DNA from: Candidatus Eremiobacter antarcticus
GTDB lineage: Bacteria > Vulcanimicrobiota > Vulcanimicrobiia > Eremiobacterales > Eremiobacteraceae
Length of the DNA stretch: 43,700 nucleotides
Reading direction: 5' to 3'
NCBI GenBank assembly: GCA_003244105.1
Contig: QHBK01000011.1
Span: 12,571-56,270 of the forward strand
Both the position numbers and the translations under genes were made by a program. Positions within the stretch are counted from its first letter, which is position 1. The number at the start of each line of letters is the position of its first letter. The notes below the pieces were generated by a model. The model was not told the DNA's origin and did not search any database. It was given only the letters and a program-made list of their open reading frames with translations. Of the stretch, positions 1 through 43,700 are shown one piece after another.

Positions 1-2
1 TG

Positions 3-440
3 TTCGGCAACCCGGAGACGACGAGCGGCGGGCGCGCGCTCAAGTTCTACGCTTCGGTGCGGCTCGATATCCGCAAGCTGGAACAGATCAAGTCCGGCAC
101 CGATATCGTCGGCTCGCGCACTCGAGTGAAAGTTGTCAAGAACAAGGTCGCCCCGCCGTTCCAAATGGCCGAGTTCGACATCATGTACGGGCGCGGAATC
201 AGCCGGACCGGCGACCTCATCGACATCGGGCTCAAACATGAGATCGTCGGCAAGAGCGGTTCGTGGTATACGTATGGGGACACTCGCATCGGACAGGGCC
301 GCGAAAACGCCAAGGCATATCTCGAAGAGCACCCCGAAGTCGCCGAGGAACTGGATCAGAAGATCCGCGGCCTCATCGTCCGCCAGAACGGCGCCGCCGC
401 CGGCAACGGCGCGGCGCGCTACGCGGCAGTCTCCGACTAG
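3..440 (+). CDS. recA: RecA recombinase, 3' part
   Basis: C-terminal about 145 codons of RecA, the ATP-dependent strand-exchange protein of homologous recombination and the SOS response. The reading frame enters from the left edge, so the start and the Walker A motif lie outside the window. Visible family features are the NPETTSGG segment followed by [13 protein letters not shown], the [17 protein letters not shown] region (L2/C-terminal core) and [12 protein letters not shown]. After these comes the usual variable C-terminal domain, here ending in an Ala/Gly-rich tail rather than the acidic tail of E. coli RecA. recX follows 9 bases after the stop, the classic recA-recX arrangement. Confidence 0.97.
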
Positions 441-449
441 GCTATCGCG

Positions 450-953
450 TTGCGAAACGCCGAGCGTTCCGAGCAGGGAGCGTTTCAGCCGGCTTTTGCG
501 TCCGCGGTGCGCTTGCTGTCAGGCAAACGTCTCACCAGGGCTCAGCTTGTTCAGAAACTGCGAGATCGCGGCTTCGCTCCCGAGGCTATCGAAGCAGCGG
601 TGAGCCGGTGCGAGGCAAAGCGCTACATCGACGACCGCACGTTTGCGGAGCTGTATGTGAAGAGCGTCCTCGAGCGCAAGCCGGTCGGCCCCATGCGCTT
701 GCTGAGGGATCTGCTCCGATACGGAATCGATCAATCCGTCGCGCGCACGGCGATCGCACAGATCGACGATGATGAGGAACAGCGGATCGAGCGCGCTTTG
801 CGCAAGCTTGAGGCGATGCGGCCGCAAGACCGGTTTGACCAACTGGCCAAACGACTGGAGCGGATGGGCTACGGGCCACCGGCCATCGCCCGGGCCCTGC
901 GGCGCCGATCGGCGTCGGGCATGGCGCTCGATCAACTCGAAGAGCTCACTTGA
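450..953 (+). CDS. recX: RecX regulatory protein
   Basis: 167-residue RecX, the small helical modulator that binds RecA filaments and limits their extension. The sequence has the repeated three-helix pattern of the family: LTRAQLVQKLRDRGF near residues 30-44, then YIDDRTFAELYVKSVL, a central LLRDLLRYGI segment, and a C-terminal repeat ending RMGYGPPAIARAL. The TTG start at 450 is chosen because it lies 9 bases after recA and gives the normal family length; no ATG is available in the right place. Its stop overlaps the TTG start of pgeF (TTGA), so the two are probably translationally coupled. Confidence 0.93.
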   Translation: MRNAERSEQGAFQPAFASAVRLLSGKRLTRAQLVQKLRDRGFAPEAIEAAVSRCEAKRYIDDRTFAELYVKSVLERKPVGPMRLLRDLLRYGIDQSVARTAIAQIDDDEEQRIERALRKLEAMRPQDRFDQLAKRLERMGYGPPAIARALRRRSASGMALDQLEELT

Positions 954-1783
954 CTTCAGGTGCCTCACTGAGCCTACCGCGCGGCCCAGACCTTGGCGGC
1001 GGGTTTTCCCTTTGCGGACCGCCCTCGTGCAGCGCGATTCGTCCGCCGTTCTCTTCGGCCACAAATTTCGTGCCGTTGATGAGCAGTGCAGCGGTTGACG
1101 CGCGCTCGGATGACGGCGTGCGCACATGGCTGGACAGTTGCGGGATCGGCTCTGACGTCGAGCTGTTCCCTGTGAACCAGGTGCACGGCTCGACGGTCAT
1201 CCACGCGGCCGCGTCCCTCACCGAGCCGCCCGCTGATGCGGACGGCCTCTGGACCGAAACTCCATCGAATGCACTCGTGGTGAGGGTCGCCGACTGTGCG
1301 CCGGTTTGGATTCTTGCAGAAGGCGACCGCACCGCCTTCGCGTTGGTTCACGCCGGCTGGAAAGGCGTCGCCGCGGGCATCATCGAGGCAGCGGTTAACG
1401 CGCTTGCGGGCGCAAGCACCCCGGTCACCGGACAGCAAGCACCGGCGCCTTGGAAGTCCGCGGGCAGCCTGACCGCGGCGATTGGCCCGCATCTGCGTCC
1501 ATGCTGTTTTGAAGTCGGGCCCGAGGTGGCAGCTCTGTACGCAAGCGTACCGGGGGCGTTGCAGCCGGCCTCGGCTTTGAGAGCGCAGAGAATGCGACCG
1601 GACGGCGTTTCTCTTGATTTGTCTCGCGCCATCATCGCTCGATTCGAGGGCTGCGGCGTCAGCGCGGAGAGCGTCTCCGTCGCGACTGCCTGCACGCGTT
1701 GTAATCCAGCGCTGCTGCACTCGTATCGTCGCAACGGCGCCGGCGGCCCTCTGATGGCGGCAGTAGGATTGCTGCAGCGATGA
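950..1783 (+). CDS. pgeF: PgeF/YfiH family multicopper-like protein
   Basis: 277-residue member of the YfiH (DUF152, 'polyphenol oxidase') family. Members have been linked to purine nucleoside phosphorylase/adenosine deaminase activity and to peptidoglycan editing (PgeF). Metal-site motifs are present in order: NQVHGSTVI (His), VADCAPVWI (Cys) and LVHAGWKG (His), followed by AIGPHLRPCCFEVG and a C-terminal RNGAGGPLMAAVGL. The length is slightly above the family norm because of an insert near residues 150-165. It starts with TTG overlapping the recX stop and ends with an ATGA overlap into the response regulator gene. Which activity it has here cannot be told from sequence. Confidence 0.9.
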   Translation: MTSGASLSLPRGPDLGGGFSLCGPPSCSAIRPPFSSATNFVPLMSSAAVDARSDDGVRTWLDSCGIGSDVELFPVNQVHGSTVIHAAASLTEPPADADGLWTETPSNALVVRVADCAPVWILAEGDRTAFALVHAGWKGVAAGIIEAAVNALAGASTPVTGQQAPAPWKSAGSLTAAIGPHLRPCCFEVGPEVAALYASVPGALQPASALRAQRMRPDGVSLDLSRAIIARFEGCGVSAESVSVATACTRCNPALLHSYRRNGAGGPLMAAVGLLQR

Positions 1784-2541
1784 CCAACGAGAAGAACGCG
1801 GTTTCCGCCGCCTCGCGTCGAGGGTGCGCGCTCGTCATCGACGATGATCCCGCCATCGCTGAGCTCTTGGGCGATTCGCTGCGCGCTGAGGGTTTTACGG
1901 TGGTGGTCGCCGGCGACGGGTTGGCCGGCTTGCGCCGCGCTCGCGAGCACGGCCCCGACCTCGTCATCGTGGACATCGGCTTGCCCGGCTTGGACGGCTT
2001 CGAAGTGTGCAGGGCGCTGCGAAAGGAAACGCAGGCGCCGATCATTGTCGTCTCCGCGCGCGGCGGCGAAGTCGACACGGTGGTCGGCTTGGAGATGGGC
2101 GCCGACGATTACCTGGGCAAGCCCTTTTCACCACGTGAATTCACTGCGCGCGTTCGTGCGGTGATGCGCCGCAGCGGGATCGCGCCGCCACCGCCGGCGC
2201 AACAGCGGCTCATCGGGAACATCAGCGTCGATGCGGACCGCCGCGAGGTAACGGCGGATGGCAAGGCGGTGCGCCTGAAGCCCCGCGAATTCGATCTGCT
2301 GTGGCTCTTCGCGCGCAATGAGGGTCACGTGTTCACCCGCGACCAGTTGATCGAAGCGGTCTGGGGTTTCGACTTCGAAGGGGATCCACGCACGGTCGAC
2401 GTGCACGTCCGCCGGATCAGGCGGGCCATCGGAGACCCGGCCAGCCGGCCGCGCTACTTGCACACCGTGCACGGTTTGGGATACAAGTTCACAGCGCCGC
2501 AGGACGGTAAGGGTCAAACGCAACCCGTTCAACCGCAATAG
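1780..2541 (+). CDS. OmpR-family response regulator
   Basis: 253-residue two-component response regulator. The receiver domain (about residues 15-130) carries the acidic pocket IDDDP at 20-24, the phosphoacceptor Asp in VIVDIGLPG (D65), the switch Ser in VVSARG (S92) and the conserved Lys in GKPF (K114). A proline-rich linker leads to a C-terminal winged-helix OmpR/PhoB DNA-binding domain ending in VHGLGYKF. It starts with ATGA on the pgeF stop, and the kinase follows 9 bases downstream, so the two almost certainly form a cognate pair. The stimulus and target genes are unknown. Confidence 0.95.
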   Translation: MTNEKNAVSAASRRGCALVIDDDPAIAELLGDSLRAEGFTVVVAGDGLAGLRRAREHGPDLVIVDIGLPGLDGFEVCRALRKETQAPIIVVSARGGEVDTVVGLEMGADDYLGKPFSPREFTARVRAVMRRSGIAPPPPAQQRLIGNISVDADRREVTADGKAVRLKPREFDLLWLFARNEGHVFTRDQLIEAVWGFDFEGDPRTVDVHVRRIRRAIGDPASRPRYLHTVHGLGYKFTAPQDGKGQTQPVQPQ

Positions 2542-2550
2542 GCTGCCGCC

Positions 2551-3741
2551 TTGCGTCGGATCAAGCGCGAGCGCCGCGCCTGGGACTCTCGGCTCCCCGA
2601 GCTCGCTAGCCTCACAGACAAGCTGTGCGCCTTCTCGCGCGCCGGTCGGGCGCTGCCGCTGCTGTTCATCGAATTTTCCAATGCGGGCCCTCGCGCCCAA
2701 CGCAGCGCCGCTCGCTTCGAACGTGCCTGTAGGCAAGCCATCGCAGCGACGCTGAAGGCCGCCGTCGGAACGCAGCTGCGCAAGCACGATCTGGTCGCTT
2801 CAGGCCCTGGCGGTCAGTGGTTCATCGTGCTGCTCACCGGCAGCTCGGCGCGACGGGCGCCGACCGCAGATGCCGACATCGGAGCGGCCGCGGAGCGCTT
2901 GAGGCGCACCGTCCAGCAAGCGGTGAGCCGCCGGGAGGGCGATCAGGCGCGAGCGCCTACACAAGTGCGCGTGCGTTGCGGCTGGAACGTCTTGGAGCCG
3001 GTGGACCTTCACCGTCCGTTGGAAGCGTTGCGTCATGCGATTCGCGGAGCGGCGCTGGTCGGACGAGTCGAGGCGCGGCGCGCCATCATGTTGGCCGCAG
3101 TGACGCACGAATTGCGCACGCCGCTTACCGCCATCATCGGGTTCGCCGAGCGGCTGTGCGAGCCCGAAGCGACGACGGCGCGACAGCGCCTTGCGTACGC
3201 GTCGATCATCGGCGCTGAGGGCCGGCGGCTGCAGCGTCTGAGCGAAGGACTGCTCGACGCTGGGGCTTGGACCGCCGGCGGTTTGCAACTGCGTTTGCAG
3301 CGCTGTGACGTGCGAGCGATCGCCAATACGGCCGTCAGCGCCGTCATCGATCGCGCGCAGAAACGCGACCTGAAGATCGTCATCGAGGGGAATGCCTCCG
3401 CTCAGGTCGACCCCGACCGCCTGCTGCAGATACTGACGAATCTGGTGGACAACGCTTTGCGGCACGGCCCCGAAGGCAGCTGCATCAAGCTGCGGTTAGG
3501 CACGCGGGGAGACCGCTGCTTCATCACCGTGACGGACCAGGGGCGCGGCTTTTCGGTTCGCGCGCGACGCGCGCTCGGGATGCCGTTCGGCGCAACCGCG
3601 GACGGGGGCACCGGCTTGGGGCTTGCCATCTCCAACATCCTGGCCGAAGCGCACGGCGGAGGTTTGGCGCTCGGCGGACGAGGGCGCGGCGGGAGGGTGA
3701 CGGTCAGCCTGCCTGTGCGTCCCATCACCAAACCCTCGTAA
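2551..3741 (+). CDS. Soluble histidine kinase with degenerate GGDEF-like N-terminus
   Basis: 396-residue sensor kinase, probably partner of the preceding regulator. The C-terminal half is a standard transmitter: H-box VTHELRTPLTAIIGF with His186, N-box TNLVDNALRHG (N301), G1 DQGRGF (329-334) and G2 GGTGLGLAI (352-360). No transmembrane segment or signal peptide is visible, so it should be cytoplasmic. The N-terminal 170 residues are not PAS or HAMP. Their layout, LLFIEFSNAG, then a long helix, then RKHDLVASGPGGQWFIVLL, then AERLRRTVQQAV, follows the GGDEF fold with the signature altered to GGQWF. They should therefore lack cyclase activity. The TTG start at 2551 is inferred from frame and spacing. 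Confidence 0.88.
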   Translation: MRRIKRERRAWDSRLPELASLTDKLCAFSRAGRALPLLFIEFSNAGPRAQRSAARFERACRQAIAATLKAAVGTQLRKHDLVASGPGGQWFIVLLTGSSARRAPTADADIGAAAERLRRTVQQAVSRREGDQARAPTQVRVRCGWNVLEPVDLHRPLEALRHAIRGAALVGRVEARRAIMLAAVTHELRTPLTAIIGFAERLCEPEATTARQRLAYASIIGAEGRRLQRLSEGLLDAGAWTAGGLQLRLQRCDVRAIANTAVSAVIDRAQKRDLKIVIEGNASAQVDPDRLLQILTNLVDNALRHGPEGSCIKLRLGTRGDRCFITVTDQGRGFSVRARRALGMPFGATADGGTGLGLAISNILAEAHGGGLALGGRGRGGRVTVSLPVRPITKPS

Positions 3742-3822
3742 CGCCCCCCTGGCGAGCGTTCGGACGTAACAAGTCGGCAGTGAGCCGCCTCATCTCTATT
3801 AGAAGAGAGGCGTTTCACAGCG

Positions 3823-5184
3823 GTGAGTCTCAAAGCAGTTCCCAACGCGTACGTCCGGCCCGCTGCGGCGTTTTGCATCGCCGTCGCCTTCATGTTTATG
3901 GCCCCGCCAAGCGCCAACTCCATGGAACTCGATGCTCTCTCGAAGGCTGCTGCGAAGTATCACGGCGGCTCGCTTGCGAGCGCCGAAGCGTATACGCAAT
4001 GCCTGCTCTCCACGATCCGCAATGACGTGAGCTTCACGCCGGACAAGACGACCTACGTCATCACAGGCGACATCGGGGCGATGTGGCTGCGCGACGCGAG
4101 CGCCCAGATGCGCCCCTACCTTTCGTTCGCCACCGACTCGCAAGTGAAGAGCATGCTTCGTGGCGTCATAGCGCGCGAAGCCAAAAGCATTCTCGTCGAC
4201 CCGTACGCCAATGCCTTCAACCGCGACTATAAGGTCACGGAAGAAAAGTTCGAGCTGGACTCGCTCGCGTACCCGATCGTGTTGACATGGAGTTATTGGA
4301 AGCAGACGAACGACCGCGCGGCGCTCACGCCTGAAGTGAAGGCGGCATTTGAGAAAGCGGCGGGCGTCATGGAGCTCGAACGGGATCACTCGCTGTCGCA
4401 TTACCGTCACGGCGAGCTGCCGAACAGCGGTGCAGGCAGTCCGGTCGGCTACACGGGCATGATCTGGACGGGCTTTCGTCCGAGCGACGATGCTGCCCAG
4501 TATGGCTACAATATCCCTGAGGAGATGTTCGCCGCAGTGGCTTTATCGGAGCTCGCGGACCTCGAGAGCAACGCATGGCATGACAAGGCGATGGCGACTG
4601 AAGTGAGCGCGCTGCGTGACGGCATCGTTCAGGGCATCAACGAATACGCCGTCGTGTACCGCGCGCCCTACGGCTACATGTACGCGTATGAAGTGGACGG
4701 CTTAGGGCACAGCAACGTCATGGACGACGCCAACATCCCGAGCCTCCTCTCCATCCCCTACATCGGTTATGCAGCCGATCCTGCGATCTATCGCAACACC
4801 CGACGCTTCATACTGTCGCCGGATAATCCGTACTATTTCGCCGGCAAGTCCGCGCACGGCATCGGCAGTCCACATACGCCGAAAGGGTATGTGTGGCCGC
4901 TGGCTTTGGTGATGCAAGGTCTCACGTCTGAAAATCCCAAAGAACTCAACGACGTGCTGACGCAACTCAAAGCCTCCGACACCGGCGATCATTTGATGCA
5001 CGAATCGTTCGATTCAAACGACCCCTCGAAATACACTCGCTCGAATTTTGGCTGGGCGTGTTCACTCTTCGCCGAACTGGTGCAGAATCGGGTGATGGGC
5101 ATGTCCTCGCAGTTGCCGCTAGGCAAGGTGGGCTTGAGCTCCAGCACTACCACCGCCGCGATCTTCCACCGCACGGGCAAATAA
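3823..5184 (+). CDS. Secreted GH125 exo-alpha-1,6-mannosidase
   Basis: 453-residue glycoside hydrolase of family 125 (DUF1237), metal-independent inverting exo-alpha-1,6-mannosidases that trim mannans and N-glycans. Family motifs are MWLRDASAQMRPYL (88-100), GFRPSDDAAQYGYNIPEEMF with the candidate acid Asp222/223, NIPSLLSIPYIGY, GIGSPHTP, and MHESFDSND with the candidate base Glu394. The N-terminus (positively charged, then AAAFCIAVAFMFMA, then PSANS) looks like a signal peptide, so the enzyme is probably exported. The GTG at 3823 follows AGAGAGG at 12 bases. That motif can pair with upstream GCC/TCTCT, so the site may be partly folded. A lone mannosidase beside signalling and purine genes is an odd context. 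Confidence 0.9.
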   Translation: MSLKAVPNAYVRPAAAFCIAVAFMFMAPPSANSMELDALSKAAAKYHGGSLASAEAYTQCLLSTIRNDVSFTPDKTTYVITGDIGAMWLRDASAQMRPYLSFATDSQVKSMLRGVIAREAKSILVDPYANAFNRDYKVTEEKFELDSLAYPIVLTWSYWKQTNDRAALTPEVKAAFEKAAGVMELERDHSLSHYRHGELPNSGAGSPVGYTGMIWTGFRPSDDAAQYGYNIPEEMFAAVALSELADLESNAWHDKAMATEVSALRDGIVQGINEYAVVYRAPYGYMYAYEVDGLGHSNVMDDANIPSLLSIPYIGYAADPAIYRNTRRFILSPDNPYYFAGKSAHGIGSPHTPKGYVWPLALVMQGLTSENPKELNDVLTQLKASDTGDHLMHESFDSNDPSKYTRSNFGWACSLFAELVQNRVMGMSSQLPLGKVGLSSSTTTAAIFHRTGK

Positions 5185-5191
5185 CGAGGCC

Positions 5192-6454
5192 GTGCCCGTA
5201 ACCCTTGTCGTCGGAGCCCAATGGGGTGATGAGGGCAAGGGACGAATCATCGATTGGTTGTCCTCATCCGCAAGCGTCGTCGCGCGCTTTGGCGGAGGCG
5301 CAAACGCCGGCCACACCGTCCGTGTCGGTGAACGAACCTACAAACTGCGCATCGTCCCAAGCGGCGTCATCGCCGGTGTAGAACATTGTATTATCGGACC
5401 TGGCACGGTCGTCTCACCTTCCTCACTCATAGCAGAACTGGAAAGCCTGCGAGCGGGCGGCGTTGATGTCTCGCATGTCTGGCTCTCGGACTTGGCGCAT
5501 CTGATCTTGCCCTACCATATCGAGCTTGATGCGTCGTCAGAGCGCAGCTTGGGCGGGGCTGCCTTGGGTACCACGGGAAACGGCATCGGACCAGCGTACG
5601 TCGACCGGGCCGCGCGCACCGGAATCCGAGCCGGTGATCTCGCCGACATGCCGCGTTGTCTTGAGATGTTGGCCGCTCGCACGCAAACGGCGCGCGCCGC
5701 CGGAGCTGCGGTCGATTTGAAAGTTATGACCTCGGATTTGACCCGGCACGCGCAAGCCTTGCTGCCGCACGTGCGCGATACGGTCAGCCTGCTGCACGAC
5801 CAGCTCGAGGCCGGCAAGCGCGTTTTGGCAGAAGGCGCGCAAGGCACGCTGCTCGACGTGAATTTGGGGACCTATCCGTTCGTCACCTCATCCGTCACCG
5901 TGTCGGGAGGAGCATGCACCGGGCTCGGCTTCGGGCCGAAGGAAGTCGAGCATGTTGTCGGGGTGGCCAAAGCCTACTGCACGCGCGTCGGCGCCGGGCC
6001 ATTCCCGAGCGAGCTGAATGATGACACGGGCGAGGCGCTGCGCGAGCGCGGCCTCGAATTCGGCGTCGTGACGGGCCGGCCGCGCCGCTGCGGTTGGCTG
6101 GACTTGGCAGCGTTGCGATACGCCGTCCAGATCAACGGCCTTACACATCTCGCCATGACGAAGCTCGACGTGCTCGACGGCTTTGCGGAGATCTCGGTAG
6201 GCGTGGGCTACGAAGGACAGGACGCGTCAGCGTTTCCATTTGTCCTCGCGCGGGGAGCAAAGCCGCGATACAAGCAGTTGCGCGGTTGGTCCCAACCGAC
6301 CAGCGGCGCACGCGCATGGGAGCAGCTTCCTTCCGCCGCCCGCGACTATGTGGAGTTCGTCGAATCGCACACGCGGACTCCCATCTCGTACGTTTCGGTC
6401 GGACCCGAGCGCTCGCAGATCATCGTGCGCCCGGGTGCTCCACAACTGTCATGA
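5192..6454 (+). CDS. purA: Adenylosuccinate synthetase
   Basis: 420-residue PurA, which joins IMP and aspartate using GTP in the first step from IMP to AMP. Diagnostic motifs are GAQWGDEGKGR (GTP loop with the catalytic Asp and Lys, about 8-18), NAGHTV (His of the active site, about 38-43), TTGNGIGPAYVDR, and the C-terminal VVTGRPRRCGWLDL and TKLDVLDG base-recognition segments. Length is typical. The GTG at 5192, seven bases after the mannosidase stop, puts GAQWGDEG at the expected distance from the N-terminus. Its stop overlaps the next ATG (ATGA). Confidence 0.97.
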   Translation: MPVTLVVGAQWGDEGKGRIIDWLSSSASVVARFGGGANAGHTVRVGERTYKLRIVPSGVIAGVEHCIIGPGTVVSPSSLIAELESLRAGGVDVSHVWLSDLAHLILPYHIELDASSERSLGGAALGTTGNGIGPAYVDRAARTGIRAGDLADMPRCLEMLAARTQTARAAGAAVDLKVMTSDLTRHAQALLPHVRDTVSLLHDQLEAGKRVLAEGAQGTLLDVNLGTYPFVTSSVTVSGGACTGLGFGPKEVEHVVGVAKAYCTRVGAGPFPSELNDDTGEALRERGLEFGVVTGRPRRCGWLDLAALRYAVQINGLTHLAMTKLDVLDGFAEISVGVGYEGQDASAFPFVLARGAKPRYKQLRGWSQPTSGARAWEQLPSAARDYVEFVESHTRTPISYVSVGPERSQIIVRPGAPQLS

Positions 6455-6816
6455 CGCCCGCGGAATCGCGCATGCGACGCCTGCACGAACTTGTGTCCAA
6501 GCTGGAAGAGCGCGAGCAGGCCGCCGTTGCGGCGGCCAGCCTGCGAGCCGATCGCTTGTCGGATTGCCGAGCCGCCGTCATTCGCCAGAACTTGCGGGCA
6601 CGCCGCGCGGTGGGCGAGCAGACGATCTGGATGCACTTCGACTGTGCCTGCTTGTGGGGACATACCGTGTGGGCATCAGGTGTGGCCGGCCGGTTTTCAG
6701 CACTGCACGCAGCCGAGCTGCAGCACGTTTCCGAGCGTGACGTTCACCGCATGCACTGGGCGCGCTGCCGCGTGGGAGTCGAGCGGCGCAGATCGCGCTC
6801 TCGGGCCTCACGATAG
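6451..6816 (+). CDS. Coiled-coil protein, weakly FliJ-like
   Basis: 121-residue ORF translationally coupled to purA by ATGA. The first half (MTPAESRMRRLHELVSKLEE and on to about residue 55) is strongly helical and heptad-like. The second half contains Trp/Cys/His-rich sequence, and the last 15 residues are an Arg-rich run typical of out-of-frame reading in high-GC DNA. The real protein may therefore end or shift frame near 6780. The third codon position is GC-rich through most of it, which supports real coding. A short basic coiled coil just before a FliO-like ORF suggests a FliJ-type export chaperone, but the similarity is only to the general pattern. Function unassigned. Confidence 0.5.
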   Translation: MTPAESRMRRLHELVSKLEEREQAAVAAASLRADRLSDCRAAVIRQNLRARRAVGEQTIWMHFDCACLWGHTVWASGVAGRFSALHAAELQHVSERDVHRMHWARCRVGVERRRSRSRASR

Positions 6817-7058
6817 CCATCGACTACGGAACGCTGTTTGCGCGCCTGCGCGATCGGCTGCGCCGCAAAAGGGGAGTCGATCGAATCCTCCGCGTGACGG
6901 ACGTCCAGCCGCTCAGCCCCACGCTGACGGTCTATGTCATCGATGTCGATCGACATCGGGTCTTGCTGGCCGCCACGCCTCACGCGGTCAGCGTGTGCGC
7001 CCGCTACCCGATTGCGGCGCAGCCGGCTGCGGAGGAACCCTCGCCTCAGACGGTCTAA
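6741..7058 (+). CDS. FliO-like ORF lacking a canonical start
   Basis: Frame open from 6741 to the TAA at 7056-7058. From about 6783 the third codon positions are strongly GC, so this is real coding sequence. The segment DRILRVTDVQPLSPTLTVYV followed by IDVDRHRVLLAATPHAV matches the C-terminal pattern of FliO, the small flagellar or type III export membrane protein (LxVxxxxxLxxxxxVxVVxVxxxxxLLxxTxxxV). There is no ATG, GTG or TTG between the upstream stop (6738) and the conserved part, and no clear transmembrane helix. Either it is joined by frameshift to the upstream coiled-coil ORF, or it is a decayed gene, or the sequence has an indel near 6780. The family call is an inference. Confidence 0.45.
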   Translation, partial: RSPHALGALPRGSRAAQIALSGLTIAIDYGTLFARLRDRLRRKRGVDRILRVTDVQPLSPTLTVYVIDVDRHRVLLAATPHAVSVCARYPIAAQPAAEEPSPQTV

Positions 7059-7103
7059 CTTGTCCAACATGCGTGCTGTGGCCGGTGTCGGTTTGGATAC
7101 GGA

Positions 7104-7292
7104 ATGAAAGCCCGCAGAATCTATCCGCTCTTGTGGGGTGTGGCCTTTCTGGTTTCGGCTTATGGAACATATCAAATCGTCCGTTCGCTGCTCACGACCG
7201 AGCCTGACAATCCGGCGCGCGACCGCATTCGAGCCTTGATCGATGAAGCCGACCAACTCCTCAAAACGCTTGACGAACAGCGGCGGGCCTAG
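7104..7292 (+). CDS. Small single-pass membrane protein
   Basis: 62-residue ORF starting ATG at 7104 with GGA just upstream. Residues 7-27 (YPLLWGVAFLVSAYGTYQIV) form one transmembrane helix preceded by basic residues. The rest, from DNPARDRIRALIDEADQLLK onward, is a charged amphipathic helix likely to be cytoplasmic or to dimerise. No family is recognised. It overlaps the start chosen for the downstream methyltransferase by 50 bases, so one of the two boundaries may be wrong. Its position after a FliO-like ORF would allow an export-apparatus role, but nothing in the sequence proves it. Confidence 0.55.
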   Translation: MKARRIYPLLWGVAFLVSAYGTYQIVRSLLTTEPDNPARDRIRALIDEADQLLKTLDEQRRA

Positions 7293-8727
7293 GCCGGCTG
7301 CGGGCAGACCCCTCCAAAGCGAAACACAGCTCGCCACCGGCAACAACGTCGCCACCCTCGACAGTTTCGGCACCAGCGACAAGCCCGCGGTGGGGCAACG
7401 GCCGGCCGGCGGCATCCGCATAGAAGATCTGCTCGCCAACGGACAAGGCGTCGGCCGCGTGAACGGCATGGTCGCTTTTGTATCGGGCGCGTTGCCCGGC
7501 GAGCACGTCGACGTCGAGATCGACCGAGTCAAGGCGAACTACTTAAGCGCGCGGACCGCCGACATCCGCCAACCTTCGCCGGATCGCGTCGCGTCGGTGT
7601 GCCCGGTGTTCCCCGCTTGCGGCGGCTGTCAGACGCTGCACTTGCGGTACGACGCGCAACTGCGTTGGAAGCGCGACATGGTCGTCGAAGCGCTCGCACG
7701 CATCGCAGGGCTGCGCGACGTCGCGGTCGAGGCTGCGCGGCCTTCGCCCCTCATCGACGGCGCGCGCTATCGCAACAAGGTGACGTTGGTCGCGCGCAGT
7801 GGCCGGCGCGGCGCGGAGATCGGCTTTTATGCGGCGCGTTCCCACCACGTTGTTGGCATACAGGAGTGCCCCGTTTTGCTCCCGCACCTGAATCAGGCGG
7901 TGCGGTCCCTGGCGGAATTCGTCCGCGGCAAACCGGCGCTGCTCGCGAACGTGCAGCATATCATCATCCGCGAGGGGGCAAACATAGAGGGAACGGTCAT
8001 CTGTTTCACAACGGCTCGTGCCCAGCGCGATCTGCCATCGTTTGTGGAAGCCTTGCGCGCGCACATCCCGGGCCTGACGGGCATCGTCAACAGCTACGAT
8101 GTAGCGGGCGAGAATGCGGTTTTCGGCCGGCGCTTCTCCACGTTGTGGGGATCGCCGTACGTGCGCGACGCTGTCTTGGGCGCAACGTTCAGCTTCGGCA
8201 TCGCTTCGTTCTTCCAGATCAACACGGCGGTTTTGGAGCTCATCGGGGCGCACTGCCGGGAGTCGCTGGAGGGAGCCAGACGCGTCGTCGACGTCTACAG
8301 CGGGGTGGGAACGTTCGCGGTCTTGCTCGGGCAGCGCGGTATTTCGGGCAGCGGCGTGGAATCAGCGAAATCGTCGGTCGACGAAGCCGCCGCGAACGCC
8401 GCGTCGAACGGCGTGACTTCGTTCTCTTTCGAGTGCGCTCCGGCCGCCGAAGCGCTCAGCGGCGAGCGCGGGCGCAGCCTCCTGTCGGGCGCAGACGCCG
8501 TCATGCTGGATCCCCCGCGCCGCGGCTGCGACGTGGAGGTCCTGGCCGGCTTGACCGGCGCGAGGGTTCCTCGTGTGCACTATCTATCGTGTGATCCTGC
8601 GACGCTTGCGAGGGACGCCAAAGTGCTGTCGAACAACGGGTACGTCTTGAGCCGAGTGATACCGTTCGACATGTTCCCGCATACCGGCCACGTCGAGGCG
8701 CTGGCGGAGTTCCGTCTCGATGGCTGA
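7243..8727 (+). CDS. TrmA/RlmD-family RNA m5U methyltransferase
   Basis: 494-residue SAM-dependent RNA (uracil-5-)-methyltransferase of the RumA/RlmD/RlmCD type, acting on 23S rRNA or tRNA. A TRAM domain (RIEDLLANGQGVGRVNGMV, about 64-82) is followed by an iron-sulphur site of CPVFPACGGC form (Cys-X5-Cys-X2-Cys) and a fourth Cys in IQECPVLL. Then come the SAM-binding motif VVDVYSGVGTFAVLL, the motif DAVMLDPPRRG, and the nucleophile Cys in HYLSCDPATLARD. The first about 60 residues are low-complexity, so the true start could be later, for example the GTG at 7390. The stop overlaps gatC by 8 bases. Which uridine is modified cannot be read from the sequence. Confidence 0.92.
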   Translation: MKPTNSSKRLTNSGGPRPAAGRPLQSETQLATGNNVATLDSFGTSDKPAVGQRPAGGIRIEDLLANGQGVGRVNGMVAFVSGALPGEHVDVEIDRVKANYLSARTADIRQPSPDRVASVCPVFPACGGCQTLHLRYDAQLRWKRDMVVEALARIAGLRDVAVEAARPSPLIDGARYRNKVTLVARSGRRGAEIGFYAARSHHVVGIQECPVLLPHLNQAVRSLAEFVRGKPALLANVQHIIIREGANIEGTVICFTTARAQRDLPSFVEALRAHIPGLTGIVNSYDVAGENAVFGRRFSTLWGSPYVRDAVLGATFSFGIASFFQINTAVLELIGAHCRESLEGARRVVDVYSGVGTFAVLLGQRGISGSGVESAKSSVDEAAANAASNGVTSFSFECAPAAEALSGERGRSLLSGADAVMLDPPRRGCDVEVLAGLTGARVPRVHYLSCDPATLARDAKVLSNNGYVLSRVIPFDMFPHTGHVEALAEFRLDG

Positions 8728-9007
8728 CGTGCCCATGGATATCAACCAGGTCTCGCTCCTCGCGCGCCTGCCGTTGACCGAAGAGGAGGCCCAGCGGTTC
8801 GCCGGCCAGTTCTCGCGCCTGTTCGAATTCATCGCCGACCTGCAGCGCTTGGACGTGAGCGCCGTGCATGCGACCGCGCAAGTCATCCCGCTGCACAACG
8901 CGTTCCGCGAGGATGAGATCCGGCCAAGTCTCGATCGCGAAGTCGCATTGGAGAACGCTCCCGACAGCGAAGGCGGCTATTTCAAGACGCCTCGCATCTT
9001 GGACTGA
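8720..9007 (+). CDS. gatC: Asp/Glu-tRNA amidotransferase subunit C
   Basis: 95-residue GatC, the small stabilising subunit of the GatCAB amidotransferase. The family pattern is clear: DINQVSLLARLPLTEEEAQRF near the N-terminus, QFSRLFEFIADLQRLDVS in the middle, and a C-terminal LHNAFREDEIRPS followed by GGYFKTPRILD. It overlaps the methyltransferase gene by 8 bases and lies directly before gatA, giving the complete order gatC-gatA-gatB in one transcription unit. Confidence 0.96.
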   Translation: MADVPMDINQVSLLARLPLTEEEAQRFAGQFSRLFEFIADLQRLDVSAVHATAQVIPLHNAFREDEIRPSLDREVALENAPDSEGGYFKTPRILD

Positions 9008-9013
9008 CAACCG

Positions 9014-10516
9014 ATGTCGTCCATACATGCGACATCCTTGCCGACCGGCCACGCACTGCGCGAGGCCATCCGGCGCAGGGAGCGCAGCGCCGAAGAGATC
9101 ACGCGCGCAGCCTTGCACGATGCGGAGTCTTTGCAGGGGCCGCTGCACGCATATATCCGCCTCTTGCCTGAGCGCGCGCTCGAACGAGCGCGCCGCATCG
9201 ACGGGCTGGTGCGCGCAGGCGAACCTCTCGGCACGCTTGCCGGCGTGCCGGTGGCGGTCAAAGATCTATTCTGCCTCCAGGGCGAGTTCACGACCTGCGG
9301 CTCGAGGATCCTCGAGAACTTCCGCTCACCCTATTCGGCCACCGTCGTGGAAAAGCTCGAAGCAGCCGGCGCGATCATCATCGGAAAGACGAACATGGAT
9401 GAGTTCGCGATGGGCTCGTCGTGCGAGAACTCCGCGTTCTTCCCGACCCGCAACCCCTGGGATACGACCCGCGTGCCCGGCGGCTCGTCGGGCGGAAGCG
9501 CCAGCACCGTGGGAGCGCGCACGGTACCTATCGCGCTCGGCACGGACACCGGCGGCTCCATCCGCGAGCCTGCATCGTTTTGCAATATCGTCGGGGTCAA
9601 GCCTACATATGGCCGGGTCTCCCGCTACGGCATGATCGCGTTCGCCTCATCGCTCGACCAGGCGGGTCCGATGACCGCCGACGTCAGAGATGCGGCGGAC
9701 GTGCTCGAAGTCATCGCAGGTTACGACCCGATGGATTCGACCAGCGTCGACGTCGCCGTGCCGCCCTATGCGTCGGAGCTGCCTGACGATCTGCACGGCG
9801 TGCGCATCGGCATTGTGGCCGAGTTCGAAGCGAGCATCGCCCAAGGTGACGCGGCGCTTGCCGCCCTTTATAAGCAGGCCTACAAAGACCTCGAGCGACT
9901 GGGTGCGCAACTCGTGGAAGTTCATCTCCCGCACGCTCAGTATGGGTTGGCCACCTATTACCTCATCGCGCCGGCCGAGTGCTCGTCCAACCTGGCGCGC
10001 TACGACGGGGCGCGCTACGGGCGACGCGTGGACGGCGACGGCGACGTGTACGCGATGTTCGATCGCACGCGGGCGGCTGGCTTCGGCGACGAGGTAAAGC
10101 GGCGCATCATTCTGGGCACGTACGCCCTGTCGACGGGCTACTACGATGCGTACTACGTACGTGCTCAGAAAGTGCGGACGCTCATCAAGTCGGACTTCGA
10201 CTCGGCCTTTGCCGAGTGCGACGTCATCGCATGCCCGGCTGTCTCGTGCCCGCCGTTCGAGCTCGGCGCGAAGAGCCAGGATCCGCTCGCGATGTACTTG
10301 ATGGACTACTTCACGATTCCCATGAGCTTGGCAGGCATCCCAGCCCTGTCGATCCCTGCCGGTTATGTCAGCGACTTGCCCGTGGGCTTACAGATCGTAG
10401 CGCCTGCTTTCCACGAAGGCCGCATGCTCGCCGTCGCTCACGCTTACGAGCAGGCGACGCAACACGCGGCCGCACGAATACCAGCGGTGCGCAGCGAGGG
10501 CGCGCGCGCGTCGTGA
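9014..10516 (+). CDS. gatA: Asp/Glu-tRNA amidotransferase subunit A
   Basis: 500-residue GatA, the glutaminase subunit that releases ammonia for amidation of Glu-tRNA(Gln) or Asp-tRNA(Asn). The amidase-signature triad is intact: Lys83 in VAVKDLF, cis-Ser158 in VPGGSSGGSAS, and nucleophile Ser182 in GTDTGGSIREPA, with spacings of 75 and 24 residues as in characterised GatA. The start codon lies 6 bases after gatC. The stop TGA shares its last base with the gatB ATG. The presence of GatCAB suggests that this organism makes Gln-tRNA and/or Asn-tRNA indirectly. Confidence 0.97.
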   Translation: MSSIHATSLPTGHALREAIRRRERSAEEITRAALHDAESLQGPLHAYIRLLPERALERARRIDGLVRAGEPLGTLAGVPVAVKDLFCLQGEFTTCGSRILENFRSPYSATVVEKLEAAGAIIIGKTNMDEFAMGSSCENSAFFPTRNPWDTTRVPGGSSGGSASTVGARTVPIALGTDTGGSIREPASFCNIVGVKPTYGRVSRYGMIAFASSLDQAGPMTADVRDAADVLEVIAGYDPMDSTSVDVAVPPYASELPDDLHGVRIGIVAEFEASIAQGDAALAALYKQAYKDLERLGAQLVEVHLPHAQYGLATYYLIAPAECSSNLARYDGARYGRRVDGDGDVYAMFDRTRAAGFGDEVKRRIILGTYALSTGYYDAYYVRAQKVRTLIKSDFDSAFAECDVIACPAVSCPPFELGAKSQDPLAMYLMDYFTIPMSLAGIPALSIPAGYVSDLPVGLQIVAPAFHEGRMLAVAHAYEQATQHAAARIPAVRSEGARAS

Positions 10517-11970
10517 TGCAGCAAGCGATCGAGCGAAACGTCTCCTACCAACCGGTCATCGGGCTCGAGGTTCACGTCGAGCTCGCGACCCAGAGTAAGA
10601 TGTTCTGCGGCTGCCGCAATGTTTTTGGAGCGCCTCCGAACACGCTCGTCTGCCCAGTGTGCCTCGGCATGCCCGGTACGCTGCCTGTCATCAACAGACG
10701 AGCCGTCGAATTCCTATGCAAGACCGGTATGGCGCTGGGCTGCGACGTCGCGCCCTTCTCCAAGTTCGACCGCAAGAACTATTTCTATCCCGACATGCCC
10801 AAGAACTACCAGATCTCCCAGTATGACATGCCGCTGACGACCGGGGGCTCCGTGCGATTGGCCTCAGGCAAGCGCATCGCGCTCAATCGCATCCATTTGG
10901 AAGAGGACACGGGCAAGAACATCCATGCGGGCACGAGCATGGCCGCTTCGGAGTATACGCTTATCGATTACAACCGGGCCGGCGTGCCCCTCATGGAGAT
11001 CGTGAGCGAGCCGCACATCGCAACGCCGGAAGAGGCCGAGCAGTACCTCTCCGCGCTCAAATCGGTGTTGTCGTACATCGGCGTGTCAGACGTGAAGATG
11101 CACGAAGGCTCGCTGCGCTGCGATGCCAACATCTCGGTGCGACCGGCCGGAACGTCCACACTGGGCGTCAAGGCGGAAGTCAAGAACATGAATTCATTCC
11201 GCTCCGTCGTGCGGGCCTTGCGCTTCGAGATCGAACGGCAGACTGAAGCGCTGACAAGCGGAGAACGCATTATCCAAGAGACGCGCAACTGGGACGACGC
11301 GCGCGGCGTGACGTATTCAACCCGCTCGAAAGAGCAGGCGCACGACTACCGCTACTTTCCCGATCCTGATCTCGTGCCGCTGACGCTGGATGATGCGACC
11401 TTGGCGCAGTGGCGCGAGGAACTGCCCGAGCTGCCTTTGGACAAGCGCGACCGCTTCATCGCTGAATACGGCGTCTCTGAGTACGAAGCAGGCATCCTGA
11501 CCGAAGACCGCTCGGCTGCGGAGTTCTTCGAGGCCGTCGCTCGCGCGTGCGGTGATGGGAAACAGGCGGCCAACTGGATGCTCGGCGACGTACGGCGTTC
11601 CCTGGAAAAGCACTCCCTCACGCTCGCGACGTCGCCCGTCAGGCCCGCGCAGCTTGCCGAGCTCATCCGCATCGTCGCAGCGGGGCAGATATCCGGCAAG
11701 GCTGCCAAGGAAGTGTGCGACGCGGTCGTGGCCGAGGGTACGGATCCGCAGGCCGTCGTAGCCCAGCGCGGGCTCTCCCAGATCTCCGACACGGAGGCGG
11801 TCGGCGCGATGGTCGACGATGCGCTCGCTGCCAACCCGGAATCGGTCGCGTCCTATAAGGGAGGCAAGGCGAAAGCTCTCGAGTTTCTGGTCGGCCAAGT
11901 CATGAAGTCGAGCCGCGGAAAGGCGAACATCGATATCGTTCGCGAGCTTTTGCGCGAGCGGCTCGGATGA
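10516..11970 (+). CDS. gatB: Asp/Glu-tRNA amidotransferase subunit B
   Basis: 484-residue GatB, the kinase/transamidase subunit that phosphorylates mischarged tRNA and adds ammonia. The N-terminus shows YQPVIGLEVHVELATQSKMF, then the zinc site CGC (31-33) with CPVC (45-48), and later NYFYPDMPKNYQISQYD, HLEEDTGK and DYNRAGVPLMEIV. The C-terminal YqeY-like tail carries the tRNA-binding GGKAKALEFLVGQVMK. The frame stays open far upstream inside gatA, so the ATG at 10516 (preceded by an in-frame GTG at 10513) is chosen by homology and by coupling to gatA. ATGA overlap with mutS2. Confidence 0.97.
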   Translation: MQQAIERNVSYQPVIGLEVHVELATQSKMFCGCRNVFGAPPNTLVCPVCLGMPGTLPVINRRAVEFLCKTGMALGCDVAPFSKFDRKNYFYPDMPKNYQISQYDMPLTTGGSVRLASGKRIALNRIHLEEDTGKNIHAGTSMAASEYTLIDYNRAGVPLMEIVSEPHIATPEEAEQYLSALKSVLSYIGVSDVKMHEGSLRCDANISVRPAGTSTLGVKAEVKNMNSFRSVVRALRFEIERQTEALTSGERIIQETRNWDDARGVTYSTRSKEQAHDYRYFPDPDLVPLTLDDATLAQWREELPELPLDKRDRFIAEYGVSEYEAGILTEDRSAAEFFEAVARACGDGKQAANWMLGDVRRSLEKHSLTLATSPVRPAQLAELIRIVAAGQISGKAAKEVCDAVVAEGTDPQAVVAQRGLSQISDTEAVGAMVDDALAANPESVASYKGGKAKALEFLVGQVMKSSRGKANIDIVRELLRERLG

Positions 11971-14351
11971 CAGCTGTTCCGGGCGCCGTGGAAGAGAGCA
12001 CGCTTCGCGCGCTGGATTATCCGGCGGTCATCGCGACCGTCGCGGGCTACTGCACCTGCGCTCCCGGCAAAGCTGCGATCGCGTCGCTCGAGCCGGCGCT
12101 GACCGACCCAACGTGGGCAGAGCGCGAGCAGCTGCTGGTGGATGACGCAGCCGCGTTCGTGCAGGCCGGAACCGACGTCGCATTTCAAGGCGTGGTTGAC
12201 ACGCGCGCGCTCGCCGAGCGCGCTGAAAAGGGCAGCACGCTTTCAGGGTCCGACCTGCGGCATATCGCGCTAGCTGAAGGCGCTTTGCGCACGGCGGCCG
12301 CTTCCCTGACCGCCGAGCGCAGCACGGCCAGGCCGCTGCATGCGATCGCCGCAAGCCGGACAGCCCTGGACCAGATCTGCGCCAACATCGAACGATGCAT
12401 CGCCGAGGACGGCAGCGTCGCGGACGCCGCTTCATCGCAGCTTTCTTCTATTCGCCGGCAGCAGCAGGCGCTTCACGAACAAGTGCGCGAGCGGTGCCGT
12501 GCCATCACGCACAACCCGGAACTCGCGAGCATGCTGTCCGAGCCGATCGTGACGGTGCGGTCAGGGCGTTACGTCGTGCCGGTTCGCAGCGAGATGGCGT
12601 CGCAATTTCCTGGAGTCGTGCACGACCAATCAGCGTCGGGAGCCACAGTCTATATCGAGCCGATGGCCTCTGTCGAAGCCAACAACAAGCTTCGCACGCT
12701 GGGAGCAGCAGAGGAGCGCGAGGTGCTCCGCATTTTGACGGAGCTCTCGCGGCAAGCGGGCGGTGATGCGCAGGCGCTGACCGCGAATGCTGCCCTGCTC
12801 GCGCAGCTCGACTCGATTTTCGCGCGCGCGCGCTGGGCGATCGCGCTGCGAGCGCACAGGCCGGACTTCAATGAAACGCCTTCTTTGCGCATTGTGCAGG
12901 GCCGCCATCCGCTGCTGCGCCGGGAAGCCGTGCCGCTCGACTTCGATCTCGGCGAGGACTTCGACGCGATCATCATTTCCGGCCCCAACATGGGCGGCAA
13001 GACGGTCGTCCTCAAGACCGTCGGACTGTTCTGCCTGCTGGCATATGCCGGCATCCCGCTTCCGGCGGCCGCTGGCACGAGCATTGGCCGCTTACATTCC
13101 ATCGCGTGCATCATCGGCGACGAGCAATCCATTGCCAACGACTTGTCGTCATTCTCAGCCCATTTGCGGGCGCTGAGTTCCGCGACCGCCGCGGCGGCTA
13201 ACGGATCGCTGATCTTGGTCGACGAGATCGGCAGCGGCACCGAGCCCGGCGCAGGCGCCGCTTTGGCGCAGGCCTGCATCGAGTCCATGATCCGCGCGGG
13301 TGCCAAGGTGGCTGTGACCACACACTTCACCCAGCTGAAGACGTTCGCAGCCGCTCACAATCGTGTGCGCAACGGGTCCATGCTGTTCGATGCAGCAACC
13401 AACGCGCCGACCTATCAGTTCGTTCAGGGGGTGCCCGGTCAGTCGTTCGCATTCTCGCTCGCCCGAGCGATCGATCTGGACTGGCGCGTGATCGCGCGCG
13501 CGGAGGTTCTGCTCGGGGTCGACGCTGCGAATTTAGAGCGCGTCTTCGCAGAACTCGCAGCTGAACGGTCCTCTTTGGAAGCCAAGCAGGCCGAGCTCGA
13601 TGCGCTCCAGACCCGCATGCAGCGTCTGCAAGACGGCGCCCGGCAAAAGCTGGCGGCGCTCGATGAAGAGCGGGCGGCATTTGAAAAGCGCGCCGCCGCG
13701 GCGTTGCAAAAAGCGGTCGAAGACTTGCGGCAAGAGCTCGCTCAGCGCGCGCAAGCCCGCGGTGAGACCGCGAAGAAGCAAGCCGCACGCGCTGATCCCG
13801 ACAGCGATCGCGCGCTGGCCCAGACGCTCAGCGAGATGAGGCGCAGTCTGGGATTGGAAGTCGACACGTCGGCTCACGGGCAGAAGCGAGACCGGCCTGC
13901 TTTTGCGTCTGGAGATTCCGTGTATGTCGGCAGCTTTGAGAAGAACGGCGTCGTAAGCCAAGTATACGACGACGACCTCTTGGTGATGATCGGCAACGTC
14001 AAGACCCTGGTGCCTGCATCCGCGGTCACACGGCAGGCTCTGTCGGCGGCCCAGAAGCTTGCGGACCAAAGCGGTTCAACCTCCGGTCTCGGCTCGCTCG
14101 AGCCGCGAGCAACGACGTCGGTCGACGTGCGCGGCATGCGCGTGGATGAGGCGTGGCCTCTGGTGGACAAGGCACTCGACGATGCTTCGCTGGCGGGCAC
14201 GGGCGAGCTGCGGGTGGTGCACGGAAAGGGCACCGGCCGTTTGGGTCAAGGGCTCCGCCAGTTCTTGGCCGACCATCCGTCGGTCGACTCGGTTTCTTTT
14301 GCGCCCGATCGGGAAGGCGGCAACGGCGTTTCGCTCATCAAGCTCCGCTGA
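11967..14351 (+). CDS. mutS2: MutS2 ATPase/Smr nuclease
   Basis: 794-residue MutS2, a MutS paralogue without the mismatch-recognition domain; members act in recombination control or in rescue of collided ribosomes. Order seen: helical lever/core domain with RSGRYVVPVRSEMASQFPG, Walker A GPNMGGKT (339-346), Walker B LILVDEIGSGTEPG (DE at 419-420), a long coiled coil (about 515-620), a KOW-like beta segment (GDSVYVGSFEKNGVV), and a C-terminal Smr domain with VDVRGMRVDEA and ELRVVHGKGTGRL. All parts are intact. It is coupled to gatB by ATGA. Confidence 0.96.
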   Translation: MTAVPGAVEESTLRALDYPAVIATVAGYCTCAPGKAAIASLEPALTDPTWAEREQLLVDDAAAFVQAGTDVAFQGVVDTRALAERAEKGSTLSGSDLRHIALAEGALRTAAASLTAERSTARPLHAIAASRTALDQICANIERCIAEDGSVADAASSQLSSIRRQQQALHEQVRERCRAITHNPELASMLSEPIVTVRSGRYVVPVRSEMASQFPGVVHDQSASGATVYIEPMASVEANNKLRTLGAAEEREVLRILTELSRQAGGDAQALTANAALLAQLDSIFARARWAIALRAHRPDFNETPSLRIVQGRHPLLRREAVPLDFDLGEDFDAIIISGPNMGGKTVVLKTVGLFCLLAYAGIPLPAAAGTSIGRLHSIACIIGDEQSIANDLSSFSAHLRALSSATAAAANGSLILVDEIGSGTEPGAGAALAQACIESMIRAGAKVAVTTHFTQLKTFAAAHNRVRNGSMLFDAATNAPTYQFVQGVPGQSFAFSLARAIDLDWRVIARAEVLLGVDAANLERVFAELAAERSSLEAKQAELDALQTRMQRLQDGARQKLAALDEERAAFEKRAAAALQKAVEDLRQELAQRAQARGETAKKQAARADPDSDRALAQTLSEMRRSLGLEVDTSAHGQKRDRPAFASGDSVYVGSFEKNGVVSQVYDDDLLVMIGNVKTLVPASAVTRQALSAAQKLADQSGSTSGLGSLEPRATTSVDVRGMRVDEAWPLVDKALDDASLAGTGELRVVHGKGTGRLGQGLRQFLADHPSVDSVSFAPDREGGNGVSLIKLR

Positions 14352-14360
14352 TCGCATCAG

Positions 14361-15569
14361 ATGAACATCGCTAAAGCGCTGGAAGCGCTTGTCGACCGCT
14401 GCGTCGACGTCATCGCGCGCGATGAGCTCGCCACGAGGCTCGCTGAGGGCCGGCCGCTCCGAGTCAAACTCGGCATCGACCCTTCCGGACCGCTGCTGCA
14501 TCTTGGCCACGCCGTCGTGCTTCGCAAGCTGCGCCAGTTCCAAGACCTCGGGCATCAGGCGATTCTCATCGTGGGCGATTTCACCGCGCGCATCGGTGAC
14601 CCGACGGGGCTGAGCACCTCGCGCAAGCCGCGCACGCAAGCCGAGATCAGCGCCGACATGCAGACCTACGCAGCTCAAGCGGCGCTCATCTTAGACGTGG
14701 AAAAGGCGGTGGTACGCTACAACAGCGAGTGGTTGGCCCCCATCTCGTTCGCCGACGTGATCAGACTGAGCGCCAGGGTCACGGTCGCTCGCATGCTCGA
14801 ACGTGACGATTTCAGCAAGCGCTTCAAAAGCGGTGTTCCCATCGGTCTGCATGAGTTCTTGTATCCGCTCAGTCAGGCGTACGACTCCGTCGCGACCCAA
14901 GCCGACGTCGAGCTCGGCGGCACGGAGCAGCTCTTCAATTTGCTGATGGGCCGGCGACTGCAAGAAGAAGAAGGCCAGCGGCCGCAGATCTGCATGACCC
15001 TGCCGATCTTGGAAGGCACGGACGGCGTGCAGCGCATGGGCAAAAGCCTCGACAATTACATCGCATTGCAGGACGAGCCGTCGGTCATGTTCGGAAAAGT
15101 CATGTCCATTCCGGATCAGCTCATCGCGCGTTACTGGCAGCTGGCCACGACGCGGCCCAAGCCTGAGTATGAGGCGATCGAACGCGACATGCAAGCAAAC
15201 GAGCTGTCAGCACGCGACTCCAAAGTTCAGCTCGCGGCGGAAATCGTGCGACTGTATCACGGCCCAGCGCTTGCCCGCAGCGCGCACGATCATTTCGAGA
15301 AGACGGTCGTGCGCAAAGAGCTGCCCGACGATATGCCGTGCCTCCCGCTGCCCCCTGACGAGGCATCACTGATGCTCGGGCCGCTTTTGGTGAAGCTCGG
15401 TTGGGCGGCCTCGAACCGCGAGGCCGCGCGCCTCGTGCGTCAAGGCGCCATCAAAGTGGACGGCAAGCGGATCGACGACGAGAAGCACCGCGAATCGTCA
15501 TGGCGCGATAAGGTGCTGCAAAAAGGCAATCACCAGTTCGCGCGTTTGGGGGCGGAACAGAAGCGCTAG
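14361..15569 (+). CDS. tyrS: Tyrosyl-tRNA synthetase
   Basis: 402-residue class I synthetase that charges tRNA(Tyr). The HIGH motif appears as HLGH (47-50) after LGIDPSGP, and the KMSKS loop as RMGKS (225-229) within DGVQRMGKSLDN. Between them lie GDFTARIGDPTG and the tyrosine/tRNA pocket segment YPLSQAYDSVATQADVELGG. A C-terminal S4 RNA-binding domain spans about 338-400 (SNREAARLVRQGAIKVDGKR). This is the TyrZ-like form. Its 3' end overlaps that of hslO by four bases, tail to tail. No T-box leader is visible; mutS2 ends only 9 bases upstream. Confidence 0.96.
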   Translation: MNIAKALEALVDRCVDVIARDELATRLAEGRPLRVKLGIDPSGPLLHLGHAVVLRKLRQFQDLGHQAILIVGDFTARIGDPTGLSTSRKPRTQAEISADMQTYAAQAALILDVEKAVVRYNSEWLAPISFADVIRLSARVTVARMLERDDFSKRFKSGVPIGLHEFLYPLSQAYDSVATQADVELGGTEQLFNLLMGRRLQEEEGQRPQICMTLPILEGTDGVQRMGKSLDNYIALQDEPSVMFGKVMSIPDQLIARYWQLATTRPKPEYEAIERDMQANELSARDSKVQLAAEIVRLYHGPALARSAHDHFEKTVVRKELPDDMPCLPLPPDEASLMLGPLLVKLGWAASNREAARLVRQGAIKVDGKRIDDEKHRESSWRDKVLQKGNHQFARLGAEQKR

Positions 15570-16480
15570 TCGTGCGACGCGCTTTGGTCTGAAGCCGGTA
15601 GATCGGCGCTCGCGGACTCGACGATCTCTCCAATCTCTTGCGGCGAGAAGTAATAACGGCGCCCACAGAAGTCGCAGACGGCTTCCGTGTCGTCGTCCAA
15701 CCGCATCATGGATTCAAGCTCCGTCAAGCCAAGGCCGATCAGCGCTCGCACGACGCGGTCGCGGCTGCACGAACAAGCGAAGGCGACGGGTTGCACGTGC
15801 GTCACGCGGGCTCCGAGCGTGTCGCCCAGGGATGCGACGATGTCTTCCGGGGAGAGCCCTCGACGTATCAACGTGCTGACCTGCGGCAAGGAGCGCGCGT
15901 TTCTCTCGAGCACCTCGATGGTGTTTTCGTCTGCGCCCGGCAAGCAGTGCGCCAAGAAGCCGCCGGCGGCCAACACGCCTTGCGGATTTGCCAGCACGCC
16001 GACGCCCACGACCGTCGGAATTTGTTCCGAGTGCGCGAAGTAGTGGGCGAGGTCGTCCCCGATCTCGCCGGTCGCGAGCGGAACCGCGCTCGTGTAGGGC
16101 AGCCCGGTGTCGAACGTCCGCGTCACGTGCAAAAAGCCACGGCCGACGATGCCGCCCACGTCGAACTTGCCGCGATCGTTGAGCGGCAGCTCGGAGCGAG
16201 GCCTGACAGGATAGCCGCGCACGCGGCCACCCGCGGTCACGTCGGCGACAAGCGCTCGAACTGGGCCGTCGCCGTTGATCTGCAACGTGATGCGCTCTCT
16301 GCCTTTGAGGTATGGGCCCATCAGGGCGGCGCCGGTCAGCAGACGGCCCAAGGCGGCCGTCACCGTGGGCGAACACCCGTGGCGCGACTGAGCCTGAGCC
16401 ACCGTCGCAGTCGTGCGAGCGGCGACGATGCGAACGCTGTCGCCCGCCGCCAACGCCGACGCGCTGTAGTCGGAATGCAT
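15566..16480 (-). CDS. hslO: Redox-regulated chaperonin Hsp33
   Basis: 304-residue Hsp33, a cytosolic holdase switched on by oxidation and zinc release. The C-terminal zinc switch is intact as CSC (Cys236, Cys238) and CDFC (Cys269, Cys272), a CXC-X30-CXXC spacing within the family range. The N-terminal substrate-binding domain shows LTGAALMGPYLKG, ALVADVTAGGRVRGYP and GGFLAHCLPGADE. It is transcribed on its own from a promoter that must lie in the 91-base divergent gap shared with aroQ. Confidence 0.95.
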   Translation of the reverse strand: MHSDYSASALAAGDSVRIVAARTTATVAQAQSRHGCSPTVTAALGRLLTGAALMGPYLKGRERITLQINGDGPVRALVADVTAGGRVRGYPVRPRSELPLNDRGKFDVGGIVGRGFLHVTRTFDTGLPYTSAVPLATGEIGDDLAHYFAHSEQIPTVVGVGVLANPQGVLAAGGFLAHCLPGADENTIEVLERNARSLPQVSTLIRRGLSPEDIVASLGDTLGARVTHVQPVAFACSCSRDRVVRALIGLGLTELESMMRLDDDTEAVCDFCGRRYYFSPQEIGEIVESASADLPASDQSASHD

Positions 16481-16571
16481 CGGCGGGTGGCTTCATGCGA
16501 GCCAACGCGGCCATCCTGCTGCGCAGCGACGGTCCGAAGGAAGGAGCAGGCCGCACAAGAACAGCCCGGCG

Positions 16572-17027
16572 TTGAAGAGCGCGCGCGCGATCTCGGTGTT
16601 CCACGGTCCGAACCTCAACGCGCTGGGCAGCCGAGAGCCGGATATCTACGGCACCACCACGCTCGATCAGATCAACGCCGCGCTGCAAGCGTTGGCAGAC
16701 GACATGGGTTGCGAAGTGCGTTTTGCCCAACACTCGTCGGAAGGCGCGCTCGTCGACGCGATTCACGCCGCTGCGCAAGGCGGACGCGCGATCATCTTGA
16801 ACGCGGGCGCGTACACGCACTACTCCTATGCGTTGCGCGACGCGCTTGCCGCGGTGACGGTTCCCAAGATCGAAGTGCACCTGACCAATATCTACGCGCG
16901 CGAATCGTTCCGGCGCCGTTCGGTCATCGCCCCCGTGGTGCACGGGAGCATCAGCGGATTCGGTGTGAACTCCTACTTGCTCGCGCTGCGTGCCGCTGTC
17001 TCAATGCTTGATGCTATAAGGGATTGA
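16572..17027 (+). CDS. aroQ: 3-dehydroquinate dehydratase, type II
   Basis: 151-residue type II dehydroquinase, third step of the shikimate pathway, forming 3-dehydroshikimate. The N-terminal motif FHGPNLNALGSREPDIYG holds the catalytic Tyr26. ILNAGAYTHYSYALRDAL carries the substrate-binding Asn77, and EVHLTNIYARESFRRRS carries His103. The QSNxEG motif is altered to QHSSEG. The start is TTG at 16572. A good Shine-Dalgarno (AAGGAGC) lies about 25 bases further upstream, so an earlier non-ATG start is conceivable, although no in-frame ATG exists there. Confidence 0.93.
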   Translation: MKSARAISVFHGPNLNALGSREPDIYGTTTLDQINAALQALADDMGCEVRFAQHSSEGALVDAIHAAAQGGRAIILNAGAYTHYSYALRDALAAVTVPKIEVHLTNIYARESFRRRSVIAPVVHGSISGFGVNSYLLALRAAVSMLDAIRD

Positions 17028-17166
17028 GCCGATTTTTGGGAAGGAATCGCAAATTAAGACGCAAAGAGGCTGGGCGGAGCAACACGAAGTCGCGCGGACG
17101 CTCCTCGATTAAGCGCGCGGAATTCTTGCGTGATGTTTTTGTGAACTCGAAAGAGAGAGGTGACGG

Positions 17167-17457
17167 ATGACCAAGGCTGAGCTGATAGAGGAAGTCTCGA
17201 CCAAGACGGAGCTCAAGCGCCGCGACGTAAGCGACATCGTTGACAGCGTGCTTGAGTGTGTGAAGGGCGCGCTGCAGAAAGGGGACAAGGTTCAACTTAT
17301 TCCCTTCGGCAGTTTCGAAGTCCGCAAGCGCAAAGCGCGCGAGGGCCGCAACCCAAAGACCGGCGAGAAGCTGATGATCTCCGCGCGAACGGTGCCGGCC
17401 TTCCATCCCGGCAAAGACCTCCGCGACGCCGTTCAAAAACCCGTCAAGAAGAAGTAA
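17167..17457 (+). CDS. HU-family DNA-binding protein
   Basis: 96-residue HU/IHF homologue, a dimeric nucleoid protein that bends DNA. It begins MTKAELIEEVSTKTELKRRDV and has the DNA-arm core GSFEVRKRKAREGRNPKTGE followed by PAFHPGKDLRDAV, with a basic tail PVKKK. A Shine-Dalgarno (AGAGAGGTG) lies just before the ATG. The 139 bases between aroQ and this gene hold no other gene and are the likely promoter region; no sure -35/-10 pair was picked out. Confidence 0.95.
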   Translation: MTKAELIEEVSTKTELKRRDVSDIVDSVLECVKGALQKGDKVQLIPFGSFEVRKRKAREGRNPKTGEKLMISARTVPAFHPGKDLRDAVQKPVKKK

Positions 17458-17485
17458 TCTACAGCCGGCTTTGATCGATGGCGGG

Positions 17486-17521
17486 CCTCCTCGCGACCGG
17501 CTCGGCGCACAAGCGAGGAGG
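17486..17521 (+). promoter_or_regulatory. Hairpin pairing the GNAT gene's ribosome binding site
   Basis: A perfect 9-base stem CCTCCTCGC (17486-17494) with GCGAGGAGG (17513-17521) around an 18-base loop. The right arm contains the AGGAGG that serves the ATG at 17529. It follows the HU stop by 28 bases and could be a weak terminator (only GTCTCTT follows) or a translational lock on the next gene. Confidence 0.5.
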
Positions 17522-17528
17522 TCTCTTC

Positions 17529-18200
17529 ATGCTGCGCGCTGACATCGACGTGGGTCCCATCCGCGCAGAAGAGTTGAGGGATGCGGTGCGCATCTTTCTC
17601 GGTGCATTCAGCGAAAACGTCAAAGCGGTCTATGGCGATAGCCCGCGACCGGATGCAATGCTCGACGTGTGGACGTTTTTCTCCCAGGACGAGCCTGGGG
17701 GCTTTCTGGCCGCGCGTGAGGGGTGCACGCTCATCGGATATGCGCTGTTCACGGCGTCGCTCAAACGCCTTCAGCGGGATGCAGTCGTGCGCGGGCAGGT
17801 GTTGCGCTGGACCCTGCGCGCGCTCAGCGGGCGCTACGGCATTCAGTGGCTGCAGCTGGGCCGCGTGTTGTGGAACAAGATCCTTTTCGTCGGGAGCTCC
17901 GGCCGATTCCGGACGCAGGGCGACGCGCAGCTCTTGAATATCGCCGTCGAGCCGGCGGCGCGCGGACGAGGCGCGGCCAAGGCGCTGGTGGTCGCCGGGA
18001 TGGAGTATCTTGCGGGCCGTGGCGTGCCTGAAGTGCGCCTCGAGGTTCGTCCTGACAACGCCGCTGCGATTCGCGTCTATCGCGGCGTCGGCTTTGTCGA
18101 ACGAGGCCAGACCCGCGATGCTCACGGCGACTGGCTGGTGATGACGGCGGACCTTGCGGGCCGGTCAGGCGGAAAAGGCGGCGAGGACTTGCGCACATGA
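17529..18200 (+). CDS. GNAT-family N-acetyltransferase
   Basis: 223-residue acetyl-CoA-dependent acetyltransferase. The acetyl-CoA motif is NIAVEPAARGRGAAKALV, followed by EVRLEVRPDNAAAIRVYRGV and GFVERGQTRDAHGDWLVM, the RimI-like A/B motif order. The N-terminal 120 residues resemble no specific substrate class. The start is set at the ATG at 17529, seven bases after a perfect AGGAGG. An in-frame ATG at 17478 would add 17 residues but has no ribosome site and would be translated through the hairpin. It is coupled to the next gene by ATGA. The substrate is unknown. Confidence 0.88.
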   Translation: MLRADIDVGPIRAEELRDAVRIFLGAFSENVKAVYGDSPRPDAMLDVWTFFSQDEPGGFLAAREGCTLIGYALFTASLKRLQRDAVVRGQVLRWTLRALSGRYGIQWLQLGRVLWNKILFVGSSGRFRTQGDAQLLNIAVEPAARGRGAAKALVVAGMEYLAGRGVPEVRLEVRPDNAAAIRVYRGVGFVERGQTRDAHGDWLVMTADLAGRSGGKGGEDLRT

Positions 18201-18718
18201 GGGCGGGCAAGAAGTCGGACCCGATCTATCCGTGGATCATCGGAGCGATTTTGGTGCTGATCTCGATGGCCGTCATCGTCAGCGCGGTGTTCCAAAAGCC
18301 GAACGCGGCGCCGCCGAACACCGGCACGATGAAGGCACCATCATCAGCCCTTCCGAGCCTCAACCCCGCTCAACGCGCCGCCCAGACGATTATGTCCGCA
18401 ACGGAGCGCACGAAGGGGAAGACGGCAAGCCGCCTGCTCGACGAGGCGTTCGCGCACGCCAATGCGACGTTCGGCAAGCAGATCTTTCAGCGTTATGCTA
18501 TGGGTCGAGGCCAGACGCTGGACGTCTACGTCAACGATGCGACGTGGCGCGGCTTGAGCGACGTCGATCAGAACACGTTATTCGCCGCGGCCGCAAGCTC
18601 GTGGGCGACGATTTGGCAGCAGACCACGGGAAAACGCTTGCACAACGGCCTCCTCATGCGGGTGCTCAACCACGCCGGCGTAGAACTGCGACGAGACACG
18701 TTTCAGGAGCAATCATGA
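18197..18718 (+). CDS. Membrane-anchored unknown protein
   Basis: 173-residue protein with an N-terminal transmembrane helix (YPWIIGAILVLISMAVIVSAV, about 11-31), a Pro/Ala/Ser-rich linker, and a soluble domain of about 110 residues that should lie outside the membrane. That domain has a repeated pattern of AHANATFGKQIFQRYAMGRG, LDVYVNDATWRGLS and WATIWQQTTGKRL, then a final LNHAGVELRRDTF. I do not recognise the family. It is coupled to the acetyltransferase (ATGA), and its stop TGA forms part of the ribosome site of the BNR gene 10 bases downstream, so the three are probably one operon. Confidence 0.75.
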   Translation: MRAGKKSDPIYPWIIGAILVLISMAVIVSAVFQKPNAAPPNTGTMKAPSSALPSLNPAQRAAQTIMSATERTKGKTASRLLDEAFAHANATFGKQIFQRYAMGRGQTLDVYVNDATWRGLSDVDQNTLFAAAASSWATIWQQTTGKRLHNGLLMRVLNHAGVELRRDTFQEQS

Positions 18719-18728
18719 GGAGTGAGAG

Positions 18729-19844
18729 ATGAGCGGTGTTCGTGTACTGGTCGGCACCCGCAAGGGCGCGTTCGTCCTGACGGCGGATGGAAAGCGAAAG
18801 GACTGGAACGTCAGCGGGCCTCACTTTGCCGGCTGGGAGATCTATCACGTCAAGGCATCGCCTGCTGAGCCGAATAGGCTATTCGCATCGCAGACCAGCG
18901 GCTGGTTCGGCCAACTCATCCAGCGCTCGGACGATGGCGGCAAGACCTGGGAGCCGGTGGGGAACAAGTTCGCATACGATGGCATTGCCGGGACTCACCA
19001 GTGGTATGACGGCACTCCTCATCCGTGGGAATTCGCGCGCGTCTGGCACCTCGAACCATCGCCCACCGATCCGGACACCGTTTGGGCAGGCGTCGAAGAC
19101 GCGGCGCTCTTCCGTTCCAAGGACGGCGGCCAGACCTGGCACGAGCTTTCGGCACTCCGCGAGCATAAGACAGGTGCCGGTTGGCAGCCGGGCGCGGGCG
19201 GCCTGTGTCTGCACACGATTCTCTTGGATCCGCGAGACTCCGAGCGGATGTTCATCGCCATTTCCGCGGCCGGCGCGTTTCGCAGCGACGACGGCGGACA
19301 GTCGTGGCGCGCGGTGAATCGCGGGCTCAAGTCGGAGGGGATCCCTGATCCGGACGCGGAGGTGGGCCACTGCGTTCACCGCATTGCCATGCACCCGTCT
19401 CGCCCCGATGTGCTGTTCATGCAGAAGCACTGGGACGTGATGCGCAGCGATGACGCCGGCGAGTCATGGCGCGAGGTGAGCGGCAATCTGCCGACCGATT
19501 TCGGCTTTCCCATCGACGTGCATGCGCACGAGCCGGAGACGATCTATGTCGTGCCGATCAAGAGCGATTCCGAACACTTTCCGCCTGACGGCAAACTGCG
19601 CGTCTATCGTAGCCGGACCGGCGGAGACCAGTGGGAGGCGCTCACGAACGGCCTGCCGCAACAGAACTGCTACGTGAACGTGCTGCGCGACGCGATGGCC
19701 GTCGATTCGCTGGACTCCTGCGGCGTTTACTTCGGCACGACCGGCGGTCAAGTCTACGCGTCGGCCGACTCGGGCGACAGTTGGGCTCCCATCGTGCGCG
19801 ATCTGCCGGCGGTCTTATCGGTGGAAGTGCAGACGCTGCCATGA
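18729..19844 (+). CDS. BNR/Asp-box repeat beta-propeller protein
   Basis: 371-residue protein built of Asp-box (BNR) repeats, annotated in databases as 'WD40/YVTN/BNR-like' or 'exo-alpha-sialidase'. At least six boxes are visible: [55 protein letters not shown] and [11 protein letters not shown], spaced as blades of a propeller. No signal peptide is present (it starts [20 protein letters not shown]), so it should be cytoplasmic, which argues against a secreted sialidase. A strong GAGGAG lies 6 bases before the ATG. It overlaps the MoaD-like gene by ATGA, implying a matched pair. Function unknown. Confidence 0.9.
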
Positions 19845-20137
19845 TCCGGGTCCAGCTACCTGCTCATCTGCGCACGTTAGGCCGCGTTGAGGGCGAGGTA
19901 CAACTCCACGTGGGCGATACGGCGACGCAGCGCACCGTGTTGGACGCTTTAGAAGCATCCTATCCGATGCTGCGCGGCACCATCCGTGATCAGCTCACCA
20001 TGCGCCGGCGGCCGTTCGTCAGATTCTTCGCGTGCCAACAAGATTTGTCGCACGAAGCGCCCGATAATCCATTGCCGGACGAGGTCGCCCGTGGCACGGA
20101 GCCGTTCCTCGTCGTGGGAGCGATGGCCGGCGGCTAA
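19841..20137 (+). CDS. MoaD/ThiS-like beta-grasp protein ending in Gly-Gly
   Basis: 98-residue protein with the ubiquitin-like pattern of MoaD/Thi[21 protein letters not shown], a central [17 protein letters not shown] helix, a [12 protein letters not shown] strand, and a C-terminus LVVGAMAGG. The terminal Gly-Gly is what sulphur carriers need for adenylation and thiocarboxylation. No moaE, thiG or E1-like gene is next to it. It is coupled by ATGA to the BNR protein, so its partner may be that protein rather than molybdopterin synthase. The frame stays open upstream inside the BNR gene; the start at 19841 is chosen by coupling and family length. Confidence 0.85.
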
Positions 20138-20157
20138 CCGGAGGCCGCGATCGCGTC

Positions 20158-21198
20158 TCAGGAAAAGAGAGCGATTTGGCGTGCGCCTGCCGGTGCGAGC
20201 GAGGCCACTCGCACGCCGATAAGCCGCACGGGGCGGTGCAGGGCGGCACGGCGCAAGCAGAATCTGGCGGCCGCGTTGATGATGCGCGGATCGTCGGTTG
20301 GCTGAGCGAGGGATGTCTGCCGTCCGATGATGGTCCTGTCCGAAAGCTTGATCTTCACGGCCACGGTGGACGCGCGCAACATGCGCTGCTTGAGACGCTC
20401 CGCGAGCTGGTCTGCTTGCGATCGCACGAAGGGCAGCAAGCCTGCGATGCCTGCAACATCGTGCTCGAAGGTCTCTTCGCTTGAGATAGAGCGGACCGCC
20501 TCACTATCGTTGACACCACGGTGGTCAATGCCGCGGGCCAGGTCGCGAAGCTCGGCGCCCCATCGCCCGAACAACTCGTAAAGGACGTCGTCGCTCAATT
20601 CGGCGATTTGGCCGATTCGCTCGAGGCCCTTAGCCCGCACGCGCTCTTCCGTCTTGGGCCCGATGCCCCACAGCCGGCGAATCGGCTTGTCCTTGAGGTA
20701 CTCCGCTTCCGTTCCCGGCGCGACGGCGCGCAATCCGTCCGGTTTTGCATCGTCGCTCGCAATCTTGGCGACCATTTTGCCGCTCGCGATGCCGATCGAT
20801 ATCGAGAGTGCTACAGCCTCTTTCACGGCATCCTTGATTTTGCGGCCGGCGTCAAGGGCCTCGGCCACCGTGGCGTCTCCCAATTCGCAAAACGCTTCGT
20901 CAAGTGAGAGGCCTTCGACAGCGCTAGCGTGCTCATGCAAGATGGCGAACAGCGCTTGGCTGGCTTGGCGATACTTCGCGAAATCCGGCGGCACAACGAC
21001 GAGTTCGGGGCAGCGCGACTTCGCCTGATACAGCGGCATCGCGCTGAGGATGCCAAAGGGCCGAGCTTCGTACGAGGCGGTCAGCACGACGGCGCGACGG
21101 CTCGCACCGGCCACGACGAGCGGTTTGCCGCGCAACGATGCATCGTCTCTCTGAGCAACGCCCGCATAAAACGCATCGAGATCGCCGTGCAGGATCAT
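20158..21198 (-). CDS. dinB: DNA polymerase IV (DinB)
   Basis: 346-residue Y-family translesion polymerase. The N-terminus MILHGDLDAFYAGV supplies Asp6 and the steric-gate region, and LSLDEAF supplies Asp100/Glu101, completing the metal site. Helix-hairpin-helix segments follow (RRLWGIGPKTEERVRAKGLE). The C-terminus QIALFS resembles the beta-clamp binding QLxLF motif. The frame is open further upstream, but the Met at 21198 matches the family N-terminus. No convincing LexA box precedes it; only the 8-base palindrome GTTCGAAC at 21221-21228 is present. Divergent from the PLP enzyme gene. Confidence 0.94.
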   Translation of the reverse strand: MILHGDLDAFYAGVAQRDDASLRGKPLVVAGASRRAVVLTASYEARPFGILSAMPLYQAKSRCPELVVVPPDFAKYRQASQALFAILHEHASAVEGLSLDEAFCELGDATVAEALDAGRKIKDAVKEAVALSISIGIASGKMVAKIASDDAKPDGLRAVAPGTEAEYLKDKPIRRLWGIGPKTEERVRAKGLERIGQIAELSDDVLYELFGRWGAELRDLARGIDHRGVNDSEAVRSISSEETFEHDVAGIAGLLPFVRSQADQLAERLKQRMLRASTVAVKIKLSDRTIIGRQTSLAQPTDDPRIINAAARFCLRRAALHRPVRLIGVRVASLAPAGARQIALFS

Positions 21199-21288
21199 GG
21201 GGAGTTCGCTTCTGGCGTGCGTTCGAACCGTCCTCGGGAGAGCGCCATGCCAGCGGAGGAGCTGATTCTGCCCTGGAAGGGAGCCGGC

Positions 21289-22596
21289 ATGAAAGAATTT
21301 CCAGTCGACTCGATCCGAGCTCAGTTTCCCTCTCTCGGCGTGACGGACGGCGAACGCACAAGGACGTATCTGGACAATCCCGCCGGCACACAAGTGCCGC
21401 AGCGCGTGTCGGATGCGATCGCGCGGTTCTTCAAGACGAGCAATGCGAACCTCGGGGGATATTTTTCTACAAGCATAGCCGCCGGTGACGTGATGTTTAG
21501 TGCGTTGCGGGCCCTCGCCGTCTTCGTCGGGGCGTCCTCAGAGCGCGAGATCGTGGTCGGGCCCAGCATGACGAGCCTCACCTACACGTTCTCTCGCAGC
21601 CTCGGGCGGATGTTTGGCCGCGGCGACGAGCTGATCGTGACGCGCATGGATCACGACGGCAATATCTCGCCGTGGCTGGCCATGGCGCAAGAACGGGGAG
21701 CGGTCGTGCGCTGGTTACCGTTCGACCAGGACACGTGGCGCATAGAGCCTGAGGCGCTGGACGCCGTTCTTTCCGACCGGACTCGGCTGCTGGCGCTCAA
21801 CTACGCGAGCAACTTGACGGGATCGATCAACGACGTGCGCGCGCTGTCCGCCAAGGCGCGCCAAGCCGGAGCGTTGGTCTATGTGGATGCCGTTCAATAC
21901 GCTCCTCATCGCCTCATCGACGCACCGTCCTTAGGCTGCGACTTTTTGACGTGCTCCGCCTATAAGTTTTACGGGCCTCACTTGGGAGTGCTTTGGGGCC
22001 GCGAAGACGTGCTGCACGAACTCTACGCGTACAAAGTCCGACCGCTCACGGACACGCTGCCGGAGCGGTTCGAAGTTGGTACGCCGCAGCTGGAGCTGCT
22101 GGCGGCCGCCACCGCGACGATCGAACACTTCGAATGGATCGGCAACTTGTTCGGGTCTGGCGCCGACCGACGCGCACGTATCGCGATGGCTTTCGATGCG
22201 TTATGCGCGTGGGAGAGCGAACTCGCGCGCCGGTTGATCGACGGTCTGACTGCCTTGCCGGGCGTCACCATCCGTGGGATCAGTGATGCTGCGCAACTGC
22301 ACCTGCGCGTTCCGACTGTCTCTTTCACCCATTCCTCGTGTCCCTCCGCCGAGATAGCACGCCGACTGGCAGGGCTCGGGATTTTTGTATGGTCGGGCCA
22401 TAACTATGCGTTGGAGATCGCCCGCAGTCTCGCGCTGGATGAAGAAGACGGCGTCGTGCGCATCGGCTTGGCGCAATACAACACCCCGCAAGAGATTGAT
22501 AAGACCATCTCGGCCTTGAGCGCTCTTTTGGCGCCGCATTCTGAGCATCACGCCGTGAGCGCTCGTCAGGCTGAGGGCAGCCTCAGTACGAACTGA
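21289..22596 (+). CDS. Class V PLP enzyme, cysteine desulfurase-like
   Basis: 435-residue fold-type I PLP enzyme of the 'cysteine desulfurase-like, SufS subfamily' group. The PLP Lys is K226 in CSAYKFYGPH, the cofactor Asp is in VYVDAVQYAPH (D200), and a His stacks on the ring in MDHDGNISPW (H122). Where SufS/NifS carry the persulphide Cys (GHHCA), this protein has SGHNYALE, so it should not form a normal Cys persulphide; the activity may be another elimination or transamination. The ATG at 21289 has GGAAGGGAG 5 bases upstream and is preferred to the upstream ATG at 21247. Confidence 0.85.
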   Translation: MKEFPVDSIRAQFPSLGVTDGERTRTYLDNPAGTQVPQRVSDAIARFFKTSNANLGGYFSTSIAAGDVMFSALRALAVFVGASSEREIVVGPSMTSLTYTFSRSLGRMFGRGDELIVTRMDHDGNISPWLAMAQERGAVVRWLPFDQDTWRIEPEALDAVLSDRTRLLALNYASNLTGSINDVRALSAKARQAGALVYVDAVQYAPHRLIDAPSLGCDFLTCSAYKFYGPHLGVLWGREDVLHELYAYKVRPLTDTLPERFEVGTPQLELLAAATATIEHFEWIGNLFGSGADRRARIAMAFDALCAWESELARRLIDGLTALPGVTIRGISDAAQLHLRVPTVSFTHSSCPSAEIARRLAGLGIFVWSGHNYALEIARSLALDEEDGVVRIGLAQYNTPQEIDKTISALSALLAPHSEHHAVSARQAEGSLSTN

Positions 22597-22655
22597 GTTA
22601 CCGGGGCGCAAAGAAACTAAGAGAGCAGTCGCGCTAGCCGGATTCCCCACCGACA

Positions 22656-23048
22656 TCAATTCTTCATATCTGAGTAGACCAGACTTAGACCGGCGGCTTC
22701 ACCGAACGCCCGGAAATCACGGTCTCTGGTCAAGAGGAAAATACCGCTGTCGATACAGGTCTGAGCAATCAGAGCATCGCCGAGGCGCGTCTTACGCCGC
22801 GCTGTCAACACTTTGGCCCGCAACGCCCCAGCCCGACGCCAGTAACCAACTTGTAGTTCGATCATGGGGACGTCCTCAAGCGTTTCGACTACACTTGAAG
22901 GAAGCTTCGGATCACTTAGCAATTCTGTGAGCACGACCGGAACCATTAGCACCTGGCGGTCTAAGAGTGCTTGGTCGAGCATCTTTATGTCTTGACCACG
23001 GTCACCCTCGAAGAAAGCGACCCATGTGCTCGTATCAGCCGCGATCAA
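22656..23048 (-). CDS. VapC-like PIN-domain toxin
   Basis: 130-residue PIN-domain RNase, the toxin of a VapBC-type pair. The acidic active-site residues are in family positions: Asp5 (MIAADTSTW), Glu42 (VVLTELLSD), Asp91 (TRLGDALIAQ) and Asp109/Asp111 (LLTRDRDF). It is translated from an ATG that overlaps the antitoxin stop (ATGA). The base composition is less GC-rich than the upstream chromosome, which suggests acquisition. VapC toxins usually cut tRNA or rRNA; the target here is unknown. Confidence 0.9.
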   Translation of the reverse strand: MIAADTSTWVAFFEGDRGQDIKMLDQALLDRQVLMVPVVLTELLSDPKLPSSVVETLEDVPMIELQVGYWRRAGALRAKVLTARRKTRLGDALIAQTCIDSGIFLLTRDRDFRAFGEAAGLSLVYSDMKN

Positions 23049-23248
23049 CGGTCAGCCTTGAGTTGCGCTAAAGTACGCGTGAAGCGAACCTTGCCTCGGA
23101 GCTGCCGTAGGCGGGCATAAGTCCGCGATGCAGCAACGAGCTGCAACCCCGTGCAGACCGTACCGGTGATGCCAGTGCCGCTTGCCCGTTGTGCCTTTTC
23201 AAGCAGCTGCTGCGGCACTTCTACGGTGATCTTTCGTTGAACTTTCAT
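23045..23248 (-). CDS. VapB-like antitoxin
   Basis: 67-residue protein directly upstream of, and overlapping, the PIN toxin. It starts MKVQRKITVEVPQQLLEKAQ, a pattern of basic beta strand followed by helix like ribbon-helix-helix antitoxins (VAPB/type II toxin-antitoxin 'DUF2191'-like). The C-terminal half (RTYARLRQLRGKVRFTRTL) would wrap the toxin. Autoregulation is likely through the palindrome at its start codon. Confidence 0.8.
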   Translation of the reverse strand: MKVQRKITVEVPQQLLEKAQRASGTGITGTVCTGLQLVAASRTYARLRQLRGKVRFTRTLAQLKADR

Positions 23249-23259
23249 ACTCGCAGTAT
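23247..23259. promoter_or_regulatory. Candidate VapB operator
   Basis: Palindrome ATACT-CGC-AGTAT overlaps the first base pair of vapB and its upstream leader. Ribbon-helix-helix antitoxins usually bind such short AT-rich palindromes at their own promoter. Identification is by position and symmetry only. Confidence 0.35.
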
Positions 23260-23531
23260 ACCATAGTTGAGACCAGCATGTAATATGGCATCTCGGCCTT
23301 GGTCAGAGTTAGCCTGCCATCGGAGATACATCTAAGCGACACAGAGGATGCTATGTTTAGGACATCTGTGGTGCGCGCGCTGCTGCAACACCTAGTTAGG
23401 TCAATCCTGATCCGGGCTAGCGACGCTGCAGCGCGGCTGCAAACAAGATGGACTCACCATTGTTGTCCAATGTGGAGCGTCTTGAGGAACGCGGGAGGTG
23501 GACGAGGCGTAAAAGCCTTATTCCATCACAG
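23260..23531. other. Gene-free spacer before the element
   Basis: About 270 bases between vapB and the tRNA-Pro fragment. No supported gene or RNA was seen. The final bases should be the original promoter region of tRNA-Pro if the chromosome on this side is the ancestral 5' flank, but no clear -10/-35 was chosen. Confidence 0.4.
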
Positions 23532-23574
23532 CGGGCCGTAGCGAAGCCTGGTTAACGCGCCTGTCTGGGGGGCA
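23532..23574 (+). repeat. attL: tRNA-Pro 5'-half fragment
   Basis: Forty-three bases identical to nucleotides 1-43 of the tRNA-Pro(GGG) gene at 35307. They cover the acceptor 5' strand, D arm, anticodon loop and part of the 3' anticodon stem. The sequence then diverges completely, so this copy cannot form a tRNA. It marks the left junction of the integrative element, with crossover somewhere in the repeat, most likely near the anticodon loop. Confidence 0.9.
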
Positions 23575-23696
23575 CGCCAGGGCGAATTGTGGTTCCTTCC
23601 AAAAACCCGCAATAGCAGTGCAAATACCCACTACATAAAGGATTGATGCGGTTTACAACTTCCGCCAATCACCGCCACGTTTCGCCGTTAGTCATT

Positions 23697-23723
23697 CTAT
23701 TAGGAGACTAATGGGAGACCAAA
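23697..23723 (+). repeat. Probable integrase arm site, left
   Basis: TCTATTAGGAGACTA followed by ATGGGAGACCAAA. It repeats, with three substitutions and one gap, the sequence at 35241-35269 inside the other end of the element. Each copy holds two tandem GGAGACYA units about 11-12 bases apart, the usual layout of arm-type sites bound by the N-terminal domain of tyrosine integrases. Confidence 0.6.
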
Positions 23724-23761
23724 GTGTTCAATCCATCGGCAGCAATGGGCGCTTTTTCTGT

Positions 23762-23816
23762 GGGTCTCGCGTCTTGACGTAATGCGGTCGCACCATGGTT
23801 TGCCGATGCGAGACCC
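23762..23816. repeat. Inverted repeat with GAGACC cores
   Basis: Perfect 9-base arms GGGTCTCGC (23762-23770) and GCGAGACCC (23808-23816) around 37 bases. Both arms contain the GAGACC word of the nearby arm site, so they may be further recombinase or accessory-protein sites. A structural RNA role is also possible. Low certainty. Confidence 0.3.
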
Positions 23817-24103
23817 CAGTCGAGGACTGAGAGCGGCCTGAAGCCCGCGGACTCGCGGCGACGTAACGGCGAGCAGCTCCGTCGTCGGTGGAAACGTGTA
23901 AAGTCGGCGTGGCGATACGGCTGGCGCGCCCGGACCTCGAGTGAAGAAATTCGGATCATCGAATCGTGAATGAGACGCTCAGCGCGCAAGTCGGTGCGCG
24001 CGGCCTTGGATCGACGGAGAGCGCCAGAATCGCCGGTGGGCCGCGCCGGGGCAGGTGGGCTTGGTCTTGCTTGAGACACCAGTGTGGGGTTCACGCTCTT
24101 TCA

Positions 24104-25663
24104 TCAGATATTCGGAAGCAGATCGAAATATTCGTCGTCTTCATTTTTGCCGCCTTCGCCCTTCCCGAGCAGCTTCTCGGATTCGGTGAACTCGATCCGC
24201 TCGATCCACTTGACCATCTTGTAGCCGAGTTGATTTTCAACGCGCAATCGCAAAGGCGCGCCATAGACGGCCGGTAGCGGTTGCCCGTTCATTTCAAAGG
24301 CGAGGAGACACTCGGGCTTGCGGGCGTTGTATATGTCCTGCGTGTCGTAGTACGCGCCGCCGTATAGGCCGTCCCCGAAAGAGTAGAATGCGACGACCTT
24401 CGCGTAAGGCTTCGGCTTGACATGTTCGATGAGCTTACCCAGCGAAAGCCCACGCCACTGCGCAATACCAGACCAGCCCTGGATGCAGTGATGCATGGTA
24501 ATCGTTTCCTGTGCGCCCAAGGCGCGCATGTCGGCGATGGAAAGTTCGACCGGATTTTCGACCAGCCCGCAGACCTTGAGCTTATAATTCTTGAAATCGC
24601 CAGCCGCGAGAGTCTTCCAGTCTTGGCGCTCCGGCATTTTGCCGTTGGGCCAGAAGTGCGGCGAGATCTGCTCCTTGGTGTAGCGCGCGCTCGGAACGAG
24701 ACGGTCTAGCGTGATAAGCTTTAGCGGCAGCGTGATGGCCCTTTGCACGTGCTGTAGCGCCCGCGGAAAAAACCAGGACGCGTAATGGGCTGCGATCCAG
24801 GAGAGTACGATGATCGCGATACCGACGAACCCCAGGATCATCCCCGTGGAGCGCAGGTCATCGGTGCCGAGCACAATATGATTCATGTTGCGAGCAAAGC
24901 CCGTGAGCACCACGAGGGTCACATGGATCGCCACAAAGGCGATGAATCCAACGAGCAGCAAGAAGTGAATGGACCTGGCGGACTGCCGACCACCGAAGAT
25001 TCTGGCGTAGGCTGGGAACGAATTTACTACTGCCGGAGACATCGCGATTCCGGCTAAAATGGAAAGCGGCGCCATGATGAAGACGGTAGCAAAATACGCC
25101 AGCTGCTGCAGCGCATTATATCCGTAGAAGCCGTCGGGTTCGGGCGGGAAGTGGAAGTTGGCGTAGTGGACAAACGTATTCCACGCTTGCGCGAACACGG
25201 TGGGAGAAGTTGGTATAAGCCGTAGCCATTGGTCGCTGGTGAGCAGACCACCCACGAAAAACAAGCCCGTCAAGACGAAACCATAGATGTTGATAAAATG
25301 CCAGGAACGCGCAACTCCGACTGTATGGCGATAACCAGGCAGCGCAACGAGAGGCGAGATATAACGCGCATCATCCTTGGCAGTCCAAACGCGATCCGTG
25401 GGCACCTTTAAGGGCGTAAAGCGAATCCATTCGGTGCCGGGTGTACAGTCATCGTTGAAGTATAGCCGCGGGTGATCCATCAGGATTGAGAGGCCGCTGC
25501 GCATCAACATAAACAAGAAGAATATGTTGAAGAAGTGGCTCCAGCGAATCCAGAATGGAAAGCCATGCGGACCGGTGGCCGCGCCTACATGGGAGGCCGG
25601 GGACGGCGCAATATACGGCAGTCCGAGTACAGCGCCTTGTACCCAAGCCAGGATTAACGGCAC
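24104..25663 (-). CDS. Cytochrome b561-like / molybdopterin fusion oxidoreductase
   Basis: 519 residues from a GTG start. The N-terminal half is a membrane cytochrome b-like domain with several helices (WSHFFNIFFLFMLM, WHFINIYGFVLTGLFFVGG, IHFLLLVGFIAFVAIHVTL, GMILGFVGIAIIVLSWIAA) and regularly placed His residues for haem. The C-terminal half is a sulphite-oxidase-type molybdopterin domain with the metal-ligand Cys393 in MHHCIQGWSGIAQW and VFDQP-like strands. Such fusions pass electrons between quinone and a periplasmic molybdenum site; the substrate is unknown. The frame is open back to 25825 with plausible sequence but no ATG, GTG or TTG there, so the true N-terminus is probably longer or damaged. 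Confidence 0.85.
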   Translation of the reverse strand: MPLILAWVQGAVLGLPYIAPSPASHVGAATGPHGFPFWIRWSHFFNIFFLFMLMRSGLSILMDHPRLYFNDDCTPGTEWIRFTPLKVPTDRVWTAKDDARYISPLVALPGYRHTVGVARSWHFINIYGFVLTGLFFVGGLLTSDQWLRLIPTSPTVFAQAWNTFVHYANFHFPPEPDGFYGYNALQQLAYFATVFIMAPLSILAGIAMSPAVVNSFPAYARIFGGRQSARSIHFLLLVGFIAFVAIHVTLVVLTGFARNMNHIVLGTDDLRSTGMILGFVGIAIIVLSWIAAHYASWFFPRALQHVQRAITLPLKLITLDRLVPSARYTKEQISPHFWPNGKMPERQDWKTLAAGDFKNYKLKVCGLVENPVELSIADMRALGAQETITMHHCIQGWSGIAQWRGLSLGKLIEHVKPKPYAKVVAFYSFGDGLYGGAYYDTQDIYNARKPECLLAFEMNGQPLPAVYGAPLRLRVENQLGYKMVKWIERIEFTESEKLLGKGEGGKNEDDEYFDLLPNI

Positions 25664-25976
25664 AACGAAAAGCGCAACCAGAACAATCAGAGCCGAGGGG
25701 CGAATCCAAATGCGAAAACGCCGGTCGCCCGGATAGTGAACCGCCCGATGAGCACTATCGAAGGTAATCAGGGCGGCACCTCGTGAGAACGGTTGGTTCA
25801 GCAGGGTAGGGACCAGACGTTGCGTTCAGCCGCAGCGTGGCTCCTAGCAAAGCCAGTACGTTTCATTAGACTTCAAGCGCTCATGAGAGCGGCCAGTCCA
25901 ATTTCTCATGCGGGCTTGTCAATTCGGCGCTCAACGACGAAAGTCACGCGCTCGATCGTCTGATTCTACCATTCCT
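25664..25976. other. Spacer with possible 5' extension of the molybdoenzyme gene
   Basis: From 25825 to 25664 the minus strand continues the molybdoenzyme frame without a stop. It encodes a plausible charged N-terminus and the start of the first membrane helix (RFRIWIRPSALIVLVALFVV), but has no canonical start codon. The remaining 150 bases up to the next gene hold nothing recognised. Confidence 0.45.
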
Positions 25977-27251
25977 TTATGCCAGTACCGGAGGCTCTGT
26001 TGCTCGACGCCAAGCGATGCAAGCATTTGCCACCATAGTCAGCCAACCGCAGGCACCGAACGATGCCGCTACCCGAACCGTCAAGGGCGAGGCCAGCAAC
26101 AAGCCCACAACCCCGAGCGCGACGGCGGCCTGAAACAGTCCCCAACAAAGCCAGCTCGCGTGCGGGGACAAGAGGGCGGCGGGGAGCGTTTCGTCGTCAT
26201 CCCCGCGTGCCATCGTCGCCATGAGCCGGACTCCGATGTGGTGGAGGTGACCATTGACCATCTGCCCCATCCATCCAACCAGGCCGACGAAGACGAACGC
26301 GCTACTCCACGGCTTGCCCGCGGATGCGCCGACTCCGAGCAAAGCCGCAATGATGAGCCACAGCGCTGCGGCAGCGAGGAATGCTTGAGGCGGCCGGTGC
26401 GGCTCGGGAGCGCGCATCACGACGGTCAGCAGATCGACCGCGTATAACGCGACACCGGCACAAGCGAGCGCTTCCCCGGCCCTCGTCGCAAAAAGCGAAT
26501 GCGCCCACATCCCGGCCGCTAGCACAATCGTCGCCACACTTACCAGCGCACCGGAGATGATGTGTCGCCGTCGATCAGCCGACTTGGCTCCCGCAATCGG
26601 GCCGAGGGTGCGCGCCGACACCCCCATGATCAGCAGCGTCAGCCAGCCGATTCCGGCGACCGTAGCGTGCACCGTGGGTGATGCGCCAAGCGCGCTTGCG
26701 CGGCCGAAACGTCCCAACGAACCTGCCATCGCAACGCCGATGAGCACCGCAACGCAGAGGAAGGCCAAGACGGCCAGCAGCGCACGGGCGATTGCGGCTT
26801 CGCTACCCGGCTCGCGCGCTACCGCAAGCAACGTCATCGCGGCCGCTGCCAAGTACGCGCCAAGGCCGATGGCTAAAGTACCCGCCCCCAATGCAAGCAC
26901 TCTGAAGTCGTTAGACGAAAAGCCGGCGACGAGCGCGAACGTTCCAACAGCGTATGCTCCTAAGCCGCTGCGGGCTAAGCTTTGGCCGCGCCTCCGCGCC
27001 TCCGTGAACTGCGGGATGACGAATAAAAGCACCGACAGTGCGACCATCGTGAGCCAACCGAGTGCGACCAAGTGTACCCAGGCGAGCGAACGCATCGACT
27101 GACCGGCGAGGGCACCGTCGTCTGTGGCCAACGCGTAGAGCATGGCCCACGCAGCACCGTGCGCCATTTGCGCGATGAGCAGAGTGCTCGGAGGAATCCA
27201 GGGACGCCCCTTTGTCTTCAAGCCGCTATCGAACGCCGGGCGCTGGAGCAC
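25977..27251 (-). CDS. Polytopic membrane protein, NnrS/haem-copper-like
   Basis: About 424 residues with roughly twelve membrane helices. Helices carry isolated His residues in a pattern like NnrS or haem-copper subunit I relatives: WVHLVALGWLTMVALSVLLF, TVHATVAGIGWLTLLIMG and QMVNGHLHHIGVRLM. NnrS-type proteins bind haem/copper and are linked to nitric oxide stress, but this assignment is only by resemblance. The frame is open to 27287. The GTG at 27251 is chosen to limit overlap with the upstream gene; a TTG at 27221 lies just after that gene's stop and is also possible. Confidence 0.75.
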   Translation of the reverse strand: MLQRPAFDSGLKTKGRPWIPPSTLLIAQMAHGAAWAMLYALATDDGALAGQSMRSLAWVHLVALGWLTMVALSVLLFVIPQFTEARRRGQSLARSGLGAYAVGTFALVAGFSSNDFRVLALGAGTLAIGLGAYLAAAAMTLLAVAREPGSEAAIARALLAVLAFLCVAVLIGVAMAGSLGRFGRASALGASPTVHATVAGIGWLTLLIMGVSARTLGPIAGAKSADRRRHIISGALVSVATIVLAAGMWAHSLFATRAGEALACAGVALYAVDLLTVVMRAPEPHRPPQAFLAAAALWLIIAALLGVGASAGKPWSSAFVFVGLVGWMGQMVNGHLHHIGVRLMATMARGDDDETLPAALLSPHASWLCWGLFQAAVALGVVGLLLASPLTVRVAASFGACGWLTMVANACIAWRRATEPPVLA

Positions 27252-27681
27252 GTGGCACGCGCACCCGCATCCAGACAATGTAGGCAAGAAACGTTACTGC
27301 AGCCACCTGCAACGCGCCGGAGGTGACCAGCAATGCGGCACTGAGCGCGTGGCGGCCGCCCAATTGATACCATGGCTCGGCCACTAGCCTCAGCGGTAAG
27401 CCGATATTTAGGCAAGCGTAGCATAACCACACCGTTCGAGTCGGATAGCGCCCTCTCGTTTGCGCAAAGCGCGTTTGATCGAGGGGGAACATCCACAGGG
27501 CAACTCCGACGACTACGTTGACGAGCCAGCCGACAAACCCCATGTGTCCGTGTTCGACCTCGAAGACCGGCGGAACGACGTGGCCTGTCGCTTCCATGGT
27601 CGTCATTATGCCACCGGCAAGAAATGTCAAAAAGAGATAAGCGATGCCCGTCTTAATGAAAGCGCGAGGTTCGATCGGCAT
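27226..27681 (-). CDS. Four-helix membrane protein, haem-copper-like
   Basis: 151 residues with four hydrophobic helices: GIAYLFLTFLAGGIM, HMGFVGWLVNVVVGVALWMF, a helix near residues 84-100, and LLVTSGALQVAAVTFLAYIV. The conserved-looking EVEHGHMGFVGW puts two His residues near the second helix, as in small relatives of the oxidase subunit I fold. It is the first gene of the minus-strand operon, facing ccoN across a 378-base gap, and overlaps the next gene. A role beside the oxidase or in nitrogen-oxide metabolism is inferred from position only. Confidence 0.75.
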   Translation of the reverse strand: MPIEPRAFIKTGIAYLFLTFLAGGIMTTMEATGHVVPPVFEVEHGHMGFVGWLVNVVVGVALWMFPLDQTRFAQTRGRYPTRTVWLCYACLNIGLPLRLVAEPWYQLGGRHALSAALLVTSGALQVAAVTFLAYIVWMRVRVPRAPAPGVR

Positions 27682-28059
27682 GTTTTTATTTCACCCGCCC
27701 ATGTGGTGCTGCAACGTCAACCGTACCCCAAGCATCTTTCGACTATTCGATCATTATGAGCATGATGACGCCGAGCGCGGGAGTCAAGCAGCTTGACAAC
27801 TGCGAGAGGGCGAAAGAAAATGGGTGACGCCGCACCAACCGTACTTTGTTCGCGCCCTATCTATTCCTTGCCCGATGAACGCGCGGTTCCGCGCCCGCAC
27901 GACGATAAAGCAACTACCGGCCCAGCGCCGGCGATAAGTTCGGTGTTAGGAGCAACGCATACGCTTCGGCCCGTAGGAGGATACGGCGGAGCTGCAAAAA
28001 AAAAGCCTTAAGAACCTCGCTTTCATAAAATCAGAACCAGTTCATCAAGGACCCTGACG
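27682..28059. other. Divergent control region between two respiratory operons
   Basis: 378 bases between the minus-strand membrane-protein operon and ccoN, with no convincing gene (a 72-codon plus-strand frame at 27793 ends in a poly-Lys run from an A9 tract and is rejected). It holds the palindrome at 27783-27797 and a second imperfect one, ATCAT/ATGAT, at 27750-27766, so both operons may answer to one regulator. Confidence 0.45.
27783..27797. promoter_or_regulatory. Perfect 15-base palindrome, candidate operator
   Basis: GTCAAGC-A-GCTTGAC is exactly symmetric with 7-base arms. It sits in the divergent gap between two respiratory operons. The half-site TTGAC/GTCAA resembles FNR/CRP-type half-sites, but the spacing is too short for the classic FNR box, so the binding protein is unknown. 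Confidence 0.4.
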
Positions 28060-29460
28060 ATGACCGTGACGTCGGCTCGACGATTGGAACAAAGCACGGC
28101 CGGCGACATAAAGCTGTTCAGCGCGTTTACCATTTCGGCGACGGTGTGGCTTTTGCTAGCGACCGCGGTTGGTCTGCTGCTGAGCTTCAAGTTCCCGTAT
28201 CCTGACTTCGCATCGAGCCCTTATCTTTCGTTCGGTCGGCTGCGGCCCATCCATACGAACGGAACGTTCTACGGGTTCGCGTCCGTGGCGCTGACGGGCG
28301 TTGCAATGTACGTCGCCGCACGCTCTTCGGGCATTTCGTTGTGGGGAAAAACATATGCATGGGGCGCGCTATGGTGCTACAACATTGCCGCGACCATGGG
28401 CACTATCACGCTCGATTTGGGCATCAACAATGGCGATCAGGAGTATCGCGAGTGGGTATGGTGGGTGGCTCTCTTCTTCGTCGGGGCTGTGATCCTCAGC
28501 GCGATCTCGATCATCGGGACTGTCGCCAACCGCACTGAGCGCGATATCTACATCTCGAACTGGTACATTATAGGCGCATACAGTTTCACAACCATTTTGG
28601 GCGTTACCGCAGCCATCCCGTTCTACCAGCGCGGGCTGGGCCAGGTTGCCGTCCAGGGCTTCTACATGCACAACGCGGTCGGCATGTGGTTCACGTTCTT
28701 GGCGCTGGGAACGACGTATTATGCTTTGCCGAAGCTGTTGAACCGTCCCATTTATTCTTACGCGCTCGGCATACTGGGTTTTTGGACCAATTTGATTTTC
28801 TACCCGATTATCGGAGCGCACCATTTCGAGTTTTCGCCTTTGCCGTGGTGGTTCCAGACGCTAGCAATCGTCTTCAGCGTCGGAATGCTCGTTCCGGTCT
28901 TCGCGGGAACCGGAAACTTCTTACTCACCATGCGGGGCGGATGGGAAAGGATCCGCCGTTCAGTTGCGTTGCCATTTATCTTCGTCGGGGTGCTGTACTA
29001 CTTTGTGGGCTCGTTTCAAGGAACCGTCGAGGCGCTGCGCAGCCTGCAGACGATCTGGCATCTGACCAGCTACACGGTCGGACATTCGCACGCTACGATG
29101 TACGGGTTCATCACCTTTATCGCATGGGGATGCATCTACGGACTCTTGCCCAAGGCGACCCGTAAGCAACCGAACTCCTTGGCGACGGGCCTTCACTTCT
29201 GGATGGCGTCGATCGGTGTGACGCTGTACGTTCTGGCGCTCTCGGTCGGCGGGACTTTGCAGGGCATCGATTGGGCCCAAGGTGACCCATTTATCGCCTC
29301 GGTCGAGTCGGCGGCTCCGTATTGGGTCGCCCGCGCGGTGGGCGGCACGATGATGTTCTGCGCGCACCTGCTTTTCGCGTACAACGTCTATCTGATGACG
29401 TTTGCCCGTTCGCGTGAATCCGAAGCAGCACCAATCGTCGCGGGCAAGGCCACCGCATGA
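28060..29460 (+). CDS. ccoN: cbb3-type cytochrome c oxidase subunit I
   Basis: 466-residue catalytic subunit of a C-family haem-copper oxidase. Helices and ligands are in order: RPIHTNGTFYGF (low-spin haem His), YMHNAVGMWFTF (CuB His), the active-site Tyr six residues before the CuB pair in FYPIIGAHHFEF, and TVGHSHATMYGF (high-spin haem). The Tyr is the one crosslinked to His in cbb3 oxidases; nitric oxide reductases have no equivalent, so oxygen is the likely acceptor. AAGGAC precedes the ATG. It is coupled to ccoO by ATGA. The first 20 residues are soluble. Confidence 0.93.
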   Translation: MTVTSARRLEQSTAGDIKLFSAFTISATVWLLLATAVGLLLSFKFPYPDFASSPYLSFGRLRPIHTNGTFYGFASVALTGVAMYVAARSSGISLWGKTYAWGALWCYNIAATMGTITLDLGINNGDQEYREWVWWVALFFVGAVILSAISIIGTVANRTERDIYISNWYIIGAYSFTTILGVTAAIPFYQRGLGQVAVQGFYMHNAVGMWFTFLALGTTYYALPKLLNRPIYSYALGILGFWTNLIFYPIIGAHHFEFSPLPWWFQTLAIVFSVGMLVPVFAGTGNFLLTMRGGWERIRRSVALPFIFVGVLYYFVGSFQGTVEALRSLQTIWHLTSYTVGHSHATMYGFITFIAWGCIYGLLPKATRKQPNSLATGLHFWMASIGVTLYVLALSVGGTLQGIDWAQGDPFIASVESAAPYWVARAVGGTMMFCAHLLFAYNVYLMTFARSRESEAAPIVAGKATA

Positions 29461-30041
29461 ACAGGGGGATGAATAACATCGTCGTGCTGGTCGCAGGCCC
29501 GTTCATCATCTATGCGATACTGGCGCTGTTTATGGGTGCGATCCCGGGGGCGGTACTCTCAAAGACATCCCCGGGACCCGGCGTGATGCCCTTCAGCCCA
29601 CAGGCTCAACGTGGCCGCGACGTCTATGTCTCCGAGGGCTGCTCGTACTGCCATACGCAGCAGGTGCGGCCGCTGAAGCAGGACCTGGTGTTCGGGCGGC
29701 CATCAACCGCCGGCGATTACGCATACTCAACACCGCAGCTCCTGGGCTCGGAACGCAATGGTCCGGACCTGAGCAATATAGGCTCCCGCCAGCCTAGCGA
29801 CGTGTGGCAGTACATCCATCTGTACGAACCTAGATCGCTTGTCTCCATGTCGATCATGCCGCCATATCGGTGGCTATTTCAACTGAAGGCGCATGCAGAC
29901 GTGAACGACATCGTCGTACCCGTACCGCCGGGGTACGCGCCAAAAGGTGCTGTCGTCGTCACGACTCAAGAAGCGCGTGAGTTGGTCGCATATTTGAAGT
30001 CGCTAAAGCAAGCGCCGCTGACATCCCGCGCCAAGCGATGA
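29457..30041 (+). CDS. ccoO: cbb3 oxidase monohaem cytochrome c subunit
   Basis: 194-residue membrane-anchored cytochrome c. An N-terminal helix (NNIVVLVAGPFIIYAILALF) is followed by the haem motif CSYCH (62-66) in a context, GCSYCHTQQVRPL, typical of CcoO, and a Met ligand in SMSIMPPYRWLF. It hands electrons to CcoN. Overlaps ccoN (ATGA) and the next small gene (ATGA). An internal ATG at 29469 preceded by AGGGGG could be the true start. Confidence 0.92.
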   Translation: MNRGMNNIVVLVAGPFIIYAILALFMGAIPGAVLSKTSPGPGVMPFSPQAQRGRDVYVSEGCSYCHTQQVRPLKQDLVFGRPSTAGDYAYSTPQLLGSERNGPDLSNIGSRQPSDVWQYIHLYEPRSLVSMSIMPPYRWLFQLKAHADVNDIVVPVPPGYAPKGAVVVTTQEARELVAYLKSLKQAPLTSRAKR

Positions 30042-30220
30042 ACGGAATGCAGCACATGGGTGCCGCTCCACCCGGCGGCGACCCGCTTGGATGGGTAATT
30101 GCCCTAGGCGGTACCATGGCCACCCTCTGGGTGATCGCACTGGCGGTCCGGTTGCTGATTACGCCTGGTGAAACCGCCCCCGATCATCCTAAACTGCTCA
30201 TCCTAAAGGATGATCGTTGA
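30038..30220 (+). CDS. Small single-helix oxidase subunit (CcoQ position)
   Basis: 60 residues, MNGMQHMGAAPPGGDPLGWV then one helix (IALGGTMATLWVIALAVRLL) and a short polar tail. It sits between ccoO and the terminal cytochrome c gene with overlaps at both ends, the position of ccoQ, which helps assemble or stabilise cbb3 oxidases. Sequence similarity to CcoQ itself is not evident, so the symbol is withheld. Confidence 0.75.
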   Translation: MNGMQHMGAAPPGGDPLGWVIALGGTMATLWVIALAVRLLITPGETAPDHPKLLILKDDR

Positions 30221-31080
30221 TGGACGACGGCGCCGGCACGCCCGGGCCAACCTCAATTGCGGTCTTCCTGGACGAGCAGGCAGAGCCGCTGTCCACGTAT
30301 CGTCCTCCGGCGACATTCCAACTCGACACGACGAAACTAGAAGACGGCGACCACGTGCTCCGGGTTCGCGCGACCGACGCGATGGGCAACGTCGGTCAGC
30401 GCCGCATCCCGTTCACGGTCAGCAATGGCCCCGGCATCACTGTCACCGGCATTCGGGCCGGCTCATCCGTTCACGGGATACTCGACATCAACCTGAACGC
30501 CTTCAGCGGCGAAGAGCCATTCGATCCGGAACGCGCCGAGTCGCACGCCCCGATACCGGTGTGGACGTGGGTGATGTGCGCTATGGTGGCGGCGTGGGCA
30601 CTCTGGTACGGCCTTGAGTTTTTCCAGACGCCTGCGGAGTTCGCGAACACTCCAACTTACGCGGCGAATCCGGCTCTTGCTGCGGCAGCGGAGCCCGCGT
30701 CAGGCTCGGTCGCCCTGCACGGGCCGACTTTCAGCGGCAAAGGGGCTGTCGCGGGATTCGACTACGAGGCATCCGGAACATCGGCGTATGCGGCGAACTG
30801 CATGTCGTGCCATGGCGCCGGAGGTGCGGGTGTGGCCGGCACGTTCCCTGCGCTTGTCGGTGATCCAGTCGTGACCGACAGTAATCCGCGGCAGCAGATC
30901 ATCACCCTGTTGAAAGGTCTGCAGGGAAAGGCCATCGCGGGCAAGAGCTTTGCGGCGGCGATGCCCTCTTTTTCGGAACTGTCGGATCAGGACATCGCGG
31001 CGATAGTCGATCACGAGCGGACTTCTTGGGGAAACCACGCGCCCATCATTACTCCAGGCGACGTCAAGCGAGTCCGCTGA
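30220..31080 (+). CDS. Cytochrome c with N-terminal Ig-like domain (CcoP position)
   Basis: 286 residues. Residues 1-100 look like a bacterial Ig-like or cadherin-type sandwich (FQLDTTKLEDGDHVLRVRAT, then DAMGNVGQRRIPFTV). A membrane helix follows (about 113-133, VWTWVMCAMVAAWALWYGLEF) and then a single cytochrome c domain with CMSCH (near 194-198) and a Met ligand in AAAMPSFSELSDQDIAAIV. Normal CcoP has two haems and no Ig domain. TTG at 30217 or ATG at 30220 (overlapping the previous stop) can serve as start; AAAGGA lies upstream. Confidence 0.85.
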   Translation: MDDGAGTPGPTSIAVFLDEQAEPLSTYRPPATFQLDTTKLEDGDHVLRVRATDAMGNVGQRRIPFTVSNGPGITVTGIRAGSSVHGILDINLNAFSGEEPFDPERAESHAPIPVWTWVMCAMVAAWALWYGLEFFQTPAEFANTPTYAANPALAAAAEPASGSVALHGPTFSGKGAVAGFDYEASGTSAYAANCMSCHGAGGAGVAGTFPALVGDPVVTDSNPRQQIITLLKGLQGKAIAGKSFAAAMPSFSELSDQDIAAIVDHERTSWGNHAPIITPGDVKRVR

Positions 31081-31195
31081 GTGTCATGCTCGCCCTCTAA
31101 CACCCCTCTTGTGTGGCGCTTTTGTGGGCATCATGTAAACGCGTCAATTATCTAGTAGAGGTTATGCGGCATGCAAAGATTGAGGTTGGATCACT

Positions 31196-32258
31196 TCACC
31201 GTTCCGTAGCCTTAATAGGGCTGGCGATGGCTTGGGCCGGTGGGCGCCTACGAGTCGCGCCATGTTGACGAAGCGTCTCGGTGCTTTCAGCGTGGCTGCG
31301 GTCTAAAAGCAAACGCAGTGCGACTTCGAACAAGGAGCTTTCGCTGACGCTCGCGCGTTTTGTTGGCCATCGACCGGTGAGCCGTTGAACGCCTCGATGA
31401 AGCCATTGCCGGTAGGCTTCCCCGGTCGTGAAAACTCCACCGTGATCTGATTGCAATACGCCCATTGATCGAACGGGATGGCGGTAAATTCTGCACCGTT
31501 GTCGCAGCGAATAGCCTGCGGTGCACCGCGATCCATGACCAGCGTCTGAGCACCTCGATGACGTCGTACGCCCGGAGGCCGCGCCCAACCTCGAGAGCCA
31601 AACTCTCGCGCGTGAATTCGTCGACCACCGTCAGCAGCCGAACGTTGCGCGCCGGTTGACCGGCTAGGCGATCGTGCATAAAGTCCATCGTCCAGACCTA
31701 ATTGGGTCGCAGCGCGAGACCATACGCGATTGGCGCTGCGTCGCCGCTTGGGTGCTTTGGCCCGTAAACTCAAGCCTTACTGGCGATAGAGCCGCCGCAC
31801 GCGCTTAACGTTAACAACCCAGCCCTCGCGCCGCAACAGCACGTGGATACGGCTGTAACCGTAGCGTATGCGTGCGCCGGCGATATCCTTGATGCGCGCT
31901 CGCAGCGTCTTGTTCAGCGCCACCAGCTTGGAGCGATAGTACATCGACGAGCGGCAAAAGCGCATCGCGAAGCATGCACGCCGCTGGCTGACTCGGTAGC
32001 GCGCTTTCAAGTCGCCGACCAGGACGCGCCGCCTGGCCGGCTTTACCACTTTTTTGAGGGCACATCCTGAAGCATGGTCTTGTCCAAGGTAAAATCCGCG
32101 ACCAGCCTCTTGAGCCGCACGTTCTCTACGTCCTGGAGGAGGACGACGAGCGCGACGGTCCGGAGACCTCGACATGTTGCGCTGCGTCGGAAGACGCAGC
32201 CACTTCGAGCGGGTGCTGCTAACATGTTGGAAGCGCTCCGTGGCGCCCCTTTCGGCAC
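31196..32258 (-). pseudogene. IS3-family transposase remnant
   Basis: Broken OrfA/OrfB pair of an IS3-family insertion sequence (IS407-like by word pattern). In transcription order the remains are ENVRLKRLVADFTLDKTMLQ (end of OrfA, about 32046-32126), the HTH part RYGYSRIHVLLRREGW (frame ending at a stop near 31777), GLSLRAKAPKRR, then after an in-frame stop DFMHDRLA and LTVVDEFTRESLALEVGRGL (31688 down), and in another frame CDNGAEFTA and GNGFIEAFNG. At least two stops and two frame changes separate the DDE residues, so no active transposase can be made. Terminal inverted repeats were not located. Confidence 0.85.
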
Positions 32259-32353
32259 AGTTAACGAGTCGACAAGCTACTGCGAGTCCTGTGGTTCCGT
32301 CAGCAATGCCGACTGTCGACAAGCTGCCCTGCGGGCACGCTATTCCCAGTTCA

Positions 32354-33948
32354 TCATCCGCTGACGTGACGCTCGCGCGCGACCCCGTGATGCCTGACGT
32401 CCGTGAAGCGCCAGAGGGGACCGCCCGGCACTCCCTCATGCTCAATGGCGCAGGCTTGAATCCAAGATCCTACTTTAGACTGCATTTCGGTCGCGACGCT
32501 TCGGTCAACGTGTACGACTGCAAGCTGCCGGCCGATATCAAACACCACCACCCAGTCTCGATTTGCGTTTGCCCTGCAGCAACGACTCTGCCTTCATGCC
32601 GGCGACCCACGCCTGCGTTACTCTCGGTGAGAGGCTTGTCGTGCGCTGCAGAAAGCTGCTCAAAGTCCAAAGCGTCGATTTGCGATTGTTCGAGCTCTGC
32701 GGAATGTGCGGAAGCTGGTCTTATCTGTTTCGTATCCGGGGGGCCGCCTCGTTCTTGGCTCGCGGTTCGAATGCCCATCTCTGCAGCGAGCTTATGTGCC
32801 TTCGCTTTGAACTCATCGGTGCCGCTGATCGAAAGCCCACCGATCCACTTTTCTCGGCATAGCATCAGCCCGGTACGAATAGCGTCGTCGTTGATGTCGT
32901 TGAATACGACCCGGCAACCCTCATCGCGGAAGACGGTCGTGTGGTTCAGGGCGTAGTTGACGCCGCGTTTGTCTATCGTCCAACGTATGCTGGCCAACAT
33001 CGCTGTCCGTGAGTCGCCGACTCCCACAACGGTGCCTATCTGTAGTGGAGGGGCGTCTAAGGACCGATTCTGCTCGCGATTTCGACGTCGGCGGAGGGCC
33101 GCGACGGCCGCTTTCTCTCCCTCCATCGCTCGCTGTGCCAGCCATTCGGGCCACCGTCCTGGGCGAGAATGGTCGTAGCGTGCTTTGAGTTCTTTGCGCT
33201 CGCGCTGTGTGTCAAGTCTTAGTTGCTCGCGTTCGGAAGCGGCGATGAAGGCCTGAACGGAGTACAGAAGCTTCTTACTCGTCTTGGCCTGGGAGCTTTT
33301 TATGCGCTCGCGCGCCGCCCGGTTCTCTTGCCGTAGGGACTCAAAGCGCGCCTTTTCGCTAGCTCTTTGTTGCTGGAAGGCACTTTCGCCTTTGCGTCCT
33401 TCCGCACGTTCCCATTCCTGCTTCGCCGCGGTATATCGCCCGTACAACGAGGCGCGCTCAGGCTGCCGTTCGTCGGCACGCGTTGCGCCCGCTTTCAGGT
33501 ACCGCGCGTAGGACTTCGCTTTATGCTCCGAAATCACCGTGTGCTCGCCCGTACGTTCACGCTTCGGCTGTTGCCCGACCGGTTCGAACGATCCAAGGCG
33601 CTCTTCCACTTTTCCCAGTGAGGCAAAGCGACCGATGTGGCTAGCTTTGGCATGGAGTTTGTTTGGGTCGTCGCGGTCGACCACCACAGCACCGCTGCCT
33701 TTAGTGCGATATTCCAGGCTGAAGCGGGCCAGCAATTCGTGGACATGCTGCCACTTCGTGTCCGCTCGTTCCAAGACTCGTTTCAGTTCCTGGGCTGGCT
33801 CATGACCCACCCACTCCTGAAAGCTCTCACGGCCGCTCCAGGCGGCGAAATCTCGGCTTTCATTAGCCGTTGCCGGCCACATGAACGAACCAGAGCCTCG
33901 ATGATCGCGCCCCACCAATTGCTTCAAGGGCGTCGCCGTGACGATCAC
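32354..33948 (-). pseudogene. Relaxase pseudogene, N-terminus lost
   Basis: Homologue of the intact relaxase at 37291, but it begins at the equivalent of residue ~185. Shared words are RDFAAWSGRESFQEW vs RDYEAWNGRKSFQRW and KLHAKASHIGRF vs KLHAKASHFGRF. The whole HUH nuclease part is missing, so it cannot nick DNA. The middle is a long charged coiled coil, then an LPD7-like domain (FRDEGCRVVFNDINDDAIRTGL). Near 32553 an extra G shifts the frame; the homologous C-terminus (VVFDIGRQLAVVHVD and WIQACAIEHEG) continues to 32354 in another frame. The upstream edge fuses into the excisionase remnant. Confidence 0.88.
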
Positions 33949-33963
33949 TCTCCGCTCGGCTAG
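33847..33963 (+). pseudogene. Excisionase (AlpA-like) 3' remnant
   Basis: Thirty-eight codons and a stop: EISAFISRCRPHERTRAS, then APHQ, then LQGRRRDDHSPLG. They match the last part of the AlpA-like protein at 36642-36935 (EISAFIGRCRPQTGVTVS, then GRRRDDHSRLG). The helix-turn-helix half is absent, and the upstream DNA is antisense relaxase sequence, so a deletion joined the two genes. It lies before the integrase, as the intact copy does in the neighbouring element. Confidence 0.75.
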
Positions 33964-34136
33964 TTGGCTTGATCAGGTTATGGCACGACCGCAACAAGGC
34001 GCCAAATAGCAAAGAGACCATGAGCTGCTGTGCTTCGTCCCCGTTCTGATAACTCAATGCTGACGAGTTCATGGTTTCGGGAGTCGTGGCATGAATCGCG
34101 ACAGTTCCCTCCAGGTTCGCGAAGAAAGGATCGCCG

Positions 34137-35288
34137 ATGCGAACGAGGCGAGGCCAGGGAAACATCCGACGGCAGGTTCGCACCCGCGAGGACGGATCCA
34201 AACACATTTTCTGGGAGGCCCGCCCATACGTTACCGACCGTACCGGGATGCGCAAACGGTTATGCATATACGGAGCTTCCTGCGCAGAAGTCCAAGACAA
34301 GCTTGTGAAACTGCGAAGTCATCAATTCGACGATTTCAGGGTAGCGCGCTTATGGCTGTCTGACTACCTCGACACATGGCTTGCGACGATCAAGAGCAAC
34401 CGCCAGCACCGTACGTACGAATTGTACGAAGCTGCAGTGCGTAATCACGTCAAACCAAACGTTGGGACCGTTAGACTTAGCGAACTCAGACGTGACCACA
34501 TACGCGACCTGTTTGAGCGCAAGATGAGCTCCGTCGGTTCTCGCATGAAACAGGTGGTCTACCGCATACTGAGCTCGGCGCTGACCGCAGCGGTTGAAGA
34601 TGACATCATCATGAAGAACCCATGTCTTAGGAAAGACAAACCGAGGCATACACCTGGGGAGCTGACATTCCTGAATAAAGAACAAGCGCTCAGCCTCGTG
34701 GAGGCCGCGAAAGGGGAAGAACATTATGCGCTGATCCTGCTGGCTTTGACGAGCGGAATGAGGCAAGGCGAATTATTCGGGCTTCTATGGTCCGCTGTGC
34801 ATTTGGATGGCGGCTACCTGATGGTGCGGGCGCAACTCACAAAGGACCAAGACGGCAATCCGGCCCTCACCGCGCCCAAAGCATCGCGTGCGCGGAAGGT
34901 TGATCTTCCAGCTATCACGATCGCAGCGCTGCGCTCGCATCAAAAACTGCAAGAACCGAAAGGTCCATGGGTATTCGCCGATATCAACGGCGAGCCACTG
35001 AGCGAGGACCGGTTCGTGCGAAACCACTTCCACCCGCTTCTGAAGAAGGCAGCCCTGCCGCACATTCGCTTCCATGACTTGCGCCACGCGGCCGCGACGC
35101 TGCTCCTGGCTGCGGGGGAAAATGTCAAAGTGGTGGCTGAAAGGCTTGGTCACTCTTCGGCGAAGATGACCCTCGACGTTTACGCCCACGCTCTGCCGAC
35201 TCTGCAAAAGCCGGCCACGGCGAAAATCGATGAGATATTCTCTAATAGGAGACTAGATGGGAGACTAAAAGATAAGCAAACCCTCTAA
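34137..35288 (+). CDS. Tyrosine integrase of the left element
   Basis: 383-residue phage-type tyrosine recombinase. An N-terminal arm-binding region (MRTRRGQGNIRRQVRTREDG) leads to a SAM-like core-binding domain (about 73-150). The catalytic domain has Arg in SGMRQGELFGL, His-X-X-Arg in HDLRHAAATLLL, His in LGHSSAKMTLDVY and the nucleophile Tyr in DVYAHALP. All five catalytic residues are present, so it should be active. GAAGAAAGGA lies 6 bases before the ATG. The stop lies 18 bases before the tRNA-Pro gene, and the last codons contain the right arm site. Similar to, but clearly diverged from, the integrase at 35473. Confidence 0.93.
   Translation: MRTRRGQGNIRRQVRTREDGSKHIFWEARPYVTDRTGMRKRLCIYGASCAEVQDKLVKLRSHQFDDFRVARLWLSDYLDTWLATIKSNRQHRTYELYEAAVRNHVKPNVGTVRLSELRRDHIRDLFERKMSSVGSRMKQVVYRILSSALTAAVEDDIIMKNPCLRKDKPRHTPGELTFLNKEQALSLVEAAKGEEHYALILLALTSGMRQGELFGLLWSAVHLDGGYLMVRAQLTKDQDGNPALTAPKASRARKVDLPAITIAALRSHQKLQEPKGPWVFADINGEPLSEDRFVRNHFHPLLKKAALPHIRFHDLRHAAATLLLAAGENVKVVAERLGHSSAKMTLDVYAHALPTLQKPATAKIDEIFSNRRLDGRLKDKQTL
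35241..35269 (+). repeat. Probable integrase arm site, right
   Basis: TCTAATAGGAGACTA followed by GATGGGAGACTAAA, inside the 3' end of the integrase gene and 38 bases before the tRNA. It matches the copy at 23697-23723 and has the same double GGAGACTA unit. Confidence 0.6.
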
Positions 35289-35306
35289 ACTCAGTATCCA
35301 TGGCGT

Positions 35307-35384
35307 CGGGCCGTAGCGAAGCCTGGTTAACGCGCCTGTCTGGGGGGCAGGAGATCGCTGGTTCAAATCCAGTCGGCCCGACCA
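35307..35384 (+). tRNA. tRNA-Pro (anticodon GGG)
   Basis: Complete cloverleaf of 78 bases including an encoded CCA. The acceptor stem CGGGCCG pairs perfectly with CGGCCCG, discriminator A, then CCA. The anticodon stem CCTGT/GCAGG holds loop CTGGGGG with anticodon GGG at 35342-35344. The T arm is CTGG-TTCAAAT-CCAG. C1 paired with G72 is typical of bacterial tRNA-Pro. Nucleotides 1-43 are the right-hand copy of the element's direct repeat, so the 5' half and its promoter may be element-derived while the 3' half is the old chromosomal one. Confidence 0.96.
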
Positions 35385-35388
35385 TGCT

Positions 35389-35424
35389 AAAAGCCCCGTC
35401 CTATACAGGTTCGCGGGGCTTTTT
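35389..35424 (+). terminator. Rho-independent terminator after tRNA-Pro
   Basis: Perfect 10-base stem AAAAGCCCCG / CGGGGCTTTT with a 15-base loop, followed by a further T, directly after the tRNA. It is nearly symmetric in function and may also stop transcription coming from the minus-strand integrase. Confidence 0.85.
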
Positions 35425-35455
35425 AGTTTCAACAATCCACCGCCGTTTTGGGCCG

Positions 35456-35475
35456 AGTAACCTATAAGTAACCTA
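35456..35475. repeat. Tandem 9-base repeat at integrase end
   Basis: AGTAACCTA twice, 11 bases apart, overlapping the integrase stop codon on the minus strand. The layout (two short tandem units beside the integrase 3' end) copies that of the left element's arm site, with a different sequence. A partial match, TTAGGTTAGC, occurs near the other end at about 42455-42464. Confidence 0.4.
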
Positions 35476-36645
35476 ATTCGAAGGCCTCGCCTTGAGAATA
35501 GCGTCTAGTTTGTCCGCCGCCTCACGTTGCATGGTGGGAAGCACATGGCTGTAGGTGCTTAGGGTGATCGCCACGTTTGCGTGGCCTAGCATAGACTGGA
35601 CAATCTTCGGGTGAACATTGCATTTCAGCATTAAAGTGGCGGCTGTGTGGCGTAGGTCGTGAAAGCGGATGATGGGCAAGCCGGCGCGCTCGAGGATAGG
35701 GCGGAACGAACGGTTCACTACGTTTCCCTTTACGAGTGGGTTCCCGTCGATGCCGCAAAAGACAAAGGGGCTCGTACAAAGTCCTTCGGCCAGCATGCGG
35801 GCGCGATGTTCCTTTAGCTCGTGAACGGCGACGTCTGGCAGGTCGACACGTCGTCGGCCCGCTTCCGTCTTGGGCTCGGTCAGGTGGAATGGCTTGCCGT
35901 TCTGACGCGCCTTACCGTAGCTGCGAGTCAGCGTATGGCGTACAGATAAGGATCTCTCCGCCAAGTGTACGTCTTCCCACTGAAGACCTAGAAGCTCGCC
36001 TTGGCGCATTCCCGTCGCGAGCGCGAGAACGTACAGTGCATGTAGTCGGTCGGATTTAGCCGCGTCGAGAAATTGTCGAGCCTGTTCAAGGTCGAGCACT
36101 TTCATGGGCTTGTGAGACGTTCTGGGCTTATCTACGGCCTCACATGCGTTCGTGGTAACGAGGTGCCATCGCAGCGCCTGCTTGAGCGCTTTATGGAGAA
36201 CTCCCCGAGCTTTTTGACGCATAGTGCCGGATGCGCCCTTGCGTTCCATCTCCGACAGCATTCGCTCGACGTGTGGCGGCCGCAACTGTTGCAAGCGTAG
36301 TGCGCCGATCCGATCCTTGATGTGGACGCGAACTATCATTTCGTAGAGCGTGTAGGTGGAAATCCGGTAAGAGGGGCGGATACTGTCCTCTAGCCAGCGA
36401 GTTAAGTACTGTCCGACAGTTTGTTTGTCGATTGGAACAACAGCGCCCGCCGCGGCCTTGCCTTGTAGCTCTAATAGTTTTGCGATGACAGCCGCTTTGG
36501 ATTGCCCGTAGACGGCACGCTGATTCGGGCCAACGCCGCAGCCTAATGAAAGTCTGGCTCGCCAAATCTTGTAGGTCGAACCGTCTCGCCGCCGACGTGT
36601 GATTTGGTCGATTGAGCCCTCATTGCGTCCACGTCGTGACCTCAC
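35473..36645 (-). CDS. Tyrosine integrase of the right element
   Basis: 390-residue tyrosine recombinase. An N-terminal basic arm-binding segment (MRSRRGRNEGSIDQITRRRR) precedes a core-binding domain (about 75-160). Catalytic residues are complete: Arg in TGMRQGELLGLQW, HDLRH, LGHANVAITLSTYSHV with His and Tyr. It overlaps the excisionase stop by ATGA, so the two are co-translated. It points toward tRNA-Pro, as the left integrase does from the other side. Confidence 0.94.
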   Translation of the reverse strand: MRSRRGRNEGSIDQITRRRRDGSTYKIWRARLSLGCGVGPNQRAVYGQSKAAVIAKLLELQGKAAAGAVVPIDKQTVGQYLTRWLEDSIRPSYRISTYTLYEMIVRVHIKDRIGALRLQQLRPPHVERMLSEMERKGASGTMRQKARGVLHKALKQALRWHLVTTNACEAVDKPRTSHKPMKVLDLEQARQFLDAAKSDRLHALYVLALATGMRQGELLGLQWEDVHLAERSLSVRHTLTRSYGKARQNGKPFHLTEPKTEAGRRRVDLPDVAVHELKEHRARMLAEGLCTSPFVFCGIDGNPLVKGNVVNRSFRPILERAGLPIIRFHDLRHTAATLMLKCNVHPKIVQSMLGHANVAITLSTYSHVLPTMQREAADKLDAILKARPSN

Positions 36646-36935
36646 CCGCTCAGCTCACCTAGCCGCGAGTGATCGTCTCGCCGGCGCCCGTGGAACGACT
36701 GCCGTGGTGCCATCGAGACCGTAACCCCTGTTTGAGGGCGGCAACGGCCGATGAACGCGGAAATCTCTGCAGGCTCGAAACGTGTTGATCGGCCGATCTT
36801 TAAATAGGCAATCTCTCGTTTTCGCATCAGTTCGTACAGGCTGGTCGTAGAGATACGAAGCAGGCGACATACTTCTCCGGCGGTTAACAATTGAGATCTT
36901 TGGGGCTCTTGCATCGCCGCTGAGGTTTTTACCAT
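36642..36935 (-). CDS. AlpA-like excisionase/helix-turn-helix protein
   Basis: 97-residue protein of the excisionase-type DNA-binding family (HTH_17). LLTAGEVCRLLRISTTSLYE and MRKREIAYLKIGRSTRF form the winged helix (about 16-58). The C-terminal tail GRRRDDHSRLG is the part shared with the remnant at 33847. It lies between a small upstream ORF and the integrase with overlaps on both sides. Such proteins set the direction of integrase or control its expression. Confidence 0.88.
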   Translation of the reverse strand: MVKTSAAMQEPQRSQLLTAGEVCRLLRISTTSLYELMRKREIAYLKIGRSTRFEPAEISAFIGRCRPQTGVTVSMAPRQSFHGRRRDDHSRLGELSG

Positions 36936-37282
36936 CGCGTTGGATCCTCAAAGCCAGTCGGAGATCTCGCTAACATAGCGTTCTGCCAGCAGGCGACTGT
37001 CGCCGGTTGTGGTCTACTTGGCTCTTCATCAGCCGGCTCACGCTCCGCGACGAATTCTTTTCCCAGCATTGCGTCAATGTGTCTATCCTCTTTGGCATAA
37101 AGGATTGACGGTTCATCGACCACGCCACATATAACTGACAACGCAAATGCAGATACACGTAGGGGCAGGGTAGGCGTTTGTATATACAGCTCGGCTCCGC
37201 CGGCTGATCCAAACGCAGGATGTGTTCCCGGCTGCTCGGCGACTTCGTCTTCTCGCAGCTTGGTTGCGCCGTCCGATCTCAT
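36929..37282 (-). CDS. Small unknown protein upstream of excisionase
   Basis: 117-residue ORF whose end overlaps the excisionase start (ATGGTAA), divergent from the relaxase with only 8 bases between their starts. The sequence (ALSVICGVVDEPSILYAKED, then HIDAMLGKEFVAEREPADEE) is acidic and without recognised family. Codon use looks like the neighbours. Its position suggests a relaxosome accessory or regulator, but this is a guess from context. Confidence 0.5.
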   Translation of the reverse strand: MRSDGATKLREDEVAEQPGTHPAFGSAGGAELYIQTPTLPLRVSAFALSVICGVVDEPSILYAKEDRHIDAMLGKEFVAEREPADEEPSRPQPATVACWQNAMLARSPTGFEDPTRW

Positions 37283-37290
37283 GATTTCTA

Positions 37291-39210
37291 ATGCTGGCTA
37301 AAGTTCCGTCGAGGCGGCGGGATGGTAAAAGTAGCTTCGCAGCTTTGACGAAGTACATAAGCAAAGACGCCGCTGCCACTGCGCATTCCCCTGAGGTCTG
37401 GTCCGTCGAGAGCGCCGCGGATGAAATGAACCAAGTCGCATCGTTTTCGCGCGCAAGAGATCCAGTGTATCACTTCGTTCTGAGCTGGAGAGAGGATGAG
37501 AGTCCGACCGATAGCCAGGCATTCGAGGCGGTAAATGCAACGCTGACAGCCTTGAAGATGCACGAGAATCAATGGGTAGCTGGCCTTCATCGCAATACGA
37601 ACAACGTGCATGCGCACGTTGCGGTCAATCGAGTCAACCCAGACACTTATAAGGCGGTTTCCGTGTTTCGGGATTGGTTTGTGTTGGATCGGACCTGTCG
37701 TGAAATCGAACTAAAGCAGGGTTGGCTGCACGATAAAGGGTCGCACCGGATCGAAGTTGCCGACGGAGGCCAGCCGCAGATCGTCCGTAACGGGCGGGAA
37801 CGTTCGGACGATTCGCCCTCCTCTCCGACGACGAAAGCCAGAGATTACGAAGCCTGGAACGGCCGAAAAAGCTTTCAAAGGTGGATTGCAGACGAGCCGG
37901 CGCAAAGCCTCAGAAGGCTTTTGGAGCAACCGCACCCGACATGGGAAGCTGTGCACAAGACGCTCGCAGCCTTCGAGCTCGAGTATAGGCCCAAGGGGAG
38001 CGGCGCCGTGATCGTGGATCTGACCGAACCGGACAAACTGCATGCCAAGGCAAGTCATTTCGGCCGCTTCGGATCACGAGGAAACCTGGAGACGCGCCTG
38101 GGGCCTTATGAAGGGCCCACAGGGGCGCGCACTCTCGGTAGTCCCAAATCGTATCGCGTAACGATTGGCAATGGCGCCCACCGTCACGATGTGCAGGAAA
38201 TACGACTAAGGGATCGCTTCGAGCTTGCCCACGCACAGCACCAAATACAACAAAAAGCGGTCACACCGGCGTCGGTGGGGCAGCGCGGCGGCAAGGGCGC
38301 AGGCCACGCCGAGTTGCCGCCGCTCGACCAAACGGTGCGCGGCTCCTCAGGACGTGTTGACCAATCGGCGTCACCCGCAGTTGTGGCAATCAAACCCACC
38401 GCAAGCCAACAACATCTGGACCAGCAGCTGCAAGAACGTCGCCGCCCTCGAGCGCAAACGGCGGGGCACGGTCCTGGCTCTTGGAGATCATGGCTAGTGC
38501 GGCAGGCGCACGCCGGTGACCATGATGCATCGGAAGACCTGCTGCAGCTTCGTCGCGGTTTCCCGAGGCGTCGATTGCAAGAACAGACCCTACTCGCGAC
38601 GGAGCTTACGGTCGGCAGACTACCGAACGACAACGTGATTCTTAAGAGTCTAGCCGCTATTGGGAATGTTTCGGGCGTCAACTTTCTTGAAAAAGGTCGC
38701 GCGATTTTTTGTGACCAGGGTTCCCGAGTCGTGTTCCATAGCCTTGAAGACAATCATATAAAAGCTGGGCTAGCGCTTGCGGGAGACAGGTGGGACGGTG
38801 GCATTTATGTGTTAGGGACTGATAGATTTCGGCGCAGCGTGACGGCCTTGGCAGGGGAGGTGGGAATCCGCGTGCGGGGCGCGGCGCTGTGGCAAGAGCA
38901 CCGACTGGGTCTAGGAGAGCTATCTAAGTGCTCTGGAAAGGCTATCGTCGAGAGCAACTTGATCGCTGGTCGACAGCATACGGGGAGGGTTGTCACTGCC
39001 TCCATCGAGTCAGTGGACAAGGGAACCGTGATCCTCGACGTCGGGCGTGAGCTGCTCATTCTCCGCACTAACGCACCAAGCGCTTTTGACCTGAAGCATA
39101 AGACCGGTCAATGGGTCCAAGCCTATGTTAGCGCTGAGCAACGAGATAATGTCTCGTGGAGATTTAGCGATCTCGAACGGAAGGGCCCGGAACGATTTCG
39201 AGGACTTTGA
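37291..39210 (+). CDS. MOBP-like relaxase with LPD7-like C-terminus
   Basis: 639-residue conjugative relaxase. The N-terminal nuclease has an early Tyr candidate in ALTKYISKD (Tyr22), the strand YHFVLSWRED, and the HUH metal site LHRNTNNVHAHVAVNRV with His100, His107 and His109. After about residue 185 comes a scaffold shared with the left pseudogene (EYRPKGSGAVIVD, KLHAKASHFGRF), then a Gln/Ala-rich linker and an LPD7-like domain (FLEKGRAIFCDQGSRVVFHS, then AGDRWDGGIYVLGTDRFRRS). It would nick at an oriT and lead strand transfer. No coupling protein or type IV secretion gene is near, so the element would be mobilisable rather than self-transmissible. Confidence 0.88.
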   Translation: MLAKVPSRRRDGKSSFAALTKYISKDAAATAHSPEVWSVESAADEMNQVASFSRARDPVYHFVLSWREDESPTDSQAFEAVNATLTALKMHENQWVAGLHRNTNNVHAHVAVNRVNPDTYKAVSVFRDWFVLDRTCREIELKQGWLHDKGSHRIEVADGGQPQIVRNGRERSDDSPSSPTTKARDYEAWNGRKSFQRWIADEPAQSLRRLLEQPHPTWEAVHKTLAAFELEYRPKGSGAVIVDLTEPDKLHAKASHFGRFGSRGNLETRLGPYEGPTGARTLGSPKSYRVTIGNGAHRHDVQEIRLRDRFELAHAQHQIQQKAVTPASVGQRGGKGAGHAELPPLDQTVRGSSGRVDQSASPAVVAIKPTASQQHLDQQLQERRRPRAQTAGHGPGSWRSWLVRQAHAGDHDASEDLLQLRRGFPRRRLQEQTLLATELTVGRLPNDNVILKSLAAIGNVSGVNFLEKGRAIFCDQGSRVVFHSLEDNHIKAGLALAGDRWDGGIYVLGTDRFRRSVTALAGEVGIRVRGAALWQEHRLGLGELSKCSGKAIVESNLIAGRQHTGRVVTASIESVDKGTVILDVGRELLILRTNAPSAFDLKHKTGQWVQAYVSAEQRDNVSWRFSDLERKGPERFRGL

Positions 39211-39388
39211 CAGACATAAGCTATCAAGAGTTTGAGCCCAGGGATACCGCCTGTTGGGTGCTTGCCCGGAGCTAACGCACTATTGCAAAGCTAGGGGGTG
39301 AGCGCCCCTTACTTGAAATTTTAGGGCAAGCGATCAATCGACCCGATGATTTATGGTTTTATTCCATCATGTAAGGAGGCGGGGATAG
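39211..39388. other. Spacer before the restriction-modification gene
   Basis: 178 bases without a gene. The last part contains the AAGGAGG ribosome site (39373-39379) for the next gene. AT content is higher here than in the upstream chromosome, and a promoter is likely, though none is pinned down. Confidence 0.4.
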
Positions 39389-40780
39389 TTGAGACCACCT
39401 ACTGTACCGACTCCGATTTCCTCACCGATTTCGAAGTTGGTTCAGCGCTTCGCCGAATACGAAACGGCCTATAGATCGAGCCATTACAACGAGGCGCAAG
39501 TGCGGCGTGAATTCATTGATCCCATGTTTGAGGCTCTGGGTTGGGATATGAGTAATGCCGGCGACGCCTCCGAAATCGATAAGGACGTGGTTCACGAGCA
39601 CACGTTTCATCTCGGGTCCTCGATGCTGGCACCCGACTACCTCTTTCGCGCAGCTGGTCAACCGCAATTTTACGTTGAAGCAAAAAAGCCGGCAGTCAAT
39701 ATTATCAGAAGCGCTAGCCCTGCCTTTCAGGTTCGGCGATATGCATGGTCTGAGAATCTTCCGCTAAGCATTCTGACTGACTTTAAGGAGTTTGCAGTCT
39801 ACGACTGTCGCATCGCTCCTAACCGCGAGGACCCTGCAAGCAAGGCGCGGTTGAGGCTGTGGACTTTTCAACAATATGAGAGGTCATGGAACGAAATTGC
39901 CGCTCTGTTTTCAAAGGACGCGGTGTATTCTGGGTCGATCGACGAATTCATTAAGTCTGTGCGACCTCTGCGCGGTTCGCTGCCAGTCGACGCCGCTTTT
40001 TTACTCTTGATTGAACGTTGGCGCGAGGACCTTGCCACAAACATCGCACACCAAAATCAGGGCCTCGATTCAGAAAGCCTAAACTATCTTGTCCAAATGA
40101 CTATCGATCGGATCGTGTTTCTCCGCATAGCTGAAGATAGGGGTCTCGAGCCCTACGGACAGTTAAGTGAGGCATCAAAGGGAGACGTTTATCCAGGCTT
40201 ATGTACTTTGTTCGAAATGGCTGACGAGAAATATAATTCAGGGTTGTTTCATTTCAAGAAGGAAGCTAACAGACCAGCTCAAGACGACATCTCTTTGGGA
40301 ATATCGGTCGACAGCGGCCTTCTTAGGAAAATCATCCGAGGTCTATACTATCCAGAAAGTCCGTACGAATTCTCAAGAATCCCTATTGAGATTCTGGGTC
40401 AAGTATATGAGCAATTTTTAGGCAAGACAATAACGTTGGGCCAGTCCGGCCAGATTTCGATCAACGACAAACCCGAAGTTCGGAGGGCGGGCGGCGTCTA
40501 TTACACGCCAACATACATCGTCGACTATATCGTAAGCCGCACGCTAGAACCTCTTGTCCGCCGTAAGACACCCAAGGCTGCGAGTATGCTTCGCGTCGTG
40601 GATCCCGCATGCGGTTCGGGAACGTTCTTAATTCGGGCCTACCAATTCTTGCTTGACTGGCACCTTCGAAAATATTTGAAGGCGCCCAACGTTTACCGAA
40701 ACAGGTCCGGGAATGTCATGGATTTTAACAACGGCGGAGCGCAAGAGGATCCTTCTAAACAACATCTTCGGGGTGGATAA
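39389..40780 (+). CDS. Type IIG-like restriction-modification enzyme, N-terminal part (frame-split)
   Basis: 463-residue first part of a single-chain restriction/methyltransferase. The nuclease domain shows a PD-(D/E)XK site with Asp83 in APDYLF and EAK at 97-99 (FYVEAKKP). A helical linker leads to the adenine methyltransferase with YYTPTYIVDYIV and motif I DPACGSGTF (405-413). The frame then slips at a TTTT run (40723-40726) and ends in 18 unrelated codons. Removing one T restores LTTAERKRILLNNIFG in frame with the second part. TTG start at 39389, 9 bases after AAGGAGG. GC content is clearly lower than the chromosome. Confidence 0.87.
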   Translation: MRPPTVPTPISSPISKLVQRFAEYETAYRSSHYNEAQVRREFIDPMFEALGWDMSNAGDASEIDKDVVHEHTFHLGSSMLAPDYLFRAAGQPQFYVEAKKPAVNIIRSASPAFQVRRYAWSENLPLSILTDFKEFAVYDCRIAPNREDPASKARLRLWTFQQYERSWNEIAALFSKDAVYSGSIDEFIKSVRPLRGSLPVDAAFLLLIERWREDLATNIAHQNQGLDSESLNYLVQMTIDRIVFLRIAEDRGLEPYGQLSEASKGDVYPGLCTLFEMADEKYNSGLFHFKKEANRPAQDDISLGISVDSGLLRKIIRGLYYPESPYEFSRIPIEILGQVYEQFLGKTITLGQSGQISINDKPEVRRAGGVYYTPTYIVDYIVSRTLEPLVRRKTPKAASMLRVVDPACGSGTFLIRAYQFLLDWHLRKYLKAPNVYRNRSGNVMDFNNGGAQEDPSKQHLRGG

Positions 40781-42260
40781 GGATCCACAAGCCGTCGAGA
40801 CTACCAAATTGGCGTTGCTTCTAAAAATCTTAGAAGGCGAATCGGCAGACACACTTGAGCGTCAGCTAGACCTGCTAAAGGTTCGTGCGTTACCAGATCT
40901 TCAGAATAATATTCAGTGTGGTAATTCACTAATCGAACCGGATTATTTCGATGGTCCAATGTCCAATGTCGGAGATGCCGAGATCAGGCAAGTAAATGCG
41001 TTTAACTGGTTTGACGCGTTTTTTCGTCGTTTGCGATCCACTGGGTTCGATGTCGTCATTGGCAACCCACCGTACATATTTACGCGCGAGTTGATATCGG
41101 GGCCTGAACGAGCTTATTACGCGAGAAAATTCACCGCATCATTCGATAAACACAATACCTTTATGCTCTTTATTGAATTGATGAGTCGCCTGCTCGTCAA
41201 GAATGGGAAGGGAAGCTACATAGTACCAAATTCTTGGCTGACTATGGACAGCGCTAAGTTGCTGCGCAGTCACCTCGTTCCCCGTCTTGAATTCATTACC
41301 GACTTGAACTACGAAGTATTCAACAAAGTGGGCATGGAGCCGTGCATTTTTGGAATAGGGGGAAAGAACTCAACAAGCGAGGTTCAAGCCGTGCGCGTCT
41401 CATCAAAGCGAGAACTAGCGTCAGCTAGGCCAATCTCGCTCGACCGACGGCGGTTCGACAATCGTACAAATCGGATCGTGTTCTCCTCGGCCTCCAAGGC
41501 TTACGATTTACTTGAGCGTGTGCTGAAACGCTCTAGTCGCGTTGGAAGCGAATTTGACGTCCGGTCAGGGCTGCAAGCGTATGAGCGTGGAAAAGGAACG
41601 CCCCCCCAACGCGCCGACCAAGTGGAGAAACATATCTTCGACCGAAGCGAAAAAGACGATGATAGCTCCATTCGATACCTTGAGGGAGCGGACGTTAAAC
41701 GCTATGCAATCACCTGGTCGGGAATGTGGCTCCAATATGGACCCTGGCTGGCACAGCCCCGATCACTTCAGATATTTACGCGGCCCCGGGTCCTGATCCG
41801 TGAAATAACATCGCATTTCCCGTATTGCATCGAGGCAATGTTAGCCGAAGCTCTCTTTCTTAACAATAAGAGCATCCTCAACGTGTTGGACTTTCAGGAT
41901 AACGTTGTGAATCTAAAAGTCTTACTTGCCACTATTAATAGTCGATTTACGGCATTATTTTACAAAGAGCGTGCGGTAAAAAGCGCGCGAAAGCTGTTCC
42001 CGAAAATCCTAGCTCGGAATCTGGCTGAGTTCCCGTTTCCCGGATCGATCAAACCGGGCCTGCGACAACAGATCGTTCACTTAGTGGAGGCCATGATTTC
42101 GTATCAATTACAGCTGGCTAATCACGACTCATCAAAACGCCCTATTACGCTATTGAGGCGCATCGATGCCGTCGAACGCCAAATCAATTTGTCAGTTTAC
42201 AAGATATTCGATTTGACAGATGACGAAGTCGGTTATATTGAACGCATCGACAATGATTAG
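40713..42260 (+). CDS. Type IIG-like restriction-modification enzyme, C-terminal part (frame-split)
   Basis: Second part of the same enzyme in the +1 frame. It begins within the methyltransferase (LTTAERKRILLNNIFGVDKD), carries catalytic motif IV FDVVIGNPPYI (NPPY near 118-121), and continues into a target-recognition region (LEGADVKRYAITWSGMWLQY, then LFLNNKSILNV, and KLFPKILARNLAEFPFPGSI). The Met at 40713 is only the first ATG in this frame and has no clear ribosome site, so a separate protein is unlikely without re-initiation. The intact enzyme would have about 956 residues, typical of this class (Eco57I/BREX PglX-like architectures). Confidence 0.87.
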   Translation: MSWILTTAERKRILLNNIFGVDKDPQAVETTKLALLLKILEGESADTLERQLDLLKVRALPDLQNNIQCGNSLIEPDYFDGPMSNVGDAEIRQVNAFNWFDAFFRRLRSTGFDVVIGNPPYIFTRELISGPERAYYARKFTASFDKHNTFMLFIELMSRLLVKNGKGSYIVPNSWLTMDSAKLLRSHLVPRLEFITDLNYEVFNKVGMEPCIFGIGGKNSTSEVQAVRVSSKRELASARPISLDRRRFDNRTNRIVFSSASKAYDLLERVLKRSSRVGSEFDVRSGLQAYERGKGTPPQRADQVEKHIFDRSEKDDDSSIRYLEGADVKRYAITWSGMWLQYGPWLAQPRSLQIFTRPRVLIREITSHFPYCIEAMLAEALFLNNKSILNVLDFQDNVVNLKVLLATINSRFTALFYKERAVKSARKLFPKILARNLAEFPFPGSIKPGLRQQIVHLVEAMISYQLQLANHDSSKRPITLLRRIDAVERQINLSVYKIFDLTDDEVGYIERIDND

Positions 42261-42506
42261 GTCTGAAAGATCCACGGTACCCCATGTCATCATAAATGAT
42301 GAAGCTTCGCCGGCAGCTATCGCAGCAGTGGAAATCGGGACCTGGCCCACCCCGTTCGTAAACACCCAACAACCCTTTGACAATGTAAGGCTCGGCAGTG
42401 GACCAACAAATGCGAAGGCCGACGAAATGTTAAGGTTCGCTGGCCCATGTGCTGTTAGGTTAGCCGATTTTCAAACGTCTAGCGGAAACGAAAAATCAGC
42501 CGTCTC
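42261..42506. other. Right end of the second element, no gene
   Basis: About 245 bases after the restriction-modification gene with no supported gene. TTAAGGTTCGC (near 42430) and TTAGGTTAGC (42455-42464) loosely resemble the AGTAACCTA units at the other end when read on the opposite strand and could be arm sites. A 133-codon frame across this region is not accepted. Confidence 0.35.
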
Positions 42507-42554
42507 TGCTCGGCATGCAAGAGGTCAACGGTTCGACCCCGTTATCCTCCACCA
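42507..42554 (+). pseudogene. tRNA-Ala(GGC) 3'-half fragment, probable att site
   Basis: TGC-TCGGCAT-GCA gives three pairs of anticodon stem around anticodon GGC. The variable region AGAGGTC, an intact T arm (AACGG-TTCGACC-CCGTT) and acceptor 3' strand ATCCTCC-A-CCA follow. The matching 5' half (GGAGGAT and D arm) is not upstream, so this cannot form a tRNA. Like the tRNA-Pro repeat, the break falls at the anticodon arm, which marks it as the right junction of an element. Confidence 0.75.
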
Positions 42555-42716
42555 CTTTGAAACCCGCGTCGCGTATGCGACACCTCGTTCTTTGCTAATA
42601 GGGATCCGCCTACGCTGGTGAGGCAGTACTGCAATTAGTACTGCAGTTTAGGCGCGCGGCAGTCCAGCCGCCGAGATCTGCGGCGTCTGGCGCCTAGTAC
42701 TTCAACACGATTTGGA
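42555..42716. other. Spacer right of the att fragment
   Basis: No gene seen. GTCGC-GTAT-GCGAC near 42571 and a 9-base direct repeat AGTACTGCA (42625 and 42637) are the only structures, both short enough to be chance. Confidence 0.35.
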
Positions 42717-43700
42717 TCACGATCCCGATGCGTCACTCGGATCGAGGAGTTGCCGCGCCGCAAGCTCTCGTATCATTTTCAGCTTTTTTGACACGGGCGA
42801 GTGGTTCGCGTAGCCGAGAATCCGACTGATCTCCCCGACCTTCGTCTCTCCCGACCGCAGCACCACGACGATTCGACGCGACTTGACGTCGACTGCCGCC
42901 AGCAGATCCTCCCAGACGACGTTCCCTATGGCCTCGCCCGCTGTGTCCGACTTACCGGCGGCGGGGGCGAAGTCGACCTCTGCGTGCGGCCCCTGGACCG
43001 GAACCGTGCCGGGCAATTCGACGAACACAATCTTCGTTTTCGACCGCGTGCGGTGGAACGCACGCTCGAAGTCCTCCTTGGCGCGCGACCAGCGGCCGGA
43101 AAAATCGTCCTGTTGCCGATTTGTCCTGATGGCGTCGATCACGGCCCGAAGGCGGCCGTCCGCGTCAGCGGCGTCGACGATCGCCGCAGTAATCTCGCGC
43201 GCTTCTCGCTCGCCGCTCCAAACGTATCCGCCCATGCGCGGCTGCGCGATGTCCAGCCCCTCAACGTCAGGATTCGATCGAATCTCTTCGAATCGCGCGC
43301 GCAAGTCTTCCGTGTCGATCGGCACCGGCTCGAAGCCATCGCACACGAAACTCTCGATCGTCGCGTACGCGTGCGGAAGCCAATACTCAAGTTCGTGCGA
43401 CAACAGTTGCAGGGGGTCGTCTTGCGAAAAGTCCCGCTTGTCGCCGAGCCGCCCATCGGCGAGGAACGGCCAGATGTGGTAGGACCACGCCTTTTCCAGC
43501 CTGCGCCGCAGATCGGCCGGAAAACCGACGACGTGCATGGTGTCCATTGTGAAGGGCCACATCCCGCGGTGCAGGGGCGGCAACCCGAATTGTTCGAGCA
43601 CCCGAAGCGGCAGCAGATGATACAGGACCGCGAAACGATGATAAACCTCGGCGTCGCCGCCGGGGAGCAAGTAGATGTGGCATCGGCCCCGTTTAGGGAG
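42717..43700 (-). CDS. Unknown protein, 5' end beyond window
   Basis: At least 327 codons; the frame is open to the right edge, with a TTG at 43670 but convincing sequence further upstream, so the start is probably outside. I do not recognise the family. The N-terminal part is rich in aromatic residues (YHRFAVLYHLLPLRVLEQFG, then HRGMWPFTMDTMHVVGFPAD). The middle contains FERAFHRTRSKTKIVFVELP. The C-terminal 70 residues (VWEDLLAAVDVKSRRIVVVL, then GETKVGEISRILGYANHSPV) look like a winged-helix module. High GC content, like the chromosome, suggests that it lies outside the element. Confidence 0.7.
   Translation of the reverse strand, partial: LPKRGRCHIYLLPGGDAEVYHRFAVLYHLLPLRVLEQFGLPPLHRGMWPFTMDTMHVVGFPADLRRRLEKAWSYHIWPFLADGRLGDKRDFSQDDPLQLLSHELEYWLPHAYATIESFVCDGFEPVPIDTEDLRARFEEIRSNPDVEGLDIAQPRMGGYVWSGEREAREITAAIVDAADADGRLRAVIDAIRTNRQQDDFSGRWSRAKEDFERAFHRTRSKTKIVFVELPGTVPVQGPHAEVDFAPAAGKSDTAGEAIGNVVWEDLLAAVDVKSRRIVVVLRSGETKVGEISRILGYANHSPVSKKLKMIRELAARQLLDPSDASGS

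Follow-up and report, generated by a model that had tools for sequence, protein, structure and literature searches.

Two related integrative elements of opposite polarity at one tRNA-Pro(GGG) gene of Candidatus Eremiobacter antarcticus

In our analysis of a 43,700-nucleotide stretch of contig QHBK01000011.1 (C11; this stretch is the window, and its end is also the end of the contig), we found an intact tRNA-Pro(GGG) gene (35307-35384, plus strand; ARAGORN; Rfam 60.6 bits) flanked by two tyrosine integrases, each pointing inward at the tRNA. Very probably, two integrative elements from the same family, both of a probably mobilizable kind, were inserted separately and with opposite polarity into the anticodon loop of this gene, A on its left and B on its right. 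From left to right the genes are relaxase A (minus), a remnant of the excisionase Xis A (plus), integrase A (plus), the tRNA (plus), integrase B (minus), Xis B (minus), and relaxase B (plus), which is the mirror-image order, strands included, that a first-pass annotation had described around one tRNA-Pro. The span given there, 33847-39210, covers the inner part of the arrangement and not the whole, since A begins at about 23574 and the far end of B appears to lie on another contig.

Both halves of the tRNA gene are duplicated at the outer ends of the array. The 5’ half lies displaced at the left end of A (23532-23574, plus), identical to 35307-35349 in 43 of 43 nucleotides before an abrupt divergence. 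A second tRNA called by ARAGORN at 23531-23611 was rejected; Rfam finds only one tRNA, and the call consists of this displaced half and unrelated sequence. The 3’ half is found on another contig of the same genome (C13:759-803; 45/45 nucleotides identical), where the last 45 nucleotides of the tRNA recur together with the terminator region (C13:759-859; 92% over 101 nucleotides). With both halves duplicated in this way, the central gene is composed of a 5’ half from A and a 3’ half from B. The identity block of A stops at 35349 and that of B starts at 35340, and the 10-bp overlap, CTGGGGGGCA (35340-35349, plus) around the anticodon loop, is thus the sole stretch common to all three sites. From these limits we infer that strand exchange for both elements most likely took place within 35340-35349, in the anticodon loop.

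Each element has its own pair of arm-like tandem repeats. In A, repeats of the TAGGAGACTA type with a spacing of ~10-12 bp lie at 23701-23721 (distal, TAGGAGACTAATGGGAGACCA, plus) and at 35246-35266 (proximal, TAGGAGACTAGATGGGAGACT, plus), with the same motif pair in both places. The pair of B differs from that of A: AGTAACCTA(ATT) is found at 35456-35478 (proximal, AGTAACCTATAAGTAACCTAATT, plus) and in its partner at C13:622-645, and the relative G013 has a B-like element whose two ends also bear the B-type motif. Read on the integrase strand, the repeats of A (TAGGAGACT) and B (TAGGTTACT) are similar words at the same position beyond the integrase. Judging from where they lie, from their tandem spacing, and from their recurrence at both ends, they seem to be the arm sites of the integrases.

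Element A extends from ~23574 to 35345 (~11.8 kb), with a body of ~11.7 kb (23575-35306, plus) that runs from the displaced 5’ half to the intact tRNA. It has the make-up of a tRNA-integrated island, i.e., an intact tRNA, a same-strand 5’ half upstream (23532-23574), and an integrase between them; the displaced fragment being a 5’ half, the front of the tRNA was supplied by the element. Integrase A (383 aa, 34137-35288, plus; PF00589, PF14659) reads toward the 5’ end of the tRNA and its reading frame is intact. The cargo block (24104-31080) encodes a molybdopterin/cytochrome b oxidoreductase (24104-25663, minus), two further ORFs (25977-27681, minus), and cbb3-type oxidase subunits I and II with a cytochrome c protein (28060-31080, plus), the named functions being Pfam and NCBIfam matches of which those to cbb3 and SoxC/MsrP are under the NCBIfam cut-offs. 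A broken IS3-type transposase follows (31196-32445, minus; ORF fragments, HTH_21 match), a stretch with 79% DNA identity to C13:23-298 of the same genome. Relaxase A is present as a C-terminal part only (32470-33948, minus; TraI_middle and LPD7 by Pfam), whose alignment with relaxase B begins at residue 182 of the latter, and Xis A as a C-terminal remnant (33847-33963, plus), in which 25 of 38 residues are identical to Xis B 57-93. Missing from A are the relaxase nuclease domain (PF03432, absent from relaxase A in the Pfam search) and most of the HTH (DNA-binding) domain of Xis; A therefore lacks the functional relaxase of an integrative mobilizable element. The start of the relaxase A ORF lies antisense to the C-terminus of Xis A, and both truncations would be explained by a single deletion that brought relaxase codon ~182 up against Xis codon ~57. 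Because of these two losses, A is probably fixed in place unless helped in trans.

Element B would extend from ~35345 to C13:~765 and supply the 3’ half of the tRNA. The window contig ends inside B, and the 3’ half, the partner repeats, and the synteny of the flank are all on C13, which points to C13 as the carrier of its far end. Integrase B (390 aa, 35473-36645, minus; PF00589, PF14659) reads toward the 3’ end of the tRNA and is accompanied by Xis B (97 aa, 36642-36935, minus; profile match to HTH_17) and by a TraI/MobA(P)-type relaxase B of 639 aa (37291-39210, plus; NF041893 at 318.9 bits with a cut-off of 250; PF03432). B thus combines the integrase (PF00589) and the full relaxase (NF041893 over its cut-off) of an integrative mobilizable element, and the 8.3 kb of B on the window contig, where the element is incomplete, showed no transfer genes. 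A restriction-modification type gene in two overlapping frames (39389-42260, plus; ORFs with domain matches to HSDR_N / N6 methylase, then Eco57I / TaqI_C) is of uncertain membership in B, because half of a tRNA-Ala lies to its right.

In pairwise protein comparisons, integrases A and B share 39% identity over 388 aa (E=5e-78), the relaxases 34% over 442 aa (E=8e-64), and the Xis C-termini 66% over 38 aa (25/38 identical, E=1e-13). These matches are far above background (E 1e-13 to 5e-78), and the relaxase and excisionase word pairs that had been quoted as matching across the two sides are both present. The alignments support the first-pass view that two members of one integrase/relaxase family stand head to head at one tRNA, and by the same alignments A and B are true family relatives and not copies of one element. 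Two origins had been offered at that stage, i.e., independent captures, or a site of one element made by the other. The divergence of the proteins (34-39% identity) fits independent captures, not duplication or inversion of one element, and the other option holds in a limited sense only, in that each integration regenerates an intact tRNA and hence a new attachment site.

Comparisons with related genomes give the locus a history. Homologues of window 11.9-17.5 kb, including the tyrosyl-tRNA synthetase gene (tyrS), lie upstream of tRNA-Pro(GGG) in G013 and G002 (in G013 the homology reaches from window 9.9 kb), and homologues of C13 6-14 kb lie downstream of tRNA-Pro(GGG) in G006. By this synteny, upstream in the first two and downstream in the third, the two displaced halves are the two sides of one ancestral locus. 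No match beside the tRNA in G013, G002, and G006 was found for window 17.5-23.4 kb or for the ~6 kb at the start of C13. Single copies of the kind proposed as a check were found as lone B-type insertions at the same tRNA-Pro, with an intact integrase in G005 and, in G013, with an integrase 88.5% identical to integrase B over 235 aa and a 3’ half of its own; in G002, a displaced 3’ half lies ~0.6 kb downstream of tRNA-Pro. The A polarity is represented, with no B, in G003, where an integrase C-terminus stands directly upstream of tRNA-Pro (E=6.9e-7), and by a fainter trace in G004 (read by eye). Taken together, the 43/43-nucleotide 5’ half, the 45/45-nucleotide 3’ half, the distinct repeat pair of each element, the single-insertion relatives, and the divergence of the two sides argue for two separate insertions.

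What does not fit a simple B element is the tRNA-Ala 3’ half inside the supposed B and a far end on another contig. The 3’ half of tRNA-Ala(GGC) at 42512-42555 (plus; 44 nucleotides identical to C12:75791-75834) apparently marks another insertion or rearrangement; the next ORF on the right has no relative among the members of the family. Either an exchange with a tRNA-Ala element may have affected the distal part of B, or the assembly may lack contigs. It is a serious possibility, though we consider it somewhat under even, that the right part of B is a composite into which DNA of a second island at tRNA-Ala(GGC) was exchanged, so that the sequence left of 42512 is partly B and partly Ala-island. 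Besides the tRNA-Ala half itself, this is favored by the intact tRNA-Ala with which C12 ends and by a 23-bp IS end that is common to the end of C12 and the start of C13 and occurs nowhere else in the assembly; however, a simple reciprocal swap between two loci oriented alike would divide a circular chromosome in two, some contigs may be absent, and C10 of the same genome has a second tRNA-Ala 3’ half. The last 23 bp of C11 recur at the start of C19, and 22 bp of them on C7. These irregularities on the right leave the junction of A, tRNA, and B unaffected.

Far less probable is a single entry of one composite element in which two integrases enclosed a complete tRNA-Pro gene. In its favor, the halves at the outer ends are the two chromosomal halves of a single tRNA, an intact tRNA stands inside them, and there are phages that bring a complete rescue tRNA (PMC10865867); however, A and B are each bounded by a matching repeat pair of their own, also on the side of the central tRNA, lone B-type elements occur at this tRNA in other genera, and G003 has an A-type remnant without B. 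Least probable of all, to the point of being negligible, is a misassembly or inverted duplication that joined one element to itself around the tRNA: the assembly is fragmented and its contigs end at repeated IS ends, but the sides are only 34-39% identical in protein, no long DNA repeat connecting them was found, and on their divergence and different arm-like motifs we rejected it. An assembly artefact is unlikely at the junction of A, tRNA, and B: to each side belong a separate displaced half of the tRNA and a separate set of arm-like repeats, and for each side relatives inserted singly occur elsewhere.

Under two separate insertions, the attP of B would have had the 3’ half and terminator beside the integrase, which would place B downstream of the tRNA, and transcription of the tRNA would come from the A side. 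No sigma-70-like promoter was recognized upstream of either 5’ half, although a sigma-70-type consensus may not be that of the host. Every insertion would regenerate an intact tRNA and thereby a fresh attB, so that elements of either polarity could keep arriving. The order in which A and B arrived is unreadable from the final structure because either order yields the same product. Remnants of earlier arrivals were found on each side. At 23410-23520 (plus), a decayed integrase C-terminus with arm-like sites, A’, appears to be left from an older 5’-restoring element; a protein search of this stretch alone was not significant, and A’ is identified by its collinearity with the G003 remnant, to which its local alignment (z=8.6) exceeds all 200 shuffles. 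Downstream of the 3’ half on C13, a decayed integrase C-terminus has ~90% DNA identity to integrase B. By these two remnants, A and B probably had one older predecessor of each polarity. Further outward, no additional displaced half was found within the window, within the initial 12.6 kb of C11, or over 15 kb from the start of C13.

We then surveyed the polarity of 32 related integrases from the phylum, which were assigned by hand, some with the integrase end overlapping the tRNA. Sixteen face a complete tRNA at its 3’ end, three face the 5’ end (IntA, i.e., integrase A; an integrase of G003 at tRNA-Asn; and one on C19 of this genome at tRNA-Lys), two adjoin a 3’ half only, and the remainder have no assignable tRNA. 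For the G003 and C19 integrases no displaced 5’ half was found, the C19 sequence having been searched up to the contig end; IntA is therefore the only 5’-facing case among the 32 that is proved by a displaced half. In the tree, IntA and the G003 integrase, its nearest relative, form a supported pair (98/96) nested among 3’-facing integrases, and the fewest polarity changes are two with C19 counted. Polarity appears from this to have switched within a single integrase family. In genome contigs, viral contigs, and plasmids, relatives of IntA are distant only (~33% identity or less).

The component parts are of known kinds, and it is the two-sided arrangement with the apparent polarity switch in one family that is unusual. 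Among tRNA-targeted islands and tandem arrays, Islander lists a 3’ fragment for 3760 of 3919 islands and a 5’ fragment for 159 of 3919, with 125 tandems (PMC4383910). The present array resembles these in its tyrosine integrases, intact tRNA with displaced fragments, probable anticodon-loop crossover, and tandem accretion; nearly all of those islands restore the 3’ half, whereas here 5’- and 3’-restoring relatives stand on opposite sides of one tRNA. Restoration of the 5’ half, as by A, marks the pTN3-like integrases in a review of archaeal integrases (PMC8371274), which refers to Williams 2002 for its being seldom met in bacteria; unlike the pTN3-like elements, A is bacterial, its closest integrase relatives are mostly 3’-facing, and integration leaves its integrase gene in one piece. 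B, with its integrase, Xis, and TraI/MobA(P) relaxase, resembles integrative mobilizable elements with MOBP-type relaxases, from which A differs in that its relaxase nuclease is lost and so is most of its Xis HTH. Phages with tRNA-dependent lysogeny likewise integrate at a tRNA and tie tRNA supply to the element, but they carry a separate whole tRNA and do not reconstitute that of the host (PMC10865867), whereas here each element restores one half and the central tRNA is the attachment junction of both. No earlier description of a two-sided array was found in literature searches of partial coverage, which is weak evidence that the arrangement is new.

In typical tRNA islands the 3’ half is restored and the tRNA stays on its own promoter; where the 5’ half is restored, as by A, the region upstream of the tRNA is supplied by the element. 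One-sided inspection of a tRNA can miss half an array. Conceivably, though we regard this as doubtful, the choice of the restored half could be switchable in evolution within one integrase family, a near-palindromic anticodon arm being open to use from both sides; in that case, elements could accumulate outward on both flanks until the coding sequence, promoter, and terminator of the tRNA are all mobile, and the outermost sites might recombine, releasing a circle of A, tRNA, and B with a complete tRNA gene. The locus makes candidate determinants of polarity testable, namely the location of the tRNA-identical block in attP and the orientation of the core relative to the integrase. In essence, the opposite polarity of two related elements at one tRNA means that both halves of an otherwise conserved gene come from mobile DNA.

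Beside tRNA-Pro(GGG), a second hot spot is tRNA-Ala(GGC), of which the source genome holds one intact copy (C12:75758-75833) and two displaced 3' halves, one in the window at 42512-42555 and the other at C10:2172-2208. Further 3' halves of this tRNA are present in four of the related genomes (G003, G004, G005, and G013). Integrases on the 5' side of a tRNA were also noticed elsewhere. On contig C19 of the source genome, an integrase (280460-281008; L089, L133) is aimed at tRNA-Lys(CTT) from 117 bp upstream of the tRNA 5' end, and no displaced half of that tRNA was found up to the contig end. The tRNA-Asn locus of G003 (C9 66694-66739 and 85243-85318; L045, L046) bears on its 5' side an integrase resembling IntA, the integrase of element A, and its displaced 3' half, 18.5 kb downstream, is faced by another integrase; this locus is perhaps a second two-sided array.

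The cargo of element A includes respiratory genes (24104-31080), namely one for a molybdopterin/cytochrome b oxidoreductase together with a set for a cbb3-type oxidase; the cbb3 and SoxC/MsrP matches lie below the NCBIfam cut-offs. In G002 (L047), an integrase has a protein distantly related to this oxidoreductase encoded a few kb away. At 39389-42260, two overlapping frames together make up one restriction-modification type gene, which is therefore frameshifted or else broken.

The second tRNA-Pro called by ARAGORN at 23531-23611 was rejected, as it consists of the displaced 5' half and unrelated sequence; such a call is a trap for annotation. Both 5' copies of tRNA-Pro(GGG), in the intact gene (35307-35384) and the displaced half, carry TTAACGCG as against TTATCGCG in relatives, and both 3' copies, intact and displaced, carry CAAATCC as against CGAATCC in most relatives. 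Because the copies share bases that differ from those of relatives, the comparison suggests that the elements circulate within this lineage.
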